Source of the DNA: Lachnospiraceae bacterium
GTDB lineage: Bacteria > Bacillota > Clostridia > Lachnospirales > Lachnospiraceae
NCBI GenBank assembly: GCA_017465845.1
Contig: JAFTVH010000127.1
Coordinates: 1 to 40,840, forward strand
Direction: 5' to 3'
DNA length: 40,840 nt
Shown: positions 1 through 40,840 of the stretch, piece by piece
Position numbering within the stretch: position 1 is the stretch's first letter
Layout of the letters: every line of letters begins with the position of its first letter
The notes under the pieces: generated by a model
What the model saw: the letters and a program-made list of their open reading frames with translations, nothing else
Told to the model about the DNA's origin: nothing
Databases searched by the model: none
Translations under genes and position numbers: made by a program

Positions 1-38
1 CGCATACCTATACTATATAGACATTATACCTCTACATG

Positions 39-90
39 GTAAAAAAGTCCAGGGTTATGTGCGAGAATGTATAGCACTCATAACCCTGGA
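39..90 (-). terminator. Rho-independent terminator of the GntR/ABC operon
   Basis: Perfect 12-bp inverted repeat at 48-59 and 79-90 (TCCAGGGTTATG arms, 19-nt loop). Read on the minus strand it is followed by CTTTTTTACC, a proper U-run. It lies about 85 bp downstream of the permease stop codon, so it ends the three-gene operon transcribed from about 2.2 kb. Confidence 0.9.
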
Positions 91-175
91 TGAATTCAGG
101 CTTTATCTGATTTCTAAATTTTCTTCATGAAAGAACCCTGGGTACATCGTCCCCCAAATAATCGGACTAAATATA

Positions 176-1039
176 CTACTCCAGGTTCAGCTTTCGGGTA
201 ATGATGTAATTGCTGAGGAAGTAGAGAACAATTGCAGTGATCAGGTTGATCAGAATACTGATGGTGTAGGTCGGGGTGGTGGTCATGCTCATGGTCACGT
301 TTACTTCCTGAATCATCTGCTGGGTGGTGTAGAAGGTTATGGGAATCATAACCAGGCTGGAGATGATCTGGAGGGCAACGGTGATGGCAAAGTAGCTGAT
401 AATGGACATCATCACTTTATGTTTGGAGGAAAGCTGGCCTATAGTAATGGCGCCGAATAAAATCATCATGGAGCAGAAGGCACCTATGATGATCTGAAGC
501 AGGTAGAGAAGTGCTTCTTTCACGATACCCGCTCCGAGGACAGATTCGATGGCATATATAATGTCATCCCAGTTGGCTGCCAGTTCCTCGAAAATGTTCA
601 TTCCTTCTAAAGACATGACTTTTCCGCCGATTGTGAGAATTAGGGCGACTATGGAGAGGAGCATCACCGCAGTTATCAAAAGGTACCAGATGCCTGCTAC
701 AAGAGTCTTGCTGATCAGGAGCTGGTGGGAGTTGACAGGTAATGTATGGGTCAGGTAGCCCCGATCGGAGTACATCGATTTGAAGAAATGGACTCCAAGG
801 TAAATGAGAGCGCCATATACCACGCCAATCATTGCAAAAATGTACAGAACCAGCAGCATAATCTTCAATATCAGCATAGGAGTAAAGCCGGAGCTGCTGT
901 CACCAAGCAGAAAATCTGACATGGATGGCAGACAGAAGATAAGGCAGCTTACCGATGTCATGATAACCAGGAAAAGGATCAGGGAACCACATACTTTTGC
1001 GGTATTTTTCCATTCATATTTGATTAATTTGCCTAACAT
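176..1039 (-). CDS. ABC-2 type transporter permease subunit
   Basis: A 287-residue integral membrane protein with six or so long hydrophobic segments (about residues 18-38, 60-85, 110-137, 180-200, 210-235 and 260-280), consistent with an ABC-2 type permease of the kind paired with YtrB-like ATPases. The start ATG at 1039 has a strong AGGGAGGTG ribosome binding site and overlaps the ATPase stop codon by 7 bp, indicating translational coupling. It is the last gene of the GntR-ATPase-permease operon and is followed by a terminator. Such systems in Firmicutes often respond to cell-wall-active compounds, but nothing in the sequence identifies the substrate. Family assignment is confident; function is inferred. 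Confidence 0.85.
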   Translation of the reverse strand: MLGKLIKYEWKNTAKVCGSLILFLVIMTSVSCLIFCLPSMSDFLLGDSSSGFTPMLILKIMLLVLYIFAMIGVVYGALIYLGVHFFKSMYSDRGYLTHTLPVNSHQLLISKTLVAGIWYLLITAVMLLSIVALILTIGGKVMSLEGMNIFEELAANWDDIIYAIESVLGAGIVKEALLYLLQIIIGAFCSMMILFGAITIGQLSSKHKVMMSIISYFAITVALQIISSLVMIPITFYTTQQMIQEVNVTMSMTTTPTYTISILINLITAIVLYFLSNYIITRKLNLE

Positions 1040-1734
1040 GAGAACACCTCCCTGAAGTATGCATCCACGGACTTGCCGTGCTGTTGTCTGATATTGTCTA
1101 CGGAAGTATACAAAATCAACTGACCGTATCTTAAGAAAATCGCTTCATCCAGTACGCTCTCGATGTCCCCGATCAAATGGGTGGACAGAAGAACACTGGC
1201 CTGTGGATTGTAATTGTTGATGATGGTGCGCAAAATATAATCTCTTGCTGCCGGGTCTACACCTGCAATGGGCTCATCCAGAATATACAGATCCGCTTCC
1301 CTGCTCATCACAAGAATCAGCTGTACTTTCTCCTTGTTGCCCTTGGAAAGTGTCTTTAATCTGGTGGCGGCATCGATGTCCAGGCTTTCTAACATTGCAT
1401 ACGCCTTTTCTTTGGAAAAATCAGGATAGAAATCTGCAAAGTAATCCAGAACATCCCCTATTTTCCGGCCGTTTCCCAGATAAGTCCTGTCAGGCAGGTA
1501 AGAAATCCTTGCCTTGGTCTCCACACCCGGTTCCTGTCCGTTGATCAGTATCTTACCGGCGGTGGGTGTCAACAGGCCATTCATCATCTTGATCAGTGTG
1601 GTCTTGCCGCTGCCGTTAGGTCCCAGTAATCCAATGATCTTCCCCCTGGGAACGGTCAGTGACAAGTTGTTGATCGCCACTTTATTCTTGTCGTAGGTCT
1701 TGGTCAGCCCCGTAATTTCAATTAGTTCACTCAT
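1033..1734 (-). CDS. ABC transporter ATP-binding protein (YtrB-like)
   Basis: ATPase subunit of about 233 residues. Visible motifs are Walker A GPNGSGKT, a signature-like segment LSKGNKEKVQL (a degenerate LSGGQ), Walker B LYILDEP followed by IAGVDP, and the H-loop LLSTHLI. The start is placed at 1734 because GGGAGAG lies 1-2 bases before a suitable spacing to that ATG; an upstream in-frame ATG at 1746 overlaps the repressor stop as ATGA and is an alternative. It energises the membrane subunit encoded immediately downstream. The lack of a canonical signature and its GntR partner match the YtrB/BcrA-type exporter group; the substrate is unknown. Confidence 0.9.
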   Translation of the reverse strand: MSELIEITGLTKTYDKNKVAINNLSLTVPRGKIIGLLGPNGSGKTTLIKMMNGLLTPTAGKILINGQEPGVETKARISYLPDRTYLGNGRKIGDVLDYFADFYPDFSKEKAYAMLESLDIDAATRLKTLSKGNKEKVQLILVMSREADLYILDEPIAGVDPAARDYILRTIINNYNPQASVLLSTHLIGDIESVLDEAIFLRYGQLILYTSVDNIRQQHGKSVDAYFREVFSC

Positions 1735-1742
1735 ACTCTCCC

Positions 1743-2105
1743 TCATTTCTGCAGCCACTGCTGCATCTGTTCCATAATCTGCGGCTGCGTATAGCCCAGT
1801 TCTTTCATTTTGCTGAAAAACTCTTCCATGTGCGCCTGCGCCAGCTGCTGCCGTATGCTGCCTATCAGTTCCGTGTCCTCTGTCACGGTGCGTCCGTTTG
1901 TGCGCTGCGTCACGATGAGGCCGCTTCGCTCCAGTTCTGCGAAGGCCTTCTGCATCGTGTTGGGGTTCACCGCGGCCGTGGCTGCAAGCTCCCGCACGCT
2001 GGGAAGCCTTCCGCCGGGCTCGTAGTAGCCGGATACGATCTGCATTTGGATCCGTTCTACAAGCTGAGCATAGATAGGACGGTCAGAATCCAGTTGCCAT
2101 GCCAT
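1743..2105 (-). CDS. GntR-family transcriptional regulator, YtrA subfamily
   Basis: A 120-residue regulator with an N-terminal winged helix-turn-helix (about residues 10-75, including RLPSVRELAA and the NPNTMQKAFAELE recognition region) and only a short C-terminal helical tail, the hallmark of the YtrA subfamily rather than ligand-binding FadR/HutC types. It is the first gene of the operon, with the ATPase and permease downstream. A perfect inverted repeat overlaps its own -10 region (see 2161-2184), which predicts autorepression relieved by an unknown inducer. The start ATG is preceded by GAAAGGAGCAACAAC. Confidence 0.92.
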   Translation of the reverse strand: MAWQLDSDRPIYAQLVERIQMQIVSGYYEPGGRLPSVRELAATAAVNPNTMQKAFAELERSGLIVTQRTNGRTVTEDTELIGSIRQQLAQAHMEEFFSKMKELGYTQPQIMEQMQQWLQK

Positions 2106-2160
2106 GTTGTTGCTCCTTTCTGTAATGTCAAGCTTTCTATGTGATTGAGAAGCTTGTGTT

Positions 2161-2184
2161 ATTGTATTATCTTCTTAATACAAT
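2161..2184 (-). promoter_or_regulatory. Probable YtrA-type operator (inverted repeat)
   Basis: Perfect 9-bp inverted repeat ATTGTATTA-N6-TAATACAAT. Its upstream edge overlaps the -10 box of the GntR operon promoter, so bound repressor would block transcription. Symmetric operators of this size are typical of dimeric GntR/YtrA regulators. Confidence 0.8.
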
Positions 2185-2211
2185 CATACGTGATGTGTAG
2201 TGCTTTGTCAA
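2183..2211 (-). promoter_or_regulatory. Sigma-A type promoter of the GntR/ABC operon
   Basis: On the minus strand: consensus -35 TTGACA (2211-2206), 17-bp spacer, -10 TATGAT (2188-2183). It sits about 80 bp upstream of the regulator start codon and overlaps the inverted-repeat operator. Confidence 0.85.
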
Positions 2212-2242
2212 GGGGGAGTTGAAGAAAATAAGCAGTTGCCTA

Positions 2243-2485
2243 TTACTGTTGGCACGCGCCATTCTCACCGCTCTTTCGCACGCCGCAATAGATCCCCTGC
2301 TCATACATAAGCTTCAGATGTTCCAGCACCTTCTGACACTCCTGCTGCTGGAAAGGCCATACATAAGAGCACACACTTCTCTTACCGAAGCCCGTGACCA
2401 AAGATTTGTCATTAGATGGCAGAAATCCCACCCTCTCCACTGTTAAGTTTACAAGGGTGGTTTCAGTAATACCAATATGGACCTT
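2243..2485 (-). pseudogene. Unrecognised open frame, probably a decayed gene fragment
   Basis: The minus-strand frame stays open from an upstream TAG (2488-2486) to a stop at 2243, giving about 80 codons with a protein-like composition (for example TTLVNLTVERVGFLP and SVCSYVWPF). No ATG with a ribosome binding site exists; the only candidate start is a GTG at 2440 with no Shine-Dalgarno sequence. I do not recognise the family. It lies directly between the GH88 stop codon and the GntR operon promoter, so it may be the 3' remnant of a gene truncated when the carbohydrate locus was joined to this chromosomal site. It could equally be a chance open frame. Confidence 0.35.
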
Positions 2486-2491
2486 CTAAAC

Positions 2492-3583
2492 TTACCAATA
2501 CATCTTCCACTCCGGATTATGACATCTCATTAATGCCTCCATGAAGAAGTAATCTCCCCATATATTGCACTCCGGCTTGCTTCCATGCGGTTTTGAATAC
2601 ATCCCCTCTTTTAAAATTCCATTGCTCCACTCTTCCGTCAAGTACCTGGTGCAAAGGGACTCCATCATACTCTTGCAGCTTTTCAGGAACTTTTCATTAT
2701 GTACATAGCGTTCCATTTCCAAAATACCGCAGGCGGCAATTGCGGCAGCCGAAGTATCACGCGGTTCTTCTCCGCCGGTAAAGATCATATCCCAATAAGG
2801 AATATTGTCTTGCGGCAATTTTGATAAAAAGCACTCTGTCACCCCATTGAAAACAGGAATCAAACTTTCATCCTTTGTATAAGCGTAGCTGAACGCTGTA
2901 CCGCAAACTGCCCAGGCCTGCCCCCTCGCCCAGCAGGAATCATTGCTGTACCCCTGGTGCGTTACACCTTCCAACCTTTCTCCTGTCTTCGGGTTAAAAT
3001 AAAAGGTATGATAAGTCGTAAAATCCTCTCTGATAGCCACTTCTAAAGAAGTCTTCAGATGACGTTTTGCAATGTCTGCATATTCATCGTTCCCGGTCTC
3101 CTGACTTACCCAATATAAAAGAGGAATATTCAGCAAACAGTCTATGATCAATCTATAATTTTCTTCTCCATTCGGGTCACCCCAGGCCTGAATAAATTGT
3201 CCTTTTTCATGGAAACGCCCTTTCAACCTGTCAGCCGCCCTAAGTGCAGTTTCCCTTGCTTTTTTATTTCCCGTAACCTTATACGCTGCCACACATGATA
3301 GTGTATAGAGAAATCCCAGATCATGATTATCCACACCCAGATTTTCATCCAGTCTTCTCTGAAATATATCAATCTGGCTGATTGCCAGGTTTTTATAGGT
3401 TTCATCCTTTGTAAACTCGTATGCCAGCCAAAGCATTCCTGACCAGAAGCCTTCTGTCCATGAATATCCTTCTTTGGGTAAATATATGTTATTTCTGCTC
3501 TCTTCCGCCGGGAAACAATCCTTAAAGGAACACATGCCCTTTTTTACTTTTTCAATTGAATAATCTATCGCTTCTTCAAACAT
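2492..3583 (-). CDS. Glycoside hydrolase family 88, unsaturated glucuronyl hydrolase-like
   Basis: A 363-residue cytoplasmic enzyme (no signal peptide) with the (alpha/alpha)6-barrel pattern of GH88. It hydrolyses the 4,5-unsaturated uronic acid left at the non-reducing end by polysaccharide lyases, through hydration of the double bond. Asp88 in NHDLGF and Asp148 in RLIIDCLLNIPLLYW align with the two catalytic aspartates known for this family (Asp88 and Asp149 in the Bacillus enzyme). Length matches the family. Start ATG is preceded by GGAGAG. It is the last gene after YesN, YesM and the heparinase II/III-like lyase, whose product it is expected to process. The exact sugar (glucuronyl or galacturonyl, sulfated or not) cannot be read from the sequence. 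Confidence 0.9.
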   Translation of the reverse strand: MFEEAIDYSIEKVKKGMCSFKDCFPAEESRNNIYLPKEGYSWTEGFWSGMLWLAYEFTKDETYKNLAISQIDIFQRRLDENLGVDNHDLGFLYTLSCVAAYKVTGNKKARETALRAADRLKGRFHEKGQFIQAWGDPNGEENYRLIIDCLLNIPLLYWVSQETGNDEYADIAKRHLKTSLEVAIREDFTTYHTFYFNPKTGERLEGVTHQGYSNDSCWARGQAWAVCGTAFSYAYTKDESLIPVFNGVTECFLSKLPQDNIPYWDMIFTGGEEPRDTSAAAIAACGILEMERYVHNEKFLKSCKSMMESLCTRYLTEEWSNGILKEGMYSKPHGSKPECNIWGDYFFMEALMRCHNPEWKMYW

Positions 3584-3649
3584 ATTTTCTCTCCATTTTA
3601 TACTTTTATAATAAGACTAAACGAGGGAATACGCCGCCGTCTGAAAATC

Positions 3650-5581
3650 TTACTTTATTACATAAGATATCCTTCCGATTTTCACATCCTTCTGCTTAAC
3701 TACAAGCCGATAAATCCGCTCTCCCCACACTCCGGATAAGGCACCATCCTCCAATAAAATTTCTTCCACCTCAAACTCCACCGGTTGTGAGGTCTCTACT
3801 GTAATCCTGCATTCCGGAAGCAAAATCTCCGTTCTCTGCTCAATTTCGGTTCCCTGAAAAGTCTTTGGTTTTGCCACTTTCTGACACACAATTTCCGGCT
3901 TGTTCTGCAGCATCAGAATACTCTCAAAAGACATCTCCTTATCAAAATCAAATTCATCCGTCATCTCTATAACAGACCTCGTTCGATCTAACACTACATT
4001 TCTGGTAAGATCATGGATCTTATCCTGTATGTCATATGCATCCTTAAGCTGCAAAGAAAGCCGAGCCACCTGTTCTGACAATGTACACTTTACATCAGAG
4101 GCAGTGAACCTGCTGCCCTCTCTCTGTGCAATCCCATTAATCACCGGAATATTGTGATGATACCCGTTTGTAGACCAGACTTTTGTGTATCTGTTTTCAC
4201 CGAAAGTATCCTTTGTGTAGGTGCCGATTCCCACATCGATCATGATTGGCTTACCATCTTTGTATACGATAATGCTTCCGATATCATTATGATTATGACT
4301 CTCACCATTGTGTCCTCCCTTGACACACATATATAGGCCTTTATCCCGCTCCTCTGTCTCCCGGGAGATCAGCAATTGAATTCCTTCCATCCACACATTC
4401 AGCTTACCCTTATCAACCAAATCCGAATACTCTGTCAATGCCTTGTAATCTCTCATACAAACAAAATCTCTTATCGGTTCAAAATCCGACGGTAAGCACT
4501 TCTGTGAAAAACGGAACATGATTCTGGCTTCATTCCGAAAGCTTTCCTCGTCAAACATTTCACCGATATTGAATAAAATATATGGATTTCCGACTTCTTT
4601 TCCGTGAGCATCAGCCACTGATGCAAAATAGTTTCCTGCAATACGCATATCCAGAACATAATCCATCATATTGCGAATTTTGGAATTTTTAAATATATTG
4701 CTTTTTTCATACATTGCATGATCCAGTAAATCGAGAGCATAGGAAAGATTTCCGCCGGCCATATTCCAATAACTGGGGCCTTCGTTACAGGAACCATCAT
4801 CAGGATAAGAATCTACAAAAATATCCAGACTGTCTATTGCCTTATTAAGAATCTTATAGCATTCTCTCTTATTATCACATAAAGTCAAAGCACAATATAT
4901 AACACACTTATTCATATGCGCATTCCAATTGTTCACATTCCAATAAGACAGATCAATTCCGAAGCACATCCACCAGTAGGAATCATTTTCCAGGTACGGT
5001 TTCAGCATACGCCTGTTAACCTCATAGACAATTCTTCCAGAAATTACAGGTGAAATTTCATCCAACTTCTTTTTTAAAGAACCATATACATAGGAAAATA
5101 ATACTGCGGTTTCCGCAGCCCTTAAATCTAATACTACATCATCATACTCCGGCAGACGTTCTTTTGATTCTCCGCAATTCACAAGATGTGCAGCTCCTGC
5201 CCATGTGGTCTGTTCAGCAATTGAAAAAATACCATTAACAATTTGGGGCAAATATCTACCCTTATTTTGAATACACTCTGCCGTAGTCAACAATCCCAAA
5301 ACAGTTTTCATTTCAAACGCAAGGGCATCATCTCTGTTCCCCTTCTCATAAAATCCCATATACGTATCATATGCAGGAATACTTTTCCACTCATAATCAA
5401 GATACTTTTCTGCATTTTCTATATAATGATTTTTTAATCTGTCAGGTAGGTTATCCCAAAATTCTCTGTCACCGATTTCTCTGATATATTTATTTTCTAT
5501 TCTTAAATAATCATTCAAGATATGATGTGGAAAATGGTTCCGTATATATCTGCTACCCTTTCCGCTATAATAATTATCCAT
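3650..5581 (-). CDS. Heparinase II/III-like polysaccharide lyase
   Basis: A 643-residue protein with an N-terminal alpha-helical toroid domain and a C-terminal beta-sandwich typical of the heparinase II/III fold. The key segment GGHNGESHNHNDIGS (about 422-436) carries the conserved His and metal/fold residues of this family; YPDDGSCNEGPSYW (259-272) and NNWNAHMN (217-224) supply the usual tyrosine and Asn/His of the active site. No signal peptide is visible, so it should act inside the cell on imported oligosaccharides by beta-elimination next to a uronic acid. It starts 39 bp after YesM with AAGGAG and precedes GH88 by 66 bp, a classical lyase plus unsaturated-uronyl hydrolase pair. Family members cleave heparan, alginate, hyaluronan-type or other uronates; I cannot assign a PL family number. 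Confidence 0.82.
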   Translation of the reverse strand: MDNYYSGKGSRYIRNHFPHHILNDYLRIENKYIREIGDREFWDNLPDRLKNHYIENAEKYLDYEWKSIPAYDTYMGFYEKGNRDDALAFEMKTVLGLLTTAECIQNKGRYLPQIVNGIFSIAEQTTWAGAAHLVNCGESKERLPEYDDVVLDLRAAETAVLFSYVYGSLKKKLDEISPVISGRIVYEVNRRMLKPYLENDSYWWMCFGIDLSYWNVNNWNAHMNKCVIYCALTLCDNKRECYKILNKAIDSLDIFVDSYPDDGSCNEGPSYWNMAGGNLSYALDLLDHAMYEKSNIFKNSKIRNMMDYVLDMRIAGNYFASVADAHGKEVGNPYILFNIGEMFDEESFRNEARIMFRFSQKCLPSDFEPIRDFVCMRDYKALTEYSDLVDKGKLNVWMEGIQLLISRETEERDKGLYMCVKGGHNGESHNHNDIGSIIVYKDGKPIMIDVGIGTYTKDTFGENRYTKVWSTNGYHHNIPVINGIAQREGSRFTASDVKCTLSEQVARLSLQLKDAYDIQDKIHDLTRNVVLDRTRSVIEMTDEFDFDKEMSFESILMLQNKPEIVCQKVAKPKTFQGTEIEQRTEILLPECRITVETSQPVEFEVEEILLEDGALSGVWGERIYRLVVKQKDVKIGRISYVIK

Positions 5582-5620
5582 ACAGATGCTCCTTCAAATA
5601 TTCTCCGATATGTTCGCTCA

Positions 5621-7414
5621 TTATTCCTTTTCTTCCCCGACGTTATATGGAAATATCAATGAAACTTTAGTTCCTATTCCCGGTTCACTGGATATTTCCA
5701 CCTTGCTCTGTTTTGGAAACAATAATTCTAAACGCTTTGCTACATTCTGCACTCCGATATGACTCATACTAATCTGCTCATCTCTGATAGACTTCATAAG
5801 CTCCTCTATTTTTTCTTGCGTCATTCCCTGGCCGTTATCCATAATGTCAATCCGTACAGCCCACATCTCCTTATCCTCGAATGCAAAGAATTCTTTTCGT
5901 CCGGTGACTGTCAGTCGGCCTCTATACATCTCCTCTTTGGCAGAAATCCCATGAAATATTGCATTTTCTATGATAGGCTGAAGTACCAGCCTGGGAACCC
6001 TTACTTCCATAAGCTCCTGTGCCACATCAAAATAAGCTTCAAATTTACCCCTGTAACGCTGCTCCAGAATAGTCACATACTTTTGCGTATGCTCCACTTC
6101 TTCCCATAAAGCCACAAGTTCATCATCCGCCAAAGAATAACGCAATACATCAGCTAACGCCACTGTTACCTGCGCAGCCTGCGAATCATCTACTTCTTCA
6201 TCAATCAACATAACAATCACATTTAACGTGTTAAACAGAAAATGAGGATTGATCTGTGCCTTCAATGCCTGCATCTGGGTTTTCCTAAGAGAGTGTAAAC
6301 GTTTTTCCAGTTCTTCCTCCAACGCCGCATTTAATTGCAAATTGCTGACAATATAATCTGCAACCTCCTGCACCTCCCGTTCTGATTGTGAAATATATTC
6401 CTGAAAATCCAGTGGATTTCGAAGCAGATTCAGTACATCCTTCATAGACTTTTTGGCAATGTATGCATATATGAGCAGCAAACCGCAGGCAATTACCACA
6501 ACCCCCAGACCTATTCCGATGGATTCAAATCTCTCCTGCCATATCATCTGATTGAAATCCTTTAGTTCTGTTACTGTTACAATATAAAACCCATATTGTT
6601 CCATAAACCTTTGAGCATATGTAACCGGCATATCCCTGTCTTCCAGCAGTAACGAAACCTCTTCTGTAGTCTTTTCAAAAAGAGACAATACTTCGAACGC
6701 CTCTGTATCAGCGTACAATTCATTTTTTCCTTCACGAATGATTATCCTGCCTTCTTTATCTAACACCCATATAGATGTATTTTCCTCAGTATCATTCCAT
6801 ATTTCTGAATATATTTTTGTCAGATCAATGTCGATGGCTATAGCTCCCCATTCTAATCCGGATCTGCTCTGTTTGATCATCGTCAACACATACGGATAAC
6901 TGTTATTCACAGCACGTACTACAAGCTGCGTACGCACTTTCTCTGTCCCCATATCTTCCAATGTTGCTGTCCAATCTGCATTCATCAAAGCATCCATAGC
7001 AGTTCCCTTAATCATATATGGCGAGTCCATTTCCTGACTCTGCATTCGCTCATAGGAATGAGAATATAGCATGACAGAGGACATATAATTCCGCATCGTA
7101 TATGTGTAAGATGTCAATATGGATCCCAGCATTGTATAAAAATCATCGAAAATCTTATCCGGATATTCACTGTACCAAAAGGATCTTGTCTCATTGGCTA
7201 CATCGATTGCCGCGGTCAATCGTTCTGTTTGCTCAATTACCCTGGTAAGATTCTCTTCTATTTGTATAGCCTGATACATATTTGTCTTACAGTTTTCTTC
7301 TTTAATCAAATCAATTGCATTCTGATAGACCAAAAAGGTAATGATTACAATCAGTATGGTGGTAAAGGCCATGATAATCAATAAATTCTGCCATGTGCTT
7401 CGTCTTTTCTTCAT
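5621..7414 (-). CDS. YesM-like sensor histidine kinase
   Basis: A 597-residue membrane kinase of the LytS/YesM type. One transmembrane segment at about 11-31, an extracellular sensor domain of about 260 residues, a second transmembrane segment at about 298-320, then the His kinase region with the phosphoacceptor in QINPHFLFNTLN (His391) and an ATPase domain with the N-box ENAIFHG (Asn484), DNGQGM and a GIGTK G-box. It overlaps the YesN-like regulator by 4 bp (ATGA). Kinases of this type typically sense extracellular sugars, directly or through a binding protein. The downstream lyase and GH88 and the upstream importer suggest it reports polysaccharide fragments; the ligand is unknown. Confidence 0.93.
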   Translation of the reverse strand: MKKRRSTWQNLLIIMAFTTILIVIITFLVYQNAIDLIKEENCKTNMYQAIQIEENLTRVIEQTERLTAAIDVANETRSFWYSEYPDKIFDDFYTMLGSILTSYTYTMRNYMSSVMLYSHSYERMQSQEMDSPYMIKGTAMDALMNADWTATLEDMGTEKVRTQLVVRAVNNSYPYVLTMIKQSRSGLEWGAIAIDIDLTKIYSEIWNDTEENTSIWVLDKEGRIIIREGKNELYADTEAFEVLSLFEKTTEEVSLLLEDRDMPVTYAQRFMEQYGFYIVTVTELKDFNQMIWQERFESIGIGLGVVVIACGLLLIYAYIAKKSMKDVLNLLRNPLDFQEYISQSEREVQEVADYIVSNLQLNAALEEELEKRLHSLRKTQMQALKAQINPHFLFNTLNVIVMLIDEEVDDSQAAQVTVALADVLRYSLADDELVALWEEVEHTQKYVTILEQRYRGKFEAYFDVAQELMEVRVPRLVLQPIIENAIFHGISAKEEMYRGRLTVTGRKEFFAFEDKEMWAVRIDIMDNGQGMTQEKIEELMKSIRDEQISMSHIGVQNVAKRLELLFPKQSKVEISSEPGIGTKVSLIFPYNVGEEKE

Positions 7415-8556
7415 TGCCGATCTCTCTCTTCCTCTTTTCCAATTCTGTATTCGGAAGGGCTACAGCCTGTGTACTGCTTAAATACCTGATTAAAGTAGTT
7501 TCTGTTCTGAAATCCGGTTTCTCTGATAACATCCTGTACTTTATATCCCTGTTCCAACAATAATTTTACCTTCTCCATACGTTGCTGCAACAGGTAATCC
7601 TGAAAATTCATACCTACCTTTTTCTTAAAGTATTTACTGAAATAAGACGAATCTAAATGAACATAATTGGCTACGTCCATTCTGGATATGTTGTTTGACA
7701 GGTTCTGCGATATATACTCTTTTGCCCTTACAATCACCCTGTCAGCAATCTCATCCTGCTTAGTATCTTCCCGAACATTCTGAATAATTTCCTTCGCATC
7801 CACACAGCAAATAAGTGAGAGCTCTGCTTTCAGCTCCATCAAATTGACTATACGTTCCCTCAAATCCGCTATATCCGGAAACTGCTCTTTCCTCTCTGCC
7901 AACAATACATACTGCCAGTTCTCTGCCTGCTGTCCTTTCAATATCGGAATAGCTAAAGGTGCGCACCATCTGAAAATGTTGGACAACCCCACCCCAATCA
8001 GTTCCGAATTGGGTATCCTCTTTTCATACTCTTCCTTTTGCAGTCGTATCTTATATTCTGCATAAAACAATCTCTTTTTCAGATTCATCTCCGCCGGATT
8101 GGTACGTTGAAGCAAAGCATGATAAATTTCCAATTCCTGGATCTCACGATTCATGTCATGCTTCCACAATAAATTTTTTTCTGCTTTACTGCGTTCTTCC
8201 ATAATCTGCTCAACTACTTTTTTTACCTCAGGCAGACGAAAAGGTTTCGTCAGATAATACCTTACACCATAATTCATGGCACGCTGAGCGTATTCGAAGT
8301 CTCTATACGCACTGATAAGAACGACTTTACTCTCCGGTCTGAAAACTGACAACCATCTTACAAGTTCAAGACCATCCGTTACCGGCATCCTAATATCTGA
8401 AAAAACAATGTCCACAGAATGATTCTCCAGATAATTCTTCGCCTGTTGTCCATTCTGCAGTTTTCCAACCACCTTAAATCCGGACAATTTATGAATCATT
8501 CGCTCCAGTCCATCCAATATCAACTGCTCATCATCCACAATTAGAACCTTGTTCAT
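7411..8556 (-). CDS. YesN-like response regulator with AraC DNA-binding domain
   Basis: About 381 residues: an N-terminal receiver domain (MNKVLIVDDEQ, acceptor Asp54 in VFSDIRMP, LTKPF lysine), a central linker, and a C-terminal AraC-type double helix-turn-helix (about the last 100 residues, with SRMDVANYVHLDSSYFSKYF and VIRETGFQNRNYFNQVF). The start at 8556 is chosen because GAGGAG lies 7 bp upstream; an upstream in-frame ATG exists at 8580. Phosphorylated by the adjacent YesM-like kinase. AraC-domain regulators bind direct repeats upstream of -35 boxes, which is exactly what is seen before the operons starting at 12253 and 24630. Confidence 0.94.
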   Translation of the reverse strand: MNKVLIVDDEQLILDGLERMIHKLSGFKVVGKLQNGQQAKNYLENHSVDIVFSDIRMPVTDGLELVRWLSVFRPESKVVLISAYRDFEYAQRAMNYGVRYYLTKPFRLPEVKKVVEQIMEERSKAEKNLLWKHDMNREIQELEIYHALLQRTNPAEMNLKKRLFYAEYKIRLQKEEYEKRIPNSELIGVGLSNIFRWCAPLAIPILKGQQAENWQYVLLAERKEQFPDIADLRERIVNLMELKAELSLICCVDAKEIIQNVREDTKQDEIADRVIVRAKEYISQNLSNNISRMDVANYVHLDSSYFSKYFKKKVGMNFQDYLLQQRMEKVKLLLEQGYKVQDVIRETGFQNRNYFNQVFKQYTGCSPSEYRIGKEEERDRQ

Positions 8557-8608
8557 TTCCCGTCTCCTCATACGCAGCAAAAGTACTTCTTATCTTTCCC
8601 ACTTACTT

Positions 8609-8643
8609 GAAAGAACCACCCATTGAAATAAGGTGGTTCTTTC
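8609..8643 (-). terminator. Strong hairpin between the binding lipoprotein and the two-component genes
   Basis: Perfect 12-bp inverted repeat (GAAAGAACCACC at 8609-8620, complement at 8632-8643, 11-nt loop) in the gap between the lipoprotein stop (8680) and the YesN start. On the minus strand the U-rich part is within the stem end rather than after it, so termination may be partial, allowing some read-through into the two-component genes. Confidence 0.65.
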
Positions 8644-8679
8644 TTATTTCCCAATAATAACTACAGGGAAATTATATCA

Positions 8680-10302
8680 TTATCTTCCAAGGAATTCATC
8701 AACTTGTGCATTAAAATCATCCAAAACTTTCTGCAGTCCGGCTGCTTCCAACTTGTCTACAAACTCATCGATATATTTATCAACCTCTTCTCCATAAATA
8801 CCATAACGAAGAGAATTGATATACTCTGTATGTAAAGTCTTAATCTGTGCAAGCTCATTTTCAACATTTGAAGTATCTAATGTCATCCCCATCAGAGGGC
8901 TAAGAGTATTATTGTCATTTTCATTAATCTCATTAATGATAAAGTCTTCCTGTTCCTGTGTCATACTCTGATTCAGCCATGCATTGAAAGTATTACCTCC
9001 AATCCATTTCCAATAACAGTATGTAGTATCTGCACCACCCTGTGTTCCGGAGAATTCTAATGTCTTAATAGTACCATCCCCATTAGCTTCATAGTGAATT
9101 CCTTCAATACCATATGCTAATGTATTATAGATTTCTTCATACTTAGAGTTGAATAACAATGCTATTACTTTTGCAGCATCTTCCGGATATTCTGTAGTAG
9201 CAGAAATCGCAACACCACCTGCTGCATTTTTCTCAGGAATATAGAAACTATCTTCCATAGCGAATACTGTGCAATCGTATCCATAACTATTTTCAAATTG
9301 CTCCTCCGCCATTTCTACAGAACCCATGCCCTGAGCTCTGAAAATCACATAGGATTCATCATTAAAAATATCTCCAAGTACATTAGTAGTAATCTTATCT
9401 ACAATCTGATTCGGATAATTCAATCCCTCTACGTACCACTCCGCTTCTTTTCTCCAGGCATTCTGGATATCCTCATTTAAGTAAGTACATTCAATTTTTC
9501 CTGTTTCAAGGTTATAGTAAAATCTTTCAGCACTGGTTACGTCATAGCATGAATTAGATGAATCAGTCCAGTTATATGGATAAGAAAACATACTTGGATA
9601 AAGCCACTTGGTATCCTTACCGGTATACTCACGTACAGCAAGTACATAATCCTCTGTGAATTGTGCTAATTTATCAAAATCCCTATCTAAAAGCGCGTTC
9701 TGTACTTCCTCATATGTATAACCACTCTGTTCAAACCACTCTGTAGGAGTAACCCAGAAATACTGGTTTGCCATCTGCTGGTAATTAGGAATTATATAGG
9801 TAACACCGTCCATGGTTCCCAGAGTTGTAAACCATTCCGGAAGTTCTTCTGTTATCTCCGGATTTCCTGCGATCAAATCATCCAGCGGAAGAATGGAACC
9901 ATTAACTGCCTCAGCTGTCCAACTTAAATTTACAGTTGACAAAACATCGATCTGTTCCCCTGAAGACTGTGCCAATGCAATATCTGTAGCATAATCCTTG
10001 CATGGATGCAGCTTCAAAGTAATATGCTCATAACCTTCTGTTTGCGCCAAAATCTCATTAATCTTAGCCTCTACCTCATCTGTGTACTCCTGCACACCCA
10101 CATTATTTTTGTACCAATAAGTAATTTCTACAGGGTCTTTCGGCTCTTCCTTTTCTTCAGATGCTTCAACACTCGTCTTCTCTTCCTGCGACGCTGTTGA
10201 TGTGCTTTCTGATTCCTTGGGCGCAGTCGTGTCATTACCACATGCCACCAGCGACAGCGTCATTGTCGTTGCGCATAAAAGCGCTAAAATTTTTTTGTGC
10301 AT
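8680..10302 (-). CDS. Sugar ABC transporter substrate-binding lipoprotein (first importer)
   Basis: About 540 residues. Signal peptide with lipobox LVAC and lipidation at Cys21, then a Ser/Glu-rich linker and a family 1 extracellular solute-binding domain resembling the large LplA-type proteins. Start at 10302 is supported by AAGGAG 7 bp upstream; an earlier ATG at 10320 lacks a site. It captures oligosaccharides outside the membrane for the two permeases encoded upstream (LplB-like then LplC-like). Unlike the second importer, the binding protein here is the last gene of the transport unit and is followed by a hairpin. No ATPase gene is nearby; such importers commonly share a distant MsmX-type ATPase (known for the class, inferred here). 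Confidence 0.92.
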   Translation of the reverse strand: MHKKILALLCATTMTLSLVACGNDTTAPKESESTSTASQEEKTSVEASEEKEEPKDPVEITYWYKNNVGVQEYTDEVEAKINEILAQTEGYEHITLKLHPCKDYATDIALAQSSGEQIDVLSTVNLSWTAEAVNGSILPLDDLIAGNPEITEELPEWFTTLGTMDGVTYIIPNYQQMANQYFWVTPTEWFEQSGYTYEEVQNALLDRDFDKLAQFTEDYVLAVREYTGKDTKWLYPSMFSYPYNWTDSSNSCYDVTSAERFYYNLETGKIECTYLNEDIQNAWRKEAEWYVEGLNYPNQIVDKITTNVLGDIFNDESYVIFRAQGMGSVEMAEEQFENSYGYDCTVFAMEDSFYIPEKNAAGGVAISATTEYPEDAAKVIALLFNSKYEEIYNTLAYGIEGIHYEANGDGTIKTLEFSGTQGGADTTYCYWKWIGGNTFNAWLNQSMTQEQEDFIINEINENDNNTLSPLMGMTLDTSNVENELAQIKTLHTEYINSLRYGIYGEEVDKYIDEFVDKLEAAGLQKVLDDFNAQVDEFLGR

Positions 10303-10393
10303 AACAAATCTCCTTTTCATTTTAAATTTTTATATCTTCATACATTCTTTATATTCCTCCCGTATAAAGAATGTACAAAATACCGTAATGAAG

Positions 10394-11272
10394 TTATCCT
10401 TTTACTGAACCAATTGTCAGCCCTTTTGCAAAATATTTCTGGAAAAATGGAAATACAAATAACATCGGTCCGGCTAACACAACAGCCATCGCAAATCTAA
10501 GACTTTCCAAATTCTTCAAAGATTCTTCCAATCCTGCAATCGTTCCGTTTGCCAACATTTCCTGTAAATATGCCACATCATCCAGAATTACCTTCAGTAT
10601 ATACTGTAAAGAATACAAATCCGGCTCACGAACATAAATTGAACAAGTATACCAATCGTTCCAATGATTGATAAATGCCAGAAAACCTACAGATGCCAAC
10701 GCAGGCGTTGCCAACGGTATAACAATCTGAAAACAGATTCTAAGTTCAGATGCTCCATCAATACGCGCTGCCTCGTACAAACTATCCGGCAGTCCCTGGA
10801 AAAAGGTTCTGAGAACAATAACATTCCACGCATTCATTAAGGATGGCAGAATATATATCCATATCGTATTGTTTAAATGGAGCAGTTTGGAATTTACCAG
10901 ATAGGTAGGTACCAGCCCCCCATTAAACAAGGTGGTAAAAAACAGTAAAAACGTCAGAACATTCCGATACTTAAAATCTCTCTTGGATATTGCATAGGCA
11001 AACAATGTCATGACTACCAGTGATCCAAATGTAGCACTTACTGAATAGAAGGCAGTCACTCCATATCCTTTCAATATCTTTGCAGGGTTGGCAAATACCT
11101 GCCTGTAGGCATCCAACGTGAACTCTTGAATTCTCAAGCTAAATTGCGGATTTGACGCCCCCTCAAAGGAAGCCGTAACCAGTATCAGCAATGGATAAAT
11201 ATAACAGATGCACAGCAAAATAAAAAACACATGAAGAGCAATCTGTCCAGCGGAAATCTTTTTCTTCTTCAT
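10394..11272 (-). CDS. Carbohydrate ABC transporter permease, LplC/YtcP-like (first importer)
   Basis: Inner-membrane permease of about 292 residues with six predicted membrane helices. The cytoplasmic EAA loop reads YEAARIDGASELRICFQIV, the ATPase contact site. It ends in the family-typical FFQKYFAKGLTIGSVKG. Start set at the ATG at 11272: the upstream GTG at 11284 is itself part of the AGGAGGTG ribosome binding site. It follows the LplB-like gene closely and precedes the binding lipoprotein by about 90 bp. Confidence 0.93.
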   Translation of the reverse strand: MKKKKISAGQIALHVFFILLCICYIYPLLILVTASFEGASNPQFSLRIQEFTLDAYRQVFANPAKILKGYGVTAFYSVSATFGSLVVMTLFAYAISKRDFKYRNVLTFLLFFTTLFNGGLVPTYLVNSKLLHLNNTIWIYILPSLMNAWNVIVLRTFFQGLPDSLYEAARIDGASELRICFQIVIPLATPALASVGFLAFINHWNDWYTCSIYVREPDLYSLQYILKVILDDVAYLQEMLANGTIAGLEESLKNLESLRFAMAVVLAGPMLFVFPFFQKYFAKGLTIGSVKG

Positions 11273-11287
11273 TTTCTTATGCACCTC

Positions 11288-12253
11288 CTAAAACATACTG
11301 TTTTCCGGGCTTACTTTGCGTACAATAGCATTTGTTACTACTACAAGCACAAAACCCACTGCTGATTGAAAAAGACCTACAGCAGCCGATCTGGCAAGTT
11401 CTCCGCCCAGCAAGGCTCTGTATGTATATGTATTGATAATATCTGTAGCATCATATAATAGGCCAATGTTTCTCGGCACTTGATAGAACAGTCCAAAGTC
11501 ACCTGAGAACAGATTTCCAATGCCAAGTATAGTCATCATTACCATAATCGGAACTAACTCCGGGATCGCTACATGCCAAGCCTTCTGCACAGCGCTGGCA
11601 CCATCGATTTCAGCCGCTTCAAAAAGCGTCGGATCTATACCGGTCAGTGCAGCATAGTAATACAGGCAACCTGCACCAATAGATTTCCAAATGTATACAA
11701 TTGACAAGATAGCGGGCCAATACTTAACTTCGCTGTACCAACTAATTCCTTCTCCGCCAAAGAATGTAATGATTTGATTGGCTAAACCTGCACTAGGACT
11801 CAGAACTGCATAAACCAAAAAGGAAATAATTACAACAGACATAAAACGCGGAAACAATATAACTGTATGATATATTTTTAATCCTATTTTGCTTTTCAGA
11901 TTATAAAGCAGTACTGCAATCAATACCCCCAAAACCAAATCCAGTACCAGGAATTCCACACTATACAATACTGTATTTCGAATCGTTCTCACAGCATCCT
12001 GGCTGCCGAAAAAAAACTTAAAGTTATCCAATCCATTCCAGTTACTTCCAAAAATCCCTTTGATTGGTACATATTTTTTAAAGGCAATTGCAATACCAAA
12101 CATCGGAAGATACTTAAATATAATAAGACATGCTAATCCCGGCATACACAACATCAACAGCATAAAATTATACTTTCTCTTTGCAGTAACCTTACTCTGC
12201 GAGGGCTGTGACTTTGCCACGGCAACCTGACTCATTTTCTTTTTTTCAAACAC
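11288..12253 (-). CDS. Carbohydrate ABC transporter permease, LplB-like (first importer)
   Basis: A 321-residue permease with six predicted membrane helices, a charged N-terminal extension, and the EAA loop FEAAEIDGASAVQKAWHVAIP. The start is GTG at 12253 with AAAGGAG 10 bp upstream; an in-frame ATG lies at 12235. It is the first gene of the second importer/enzyme module in this locus and lies directly behind a promoter carrying the putative YesN direct-repeat operator. Pairs with the next gene to form the heterodimeric channel. Confidence 0.92.
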   Translation of the reverse strand: MFEKKKMSQVAVAKSQPSQSKVTAKRKYNFMLLMLCMPGLACLIIFKYLPMFGIAIAFKKYVPIKGIFGSNWNGLDNFKFFFGSQDAVRTIRNTVLYSVEFLVLDLVLGVLIAVLLYNLKSKIGLKIYHTVILFPRFMSVVIISFLVYAVLSPSAGLANQIITFFGGEGISWYSEVKYWPAILSIVYIWKSIGAGCLYYYAALTGIDPTLFEAAEIDGASAVQKAWHVAIPELVPIMVMMTILGIGNLFSGDFGLFYQVPRNIGLLYDATDIINTYTYRALLGGELARSAAVGLFQSAVGFVLVVVTNAIVRKVSPENSMF

Positions 12254-12282
12254 TTTGACATCTCTCCTTTCAACTTGATTAA

Positions 12283-12311
12283 ATTATACTAAACTGTCTA
12301 TACACTGTCAT
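12283..12311 (-). promoter_or_regulatory. Promoter of the first importer operon
   Basis: Minus strand: -35 ATGACA (12311-12306), 17-bp spacer, perfect -10 TATAAT (12288-12283), about 30 bp before the GTG start of the LplB-like gene. The weak -35 and the direct repeats 7 bp upstream suggest an activator-dependent promoter. Confidence 0.78.
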
Positions 12312-12318
12312 TCATCAC

Positions 12319-12347
12319 TTTTGTGTCATTTACACAGTTTTTGTGTC
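12319..12347 (-). promoter_or_regulatory. Direct-repeat operator, probable YesN/AraC-type binding site
   Basis: Two copies of the 9-mer TTTTGTGTC (+ strand 12319-12327 and 12339-12347; GACACAAAA on the transcribed strand) exactly 20 bp apart. The proximal copy ends 7 bp upstream of the -35 box. The same arrangement recurs at 24691-24719. Two half-sites in direct orientation about two helical turns apart is the normal binding mode of AraC-type regulators. Confidence 0.75.
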
Positions 12348-12351
12348 TGCT

Positions 12352-13041
12352 TTAAACATCTGCCCAGTTTTTCAGCAATTTCTTAGTCATATCCCACCAT
12401 GTTTGTGCCAATATATAGTTTCCCGCAGCAGTCAAATGGATGCAATCTAAAGTCAGCTGTTCTACCGGTATACGTTCCTGAGCCTTTATCAACATATCCC
12501 AGAAAGGAACATACATAGTATGATACTTTTCTGAAATCTTCTGTATGATCTCTCCCCTGCGTTTCATTTCACTACTCCAGATATTCCAGTCCACATAGAT
12601 GTCATTCTTCCACTCCGTAAAATAAACGGTATTCGTGAGATTCTTTCGCAGTATAAATGGTTGTCCCAATACAATCACTGCATTCGGATGACTTTCCACG
12701 GCTTCATAGATCATTCTGTCATATATAAACTCAAACCTCTTTGCATCTGAACCAATGCCCATACGAATACCAAAACCAATGTCATTGATACCGGACAGGA
12801 AGCTGAGCATATCAAATTTAATATTTAATGTATCCTCCTGCCATCTCCCGTAAATATCAGCAATTCTATTGCCTCCTACACCTTTATTCATTACATCGAT
12901 CCACGGATATTCACTCCCAATTTTTCCTGCCAGCATAGTCACAAATCCATGCCCAAGAGAGCTATTTGCTTCTTTTATATTCCTGTTTCTCCCCGCATCA
13001 GTAATAGAATCTCCCTGAAATAAAATTAATTTTCTATCCAT
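12352..13041 (-). CDS. SGNH/GDSL-family hydrolase (esterase), third of three
   Basis: About 229 residues, cytoplasmic. Block I is FQGDSITDAG with catalytic Ser12; block II has GVGGNR; block III is LSGINDIG; block V is LDCIHLTAAGN with the catalytic Asp-His pair. This set matches bacterial carbohydrate acetyl-esterases and rhamnogalacturonan-acetylesterase-like enzymes. Start at 13041 is supported by GAGGA 7 bp upstream; the frame is open further upstream over the zinc-ribbon gene, but without a better site. It is the last gene of the unit starting at 24630. Likely removes acetyl groups from imported oligosaccharides; the exact ester is inferred. Confidence 0.88.
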   Translation of the reverse strand: MDRKLILFQGDSITDAGRNRNIKEANSSLGHGFVTMLAGKIGSEYPWIDVMNKGVGGNRIADIYGRWQEDTLNIKFDMLSFLSGINDIGFGIRMGIGSDAKRFEFIYDRMIYEAVESHPNAVIVLGQPFILRKNLTNTVYFTEWKNDIYVDWNIWSSEMKRRGEIIQKISEKYHTMYVPFWDMLIKAQERIPVEQLTLDCIHLTAAGNYILAQTWWDMTKKLLKNWADV

Positions 13042-13054
13042 ATCGTCGTCCTCA

Positions 13055-13261
13055 CTATTTTTTCTCAAAGTACCGTTTAACGATATACTTGTTTTTAAGG
13101 AAAGTCTGCATTTGCTCATTTACTTTTTTCAAATCACCGCAAAAGCAGCATTTGTAACAATAGAACTCATCTTTTTCATCATCATAAAGCAGAAACACAT
13201 CCATATCCTTTGCAAAACAGTGAGGACAACGGATTAATCTGCCCGTTTTATTCTCAAACAT
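13055..13261 (-). CDS. Small zinc-ribbon-like protein of unknown function
   Basis: A 68-residue protein with paired cysteines typical of a zinc ribbon: CPHC (Cys12, Cys15) and CYKCCFCG (Cys35, Cys38, Cys39, Cys41). The ATG at 13261 has a strong AAGGAGAGGAG site 8 bp upstream and overlaps the 3' end of the deacetylase-like gene by 28 bp, which favours a real, translationally coupled gene. It lies 13 bp before the SGNH gene. No function is assignable; zinc ribbons of this size can bind nucleic acid or partner proteins. Confidence 0.68.
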   Translation of the reverse strand: MFENKTGRLIRCPHCFAKDMDVFLLYDDEKDEFYCYKCCFCGDLKKVNEQMQTFLKNKYIVKRYFEKK

Positions 13262-14970
13262 GTTCTTAACTCCTCTCCTTTTTTCATGATTCTTTTAGCA
13301 GAAAGTGTTATAAACGGACTAAAAAGGAAGCCCTCCTCTGCCTTGCCATTTACATCATCGGACAAAATACTCATCTCGATTGCAGTACCAATCTGCGGAT
13401 AAACTGCTTCCAGCACTTTAGCATCAGCTTTGTACAATTCTTTTCCCCCATAGCGATACTCAAGTTCCTCCGTATCTTCTGCATCTTTAATACGCAGTTT
13501 ACATCCCCGCAGATCTCCCTGATACTGTGTCGTTCCGAAACAGGTTCTGTCATACTCCTCAAATGTAACTTCAGCATTTTCATCACTTACATCTAACAAA
13601 CGTCTTGTGATCAGCATACCGCCCATACCATCAAATTCAATAACACTCTCAAAAGTTACCTTTATACCGTCTGACTTTACTGTTACAGGCGTAATATTTA
13701 TTTTAGCATTTCCTTCGGCAATAAAGCTTGTCCGTTTCAGAGCCACGCAATATTCTTTTTTGTTAATATATATTTTCAGTGTATGTAAGGAACCGCCATG
13801 CACACCGCCTCGCATCTCTGCTGATATTATATATGGCTGATTCATATCATATAAATTAGGTGTATCCGGCCCTGTATCCTTATTAATCCTTCCTGCATAT
13901 GGTCTTAAATCGCAAATGGCACCACCGATGTTTCCATCGAAGCATACACGCATCATAGGATCAATATACCAGTACATCTGACGATCAGTGCCACAAATAA
14001 TATCTCTCCAGTTGTTTACTTCAGGGGTTCCAATTTCAATGTTCTCCGTATACCATTCGCCAAATTCTGACATGGTCATGATTGAAACTCTGTCTTCTGA
14101 TATCTTTTTTTTCAAATATTCCATATTTTCGTCATACAGCTTTATACTCAGACTACCGGGCTCATCCAGCATCGTATTATCAGTCATCCAAATAGGACTT
14201 ACAAATATGTTATAATATCCAAAACTATTATAATGAAGCTGCTCCAGCCACATATCAATAAAATCAAAGGTATAAGGGCACTCCCCGGTTTCCAAATCAT
14301 AAGCCTTTGCTCTCACTACATTAGCAACATGTCCGGAAAACAAGTCATCCCTGGATGTTATAGTCATCAACATATCTCTGTTCAAATGAGGAAGACCTAC
14401 GATTCCACAATATTCCTCCTTATTTGCAGCCGGAATCAATGAATTTTTCTTCGATGGGTAATACGCCCCCCATGGACCTCCATCACTAAACAGATGCCAC
14501 ATGTTTTGATTTCCGGCAAACATTTTTATACCTTCTTCAAAGCAATTTGTAATTGCAGCTTTTACACAAGGATAATTTTCATGAATAAAATTCAATGTAC
14601 GGGCATCCAAAATATATGCTGCAACCGCTTTGGGATAGTATCCGAAAACTTCAAAAAACTTCTCAAAGTACTTTACAATTATCTGCTTTCTTATTTCAAA
14701 ATCAATAAGCCAAATTTTTCCTTCTCTTATTCCGTACGACTTTTTAGTTTGTACATCAACAGCATGAAGACTCAACGCTATCTCATCTCCATACATGTCA
14801 TGTTCCTGTTTAATAAGGCGAATCGTATCATCCGAATTAAAACCTTCCGGGCGCAACAATATGGTTGTCTTTATATTATTTTTGTGACATATTTGTTGCT
14901 GTTTCATAAAAGGTTCTGTATCATCTGCACCTACACGATGTATCACATTTACATACATTTTAGGCTTCAT
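13234..14970 (-). CDS. Large protein with a polysaccharide-deacetylase-like (NodB-like) N-terminal region
   Basis: About 578 residues, no signal peptide. The first 300 residues alternate strands and helices in a pattern like a (beta/alpha)7 deacetylase barrel: MYVNVIHRVGADD, then TTILLRPEG, IALSLHAV and YPKAVAAYILDARTL. The C-terminal half is beta-rich, resembling an all-beta accessory domain as found on sugar-active enzymes. I cannot place the metal-binding triad with certainty, so activity is not proven. Start at 14970 is supported by GGGAGG 9 bp upstream; an ATG at 14979 directly abuts that site. It follows the giant surface protein and overlaps the zinc-ribbon gene. A role on acetylated or otherwise substituted oligosaccharides fits its esterase neighbours. 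Confidence 0.5.
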   Translation of the reverse strand: MKPKMYVNVIHRVGADDTEPFMKQQQICHKNNIKTTILLRPEGFNSDDTIRLIKQEHDMYGDEIALSLHAVDVQTKKSYGIREGKIWLIDFEIRKQIIVKYFEKFFEVFGYYPKAVAAYILDARTLNFIHENYPCVKAAITNCFEEGIKMFAGNQNMWHLFSDGGPWGAYYPSKKNSLIPAANKEEYCGIVGLPHLNRDMLMTITSRDDLFSGHVANVVRAKAYDLETGECPYTFDFIDMWLEQLHYNSFGYYNIFVSPIWMTDNTMLDEPGSLSIKLYDENMEYLKKKISEDRVSIMTMSEFGEWYTENIEIGTPEVNNWRDIICGTDRQMYWYIDPMMRVCFDGNIGGAICDLRPYAGRINKDTGPDTPNLYDMNQPYIISAEMRGGVHGGSLHTLKIYINKKEYCVALKRTSFIAEGNAKINITPVTVKSDGIKVTFESVIEFDGMGGMLITRRLLDVSDENAEVTFEEYDRTCFGTTQYQGDLRGCKLRIKDAEDTEELEYRYGGKELYKADAKVLEAVYPQIGTAIEMSILSDDVNGKAEEGFLFSPFITLSAKRIMKKGEELRTCLRIKRAD

Positions 14971-15037
14971 ATTTATCATCCTCCCACTTTTGCATTCCAC
15001 TTGACAGGGTGTATTATCAGTTTTCTTCAAAATGGTT

Positions 15038-15074
15038 CCAGGCAGCATATTCTAAGAATTACTGCCTGGTTTTT
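15038..15074. terminator. Terminator-like hairpin after the giant surface-protein gene
   Basis: Perfect 8-bp arms CCAGGCAG (15038-15045) and CTGCCTGG (15062-15069), 16-nt loop, followed on the + strand by TTTTT. On the minus strand, the direction of transcription here, only a weak AACCATTTT follows. It lies 18 bp past the giant gene stop, so it may be a partial terminator or mRNA-stabilising hairpin for that gene. Confidence 0.55.
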
Positions 15075-15086
15075 GCTAACTGGTTA

Positions 15087-18000
15087 TTAAAGTTTTTCGT
15101 TTTCTTTGCTTCTTTTAAGTCTCCAAATACATACCATCATACCAACCGCTGCCAGTACCATTATCCATAATGCAAGATTACGACTGTCTCCGGTCAGTGC
15201 TACTTTCTCAATTTCTGTCGGCACATTCGTGTCATCTGTTGCCTCCTCAGAATCTGATCTTGAATCTTCACTTGATTCTTCCTCCGACTCTTGACTTCGA
15301 TCTCCCTCAGGAGTCTGACTTGACTCTCCCTCAAGTCCCTGGCTTGGTTCCTCCTCAGGGGTCTGGTTTGGTTCCTCTTCAGGGGTCTGGTTTGGTTCCT
15401 CTTCAGGTTCCTGGCCTGGTTCCCCCTCAGGTTCCTGGCCTGGTTCCTCCTCAGGTTCCTGGCTTGGTTCCTCCTCAGGTTCCTGGCCTGGTTCCTCCTC
15501 AGGGGTCTGACTTGGATTTTCCTCAGGTTCAGTGTCCGGTACAGAATTCACAGCCTTACCGCCCAAAGTATATATAGTCTGCTCTGTATGCAATGCAACT
15601 ACATAAGGCGTTCCGCCATCCATTTTTTGAAGGTCATTATTCTGAATCTGTATTGTGATTTCATCTCCAACCCATGGACTCTTATTGGTTACTCCTACTG
15701 CTTCCGTTAAAGGTAATGTCATCTCTATAACATATCCATTAACCTGTGTTTGTGAAGTAGAGGCCAACTGTCCTGTCCCAGGATTATTAATGGTATAATT
15801 TTCAATAATACTTCCATTGTAGGTAAACGCTGTTGCATATGGCAGACTTTGATGGTACTCAAGGCTGACTCCGTTATCGCCGTAGCGCTGTATACCAAAA
15901 GCATCTACAGCAAACTTTGTCATCAATACACGTCCGTCTCTGATGGTGGTCTTGAGCCAGAATTCCAATACATCTGATTTCCAAAGTGTATTTGGATTCT
16001 TCTGGCTGAGAATATCGCTGCCCAGACTCATTACAGTAGATTCATCAATCACCGCATAGCAGTAAAGGTATGTCTGATCCCACAATAAGTAGCAGTAACC
16101 TGTCAGATCAGATGTTGGGTTCCCGCTTGAAGGATAAAATATAGTACCAACATCAACCTTACAGCTATCTTTATATATATCATCTATAATACCATCTACA
16201 ACAGGTGTACCATATGCGATAGTAGTAGGTCCTGCTACCAACTCAGGTACTTCTGATTCCGGTCTTTGATTCGGAGTTACTGGACTCCCTCCTTCAGCAC
16301 TTGTTTCTACAGTAATAGAACGTGGATAACTTTCCGTACGTCCTGTATTGTCTTCCACCTCAAAACCAATTACGGAGGATGATAAACTGGTGGTAAGCGA
16401 ATCTTTATCCGTCGCTGTCAGGGTAATAGTCACAATGCCCGATTCTCCCACAGCCAATGTCAGACCATTATTCGAATATGTGGCCTGCAAGCCATCCGGT
16501 AATGCATCTTTCATAGTCAACGTATAAGATTTTTCACCATCTGAATTGTTGGTCAGTTTTACATTAACCTGTGTTTCACCTGTATTTCTGTCAACCACAT
16601 AATGCACGGTGCTATCTGCTATCTGAAGTGCCACATTCATTGGATCAGCCACATTTGCGTATGAACTTTCGACACCTGCATTAGCCATAATTGCAAGAGC
16701 TTCCTCGCACAACTTACTTCTGTCTTCTACCATTACATTATTTACAAGTTGAATATTTCTGCTTGCAGCCGCACTGGTAGTAATCTCACTTGCTGTAGTA
16801 AAATTATTTTCTACCAGAATATTATGAGTATACTGATTTACGACATCATCCTGGAAGAACATCGGCCCTTTAGACGAAACCAAATCGTCAATTAAATTAT
16901 GATAAGTATGCCAGTTAGAAGCACTTCCATCATGATAAATGCCGGTAAAAGTTCTATTATAAGCGCTTGGTCTTATATAGTTATCGTGAATGGAATTAAA
17001 ATACTCTGTAGAGTTAGATACAAAGTCATTCGCACCATTCGTGTAAATAGCTCCGCCATCATTCAATGCATACATATAATCTTCTATATGATTGTAGGCT
17101 ATTTCAGCATTAATGAGACACTTATTAATATCGTCATCATTATCTTCCTCTGCTCTTACGACAAATCCCCAGCCCGCTGCAATAGCTGTATAAGGAGCGT
17201 GAATAATCGTGTTGTGCAATATCTCCAGGTTCTTACTTCTGGCCACTCTGATACCGGGTGCATTTAAAATGGCCATACCTACATTAGAAATATAATTATT
17301 CGAAATAGTAACATCTATACTATTTCCTTGCAGACCATCCTCGCACCAGCGTCTCTGCTGAACACCTATACTTATACCGGCCAGTCCGATATCTGTAACA
17401 CTGTTTCCAATAATCTGAAGATCATCAATGCCATAATTAAAGAGCATAGCATGTCCACCTAACTGAGTGAAAGTACAATTCTGTATCCTTACTCCATCTG
17501 CATAATTACCAAGAATCGCTGCACAGGGAATATTTGTACCCGGATCACCCTGACCACGGGAATTAAGTAGCCCGGAATTATATGTACATCCCTGACAGGA
17601 AGCCAGCCCATTATTTGTAAGCCAATTGAATGTCGTTCCTGTAAATACGATACCGTCAAAAGTGATATTTGCTGCATTTTCAATTTCGATAAGCGTTTCC
17701 AAAGCAGGATACTCTACAACGATCGTCTTTATATTCTGGTCAGTATACGGATAGTAATAGATAACACCATTTGCTTCATCATAGTAGAATTCACCCGGCT
17801 CATCCAGAAAACTTATATGATTCTGCAGCCAGTATTCATTTCCCTCCTTTGCATCAGAAATGCCACTGCTGACAGTAGATGTATATTCCACTGTCAGTGG
17901 TGTCAAACCATCTTCTGCAGTGCCAATTTCGGTAAAGTGGAATACTCGGCTGTTCCACTTATATTTATAACCAATTTCCAATCTGCCGATATTACTGTTG

Positions 18001-21000
18001 TTGATATCTTTTGTCAATTCATCCGCCACATACAATTGAACTGTTTGCGTACCATCCTGATTATCCGTTGCTGCCGCATCCGCTTCGAAAAGATACGTAT
18101 CTGTTCTGGCAAGTATCGCAAGTTCTCCATTTACCAAAAGATTACGGAACTGTGGATATTTGCCTTGCACCTTTGCACTTTCAGGCAGCTGGTAACTGTA
18201 ATATTCCTTACCATCAACCTTTTTTAAACCACCTTGTTCTATCTCAACAGCACCAGTAATCACAGGAGACTCATCATTATAATTTTTAAAAGTCACTCGA
18301 TCGTATGATGTCTCTGTTGTTCCCAACTCTAATGTTTCTGCCAAAACATACTTACCACCCATCAAATATACATTTATATTGATGTGAGGTGTCGCTGCCA
18401 CTAATTCAGCAATCTTTTCCTTAGCCTCTTCCAATGTTCGTAACGGCTTTTCAAGAGAACCATTTCCCTCCAGTTCAGCATTTGGATTTACGTATATATC
18501 TGCACTTGTCAGTTCTCCCGCATTAAAAGTAACCATTACAATAGTCGAGCCTGTAATAATAAATTCGTACAAATTATTATTCAATTCCTTTAATTCAATA
18601 TTTTCCTGGTTTTTCGTAATGCTCTCAACTGTACAGCTATTACCTGGAGTACATGTCAAACGAACCGATGTGCCAGAAGGCAATTCACCGGATGTATAGT
18701 CAACATATTCAGACTCATTTGGAAGTTTTACCATAGTGGAAACAGTACCCATAAGTGCAGAATTTGATGACACCTCTAAAGTGTATCCACCAAATACTAC
18801 CTCTATTTCTGTTGATTCTGTCAATGTAAAATCGTATATGCCATTTGCAAGATTGTTTAAATCTATGTTCTTACCATTTACGGTGATGCTTTCAATGAAG
18901 TAACCATTATTTGGAGTACATTCCAAACGGACAGATGTGCCGCCCGCCAATGCGGAAACAGTTGTATACTCACTATATTCTGAGGAATCAGGTGTCTTTA
19001 CTTGTGTTTTCACTGAACCCAAATCATTATATGTTACTTCCAACGCATATGCAATTCCTGCCGACTCATCAGTAGGGACAGGATACTCACCATCGCTTAA
19101 TGTTTGTAATGCCCAGGTATTTAGTATATCTGTATCAAGAGCGGCATTCATAGCAGACGCATTCTTATTCAATGTATTAACAAATTCTGCTGATTTTATC
19201 TCAGCAGCTGATTTTTCCGTGCCCAGTGTTGTTGTAGTCGCAGTTACTCCATCCGGTATATTAACAAAACCTGACATCCAATAACAGTTTTCCAAATCCT
19301 GTCCTTTGGCTCCGGCTATCAGACTTCCGACTTTTATGGTTCCGACGCTGCCTTCTTCAATGCAAACCATTCCCGAATTATAAAAATTCTTGACCGACGT
19401 AGTATAATCCCCACTGTTTGAAGCAGTAGCAACCAGACCACCTACCTGTAATGTCTTTCCGCTAATCTCATTTTTACCTGTTATATCTCCGGTATTAGCA
19501 CAGTTTAAAATTTCTACATTCGTATTTTGAAGGAAACCAGTAAAACCACCTACGCGGACTGTACCTCCCTTGTTCGTGGCAGTTACTGAGCTGTTATTTA
19601 GGCAGTTGATCATTCGCATAGTCTCATCTGCTCCTCGTATATAGCCAATAAGACCACCCACATAATTATACGGACCTGCTCCTACAACATTAACACTGCC
19701 AGAAACAACCTTACAGTTGTTAATTGTAGCAGCACTGGCTGCACCTGCGATGATTCCCACATATAAAGATTCTGTATAAGTAAGATCAATATTCGCATTT
19801 GCAAAATTGACATTTTGGACTACAGCCCCAGCTTGCAGCTCATCAAAAAATCCCACATATGATAAAGACACATTTTTAATGGTAAGTCCGCTGATAGTCG
19901 CACCATTACCATCAAAATTACCGGCAAATTTAGAAATCGGTATCCACTCCTGATCAGACAGATCAATTAAACTTACGCCCTCTTTTACCTTAAAGTATTT
20001 ATCATCAGTCAGTTCTACAGTATTATAAGCCACAGACATCAGGGCCAGATCTTCTGCATCAGAAATAATATATGGATCATCCATCTTTCCACTTCCGGAC
20101 AATGTTTTTGAATCACCATTTTCATCCTCATAGTCATCATATTGAATTTCCTTTAATACAGGCGCCCCACCCTCTGAAGGAATTTCCCACATTGCAAAAT
20201 CTAAATCAGAATATATTTCTTCTAATTTCAAATTGCTGACATTCGTATTTAACAGACCAGCAAAATCTTCAGACTGTACTTCTGTCTGTGGCTTTTCAGT
20301 CCCCAGTGTTGTTGTAGTCGCAGTTACTCCATCCGGTATATTAACAATACCTGACATCCAATAACAGTTTTCCAATGTATGACCCTTGGCTCCGGCTATC
20401 AGACTTCCTACCTTTATTGTTCCGATGCTGCCTTCTCCAACACTTATTATTCCAGAATTGTAAAAATTCTTGACTGATGTAGTGAACCCAGTGTTTGAAG
20501 CAGTAGCAACCAGACCACCTACCTGTAATGTCTTTCCGCTAATCTCATTTTTACCTGTTATATCTCCGGTATTAGCACAGTTTAAAATTTCTACATTCGT
20601 ATTTTGAAGGAAACCAATAAAACCACCTACGCGGACTGTACCTCCCTTGTTCGTGGCAGTTACTGAGCTGTTATTTAGGCAGTTGATCATTCGCATAGTC
20701 TCATCTGCTCCTCGTATATAGCCAATAAGACCACCCACGTAATTATACGGACCTGCTCCTACAACATTAATACTGCCAGAAACGACCTTGCAGTTGTTAA
20801 TTGTAGCAGCGCTGGCTGCACCTGCGATGATTCCCACATATAAAGATTCTGTATAAGTAAGATCAATATTTGCATTTGCAAAATTGACATTTTGGACTAC
20901 AGCCCCAGCTTGCAGTTCATCGAAAAAGCCCACATATGATAAAGACACATTTTTAATGGTAAGTCCGCTGATAGTCGTACCATTACCATCAAAATTACCG

Positions 21001-21434
21001 GAAAATTTAGTAATCGGTATCCATTCATGAGCAGACATATCAAGTAATGTGACACCATCTGCTACCATAAAATAATCACTTACATACTCTGAAGAAGTAT
21101 CCTCCGCTAACACTTTAGCCATATAAGCTAACTGAGCTTCTGTTTTGATAATATACGGATCGTTCTCCGTACCTATTCCGCCCTCAAAAGCAGTTGCTAC
21201 ATTACCATCATCAACCCAGTAACTAATCGCATTCGTAGTCATTACTCCATTTTCACTGACAGTCTGCATTTCTGCTGTAGAATTCACGGAATCATCATCT
21301 GTGTCCGCTGCATGAACTGTGATACCAGTGAGTGGTAAGGCTGAAAAGTAAACGAGAAATGCCATAAAAAGAGCTATAACACTTTTTACCGAATGAATTT
21401 CCAGCCACCCTTGTGATTTCATTTTCTTGTCCAT
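15087..21434 (-). CDS. Giant surface-anchored multidomain protein with right-handed beta-helix (GH141-like) core
   Basis: About 2115 residues. Start at 21434 is chosen for AAAGGAG 8 bp upstream (an earlier ATG at 21452 has no good site). A signal peptide ends near VHAAD. Then: two near-identical blocks of about 243 residues with GLUG-like repeats (for example VGGLIGYIRG) at about 137-379 and 496-739; two InlB-like beta repeats (about 790-968); a large right-handed beta-helix region (about 978-1600) opening DIYVNPN and containing DGGAIYT, resembling GH141-type enzymes; an Ig-like domain; a CBM9-like domain (VDGIIDDIYKD onward, about 1738-1958); a Glu/Pro-rich stalk of 8-residue repeats; and a C-terminal LTGDSRN motif, membrane helix and basic tail like a sortase signal. 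Likely the surface binding and cleaving component. The hydrolase family and catalytic residues are inferred. Confidence 0.8.
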   Translation of the reverse strand: MDKKMKSQGWLEIHSVKSVIALFMAFLVYFSALPLTGITVHAADTDDDSVNSTAEMQTVSENGVMTTNAISYWVDDGNVATAFEGGIGTENDPYIIKTEAQLAYMAKVLAEDTSSEYVSDYFMVADGVTLLDMSAHEWIPITKFSGNFDGNGTTISGLTIKNVSLSYVGFFDELQAGAVVQNVNFANANIDLTYTESLYVGIIAGAASAATINNCKVVSGSINVVGAGPYNYVGGLIGYIRGADETMRMINCLNNSSVTATNKGGTVRVGGFIGFLQNTNVEILNCANTGDITGKNEISGKTLQVGGLVATASNTGFTTSVKNFYNSGIISVGEGSIGTIKVGSLIAGAKGHTLENCYWMSGIVNIPDGVTATTTTLGTEKPQTEVQSEDFAGLLNTNVSNLKLEEIYSDLDFAMWEIPSEGGAPVLKEIQYDDYEDENGDSKTLSGSGKMDDPYIISDAEDLALMSVAYNTVELTDDKYFKVKEGVSLIDLSDQEWIPISKFAGNFDGNGATISGLTIKNVSLSYVGFFDELQAGAVVQNVNFANANIDLTYTESLYVGIIAGAASAATINNCKVVSGSVNVVGAGPYNYVGGLIGYIRGADETMRMINCLNNSSVTATNKGGTVRVGGFTGFLQNTNVEILNCANTGDITGKNEISGKTLQVGGLVATASNSGDYTTSVKNFYNSGMVCIEEGSVGTIKVGSLIAGAKGQDLENCYWMSGFVNIPDGVTATTTTLGTEKSAAEIKSAEFVNTLNKNASAMNAALDTDILNTWALQTLSDGEYPVPTDESAGIAYALEVTYNDLGSVKTQVKTPDSSEYSEYTTVSALAGGTSVRLECTPNNGYFIESITVNGKNIDLNNLANGIYDFTLTESTEIEVVFGGYTLEVSSNSALMGTVSTMVKLPNESEYVDYTSGELPSGTSVRLTCTPGNSCTVESITKNQENIELKELNNNLYEFIITGSTIVMVTFNAGELTSADIYVNPNAELEGNGSLEKPLRTLEEAKEKIAELVAATPHININVYLMGGKYVLAETLELGTTETSYDRVTFKNYNDESPVITGAVEIEQGGLKKVDGKEYYSYQLPESAKVQGKYPQFRNLLVNGELAILARTDTYLFEADAAATDNQDGTQTVQLYVADELTKDINNSNIGRLEIGYKYKWNSRVFHFTEIGTAEDGLTPLTVEYTSTVSSGISDAKEGNEYWLQNHISFLDEPGEFYYDEANGVIYYYPYTDQNIKTIVVEYPALETLIEIENAANITFDGIVFTGTTFNWLTNNGLASCQGCTYNSGLLNSRGQGDPGTNIPCAAILGNYADGVRIQNCTFTQLGGHAMLFNYGIDDLQIIGNSVTDIGLAGISIGVQQRRWCEDGLQGNSIDVTISNNYISNVGMAILNAPGIRVARSKNLEILHNTIIHAPYTAIAAGWGFVVRAEEDNDDDINKCLINAEIAYNHIEDYMYALNDGGAIYTNGANDFVSNSTEYFNSIHDNYIRPSAYNRTFTGIYHDGSASNWHTYHNLIDDLVSSKGPMFFQDDVVNQYTHNILVENNFTTASEITTSAAASRNIQLVNNVMVEDRSKLCEEALAIMANAGVESSYANVADPMNVALQIADSTVHYVVDRNTGETQVNVKLTNNSDGEKSYTLTMKDALPDGLQATYSNNGLTLAVGESGIVTITLTATDKDSLTTSLSSSVIGFEVEDNTGRTESYPRSITVETSAEGGSPVTPNQRPESEVPELVAGPTTIAYGTPVVDGIIDDIYKDSCKVDVGTIFYPSSGNPTSDLTGYCYLLWDQTYLYCYAVIDESTVMSLGSDILSQKNPNTLWKSDVLEFWLKTTIRDGRVLMTKFAVDAFGIQRYGDNGVSLEYHQSLPYATAFTYNGSIIENYTINNPGTGQLASTSQTQVNGYVIEMTLPLTEAVGVTNKSPWVGDEITIQIQNNDLQKMDGGTPYVVALHTEQTIYTLGGKAVNSVPDTEPEENPSQTPEEEPGQEPEEEPSQEPEEEPGQEPEGEPGQEPEEEPNQTPEEEPNQTPEEEPSQGLEGESSQTPEGDRSQESEEESSEDSRSDSEEATDDTNVPTEIEKVALTGDSRNLALWIMVLAAVGMMVCIWRLKRSKENEKL
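15264..15526 (-). repeat. 24-bp tandem repeat encoding a Glu/Pro-rich wall-spanning stalk
   Basis: About eleven imperfect copies of a 24-bp unit encoding EEEPGQEP-type octapeptides (variants EEEPSQEP, EEEPNQTP, EGEPGQEP, EEESSEDS). Located just before the sorting-like signal of the giant protein, it would form an extended acidic spacer. Copies become more divergent toward the C-terminal end. Confidence 0.9.
19216..19945 (-). repeat. Large internal duplication in the giant gene, copy 2 (C-terminal copy)
   Basis: About 730 bp nearly identical to 20296-21022, with an offset of 1080 bp that becomes 1077 bp because of a 3-bp length difference near 19409. It encodes the second GLUG-type block. Confidence 0.9.
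20296..21022 (-). repeat. Large internal duplication in the giant gene, copy 1 (N-terminal copy)
   Basis: Partner of 19216-19945. Only scattered substitutions separate them, many silent, suggesting a recent duplication or ongoing gene conversion. It encodes the first GLUG-type block. Confidence 0.9.
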
Positions 21435-21468
21435 CACCTGTTCTCCTTTCATAATCTCTTTATTTTTT

Positions 21469-21490
21469 AACGTAAAATTACCGTTACGTT
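21469..21490. promoter_or_regulatory. Inverted repeat between SGNH gene and giant gene
   Basis: Perfect 7-bp arms AACGTAA and TTACGTT separated by 8 bp, in the 61-bp gap before the giant gene start. No U-run follows in either direction, so a terminator is unlikely. It may be an operator or an mRNA hairpin; no function can be assigned. Confidence 0.4.
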
Positions 21491-21495
21491 CTCAA

Positions 21496-22119
21496 TTATT
21501 TTAATTCCTCAAACGCCTTCAACCATTCTCTTTTTATGATTTCATGCCCCATAGTTGTTGGATGTACACCATCTTTTAACCAGTATTCAGCCGAACATTT
21601 CCTTTCAGCCTCATCAAACTTATCCTGCAAAGGAATAAATTTCAGATGATACTTTTCTGCTATTTCTTTCGATTTTTTTGCTCTTGCTTCGACCTCTGAA
21701 TGGAACCGTTCCCACTCCGCTGCCGTTGCCGATCCCTTCAGCACAAAAGGTTCCAGTATCATAATCTTCACTTCCGGCAATGCACTTTGAATTTCCTCAA
21801 TCAGCATGGAATAGATCTTGAAGTACTTTTCTGTATCTACTCCATCTTCCCTGGTAATCTCGCTCCAAATATCATTTACTCCAATCAAAATACTTAAGAT
21901 ATCCGGTTTTAAATTAATGATATCAGCTTTGATTCGGGCATACACATCAACTACTCTGTTTCCACCGATCCCTCGGTTAAGAAATTCATATTTTCCGGGT
22001 TCGTCCGCACCGAGCACACCGGTTACAAGTAACGGATATCCTTTTCCCATATTTGCAGGATTCTCTCTTGCACGCCCTGCATCTGTTATGGAATCTCCCT
22101 GAAATAATATTCTTTTCAC
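21496..22119 (-). CDS. SGNH/GDSL-family hydrolase (esterase), second of three
   Basis: A 207-residue cytoplasmic esterase-like protein with a complete SGNH set: FQGDSITDAG (Ser10), GIGGNR, LIGVNDIW and the Asp-His pair in KDGVHPTTMGH. Similar in sequence and size to the protein at 12352-13041, suggesting paralogues acting on different acetylated positions. The start is GTG at 22119 with GAGGG about 9 bp upstream, only 2 bp after the preceding stop codon, so it is co-translated with the previous SGNH gene. Confidence 0.9.
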   Translation of the reverse strand: MKRILFQGDSITDAGRARENPANMGKGYPLLVTGVLGADEPGKYEFLNRGIGGNRVVDVYARIKADIINLKPDILSILIGVNDIWSEITREDGVDTEKYFKIYSMLIEEIQSALPEVKIMILEPFVLKGSATAAEWERFHSEVEARAKKSKEIAEKYHLKFIPLQDKFDEAERKCSAEYWLKDGVHPTTMGHEIIKREWLKAFEELK

Positions 22120-22121
22120 TC

Positions 22122-23222
22122 TTATTTGCCCTCACTCTCTTTTAAACAGTTTCTTAAAACAGGTATAAGAGCCTCCGCCCATATCCTGCATCCTGCTTCA
22201 TTCGGATGCCCGCCATATTTCGCTTTTCCTTGCTCTTGCGGATCATCTGTCAGAAGAGGCGCTATATCAAATACGGCGTCCACATAAGCGGATAATGTAT
22301 TTCTGATATAATGATTTATATTTATCCATTTTTTCAGATTTTCATCTTTCCAGCTAAAAGGAGGTAGCGTCTGAAGCAGCACTTTCGTTCCGGCTCCTTT
22401 TAGTTTTAAGACGATAGATAATAAATCTTTTTTGATTGCCTCTTCATCCCTTTGCTTTCCGATATCATTGGTACCATATCCTAATACGACCCAGTCCATA
22501 TGCTTGGCCTTGAACAGCCATGCGCCATCACTTGCTGCGTCTTGAGCCCGTCCGAATCCAAGTCCCAGATTCCAGTATGCATATTGATCTCCCATGCTTT
22601 CTGCAACTAATGCGCACCAATGAGAATATGCATTATTGGGCGTACCAATCCCCTGTGTTATCGAATCACCCATAAATCCGATTTTTCCATGCACACTTCT
22701 GTCACATCCTATCATTCCGGGAAACGGCAGATTACAGGATGGCTCCCAATGCTCTCCATCCCAGACAAAAGCCGGTAAAATACTCTGTTCATGTGATGGA
22801 ATCATTGTTCCTCGAAATGTTATCTCCACACATAAATATTCATTCTTTTCTGCCGAAATCTCAATGGAATCCGAAACAAAAAATTCACCCGGCATCACAT
22901 CTTTGTTTTCTTTCCCCTGAAATGTCAGCACTTGAATTTCTTCCGGGGTAGTGGCAGTATGTGCATCACATTCTTTACAAACTCCTACAGTAGCTTTTAT
23001 CAGCTGCCACTCATCACAGATCATGTTGCAGCAGCTTTTTTCACCATCTGCATAAGTACTGTCCAGAATATTGGAAAACAATAAGGAATATCGGTACCTG
23101 CCGCCTGCAAAAATCTTGTAATAAACACGTCCCTTATGTACCACATCATCTCCTGTTAAAAAACATGATTGATTGCCGCTTCCTGCTAACGTATTGGATG
23201 AATATGTATTAAACCAGTTCAT
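22122..23222 (-). CDS. Two-domain SGNH hydrolase, possibly CE2-like carbohydrate esterase
   Basis: A 366-residue protein without a signal peptide. The N-terminal 170 residues look like a beta-sandwich; the C-terminal part is an SGNH domain with GFMGDSITQG, NLGLGFGRA, LGYGTNDIG and GGHPNEAG. The position that normally carries the catalytic Asp before the His is Gly here (YGGHP instead of DxxHP), so the enzyme may rely on a Ser-His dyad. A beta-sandwich plus dyad SGNH domain recalls the CE2 acetyl-esterase family, but I cannot confirm that family. Start ATG preceded by GGGAG. Sits between the BNR protein and the second SGNH gene in a tightly packed operon. Confidence 0.82.
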   Translation of the reverse strand: MNWFNTYSSNTLAGSGNQSCFLTGDDVVHKGRVYYKIFAGGRYRYSLLFSNILDSTYADGEKSCCNMICDEWQLIKATVGVCKECDAHTATTPEEIQVLTFQGKENKDVMPGEFFVSDSIEISAEKNEYLCVEITFRGTMIPSHEQSILPAFVWDGEHWEPSCNLPFPGMIGCDRSVHGKIGFMGDSITQGIGTPNNAYSHWCALVAESMGDQYAYWNLGLGFGRAQDAASDGAWLFKAKHMDWVVLGYGTNDIGKQRDEEAIKKDLLSIVLKLKGAGTKVLLQTLPPFSWKDENLKKWININHYIRNTLSAYVDAVFDIAPLLTDDPQEQGKAKYGGHPNEAGCRIWAEALIPVLRNCLKESEGK

Positions 23223-23241
23223 GCCTCATTCTCCCAGCTAA

Positions 23242-24630
23242 TTACAATTTTCTGAAATCCTTGATTCTGTGGAAAGTAGAATAATTTGAATCATGATAGT
23301 TGTGTGCATGATTCATCGCTGTCCTGCAAAGGAAAATAATATCCTCTCCATCAAAAGAAAAATCCACATACTGAAATCCAATTCTTTTGGGATCCACATC
23401 TCTGTAATCCAGGATATCTGTTATAACTTCCCAGTTTTCCATATCATAAGAGCCCATTAATGATAACAAATTACGATTACCAATTCCTATATCAGATATG
23501 ATTCTGCTTGCAACGGAATAATAACGTTTGGACACTTCATCATACTTCCACATAAATTTAGAGCGATTCGCCGGGAATGCAGAAGTATGAGAATATTCTA
23601 ATGGAGCATCAGGATTCTCTGTATTCACGCGATACTGAATCACCAGACCATATGTCGGTTCCGAATCCGGTGTAGTCATATACCTCATCACATTCATCAG
23701 CTGTCCCGCGGGATTTACACAAAGCGTTCCCTCTAAATTACCCTGCACAGACCCACGGGCTGTGCCATTCCATTTAGAATCATAAAGCAATGGCGGTGTA
23801 AAATGCCAGTTTTCAGCCTTTAGCAAGTCATCATTTTCATCACATGACATGACCATTGCAGCATGCTTATGTGAAGTATTCCATGTCCCCCATTCCAGTG
23901 TTTCATAAAGTCTTCCACTGTGATAAACGATGTTCTGGGGATTTTTGTGAATTCCGGCAATTTTGTTGCTGCCGGAACCACGCAGCAGCACTGTCGGAGT
24001 CGTAAATGTGCGTCCTTTATCTGTGGACTTTCCAATCAGAAGATCCCCATATTCTGTTGAAACCGCGAGCATATAAAGCTCTCCTTTATGAAGAAACATC
24101 TTGCCCCAAAAGCACGGCATAAGTTCACTTACATAATGCCAGGTCTCTCCATTATCATCAGAACGATAAATCATTGTCAGATTCTGAGGCGCATTTCCTT
24201 CAAATATATCCATAGCAGCTAAAAGGCATCCATCCGGATATTTCACCAACGATGGTGAAGCTAAATAATTTCCCGAAAAACTATATGCCTTATCGTCCGG
24301 ATGTAAGTAATTCACAACAGTCCCAACTGCCTTTCCCGTTCTTGCCAAACGGATACGGCTCTTCTTGTTTCCCGATGTAACATAAAATTCGTAATCTCTT
24401 TTTTCTGCCAGATTCTCTATGGTGTACGCATTTTCTTTTGTTGTACCACAGCAAACAAACTCACTGCTTTCCTTTTCCCTCAAGAAAACTGCATATTCTG
24501 ATCCCGTCTCTCCCAACCATTCAAAATGAATGTTATCGACACCGGGTGCAATACGGCAGATATAGATATCCCCCGTTTCAAACAAAAATGGTTTATATGG
24601 TGCGTATGACCATCCGTTATATCCCTTCAT
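23242..24630 (-). CDS. BNR/sialidase-superfamily beta-propeller protein
   Basis: A 462-residue cytoplasmic protein with an N-terminal fibronectin type III-like region (about 1-95) and a six-bladed propeller. Asp-box-like motifs are visible at RSDDNGETW and KSTDKGRTF. The arginine triad and Asp/Tyr/Glu set of true sialidases are not evident to me, so it may be another glycosidase or lyase on the same fold. First gene of the unit transcribed from the putative YesN-controlled promoter at 24655-24683; ATG preceded by AAGGAGG. Absence of a signal peptide points to action on imported oligosaccharides. Confidence 0.7.
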   Translation of the reverse strand: MKGYNGWSYAPYKPFLFETGDIYICRIAPGVDNIHFEWLGETGSEYAVFLREKESSEFVCCGTTKENAYTIENLAEKRDYEFYVTSGNKKSRIRLARTGKAVGTVVNYLHPDDKAYSFSGNYLASPSLVKYPDGCLLAAMDIFEGNAPQNLTMIYRSDDNGETWHYVSELMPCFWGKMFLHKGELYMLAVSTEYGDLLIGKSTDKGRTFTTPTVLLRGSGSNKIAGIHKNPQNIVYHSGRLYETLEWGTWNTSHKHAAMVMSCDENDDLLKAENWHFTPPLLYDSKWNGTARGSVQGNLEGTLCVNPAGQLMNVMRYMTTPDSEPTYGLVIQYRVNTENPDAPLEYSHTSAFPANRSKFMWKYDEVSKRYYSVASRIISDIGIGNRNLLSLMGSYDMENWEVITDILDYRDVDPKRIGFQYVDFSFDGEDIIFLCRTAMNHAHNYHDSNYSTFHRIKDFRKL

Positions 24631-24654
24631 CTTCAGCCTCCTTATTTCTGTTTC

Positions 24655-24683
24655 ATTGTCGCAATAAATTACTTAAAAGTCAT
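24655..24683 (-). promoter_or_regulatory. Predicted activator-dependent promoter of the esterase/surface-protein operon
   Basis: Minus strand: -35 ATGACT (24683-24678), 17-bp spacer, poor -10 GACAAT (24660-24655). The geometry relative to the upstream direct repeats is the same as at 12283-12311. The weak -10 fits strong dependence on an activator, but its assignment relies on that comparison. Confidence 0.55.
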
Positions 24684-24690
24684 TCCATAA

Positions 24691-24719
24691 TTTTGTGTCT
24701 TTTGCATGGTTTTTGTGTT
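24691..24719 (-). promoter_or_regulatory. Direct-repeat operator, probable YesN/AraC-type binding site
   Basis: TTTTGTGTC at 24691-24699 and TTTTGTGTT at 24711-24719 on the + strand, exactly 20 bp apart, 7 bp upstream of the predicted -35. Same sequence, spacing and placement as 12319-12347. Confidence 0.75.
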
Positions 24720-24731
24720 CATTTTTACATC

Positions 24732-24773
24732 AAAAAAACAGCCTGTTTTCATCTCTGAGAACAGACTGTTTTT
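24732..24773 (-). terminator. Terminator after the lactonase-like gene
   Basis: Long hairpin with about 15-bp arms containing one mismatch (AAACAGCCTGTTTTC against GAGAACAGACTGTTT), followed on the minus strand by TTTTTTT. Just 10 bp past the stop codon of the metallo-hydrolase gene, it ends the metabolic operon and insulates the YesN-type promoter downstream. Confidence 0.88.
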
Positions 24774-24782
24774 ATCACTTTT

Positions 24783-25481
24783 CTATTTCATTACTACCAT
24801 TCCGCTATTACTGCTCACCTGATATTCCCGGTCAAACTCCATAATAAATCCATTGTTCATTCTACCGGTAAATTTCTCCGGGTCCTCGGTATTGGAAGCA
24901 AACATTCCATAATGGTTCGGCACGTTAATCTTCGCACCGATTTTTCCGGCGGTCTCCACCGCTTCGTCCACATTCATATTCCCCAACTTACCATTGATGC
25001 AGATAAAAGTCACATCCGGCTGAAATGCTGCTATGGAAAACAATTCCTCATCATACAGGGTATCTCCGCTGAAATATAAGGTTACGCCTTCCGCCTTGAG
25101 GATCACGCCGATTGCTTCCACTGTATGCTTCGCATGGACTGCCGTAATCTCCACATCACGTATCAACAGGGAATCTCCTTCCCTGCATGCCCGTATATTG
25201 GTGCAACCGAGAGATTTCAGTTTCTCCTCTCCATCATATGTAGTAATATAAAGAAGGGATTTATCCATCTCTGCAATGGCATCTATATCCAGATGATCCA
25301 AGTGATTATGGGTACAGATGACTGCATCCGCCTTGATCTCTTTCGGGTCAATCGGGGCTTCCACCAGTCGCTCGCGCCCGGCCACACGGTTCACTACATC
25401 AGAGAGATACGGGTCAATGATAATCTCCGTATGTGCTGTTTTTATGATATATCCACTTTGTCCGATCCACCTGATAATCAT
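24783..25481 (-). CDS. UlaG-like metallo-beta-lactamase-fold hydrolase, probable sugar lactonase
   Basis: About 232 residues with the MBL-fold metal ligands THNHLDHLD (HxHxDH), VHAKHT, SGDTLYD and NHYGMF. The short single-domain form with MIIRWIGQSGYII at the start is typical of UlaG/MBL-fold sugar-phosphate or sugar lactonases and related YtkL-type proteins. The start at 25481 overlaps the SDR stop by 4 bp (ATGA) and is translationally coupled. Its place after two dehydrogenases and two dehydratases suggests hydrolysis of an aldono- or aldarolactone produced by a dehydrogenase; this role is inferred. Confidence 0.8.
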   Translation of the reverse strand: MIIRWIGQSGYIIKTAHTEIIIDPYLSDVVNRVAGRERLVEAPIDPKEIKADAVICTHNHLDHLDIDAIAEMDKSLLYITTYDGEEKLKSLGCTNIRACREGDSLLIRDVEITAVHAKHTVEAIGVILKAEGVTLYFSGDTLYDEELFSIAAFQPDVTFICINGKLGNMNVDEAVETAGKIGAKINVPNHYGMFASNTEDPEKFTGRMNNGFIMEFDREYQVSSNSGMVVMK

Positions 25482-26218
25482 TGTATGCTCTTGCCTCCAT
25501 CTACATAGATGCTCTGTCCGGTAATGTATCTGCCTTTTTCGGAACACAAAAGGCTTACGATACCTGCGCAGTCCTCAGGCTCGCCATAGAATCCTACAGG
25601 AATAGAAGCTGTTACCTGCTTCGCATATTCAACATCAGCAAGTGCCTCCATATTTCTGTCTGTGTAGATAACACCGGGAGCCACATTATTTACCGTAATA
25701 CCATCTGCCGCAAGCTGCAGAGACAGAGACTGTGCCATATTGGTCTGGGCAGCTTTAGAGGAAGAATACACCAGCATATCAGGATGAGGTTTTGCCTCCT
25801 GAACGGAACCGATAGTTACAATACGTCCCCATTTCTGCTGTTTCATATGAGGTACCGCAGCCTGAATGAGCAGCAGAGAGGATACAAAGTTGCAGTTTAA
25901 CTGCTCATAGCATTCTTCCAAAGGAATCCTGCTCCAGGGATTGCGGATCTGTAGTGATGCATTCAGGACAAGCACATCAATGTCACCCATTTGCACTGCC
26001 AGACGCTGTGTTTCCTGTGGGTTGCATAAATCTGCCTGCAGAATGGTGGCTTTCCCGCCGTTTTGTGTAATGATTTCTGCAGTTTCCTCTGCTTTGGCAC
26101 GGTTGCCGGCACAATGTACCAGCACCTCGTAGCCATCTTTTGCAAGAGAAATTGCGATTGCCCTCCCGATTCCTCTGGAGGAACCTGTTACAAGGGCTCT
26201 TTTTCTATTTTCACTCAC
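25478..26218 (-). CDS. Short-chain dehydrogenase/reductase (SDR)
   Basis: About 246 residues. Rossmann motif TGSSRGIGRA, structural Asn in VLNAS (NAS instead of the usual NNAG), catalytic Ser in TIGSVQ and YSSSKAA for Tyr-x3-Lys; C-terminal TGQSIYVDGG. The start is GTG at 26218 with GGAGG 8 bp upstream. Acts as an NAD(P)-dependent oxidoreductase in the cytoplasm. In this context candidates are a KduD-like 2-keto-3-deoxygluconate oxidoreductase or a uronate dehydrogenase; neither can be fixed from the sequence. Lies between the RraA-like gene and the lactonase-like gene. Confidence 0.9.
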   Translation of the reverse strand: MSENRKRALVTGSSRGIGRAIAISLAKDGYEVLVHCAGNRAKAEETAEIITQNGGKATILQADLCNPQETQRLAVQMGDIDVLVLNASLQIRNPWSRIPLEECYEQLNCNFVSSLLLIQAAVPHMKQQKWGRIVTIGSVQEAKPHPDMLVYSSSKAAQTNMAQSLSLQLAADGITVNNVAPGVIYTDRNMEALADVEYAKQVTASIPVGFYGEPEDCAGIVSLLCSEKGRYITGQSIYVDGGKSIQ

Positions 26219-26272
26219 TTTAGTCACCTCCGTAATTATTGCAGTGATCAATCTGTTATCTCACTGTCAATA

Positions 26273-27187
26273 TTATAACGCAGTTTGGGTGTCATTGGGA
26301 TCCCCATTTCTTGCAAGATCATATTCTTTTGACCAATCCAGATCACGATAAGCTTCTCCTCTGGGATCTGTCTTGATCCATTCAAGCAGCATATCCAGCA
26401 TTTCCTCTGTCCAGGTGTTTCTGTCGATCTGTGCCGTAGTAAACTTGTTCTGGCCAATCATCTCAAAACCAAAGTCATCTTTTACATGGGTCTTAGCTGC
26501 GCCCTCAACAACATCTGCTACCAGATGGCTGGGGATGAACAGCACACCGCCGCCGGCACCAAAGACTACATCTCCGGGCAGGCAGACTGCGCCACCGAAA
26601 TTGGTTACGGTGTTAAAGCCGGTCATGATAAAGTCTCTGATGGGTGTAGGGTCAATGCCGCGGTAATATACCTGCACATCAGGTACCTGCTTCATCTGCT
26701 CTACATCTCTGACACCGCCCCAGATTACGGCACCGCCGTTGCCGGTGCGGGTCTTGATTGCAGTGGTCAGATTTCCGCCAAGGAAGGTTCCTTTATAGAT
26801 TTTATCAAACATATCAGCGACTACAACGTCACGCTCTCCCAGACTGTCGATAACCCACTGATTATAATTTCCTTTGCGGCCTTCTTCTGCGCCCTTTGCA
26901 AACATCACATCATGCAGATCCGGTCTTGTGGGGCAGAAATTACAGGTAACTGCGCGGCCGATCAGCTTTCTGCCGTCGTCATGCAGTGCATGCATGGGGT
27001 TGACGCCACCGCCTACGAACTGGTTCTCATAGCCCAGCACGAAAATAGGCTTCCATACCTCTTCCAGGGTCATTCCTTTCAGGGCATCCAGATATTTATC
27101 TGCTACTTTCGGTCTTCCGTCCGGGAGACGCTCTCCTTTCCATAAAGGTGTCAAGGCAATAATCTCTTCTCTATCATTAAAATGCAT
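26273..27187 (-). CDS. RraA-like aldolase/lyase family protein
   Basis: A 304-residue member of the RraA-like superfamily, which includes metal-dependent 4-hydroxy-4-methyl-2-oxoglutarate and related pyruvate aldolases. The hallmark WGGVRD (the Arg-Asp that binds substrate and metal) and GDVVFGAGGGVLFIP are present. It is longer than minimal RraA proteins, carrying an N-terminal extension with LPDGRPKVADKYLDAL and a C-terminal tail of about 60 residues, as seen in sugar-catabolism members. ATG preceded by AGAGGT. It would suit cleavage of a 2-keto-3-deoxy acid made by the neighbouring dehydratases; a different lyase activity is possible. Confidence 0.8.
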   Translation of the reverse strand: MHFNDREEIIALTPLWKGERLPDGRPKVADKYLDALKGMTLEEVWKPIFVLGYENQFVGGGVNPMHALHDDGRKLIGRAVTCNFCPTRPDLHDVMFAKGAEEGRKGNYNQWVIDSLGERDVVVADMFDKIYKGTFLGGNLTTAIKTRTGNGGAVIWGGVRDVEQMKQVPDVQVYYRGIDPTPIRDFIMTGFNTVTNFGGAVCLPGDVVFGAGGGVLFIPSHLVADVVEGAAKTHVKDDFGFEMIGQNKFTTAQIDRNTWTEEMLDMLLEWIKTDPRGEAYRDLDWSKEYDLARNGDPNDTQTAL

Positions 27188-27230
27188 TTTCTCATACCTC
27201 TTTTCTGAAAAATATCAGCTCCGGAAATCA

Positions 27231-28574
27231 TTAACTCCAGATTCTGTCATTGGAAAATTCCTTATTCCACTCGTCCGTAGACTCCCACAGACCGGGAATG
27301 TCCGGATTGATATGCTCTTTGATCACTTCTTCGTTCAAATCATCAAAACCAAGACCGGGCTTATCCGGTACTTTGATAAATCCATTTTCAAATACAGGCT
27401 TCGGAATGCCGGTCACCATATCAGCCCACCATGGTACATCTACGGAATGGAATTCCAATGCCAGAACGTTGTGCATAGCTGCTGCCACCTGTACTGCTGC
27501 CATACATGCAACAGGGCTCTCCGCCATATGTATTGCCACTGCCACACCATACTCATCTGCAATGTCACCGATCTTCTTCAGTTCCAGCGCACCGCCGCAA
27601 GTCAGGATATCAGGATGGATGACAGACACGCCGCCAGCCTTGATGATCTTCTCAAACGGCTCTTTCAGGTACATATCTTCTCCTGTACATACAGGAATGG
27701 TGGTGCTGTTCTTCAGTCGCACATACTGGTCAGTATACATCCAGGGTACCATATCCTCAATCCATGCCAGATTGTAAGGCTCCATTCTTCTTGCAAAACG
27801 GATGCAATCCTCCACACATACATGTCCGAAATGATCGATTGCCAGAGGTACATCGTAGCCGATGACTTCACGTACTTCTTTTACATAATTCTCCAGATAA
27901 TCCAGACCTTTCTCTGTGATATGGATACCGGTGAAAGGATGAGCTGTGGTAACGATATCGTAGCTCTTCTGATGCTTAACCATATCAGCTGTCACACTGC
28001 CGCCCTGAACATTCAGGATGTGGCCTGCATACTTCTTCATATCATCGATAAAACCAAGAGGTGCATTGATTGTGCCCGGCTCATCCAGCAAAAGTCCTAT
28101 GCCAAGGTCCATTTTCAGGAAGGTAAAGCCCATTTCCATACGTTTCTTCAAAGCAAGACCCATGTCATGACCGGTATGCTTGCCGTCTACATCGGTATCG
28201 CAATATACGCGCACTTCATCGCGGAATTTGCCGCCTAACATCTGGTACAAGGGAACACCGTATGCCTTACCGGCAAGGTCCCAAAGAGCGATCTCGATAC
28301 CGGAGACACCGCCGCCCTGACGGGAAGGACCGCCGAACTGCTTGATCTTGCGGAAAATCTTATCTACGTTACAGGGATTCTCTCCCAGGATGCGGCTCTT
28401 TAACATCAGTGCGTAGGTTTTGCTGGATGCATCACGTACCTCGCCGTAACCGCAGATGCCCTGGTTGGTCATGATTTTTAAAATAGTGCAGTGCTTGGGA
28501 GCACCGTCAATGTCTACGAACCGCATGTCTGTGATTTTTAAGTCTGATGGACTGGAACAGGTATTAAAGCTCAT
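27231..28574 (-). CDS. Enolase-superfamily (mandelate racemase-type) sugar acid dehydratase-like protein
   Basis: A 447-residue protein with an enolase N-terminal capping domain and a barrel domain. Metal ligands are plausible at AIDHFGH (Asp), WIEDMVP (Glu) and TGEDMYL (Glu); catalytic candidates are the Lys of KMDLG and the His of AIHMAESP. The stretch HPDILTCGG and LEFHSVDVPWW is typical of gluconate/galactonate dehydratase-like members of the mandelate racemase subgroup. ATG preceded by AAGGAG. Immediately upstream lie an inverted repeat, a palindrome and a strong hairpin, so it may head a subunit of transcription. Which sugar acid it uses is unknown. Confidence 0.85.
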   Translation of the reverse strand: MSFNTCSSPSDLKITDMRFVDIDGAPKHCTILKIMTNQGICGYGEVRDASSKTYALMLKSRILGENPCNVDKIFRKIKQFGGPSRQGGGVSGIEIALWDLAGKAYGVPLYQMLGGKFRDEVRVYCDTDVDGKHTGHDMGLALKKRMEMGFTFLKMDLGIGLLLDEPGTINAPLGFIDDMKKYAGHILNVQGGSVTADMVKHQKSYDIVTTAHPFTGIHITEKGLDYLENYVKEVREVIGYDVPLAIDHFGHVCVEDCIRFARRMEPYNLAWIEDMVPWMYTDQYVRLKNSTTIPVCTGEDMYLKEPFEKIIKAGGVSVIHPDILTCGGALELKKIGDIADEYGVAVAIHMAESPVACMAAVQVAAAMHNVLALEFHSVDVPWWADMVTGIPKPVFENGFIKVPDKPGLGFDDLNEEVIKEHINPDIPGLWESTDEWNKEFSNDRIWS

Positions 28575-28589
28575 TTTTCTTCTCCTTTT

Positions 28590-28654
28590 TTGATGAAAAT
28601 ATTATGTTTGGAATCTAATCATATTTTAAGATGGAAAGCGGCTATTTTCATCAA
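28590..28654. promoter_or_regulatory. Long-range perfect inverted repeat upstream of enolase-superfamily gene
   Basis: TTGATGAAAATA (28590-28601) and its exact complement TATTTTCATCAA (28643-28654), centres 53 bp apart (about five helical turns), flanking the likely promoter region of the gene starting at 28574. The proximal arm abuts the ribosome binding site. Candidate paired operator for a looping regulator, or a leader RNA stem. Confidence 0.5.
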
Positions 28655-28665
28655 CTATGTTACGG

Positions 28666-28677
28666 AGTTTGCAAACT
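28666..28677. promoter_or_regulatory. 12-bp palindrome AGTTTGCAAACT
   Basis: Perfect palindrome 11 bp upstream of the distal arm of the 28590-28654 repeat. It looks like an operator for a dimeric regulator, but does not match a standard catabolite-repression site. Confidence 0.4.
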
Positions 28678-28734
28678 ATATTACGATGTTATAGAAATAA
28701 AAGGGAATACCGATTATTCTTCACATTGCCGCAC

Positions 28735-28773
28735 AATATCCCTGCAGGAGCTTTCGCTCCTTACAGGGATATT
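28735..28773. other. Strong intergenic hairpin in the 281-bp gap before the enolase gene
   Basis: Nested stem: outer AATATCCCTG/CAGGGATATT, inner AGGAGC/GCTCCT with a TTTC loop. No U-run follows on either strand, so it is not a typical terminator. It lies 83 bp past the GH10-like stop codon and could be an RNA-processing or stability element that splits the operon transcript. The rest of this gap holds the inverted repeats listed separately and no gene. Confidence 0.55.
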
Positions 28774-28855
28774 ACCAAACTACTTCTGAACCTTGTTCCA
28801 ACATCTAAGCAGTATGACGCCCTGAGAATGTCCGGGCAGCCGGGGCAGTGTCTGA

Positions 28856-30115
28856 TCAGCTCACGCTAAAATCAATCTCGTAGGAGTCCTCCCCCACCTT
28901 TACATCATACATTCCGTAATACCCCCTGAAAGAAGCCTCTCCATTCTCATCCGTTTTCAACGTAAGTTCCGTTCTCCATTCGCGGTGAATCAACTGATAT
29001 AATACCTGATAAGAGGGTTTCTCTCTAAGGTCGCCGTCAAGCAGACACCCAAGACAATCGCCTTCATTCGTCCATGCCTGTCCATCTCTGAAATTCCAAT
29101 AATTAATTCCGGCCATATTTGGGATGCTGAACCACAAACGATATAGCTTTTCTACCAGCTCTGCCTGTATCTTCTCTCCTTCTTCCCGAGTAAGCCCGCT
29201 GAATTTGGACGGAACAGTCACTTCTGAAATGTACATGGGAATTCCAAGCTTGCAAAATTTCATATATTTCTCGTAAATCTCCTCAAGGGCCAGATATTCA
29301 TGCTTCAGGTGTTCTTTAACCATATTTTCATTAAAGAAATGAAACTGTAAACCAATGGCATCAAGTCTTATACCTTCTTGGAGAATGGCTTTATTCTCCT
29401 CGAAATATTGGTCTGCGTATTCTCCTGCATTTACCTCATTTGCCTCATTTCTTTCAAGCTTTGTTTTGCTGCCGAATAGCTTCTGTGCTTCCTTAAGTGC
29501 CCATTTTACATACTCAGTCTTTCCCATTTTCAGTAACGGGAAGTCCGGTGTCCTCTTTTGACAGAGATTGGATTCATTCGTCACATCAAACATGTAGAAC
29601 TTGCCATCATAACGCTCCGCAACCTTAGAAAAATAATTTATATATTGCTTTTTCAATTCTTCTACATCTCTTGATGCCCAATCCGGGTACCATGAATCCG
29701 CAAGCAGCGGCTGTCCCTTTGCTTTCAGTCCATTCTTTTCTGCAAATTTTAAAACCCTGTCTGCCGGAGGACGGCGGAAGACTTCCTCACTTCCCTCTTC
29801 AAAGCGGAATTTTCCGGGCTCCGTCTCAGTTACACTCCAGCAGAAGGTTGTAGTTACCAGCTGAAACAATTTCACAAATTCCTGTTCATATATTTCATTG
29901 CCTTCTCCCAGTTGTCCCAACATCAGTCCATTACAGCCAAAGTCGAATTTATGTGATTTCTGCTTTACCGTAACTTCCGCATTCTTTAAAGGTTCCCCGG
30001 CCGCATCGGTCAGTCGAAACTTAAAATCACCTTTACGATACTTTTCTGTATTTTTTATAATCTTTTGCTCCAGCTTTGCATAGACGGCTCTGTAATCCTT
30101 CAATAATTCTTCCAT
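28856..30115 (-). CDS. Divergent GH10-like glycoside hydrolase, cytoplasmic
   Basis: About 419 residues, no signal peptide. A small N-terminal beta domain (FRLTDAAGEPLKNAEVTV) precedes a TIM barrel with the GH10 pattern: acid/base Glu in FDVTNESN (Glu181) and nucleophile in MYISEVTVP (Glu298); a C-terminal beta segment follows. The usual substrate-binding HxLxWH segment of xylanases is replaced by GQPLLADSWYPDW, so the -1 subsite differs and xylan may not be the substrate. Start at 30115 is chosen for GAGGAG 9 bp upstream; the ATG at 30145 overlaps the previous gene and has no site. Likely cleaves an imported oligosaccharide. Confidence 0.75.
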   Translation of the reverse strand: MEELLKDYRAVYAKLEQKIIKNTEKYRKGDFKFRLTDAAGEPLKNAEVTVKQKSHKFDFGCNGLMLGQLGEGNEIYEQEFVKLFQLVTTTFCWSVTETEPGKFRFEEGSEEVFRRPPADRVLKFAEKNGLKAKGQPLLADSWYPDWASRDVEELKKQYINYFSKVAERYDGKFYMFDVTNESNLCQKRTPDFPLLKMGKTEYVKWALKEAQKLFGSKTKLERNEANEVNAGEYADQYFEENKAILQEGIRLDAIGLQFHFFNENMVKEHLKHEYLALEEIYEKYMKFCKLGIPMYISEVTVPSKFSGLTREEGEKIQAELVEKLYRLWFSIPNMAGINYWNFRDGQAWTNEGDCLGCLLDGDLREKPSYQVLYQLIHREWRTELTLKTDENGEASFRGYYGMYDVKVGEDSYEIDFSVS

Positions 30116-30132
30116 ATGTTCAGGCTCCTCAC

Positions 30133-31335
30133 TTAGTATTGGCATCTGGACAAATGTCTGTCCGTATCCGGTCTTTCACTGCTCAATACTTCTGTTTTCA
30201 GGTTTTTGAATCTCTCATGATAATAAGCAACCTTTTCCTCATCCAGTTCCACGCCGATTCCGGGTGCATCCGGCACTCTCATCATTCCATTGACATACTT
30301 ATGCTTTCCGCCCTTGATAATATCATCCAGTTCATGGTGATAATGACCGTCAATGGAATAATTGATCTGAGGTGTGGACGCTGCAAGCTGAATATTAACA
30401 GCTGTGGAAACGCCCAGCTCCGCACCTGCATGCATGCTCATTCCCAGACGGAAGGTATCACAAACTGCAGCAAGCTTCTTGGTGGCCCAGATGCCGCCCC
30501 ACTTATGAGGATCTGCCAGAATGATATCACAGGCATTTTCCCTGATTCCCACAGGAAGGGTATCAAAATCAACGACACACATATTGGTTGCAATGGGAAT
30601 ATGGATATCTTTTCTGATGCGTGACATCCCTTCGATTCCCCAGCAGGGATCTTCCAGATATTCCAGGCCGATCTCATCAAGCTCTCTGGCATACTTAATA
30701 GCTGTCTGCGGACTCCAGCATCCGTTAGGATCAATACGCAGCTTAAACTCCGGTCCGAAATGCTCCCTCATGGCCCTAAGAACACTGATCTCATGCTTAG
30801 GATCATGGGCACCGCCTTTTAATTTCAGACAGTTAAATCCATGCTCGGCAACCGCCTGATCGCAGAATCTGATGATCTCTTCTGCTGTCTTTTCTCCGCC
30901 CTTACCGGTCTCTTCACTCTTCATTCTGAAGAATACGTATCCGGAGAAAGGAACTTCTTTCCGGTACATTCCTCCAATCATCTGGCATAACGGTTTGTCT
31001 GCCTTCTTCGCAATGATGTCCCACAGTGCGATTTCAATTCCTGCAACTGCACTCAGTCCGAAGTAGCCGTTAAAATATGCTTTCATATGGAATTTTTCCA
31101 GAATATTTTCAATATTAAAGGGATCTTCGCCTTTTAATTTGGCTCCCATCTCCTTTATCATTTCTTCAATTCCATTATCGCCTTTTGTTTCACCGATACC
31201 GGTGATTCCTTCATCTGTATATACCTTGATCAAGGTTCTCGTAGTGGAACTTCTGTATCCCTGAGACCACAAAATCGGAGCCTCAAACGGGACATTTACC
31301 CTTATTGTTTCTACTCTTTCAATCTGCATTTTCAT
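30133..31335 (-). CDS. Glucarate-dehydratase-like enolase-superfamily enzyme
   Basis: A 400-residue protein closest in motif pattern to glucarate dehydratase relatives: KLKGG (KxK motif), RIDPNGCW and LEDPCWG metal ligands, ATNMCV, ADPHKWGG and the catalytic His in MSMHAGAELG. Family members dehydrate D-glucarate or similar acid sugars to 2-keto-3-deoxy (or 5-keto-4-deoxy) products using Mg2+. It lies 22 bp after an SDR gene and is followed by the GH10-like gene. Start ATG at 31335 has GGAAAGG just upstream; an ATG two codons later is an alternative. Actual substrate not proven. Confidence 0.85.
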   Translation of the reverse strand: MKMQIERVETIRVNVPFEAPILWSQGYRSSTTRTLIKVYTDEGITGIGETKGDNGIEEMIKEMGAKLKGEDPFNIENILEKFHMKAYFNGYFGLSAVAGIEIALWDIIAKKADKPLCQMIGGMYRKEVPFSGYVFFRMKSEETGKGGEKTAEEIIRFCDQAVAEHGFNCLKLKGGAHDPKHEISVLRAMREHFGPEFKLRIDPNGCWSPQTAIKYARELDEIGLEYLEDPCWGIEGMSRIRKDIHIPIATNMCVVDFDTLPVGIRENACDIILADPHKWGGIWATKKLAAVCDTFRLGMSMHAGAELGVSTAVNIQLAASTPQINYSIDGHYHHELDDIIKGGKHKYVNGMMRVPDAPGIGVELDEEKVAYYHERFKNLKTEVLSSERPDTDRHLSRCQY

Positions 31336-31357
31336 CCATCCTTTCCATTATCTGTTG

Positions 31358-32110
31358 TCAGCTGCCGGGAAAAAGCTGTGCATCTGCTCCGCCGTCTACT
31401 ACAATCTCCGCCCCGGTAACATTCCCTGATAATTCCGAGCATAAGAACCACGCAGCATTTGCGATGTCCTCAAAATCTGCGATATCACGAATGGGGACTC
31501 TCTTTTTCTTTTCTTCTTTCCCCTTCTCGTCAAGAAGGTCCCAGCGCCTTGTCTTTATGGAACCAGCAATTACTGTATTGACTCTTATATGGTACTCTCC
31601 CAGTTCTACTGCAAGGGCTTTGGAAAGCGAAAGCACTCCGCCCTTAGAAGCAATGTAGGCGCTTCTGTTTTTGATGGCCCGCCTGCAGGTATTGGAACCT
31701 ATAAAAACAATTGCTCCACCCTCATTTTTCATTTGCAGGGCAGCCTGTTGGGCAATCAGAAAATTCCAGCATAAATTTGTTTCCAGCACCTCCCTGAAAG
31801 AATCCACATCCGCGGTCAGACAGGGCATGTTCATTCCCAGATTGGCTGCATTCAGCACTACTGCCTTTAACTTTACAGCCATACCTTCTATCTCGGAAAA
31901 CATCTCATAGACATCGCTTCCTGCTTTTCCACAAAGCTGATAACCTTTCGCATCCACATGAAATTTCTGACGGATTTTCTCAGCAGCCGCATCTGCATCG
32001 GCCTGACTCCTGCTTGTTAAAATTACGGTGTAACCTTCCGATGCAAATTTCTCAGCAATTGTATATCCCGTTCCGCTTGATGCACCGGTGATAATGACTG
32101 CATTCTTCAT
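31358..32110 (-). CDS. Short-chain dehydrogenase/reductase (SDR)
   Basis: A 250-residue SDR with TGASSGTGYT for cofactor binding, VLNAAN, catalytic Ser in FIGSNT and YIASKGG (Tyr-x3-Lys), and C-terminal TGAEIVVDGG. Start ATG follows AAGGGGTGAGC and lies 4 bp after the permease stop codon, so it is part of the importer operon. It is clearly distinct from the SDR at 25478. A uronate or sugar-acid dehydrogenase role is an inference from the dehydratase next to it. Confidence 0.9.
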   Translation of the reverse strand: MKNAVIITGASSGTGYTIAEKFASEGYTVILTSRSQADADAAAEKIRQKFHVDAKGYQLCGKAGSDVYEMFSEIEGMAVKLKAVVLNAANLGMNMPCLTADVDSFREVLETNLCWNFLIAQQAALQMKNEGGAIVFIGSNTCRRAIKNRSAYIASKGGVLSLSKALAVELGEYHIRVNTVIAGSIKTRRWDLLDEKGKEEKKKRVPIRDIADFEDIANAAWFLCSELSGNVTGAEIVVDGGADAQLFPGS

Positions 32111-32114
32111 ATGC

Positions 32115-33032
32115 TCACCCCTTCACGCTTCCTATCATGACGCCTTTCACAAAGTGCTTCTGTACAAGAGGATACACACACATCAAAGGCAGTGTAGCAA
32201 TTACGATGATGGAATACTTCAGTGCATCTGCCTGAGCCTGGACAACCTGCGCCATTTCAGGATCATCTATGATACTGGAGTCAAACTTACTGTTGACCAG
32301 AATGTCACGCAGGAAGAGCTGCAGCGGATACAAATCTCTGTCATTTAAATACAGGAATGCATTAAAGTAAGAATTCCAGTGCCCTACTGCATAATACATT
32401 GTAATAACTGCGATGATGGACTTAGAAAGCGGAAGAACAAAATTCGTGAAATATTTCGCAGGAGAACAGCCGTCCACTCTGGCAGCTTCTTCCAGTTCAC
32501 GAGGAATATTGGTTTCAATATAATTTCTGGTAATGATTACGTTATAAGCGCTCATCAGTCCCGGAAGCAGGACTGCCCATATGGAGTTCAGCATTTTCAG
32601 CTGCTTCACCAGCAAATACCCGGGAATCATACCACCACTGAAGATCATGGTAAAAAATAGCAGCTTATTGACAAATTTTCTTCCCGCAAAGCTATGCTGT
32701 GAAAGCGGAAAAGCACAGAGCAATGTGACTATCACATTCATTACGGTGCCTACAAATGTATAAAAGATCGTATTTCGATAACCAAGCCAGACCGAATCAT
32801 ATTTCAATACATTTTTATAACTCTTCAGCGAGAAATCCACCGGAAACAGCCAGACTTTGCCGCTGCTCACCGCTTTGGGATCAGAAAAGGAGGAAGCAAC
32901 AATATTTAACAGCGGTATGAGTACTATCAGCATAAGCAGTGCCAGCACTACCGTACAAATATTAAGAAAGATTCTATCACTGCTGCTCTTCTTCATCTTC
33001 TTATTGGCATTAAACTTTTCTATCTGTTTCAT
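32115..33032 (-). CDS. Carbohydrate ABC transporter permease, LplC/YtcP-like (second importer)
   Basis: About 305 residues, six predicted membrane helices, EAA loop LEEAARVDGCSPAKYFTNFVLP and C-terminal HFVKGVMIGSVKG, the same ending as its counterpart in the first importer. Start at 33032 is supported by AAGGAG 7 bp upstream; the ATG-like position at 33050 overlaps the previous gene. Forms a heterodimer with the LplB-like subunit encoded 11 bp upstream. Confidence 0.93.
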   Translation of the reverse strand: MKQIEKFNANKKMKKSSSDRIFLNICTVVLALLMLIVLIPLLNIVASSFSDPKAVSSGKVWLFPVDFSLKSYKNVLKYDSVWLGYRNTIFYTFVGTVMNVIVTLLCAFPLSQHSFAGRKFVNKLLFFTMIFSGGMIPGYLLVKQLKMLNSIWAVLLPGLMSAYNVIITRNYIETNIPRELEEAARVDGCSPAKYFTNFVLPLSKSIIAVITMYYAVGHWNSYFNAFLYLNDRDLYPLQLFLRDILVNSKFDSSIIDDPEMAQVVQAQADALKYSIIVIATLPLMCVYPLVQKHFVKGVMIGSVKG

Positions 33033-33043
33033 CTCTAATCTCC

Positions 33044-33955
33044 TTACCAAAGACTGGTTTCCGATACATGCTGTGACACCTTATTCGTTACCAGTACCAG
33101 TATCAGATTGATAACCGAGTTGAACAAGCCGATTGCTGTTGCGTAAGAATAATCGCTGTTTACAAGACCCATCTGATATACATAGGTAGAAATCAGCTCA
33201 GAAGTCTGCTTGTTCAAGTCATTCTGAAGCAAAAATGCCTTTTCAAAGCCAACCGACATAATATGCCCGATATTCATGATGACCAGAATGATAATGGTAG
33301 GCTTGATGTGCGGAAGATCAATGTGTCGTACTCTCTGCAGGCGTGACGCACCATCTATACGTGCGGCCTCATGAAGATTGGTGTCAACCCCCGAAAGAGC
33401 TGCTATGTAAATGATGGCATTCCAGCCAAAATTCTGCCAGATACCGCTCCATACATGCAGATGCCGAAAGCTTCCGGTCAATCCAAAAATGTCTACAGGA
33501 TATTGTCCCGTGAGTGCCTCATAGGCAACTCCGTATAAACCCACACGGCTGTTAAAAATCTGCCGCAAAATACCTACAAGTACCACCACTGAAATAAAAT
33601 GAGGAAGGGTAACAATGGTCTGAACCACCTTCTTATAGCGCTCATTCTCCACACAATTTAAAAGCAGTGCGAAAATAACAGGTATCATCGTCGCCATGAT
33701 CTGACCATACACTGACAAAATAAACGTATTACTGATAACCCGCTTAAACTGATAGGATTCAAAAAATTTCAGGAAATGTTTCACCCCTACCCATTTACTA
33801 TTCCATATACCACCCTTCGCCGTAAAATCACGAAATGCAATCTGCACTCCCAGCATGGGATAATAGGCAAAGATAATAAGATATGCAAGTGGCAATGCCA
33901 GAAAAAGCCAATACTGCCAGTCACGTTTTAATGCACGCTTGATTTTTTGTAACAC
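33044..33955 (-). CDS. Carbohydrate ABC transporter permease, LplB-like (second importer)
   Basis: A 303-residue permease with six membrane helices and EAA loop HEAARIDGASRLQRVRHIDLP. Start is GTG at 33955 with GGAGG 10 bp upstream. A strong terminator lies just upstream, between the lipoprotein gene and this gene, so it is transcribed by read-through or from a weak promoter I cannot identify. Confidence 0.92.
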   Translation of the reverse strand: MLQKIKRALKRDWQYWLFLALPLAYLIIFAYYPMLGVQIAFRDFTAKGGIWNSKWVGVKHFLKFFESYQFKRVISNTFILSVYGQIMATMIPVIFALLLNCVENERYKKVVQTIVTLPHFISVVVLVGILRQIFNSRVGLYGVAYEALTGQYPVDIFGLTGSFRHLHVWSGIWQNFGWNAIIYIAALSGVDTNLHEAARIDGASRLQRVRHIDLPHIKPTIIILVIMNIGHIMSVGFEKAFLLQNDLNKQTSELISTYVYQMGLVNSDYSYATAIGLFNSVINLILVLVTNKVSQHVSETSLW

Positions 33956-33990
33956 TATTTATCTACCTCCGTTCAAAAGAATCTGCACTT

Positions 33991-34025
33991 TTTAAAAGGG
34001 GCTGCCGCACCAGGTACGGCAGCCC
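33991..34025 (-). terminator. Terminator/attenuator between binding lipoprotein and permeases (second importer)
   Basis: GC-rich 9-bp arms GGGCTGCCG (33999-34007) and CGGCAGCCC (34017-34025), 9-nt loop, followed on the minus strand by CTTTTAAAAAG. It lies 18 bp after the lipoprotein stop. Intra-operon hairpins like this usually let the binding protein be made in excess over the membrane subunits. Confidence 0.82.
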
Positions 34026-34043
34026 ATCTCATGCTCTGCAATT

Positions 34044-35738
34044 CTACTTATACATACGATCGTAGACAGTTTGAACTACTTCCAGCCATTCATCCAGACC
34101 TATTTTGTCAATTTCCTTAAGATATGCATCCCACTCTGCATCAATATCAAGATTACCGTTCAGGAAAGATGCTCTGCATTCCTTCACATAGTTAATGAGA
34201 CTGAGTGCAATATCTGAAATCTGATCTTGTTCGTCTGAGGTGTAATTCAGCACGGAAGCAACTTCCTTCGGATTATGTCCGCTGGTTTGATACAGGGTCA
34301 ATGCCGCATTCAGGGTTGACTTATACTTATCGATATTTTCCGGCTTATTTGCCAAACCATTTGCAATACCATATTGACGTACATAAGGACCAACCTGTCT
34401 CCAGCAATGGTTCTGTGCTTCGGAGCTGCCCCAGAAAGTACCGTCATCATATGCAACGATAGAAAGATCAAAGCCCTCTACTGCAGCCACATATTCCTCC
34501 GGTTTTTCTAAGTTTTTCGCATAATCCCAGTTCACACCTTCTTCGCCCCAACGCTGGGTGATACCCATATGTTCACTGCTAAGCAGGTCACCAAGACGGA
34601 AAGCCGCTTCCGGGTTCTCACAATTTGCAGTAACCACATAAGATACCTGTGCTGTTGAAGGTCTGTATGTAGCGAAGTTCACTCCATCAGGTCCGGTTAA
34701 AGAATCAATACCGATATAATCCTCTTTATATTGTTCCGTATTACCTTTTCCCATGGCAACGAAAGAAAATACAGGATTATTTTCAGCAGCCAACAATGCC
34801 TTAAACTGATCACTATCCATAGTCAGACTTTCAGAAAGAATCAATCCTTCATCAAACAGATTGTGGATGTACTTTAATCCTTCTTTCCACTCATCCGTAT
34901 TAAAAGCAGCTGAAACGACACCATTTTCGATAACCTTAAATTCGGAGTCACCTGCATATACAAATGCATTCATCAGGTAATTAAAATATCCGGTGAAATC
35001 CTTTGTATCACCTGCTAAAGGAATTTCATCTGCTTTGCCGTTTCCGTTTAAGTCAGTTTCCTTAACCTTCTTCAAAAGCTCATAATATTCCTCTGTAGTA
35101 GTGGGAACATCCTCTCCCAAAGCATCCAGATAGGGTTTATACATCCACATCTTGTGCGGATATTCATTACCGTACGACTGGTTAAATGTAGCAATACCAT
35201 AAATATTATTATCCGGGCTGATAATCTGTTTGGTATATTCCGTTCCGGTTCGCTCATAAGCTTCCATAATATTTGCAGCCAACTGCGGATCATTGTAATA
35301 ATCAGTTAAAGGAAGGATAGTCTCCGCCTGTGCGTATTCCCAAATCTGTCCATTAGAAAAGTTACAGATAATTACGTCAGGCAAATCTTCAATATCACCT
35401 ACCGTCAGAGCCATGTTAACCTTTGTACTATAATCAGCGGAGGGTTGAACTTCAAATTCCAGATCCAGATTGCCCTGCTCTTCCAGCCAAAGGGTCATTG
35501 CATTAGTCTCCCAATCCTCAACCTGAAGAACTTCTGATACCCAGATAGTCAGCTTATCAGGTTCTTTATTCTCCTCTGATACTTCTGCCGCGTCACTTCC
35601 GGTTTTGGTACTTTCCACGCTTCCTGCTGATGATGTTTCCTTCTGGCTGCTTTCGTCTGCTTTGCCTGATCCACATCCGGCCAGTGCAGAAATGCTGAGT
35701 GCTGTAGTAATAAGCAATGCTACCAGTTTTTTCTTCAT
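34044..35738 (-). CDS. Sugar ABC transporter substrate-binding lipoprotein (second importer)
   Basis: A 564-residue lipoprotein. Signal peptide with lipobox LAGC (Cys22), Ser/Glu-rich linker, then a large LplA-like solute-binding domain. Only the general family is shared with the lipoprotein at 8680; they are not close duplicates, so two different oligosaccharides (or sizes) are likely. ATG preceded by AAAAAGGAGG. It is the first gene of the long metabolic operon and is transcribed divergently from the membrane-anchored AraC regulator. Confidence 0.93.
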   Translation of the reverse strand: MKKKLVALLITTALSISALAGCGSGKADESSQKETSSAGSVESTKTGSDAAEVSEENKEPDKLTIWVSEVLQVEDWETNAMTLWLEEQGNLDLEFEVQPSADYSTKVNMALTVGDIEDLPDVIICNFSNGQIWEYAQAETILPLTDYYNDPQLAANIMEAYERTGTEYTKQIISPDNNIYGIATFNQSYGNEYPHKMWMYKPYLDALGEDVPTTTEEYYELLKKVKETDLNGNGKADEIPLAGDTKDFTGYFNYLMNAFVYAGDSEFKVIENGVVSAAFNTDEWKEGLKYIHNLFDEGLILSESLTMDSDQFKALLAAENNPVFSFVAMGKGNTEQYKEDYIGIDSLTGPDGVNFATYRPSTAQVSYVVTANCENPEAAFRLGDLLSSEHMGITQRWGEEGVNWDYAKNLEKPEEYVAAVEGFDLSIVAYDDGTFWGSSEAQNHCWRQVGPYVRQYGIANGLANKPENIDKYKSTLNAALTLYQTSGHNPKEVASVLNYTSDEQDQISDIALSLINYVKECRASFLNGNLDIDAEWDAYLKEIDKIGLDEWLEVVQTVYDRMYK

Positions 35739-35852
35739 ATACTACTTCCTCCTTTTTCATTTTCCTTATTCATTTTTTGATCTTACAATTTCGATTTTAC
35801 TTCATGCGCATTTGTTTTCTATCACCCGACATGTCTCTCTCGTGATGATTCC

Positions 35853-35881
35853 AGTATAATTAATATTCGTCATTTTCACAA
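35853..35881 (-). promoter_or_regulatory. Promoter of the second importer/metabolic operon
   Basis: Minus strand: -35 TTGTGA (35881-35876), 17-bp spacer, -10 TATACT (35858-35853), about 115 bp upstream of the lipoprotein start, leaving a long untranslated leader. The whole intergenic stretch 35739-36043 contains this promoter, the divergent one, and no gene. Confidence 0.7.
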
Positions 35882-35982
35882 GTTTCCATATGGCAAGATA
35901 CCTGAATAAAAGAAAGGTTTTCTTTTTTTCATGTCCTTTCCGAACTTCCTATGCGTTTTGCCGGTTTCCGGGGAAAATTAAA

Positions 35983-36011
35983 TTGAATCTGCCAAAATTT
36001 ATTGTTATACT
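35983..36011 (+). promoter_or_regulatory. Promoter of the membrane-anchored AraC regulator gene
   Basis: Plus strand: -35 TTGAAT (35983-35988), 17-bp spacer, -10 TATACT (36006-36011), 32 bp before the chosen start codon. Confidence 0.75.
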
Positions 36012-36043
36012 TTTCTAAGATATTAATGGAAAGGCTGATTGAT

Positions 36044-38158
36044 ATGAATAAAAAAATACGTACCATATTTGCCCAAAACAACCTGCTGCAAATTGTAAGC
36101 TGCTTTCTCATATTTGCCATCCTGTCGAATCTCATTTATATTCCCTGCTACTTTTACGTTATGGATATCAATCGAAAGAATGTGATAGACCATCAGCAAT
36201 ATCAGTTGGAAAACGGCATGCAGACACTCAATGCCTCTATGGATGCCTTTTTCAATCTGACCAATGCTCTGTCATCCAAGAAAGATTATCGGACAACCTA
36301 TTATCGCCGATCCGATTTTGATGATATGACTCTGGACAGCATACGCAAGACAGTAAATGCCTACCTTCTTCCGTTTGACTGTATCACAGAATCCGGACTT
36401 ACTATGGGGAATACCCTTCTTTTTACCAAAAACAGAATTTATTACGATCTGGAGCCATTATCCTGGCAGCACTATTTTTCCTGTGACAGGGAGAATTATT
36501 TAGATGAATTTTCCGGTACCTACTGTGTGCTGCCTGCTGCAACCTTTTCTACCGTTGACCAGTCAGTAGACTATGAGGCTATCACCATAGGCTGGCGCTG
36601 GCGCAAAAAGAATAATACCTACTTTTTCGCCCAATATCCGTTAAATAAGCTTTTTTCTCTCTTTGCCAGCAATGAAGTTCTGGACTCCTGTTATCTGGCA
36701 GTGTATCGCGGCGACACCCTTTTAGCAGAAAGCGGCAATGCCCTTACAAAGAATTACGAGACGTTGACCACCACCAGCAGCAACCAGCTGGGAATCAGTG
36801 TTGTCCTGCAGCTTTCAGACAGCTATATCCAACAGGACCTGGAAAATATGACAAAGCTTATCTGGATCTTTATCACTGTTGTCCTGCTGGCAGCACTCCT
36901 GTGGATTCTTGTTTTTTCCCTGTTGCTGTGGCAGCCCTACCGAAGCATCAGCCGGGCACTCTACAATACCGGTCACCTGCAGACGGATCCTACTGACAGA
37001 ATTTTCACAGACGCTTTGGTTTCCGGCATTACCAAGCTTGGTAATCAGGTGTCCGACTATAAACAAATCGTAGAAGCCCAGAAAGAACGAAATCGTATTC
37101 ACATTTTTGAAAAGGCTCTTTACCGGGGGCTGTACGGTGAGGAGGCTCGCGCAGCCTTCTATAATGTTTTTCCTGATTTTCCGGCAAAATGGCAGCTGGT
37201 GCAGCTTCAATACGCCTCAGATGACGGTACCATATCATCAGATATGATGCAGCCGCTTCTCATTAAACAGCTGCAAAACTATTGGAAAAATCTGTTCCTG
37301 CTTCCGCAAAATCAAGATACCTTGCTTGTATTGCTTCCTCTGATTAAAGAAGAAACCGATCATGAAAAGATGAAAAATCTGAGCAGTCTGGTCAGACAAC
37401 AGCATCATTTTTCCGTCAGTGTTATTTTCAGCAGGGTATATGAGGATCCGGCATTCCTTGTGGATGCGCTTCAGGAACTGGAATACGAAGGCTTTTCCAT
37501 TGCTCCTCAATCAAAGAGCTTCTCTATCTCCATTCAGCAGCTTCAGGCTATCTACTCTGCACTGCAATGTGGGGATGCCAAAACTGCAATTTATGCTTTA
37601 AAGAACAGCACTGCCAAACTGCTGGCAAACGACGACCAGTTTACCGCCAAATACTCCTACCGCATGATAAGCTACGTCCTTGTCCGCCTGAAGCTGGAAA
37701 ACAACAATATTATAAATGTCCCGATTCCACCATACAGGCATGATGACATACATAAGCTTTTTGAGGAAGAACTGCCACAGTGCTTCACACTCATTGCAGA
37801 ATGCCTGAAGCAGCAGCATGTGGAACAAACCGAAAAGCTGGATCAGGATATCCTTGACTTTATCCAAGCTAACCTTGCTAACCAGCAGCTCAGTGTAACT
37901 CTGGTGGCGGAACAGTTCCACATCTCTGCTCCTACTCTGCAGAAGCGGATGAATGCCTGCTCGGAAATGACGTTCTCAGCCTATGTGGAACATGCGCGAA
38001 TGGAAAAAGCAAGGCAGTTGTTGAGGGATACCAATCAGACGGTGCAGGAAATTGCGGAGGCTGTGGGATATATCAACTCTAATTCTTTCTACAAGGCATA
38101 TAAGAGGTGTTTTGGGGAGCCGCCGCTTGCTTATCGGAACCGTGCGGGGGAAATATAG
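36044..38158 (+). CDS. Membrane-anchored AraC-family regulator with extracellular sensor domain
   Basis: About 704 residues: transmembrane helix at about 15-37, an extracellular domain of about 235 residues, second transmembrane helix at about 272-298, a cytoplasmic region, and a C-terminal AraC double helix-turn-helix (QLSVTLVAEQFHISAPTLQKRM and VQEIAEAVGYINSNSFYKAYKRCF). It combines sensing and DNA binding in one chain. Start at 36044 is chosen for GGAAAGG about 9 bp upstream; longer in-frame starts at 36002 and 36026 exist. Divergent from the second importer operon, which it probably controls. Confidence 0.9.
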   Translation: MNKKIRTIFAQNNLLQIVSCFLIFAILSNLIYIPCYFYVMDINRKNVIDHQQYQLENGMQTLNASMDAFFNLTNALSSKKDYRTTYYRRSDFDDMTLDSIRKTVNAYLLPFDCITESGLTMGNTLLFTKNRIYYDLEPLSWQHYFSCDRENYLDEFSGTYCVLPAATFSTVDQSVDYEAITIGWRWRKKNNTYFFAQYPLNKLFSLFASNEVLDSCYLAVYRGDTLLAESGNALTKNYETLTTTSSNQLGISVVLQLSDSYIQQDLENMTKLIWIFITVVLLAALLWILVFSLLLWQPYRSISRALYNTGHLQTDPTDRIFTDALVSGITKLGNQVSDYKQIVEAQKERNRIHIFEKALYRGLYGEEARAAFYNVFPDFPAKWQLVQLQYASDDGTISSDMMQPLLIKQLQNYWKNLFLLPQNQDTLLVLLPLIKEETDHEKMKNLSSLVRQQHHFSVSVIFSRVYEDPAFLVDALQELEYEGFSIAPQSKSFSISIQQLQAIYSALQCGDAKTAIYALKNSTAKLLANDDQFTAKYSYRMISYVLVRLKLENNNIINVPIPPYRHDDIHKLFEEELPQCFTLIAECLKQQHVEQTEKLDQDILDFIQANLANQQLSVTLVAEQFHISAPTLQKRMNACSEMTFSAYVEHARMEKARQLLRDTNQTVQEIAEAVGYINSNSFYKAYKRCFGEPPLAYRNRAGEI

Positions 38159-38197
38159 ACATTAGGGAGCATATTTACATTTATTCTAATTCTTCAA

Positions 38198-38227
38198 TTT
38201 ACAATCTCCCCTGTTCTAAGGTATAAT
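38198..38227 (+). promoter_or_regulatory. Promoter of the DUF3990-like gene pair
   Basis: -35 TTTACA (38198-38203), 18-bp spacer, consensus -10 TATAAT (38222-38227), 33 bp upstream of the ATG at 38261. Confidence 0.75.
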
Positions 38228-38260
38228 AATTATAACGTAAAAGATTGGCAGGTGAGCAAA

Positions 38261-38914
38261 ATGATTTTATATCATGGTTCCAAATCAGGAATTAAAGGGC
38301 AGATAGCACCGGGCAGCAGAGAAAGGTGTGATTTTGGTAAAGGTTTTTATTTAGGAGATATGCCTGAACAACCTCAAGGTCTGATAGCAGAACATAAAGA
38401 CCACGTATTCTACGAGATAGACTTTCAGCCGGAAGGATTAAATACAAAAGAATTTGGAGATGATTATGCAGACCAGATAGACTGGGCATTATTCATAGCG
38501 TACAACCGTGATAAAACACTTTTCACCGGCAACGACATCTTAATCCAAAAATACGAGATGTACAATAATACTTATGATGTAATCATAGGGTTAATCGCGG
38601 ATGATAGCATGATCCCCACTTTAACCCAGTTTTTCAACGGTGATATTTCCGACAAAGTAATGTTGGAATGTTTAAAGATGGTCCGGCTTGGAAAGCAGTA
38701 TGTGTTAAAAACTGCAAAAGCGTGCAGTAATGATCATATAAAAATCATTAGCTCCAGGACATTAACATTCAAGGAGAAAAAAATGGCAACTGCTCAAGCC
38801 AGTCATCGAAAAGACAGAATGTCATCAGAATTAAGTGCTATAAAGGCAAGATACAGAAGAGATCCATCGGTAAAATATTTCGACGAAATCATCGAGGAGT
38901 GCAATAAATGTTAA
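38261..38914 (+). CDS. DUF3990-like protein, putative ADP-ribosyltransferase-type toxin
   Basis: About 217 residues. The N-terminus MILYHGSKSG with a following DFGKGFYLGD is the signature of DUF3990-type proteins, a family related to ADP-ribosyltransferase folds and found in toxin-antitoxin-like pairs. The C-terminal 50 residues are basic. Start ATG at 38261 has AGGTGA 5 bp upstream; a GTG three codons earlier lacks a site. It overlaps the next gene by 7 bp and has its own promoter, so it is independent of the sugar locus. Catalysis and toxicity are inferred from the family, not shown. Confidence 0.72.
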   Translation: MILYHGSKSGIKGQIAPGSRERCDFGKGFYLGDMPEQPQGLIAEHKDHVFYEIDFQPEGLNTKEFGDDYADQIDWALFIAYNRDKTLFTGNDILIQKYEMYNNTYDVIIGLIADDSMIPTLTQFFNGDISDKVMLECLKMVRLGKQYVLKTAKACSNDHIKIISSRTLTFKEKKMATAQASHRKDRMSSELSAIKARYRRDPSVKYFDEIIEECNKC

Positions 38915-39342
38915 AAAAAATCAATAATTATGATTTGTGTGTATGTGATATGTCCGGGAATGTATTTAAACTGTCGGTTGAACGAGGGTATGATTCCAGA
39001 AAATTTATTGAAACGCTGATGAATTCCGATTTAGGGCAGATGCTTTATAAAAAAAATATACTGGGTGAATGGTTATCAGACACTTTTGTAATGGAAGGTA
39101 TCGAAAATGAACTTCATCCAATTCAGGGCGAGGTGTATAATGAAGAATTCATGTACTGGATCGGTTACCTGTTCAAGTACTGGGGAATTATATATGAAAA
39201 TGAAACTGCAAAGGATATGATTACGCAGGCACCGATAGATACACTATTAGCAAGCTATATAGGATTACATGTCATGTTTTTTGATGATGTGATACTAGAA
39301 CTAAAGTCGATATATGAAGAAAAGAAAGAGAATCGGAGATGA
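38908..39342 (+). CDS. Partner protein of the DUF3990-like gene, putative antitoxin
   Basis: A 144-residue, overall acidic, probably helical protein I do not recognise. ATG at 38908 has GAGGAG 8 bp upstream and overlaps the upstream stop, so translation is coupled. A small unknown gene tightly linked to a DUF3990-type gene suggests an antitoxin or cofactor, but no antitoxin DNA-binding motif is visible. Followed by a bidirectional terminator. Confidence 0.55.
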   Translation: MLKKINNYDLCVCDMSGNVFKLSVERGYDSRKFIETLMNSDLGQMLYKKNILGEWLSDTFVMEGIENELHPIQGEVYNEEFMYWIGYLFKYWGIIYENETAKDMITQAPIDTLLASYIGLHVMFFDDVILELKSIYEEKKENRR

Positions 39343-39378
39343 TGGAATGAACCACTCTCCGAGTTCATGCTTTAACCG

Positions 39379-39419
39379 AAAAAGAACAGCTATACATCTC
39401 TGCATACCTGTTCTTTTTT
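39379..39419. terminator. Bidirectional terminator between convergent genes
   Basis: Hairpin with AAAAAGAACAG (39379-39389) and CTGTTCTTTTT (39408-39418). T-runs are present after the stem on both strands. It serves the DUF3990-like pair (+) and the alcohol dehydrogenase gene (-), which ends at 39441. Confidence 0.9.
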
Positions 39420-39440
39420 ACAGCACGCTCTACCTTCCTA

Positions 39441-40610
39441 TTAATAACAACTCTCAAAAATCGCTTTAATTACATCATAATCCATATCAACATAACTCTT
39501 GACGCTTCTCTGCTTTCCAAAGGTACACAAGTCAGCCAGTTTGTCCATGCAATCGCCCTCAATACCGAAATCACGCAGTCTCACCGGCATGCCCAAAGAC
39601 GCAAAGTACTCCGCCATTCTTTCGATACCCAGCACTGCCGCCTTCTCATCATCAGCCTCAGTTACCTCCCAGACACGTCTTGCAAACTGTGCAAATCTTG
39701 GTATATTATACCGATAAACGTATCTGCCCCATGCAGGGAACAGTACAGCAAGTCCCGCCCCATGTGCAATATGGTCAAACTCGCCGCTGAGCGCGTGCTC
39801 CAACTGATGCACAGCCAAAGCATTCTCTCTTCCGCAGCCTGTCAGATCATTATGAGAAAGACTTGATGCCCACATCACCGTAGCTCTCGCCTCATAATCA
39901 CAGGGATTCTCCATTAAAACTTTACCTGCATCCACCACTGATTTCAAAAGACTTTCTGCAATCCTGTCAGTCAGGTCTGTAGGGTCGCACACTGTAAAAT
40001 ATCTCTCCATAGTGTGGGCCATAATATCCACAACACCGCAAGCTGTCTGGTATTTATCCACCGTATAAGTAAGCTCCGGGTTACAGATAGCGAACTTACA
40101 TCTGTTGAAGTCGCTGTTAAAACCTCTCTTCATGTTCAGTTCCAGATTGGTAATCACCGCTGAAGAGCTCATCTCGCTGCCTGCTGCCGCCAGGGTAAGC
40201 ACACAGCCTACGGGCAGAGCCTCTGTGACAGTACTTTTCCTCGTTGGAAAATCCCAGGGATTGCAGTCGCTTGCAGCTCCTGCTGCAGTATATTTACAGG
40301 AATCGATGACGCTTCCGCCGCCTACGGCAAGAATCATCTCCACCTTTTCCTCCTTTGCCAGCTTCACCGCCTCACGCACAAAAGTAATCTTGGGATTCGG
40401 TTCCACGCCTCCCATTTCCACTACTTCAATGCCGCTGGCTGTAAGAGAAGCCATGATTTCATCGTATAAACCGCTCTTTTTGATGCTTCCTTTTCCGTAT
40501 TGAAGCATAATTTTCTTATAGCCGTACCCTTTGATGATCTCTCCGACTTCTCTTTGCTTCCCTTTTCCGAAATAAACCTTTGTCGGTGCATAGTATATAA
40601 ACTCCTGCAT
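39441..40610 (-). CDS. Iron-containing alcohol dehydrogenase (butanol dehydrogenase/YqhD-type)
   Basis: A 389-residue group III metal-dependent alcohol dehydrogenase. GGGSVIDSCK binds NAD(P)H; the iron or zinc ligands lie in VVDIMAHTMERYF (Asp, His) and in AVHQLEHALSGEFDHIAHGAG (two His). Full length for the family. Its N-terminus YYAPTKVYFGKG is characteristic of BdhA/YqhD relatives, which reduce aldehydes to alcohols with NADPH or NADH. A weak promoter (GTAACA-N17-TATAAA) lies at 40633-40661. Not obviously linked to the sugar locus. Confidence 0.93.
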   Translation of the reverse strand: MQEFIYYAPTKVYFGKGKQREVGEIIKGYGYKKIMLQYGKGSIKKSGLYDEIMASLTASGIEVVEMGGVEPNPKITFVREAVKLAKEEKVEMILAVGGGSVIDSCKYTAAGAASDCNPWDFPTRKSTVTEALPVGCVLTLAAAGSEMSSSAVITNLELNMKRGFNSDFNRCKFAICNPELTYTVDKYQTACGVVDIMAHTMERYFTVCDPTDLTDRIAESLLKSVVDAGKVLMENPCDYEARATVMWASSLSHNDLTGCGRENALAVHQLEHALSGEFDHIAHGAGLAVLFPAWGRYVYRYNIPRFAQFARRVWEVTEADDEKAAVLGIERMAEYFASLGMPVRLRDFGIEGDCMDKLADLCTFGKQRSVKSYVDMDYDVIKAIFESCY

Positions 40611-40632
40611 TGTAACCCCGTCCTTTCTTCTT

Positions 40633-40661
40633 TTTATATCATTTATTGTAAACTATGTTAC
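40633..40661 (-). promoter_or_regulatory. Possible promoter of the alcohol dehydrogenase gene
   Basis: Minus strand: GTAACA (40661-40656), 17-bp spacer, TATAAA (40638-40633). A moderate match, located between the group II intron end and the gene start. Confidence 0.45.
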
Positions 40662-40702
40662 TACCGATGTCCAGCTTAATTTGGCAACGCACATTAAGGG
40701 CA

Positions 40703-40840
40703 ATCGAGTAGGGGAGATTTTCTCTCCCCTCTCACACCACCGTACGTGCCGTTCGGCATACGGCGGTTCAATATAACTTCAAAGCGTGACGCTCATTGTA
40801 GTAGTCAAGACAGCTTACAAGCCCCGCTTTTGCTAAAACC
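40703..40840 (-). mobile_element. Group II intron, 3' end (continues beyond the window)
   Basis: Minus strand, reading inward: the C-terminal end of an intron-encoded protein, then a 34-nt domain V (40768-40735) with arms ACCGCCGT/ACGGTGGT, an upper stem TGCC/GGCA closed by a GAAC loop and a CG bulge, then a domain VI-like hairpin GGGGAGA/TCTCCCC (40711-40729) and a 3' end near CTACTCGAT (boundary about 40703, uncertain). The domain V sequence and the protein tail are typical of bacterial group II introns. It lies upstream of, and in the same orientation as, the alcohol dehydrogenase. Confidence 0.85.
40768..40840 (-). CDS. Group II intron reverse transcriptase/maturase, C-terminal fragment (partial)
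   Basis: Only the last 23 codons are in the window, ending LVSCLDYYNERHALKLY before a TGA at 40770-40768. A tail with YYNERHALKLY is typical of bacterial intron maturases, and the stop codon directly abuts domain V as expected. The N-terminal part lies beyond position 40840. Confidence 0.78.
   Translation of the reverse strand, partial: VLAKAGLVSCLDYYNERHALKLY

Follow-up and report, generated by a model that had tools for sequence, protein, structure and literature searches.

Two operons and a repeated promoter element

The window, by which we mean the whole stretch of DNA analysed, spans 40,840 nucleotides of a Lachnospiraceae genome. The locus is a gene cluster for carbohydrate use. All of the genes concerned lie on the minus strand, and from their spacing and strand we infer the extents of two operons. 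Operon 1 begins with the genes of an importer (importer 1) and continues through a two-component pair, yesN and yesM; operon 2, which lies upstream, begins with a BNR-repeat-like gene and ends with the third of three GDSL esterase genes. The features are as follows.

2492..3583, minus strand, glycosyl hydrolase family 88-like (GH88) gene, presumed end part of operon 1
3650..5581, minus strand, heparinase II/III-like gene, presumed end part of operon 1
5621..7414, minus strand, yesM, sensor histidine kinase (His_kinase PF06580 and HATPase_c)
7411..8556, minus strand, yesN, response regulator, proposed binder of both candidate operators (start taken as the ATG of 8556)
8680..10320, minus strand, importer 1, solute-binding protein (DUF3502 at its C-terminus)
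10394..11284, minus strand, importer 1, second permease (BPD_transp_1)
11288..12253, minus strand, importer 1, first permease (BPD_transp_1), first gene of operon 1
12283..12288, minus strand, predicted -10 box TATAAT, importer-1 promoter
12306..12311, minus strand, predicted -35-like box ATGACA, importer-1 promoter
12319..12347, minus strand, candidate operator 1, 20-bp tandem repeat, GACACAAAA-N11-GACACAAAA
12352..13119, minus strand, GDSL esterase 3, last gene of operon 2 (stop 4 bp before operator 1)
13234..15048, minus strand, 604-aa protein with no Pfam match, operon 2
15087..21452, minus strand, 2121-aa giant protein with a GH141 insertion and CBM9 domains, operon 2
21496..22119, minus strand, GDSL esterase 2, operon 2
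22122..23222, minus strand, GDSL esterase 1, operon 2
23242..24630, minus strand, BNR-repeat-like protein (BNR_2 below the Pfam cut-off), first gene of operon 2
24655..24660, minus strand, predicted -10-like box GACAAT, operon-2 promoter
24678..24683, minus strand, predicted -35-like box ATGACT, operon-2 promoter
24691..24719, minus strand, candidate operator 2, 20-bp tandem repeat, AACACAAAA-N11-GACACAAAA
24734..24773, minus strand, terminator-like hairpin and T run ending the importer-2 operon (-19.5 kcal/mol, z -4.34)

An earlier note on this DNA had drawn attention to a direct repeat shared by the two promoters. Re-reading the sequence confirmed its coordinates and the 20-bp repeat spacing at both sites, and also the 7-bp gap to ATGAC(A/T) and the 17-bp spacer that the note had described at both promoters. 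In the gene direction (minus strand), site 1 reads GACACAAAA-ACTGTGTAAAT-GACACAAAA-GTGATGA-ATGACA-N17-TATAAT and site 2 reads AACACAAAA-ACCATGCAAAA-GACACAAAA-TTATGGA-ATGACT-N17-GACAAT, with the common form RACACAAAA-N11-RACACAAAA. Thus, each site consists of two direct half-sites 20 bp, or about two helical turns, apart, and each doublet is separated by 7 bp from the -35-like box of its predicted promoter and by 30 bp from the -10. Comparison of the two 46-bp site stretches revealed identity at 33 of 46 positions; each is the other's best match in the window, where the next-best 46-bp match reaches 26/46. Besides the half-sites, some spacer positions and the sequence GAATGAC are common to both. 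Among 42 sigma-70-like matches in 11900-25000, the importer-1 promoter scores highest (11/12), while the operon-2 promoter, at 8/12 by hand count, falls under the threshold of the same scan.

Operator 2 lies just past the terminator-like hairpin that closes the importer-2 operon. Between the stop codon of GDSL esterase 3 and operator 1, we found no terminator-like hairpin (z -0.29). Since that stop codon is only 4 bp from operator 1 and no such hairpin intervenes, operon 2 transcripts may run on into operon 1.

Rarity of the doublet in window, genome, and family

We determined how often the doublet occurs at three scales. In the window, a search allowing up to three mismatches returned two matches, both perfect, while 100 shuffles gave a mean of 0.21 and a maximum of 1. 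In the genome itself, a draft of 4.19 Mb in 201 contigs that is 85% complete, the same search returned 34 places (two perfect, none at one mismatch, one at two, and 31 at three) compared to 45 for a backward control. However, exact ACACAAAA-N8..16-ACACAAAA pairs occur at two places in this 85%-complete genome, both in this locus, with none for the backward control. The earlier note had judged the match unlikely to be due to chance and had named a repeat widespread in unrelated intergenic regions as grounds for rejecting the proposed regulon. The first judgment is borne out by the shuffles (0.21 versus 2) and the exact genome count (2 versus 0), and the genome-wide motif search that the note had proposed revealed that the repeat is not widespread in the 85%-complete genome.

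Across 397 genomes of the family, matches with at most one mismatch numbered 62, including the two window sites, compared to 78 (a hand sum) for the backward control. Since this count is no higher than the control, we rejected the doublet as a family-wide element. The same comparison bears on the possibility that the two promoters have no common regulator and are alike either by chance, as A-rich sequence, or as leftovers of a copied promoter, since it indicates that repeats of this kind do arise by chance. However, the 396 other family genomes together contain only six perfect doublets, whereas this locus alone has two in 12.4 kb, at equal distance from a -10. Moreover, the two regions are unlike outside the operator and GAATGAC, which argues against a recent promoter copy. 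We therefore regard a coincidental or copied origin as highly improbable. Together, the window, genome, and family counts indicate that the doublet is neither widespread nor likely to be a product of chance.

We inspected 28 of the 32 non-window places in the genome, leaving out four without loci. Most (21/28) sit within open frames of at least 100 codons, and a -10-like hexamer (5 or 6 of 6) lies near +30 at three of the 28. Two of these three fall in frames of 311 and 609 codons. The third (L026; three mismatches, in a frame of 91 codons) may be a further candidate site. By eye, the promoter of a BNR paralog on contig C151 carries no convincing doublet. The importer-2 promoter also lacks it and was rejected as a third target.

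YesN and the promoters of its sister regulators

The earlier note had placed a YesN-like regulator in the same locus, and the protein domains agree: Response_reg, HTH_18, and HTH_AraC all score above cut-off in YesN, giving a receiver and an AraC-type DNA-binding domain with a double helix-turn-helix, and a gene for a YesM-type histidine kinase adjoins yesN. Receiver residues D8, D9, D54, and K104, the phospho-acceptor Asp among them, are invariant among seven sister proteins.

YesN is one of two AraC-type regulators encoded in the window. The other, a membrane-anchored protein encoded at 36002-38158, could bind both sites instead, as membrane-type AraC regulators also bind direct repeats. However, the importer-2 promoter, which is this regulator's divergent neighbor, carries no doublet, while the sites do sit at the operon that bears yesN, and sister yesN genes have similar sites nearby (below). 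We consider it very unlikely that the membrane-anchored protein is the binder.

YesN is a member of a small group of short AraC-type response regulators. We delimited this clade by searching 397 genomes with a profile built on seven short YesN proteins. Nine matches scored at E 1e-86 or better, followed by a drop to 1.8e-65; since four candidates were scored per genome, the clade may be under-sampled. One protein found later (G148:C196, 2.2e-77) is counted, as L170, among the 49 importers outside the clade, and a partial match near a contig end (G494:C81) was left out of the clade comparison. No usable close YesN ortholog was found outside the genome itself in 99 genomes and a further contig search, and the one locus from the contig search (L061, 25% identity) was set aside as an ortholog. 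Likewise, 200 genomes yielded no usable ortholog of the BNR protein outside this genome. These searches thus gave no orthologous locus in which conservation of the two window sites themselves could be followed.

Within the same genome, contig C58 carries a paralogous importer/YesN/YesM set (identities to the window proteins of 57% for the first permease, 51% for the other permease, 39% for the binding protein, 30% by BLAST for YesN, and 28% for YesM). Its importer promoter has TACAAAAC-N11-TACAAAAC at the matching place, before TTGATT-N18-TATAAT. With up to three mismatches, the C58 pattern occurs at 62 places in the genome (107 for the control), one at zero mismatches and two at two mismatches.

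We read the promoters at ten loci of the clade. A clear repeat, scoring 8 or 9 of 9, was present at the promoters of the window (both sites), G000:C58, G000:C73, G148:C154, G148:C73, and G494:C70. Thus, a clear 19-20-bp tandem repeat with the same placement is found at six of eight clade importer promoters, although three of the six belong to one genus and the eight include three that are closely related to each other. Three further promoters have weak repeats that are each non-significant alone (G381:C71, shuffle p 0.22; G000:C88, 0.39; G148:C272, 0.07), and that of G148:C48 has none. When an 8-of-9 repeat was sought anywhere upstream, it was found at 7/8 clade importers compared to 3/49 importers outside the clade, a comparison that left out L209 because its upstream stretch is too short. 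The promoter count is 6/8 rather than 7/8 because the repeat scored for G000:C88 sits away from its promoter.

The placement is also regular. In a table of 11 sites, whose cores and -10s were picked by eye, the two copies are always spaced by 19 or 20 bp, and the distance from core end to -10 is 30 bp in nine sites and 29 bp in two. For seven non-window promoters, leaving out the near-identical G148:C73 promoter, the summed repeat score was 47, while 2000 shuffles gave a mean of 31.1 and a highest value of 40. The same architecture is thus present at most sister YesN loci, which suggests that the position of a site may be foreseeable from sequence across the clade even where its letters drift.

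The letters themselves are less informative. A weight matrix built from the other clade members, with the window excluded, ranked the window sites 22nd and 103rd of ~163,000 doublets, and given these ranks we dropped shared half-site letters as an argument. Recognition helices vary among the sister regulators, as do the half-site letters. Since those letters vary between paralogs, the assignment to YesN is based on linkage and architecture rather than on a common word.

In two species of another genus, G148 and G494, the sister operator is conserved between the species and also occurs a second time within the locus. In G148, a search allowing up to three mismatches returned five places (four perfect and one with one mismatch; six for the backward control), all within its two sister YesN loci. 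The copy at C154:7080-7107 lies between a KduI-family gene and a rhamnosidase-type gene, and its core, read toward the KduI gene, ends 30 bp before TAAAAT. For the ortholog's locus in G494, the second species, the prior expectation of the same pattern was borne out in part: a doublet is present at the importer promoter, with the same geometry, and a second copy adjoins an alpha-L-rhamnosidase gene, but in the direction read this second copy lacks a -10 at 30 bp. Since this -10 is lacking and the gene on that side differs from that in G148, the target of the G494 second copy may instead be the rhamnosidase gene, which is divergent. Across the three importer promoters of this genus, the operator hardly changes, whereas the sequence upstream of it and the -35/-10 spacer have drifted.

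A regulator encoded elsewhere, such as the longer YesN beside importer G000:C78, could also bind the window sites. Promoters of the G000:C78 type carry TTTGTGTCATTT, the reverse complement of part of operator 1, and several importers with a longer YesN regulator have this sequence ahead of their -10. With up to two mismatches it lies, in that direction, upstream of 9/57 importers (shuffle mean 0.87, highest 2), for a pattern picked after some of its occurrences were seen. Since operator 1 contains AAATGACACAAA, which is TTTGTGTCATTT in the opposite direction, cross-binding by a longer YesN may occur. However, the direction of AAATGACACAAA relative to the promoter is opposite to that of TTTGTGTCATTT at the importers, the reverse direction was found at only 2/57 importers compared to 2.8 in shuffles, and operator 2 lacks the 12-mer. 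We give a regulator from elsewhere very little weight, and consider the local YesN in what follows.

A predicted YesN switch and its relatives

Our preferred reading is that both sites are very probably activator operators of the local YesM/YesN system, driving operons 1 and 2. That YesN binds both doublets is a well-supported but unproven prediction. The earlier note had proposed YesN control of the two promoters, and most of our sequence tests favor this proposal.

In the scheme that we infer, YesM would sense a glycan-derived signal, the putative inducer, and then phosphorylate YesN. A YesN dimer would occupy both ACACAAAA half-sites, which lie on the same side of the DNA helix at a distance of about two turns. 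With 30 bp between the proximal core and the -10, the downstream part of the half-site abuts a poor -35 box, and bound YesN would recruit RNA polymerase at both promoters in an AraC/araBAD-like manner. Activation would turn on importer 1, yesN, and yesM in operon 1, presumably along with its GH88 and heparinase-like genes, as well as the BNR gene, the GDSL esterases, and the giant protein of operon 2. Control by YesN would thereby close a feedback loop, as the output of operon 1 includes both YesN and YesM.

AraC, a one-component activator that itself binds sugar, occupies a pair of direct half-sites at araI1-araI2; these are about two turns apart (21-bp spacing), and the proximal half-site abuts the -35. 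The sites described here resemble this arrangement in having paired direct half-sites near the -35, but would belong to a two-component regulator and are spaced by 20 rather than 21 bp.

Closer relatives have been described, here cited from the accessible parts of the reports. In Caldicellulosiruptor bescii, AviRS, BxgRS, and others are AraC-type two-component regulators with tandem-repeat sites (PMC8579813). There, tandem repeats upstream of promoters were sought as units of 7-11 bp with a 21- or 32-bp period, three of five systems were read as activators, and both an importer and an enzyme gene were assigned to AviRS (PMC8579813). As far as those sections describe, the C. bescii loci are like ours in placing a local AraC-type two-component regulator beside an ABC importer, with repeats upstream of promoters, but the period here is 19-20 bp and the letters are different. 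The C. bescii sites are predictions with expression support, while those here are predictions only. In Clostridium cellulolyticum, XydR of the XydS/XydR system bound upstream of two targets in gel shifts, and Table 3 of that report lists CAAAA(N14)CAAAA and CAAAA(N15)CAAAA, 19 and 20 bp apart, as common to both targets; its authors, in the portions available, left the binding site undefined (PMC3572039). XydR thus shares with YesN the type of AraC response regulator and CAAAA pairs at 19-20 bp, although its CAAAA pair is listed at -39 relative to the -10, which would be roughly one helical turn more distant than here if counted alike. The genes for the XydS/XydR system itself, according to the same portions, are outside XydR control (PMC3572039), and feedback is thus no rule for this type of regulator. 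For pneumococcal YesN, also of this regulator type and with motifs sought by comparison, the available text gives no clear repeat, and the RR07 candidate, CTWWWWWWAG, is unlike ACACAAAA (PMC11034029). AraC-type two-component regulators with tandem-repeat sites are therefore already known from these sources (PMC8579813, PMC3572039), and this candidate operator would be a new example. Our literature search, with most subscription journals outside its reach, found no report of this operator.

A broader possibility, which we advance tentatively and consider rather doubtful, is that the short-YesN clade follows an operator code. In this code, an AC-N-AAA(C)-like half-site would be repeated in tandem with a spacing of 19-20 bp, its core ending 29-30 bp before the -10 and its letters changing with the recognition helices, although the clade sample is small for judging the last link.

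Among the sugar sensors of Firmicutes, YesM/YesN pairs are very common. To our knowledge, few of their DNA sites have been identified. The locus supplies a precise two-site candidate operator for one such pair, with the prediction that one importer and the esterase/giant-protein operon would rise together, as the earlier note had proposed, while the second importer would not. If the clade-wide code is true, the targets of unstudied AraC-type response regulators could become readable from sequence, including regulons in which an importer is joined to its enzymes.

A shared element at importers with longer YesN regulators

Part of operator 1, the predicted YesN site at 12319-12347 before the importer-1 operon, reads in reverse complement as TTTGTGTCATTT. 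Across several genera, importers whose YesN regulators are longer (L211:7200-7240, L213, L214, L215, L217 and L218) have this element in common; it lies a short way ahead of the -10 and is partly arranged as 21-bp repeats. With up to two mismatches allowed, it was present at 9 of 57 importers, while shuffled sequences reached 2 at most, for a pattern that was picked post hoc.

Repeat and hairpins in the window

Three further features lie between genes:
8612-8640, hairpin (z -1.83) in the gap separating yesN from the gene for the importer-1 binding protein
28653-28690, 21-bp tandem repeat (GTAATATAGTT / GTAACATAGTT) located upstream of a gene for an enolase-superfamily protein (27231-28574)
28733-28775, strong hairpin lacking a T run, in the interval that separates this enolase-superfamily gene from the GH10-like one

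The tandem repeat is distinct from that of the predicted YesN operators, occurs once in the window and was matched in none of 100 shuffles; it is possibly an operator of the other AraC-type regulator (36002-38158). The region holding the strong hairpin (28700-28790) folds at -32.3 kcal/mol (z -4.59). The hairpin before yesN could set yesN/yesM levels below that of the importer.

Gene copies and sister YesN loci

GDSL esterase 1 (22122-23222) has a 96% identical copy on contig C151 of the same genome (10270-9182). The BNR-repeat-like protein encoded upstream of that copy is just 46% identical to its window counterpart (23242-24630), and a further copy (C151:26999-25611) is 57% identical. Taken together, these copies suggest recent gene copying between loci.

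At the G148:C48 locus of sister YesN, from the short response-regulator clade, we found no tandem repeat. The divergently encoded secreted protein (L240:1-428) weakly resembles the giant protein of operon 2 (best E 0.023). Since the sister operator adjoins an alpha-L-rhamnosidase-type gene in two species (L268:7080-7107 and L275:15337-15364), there is a hint that the substrate of the sister system contains rhamnose.
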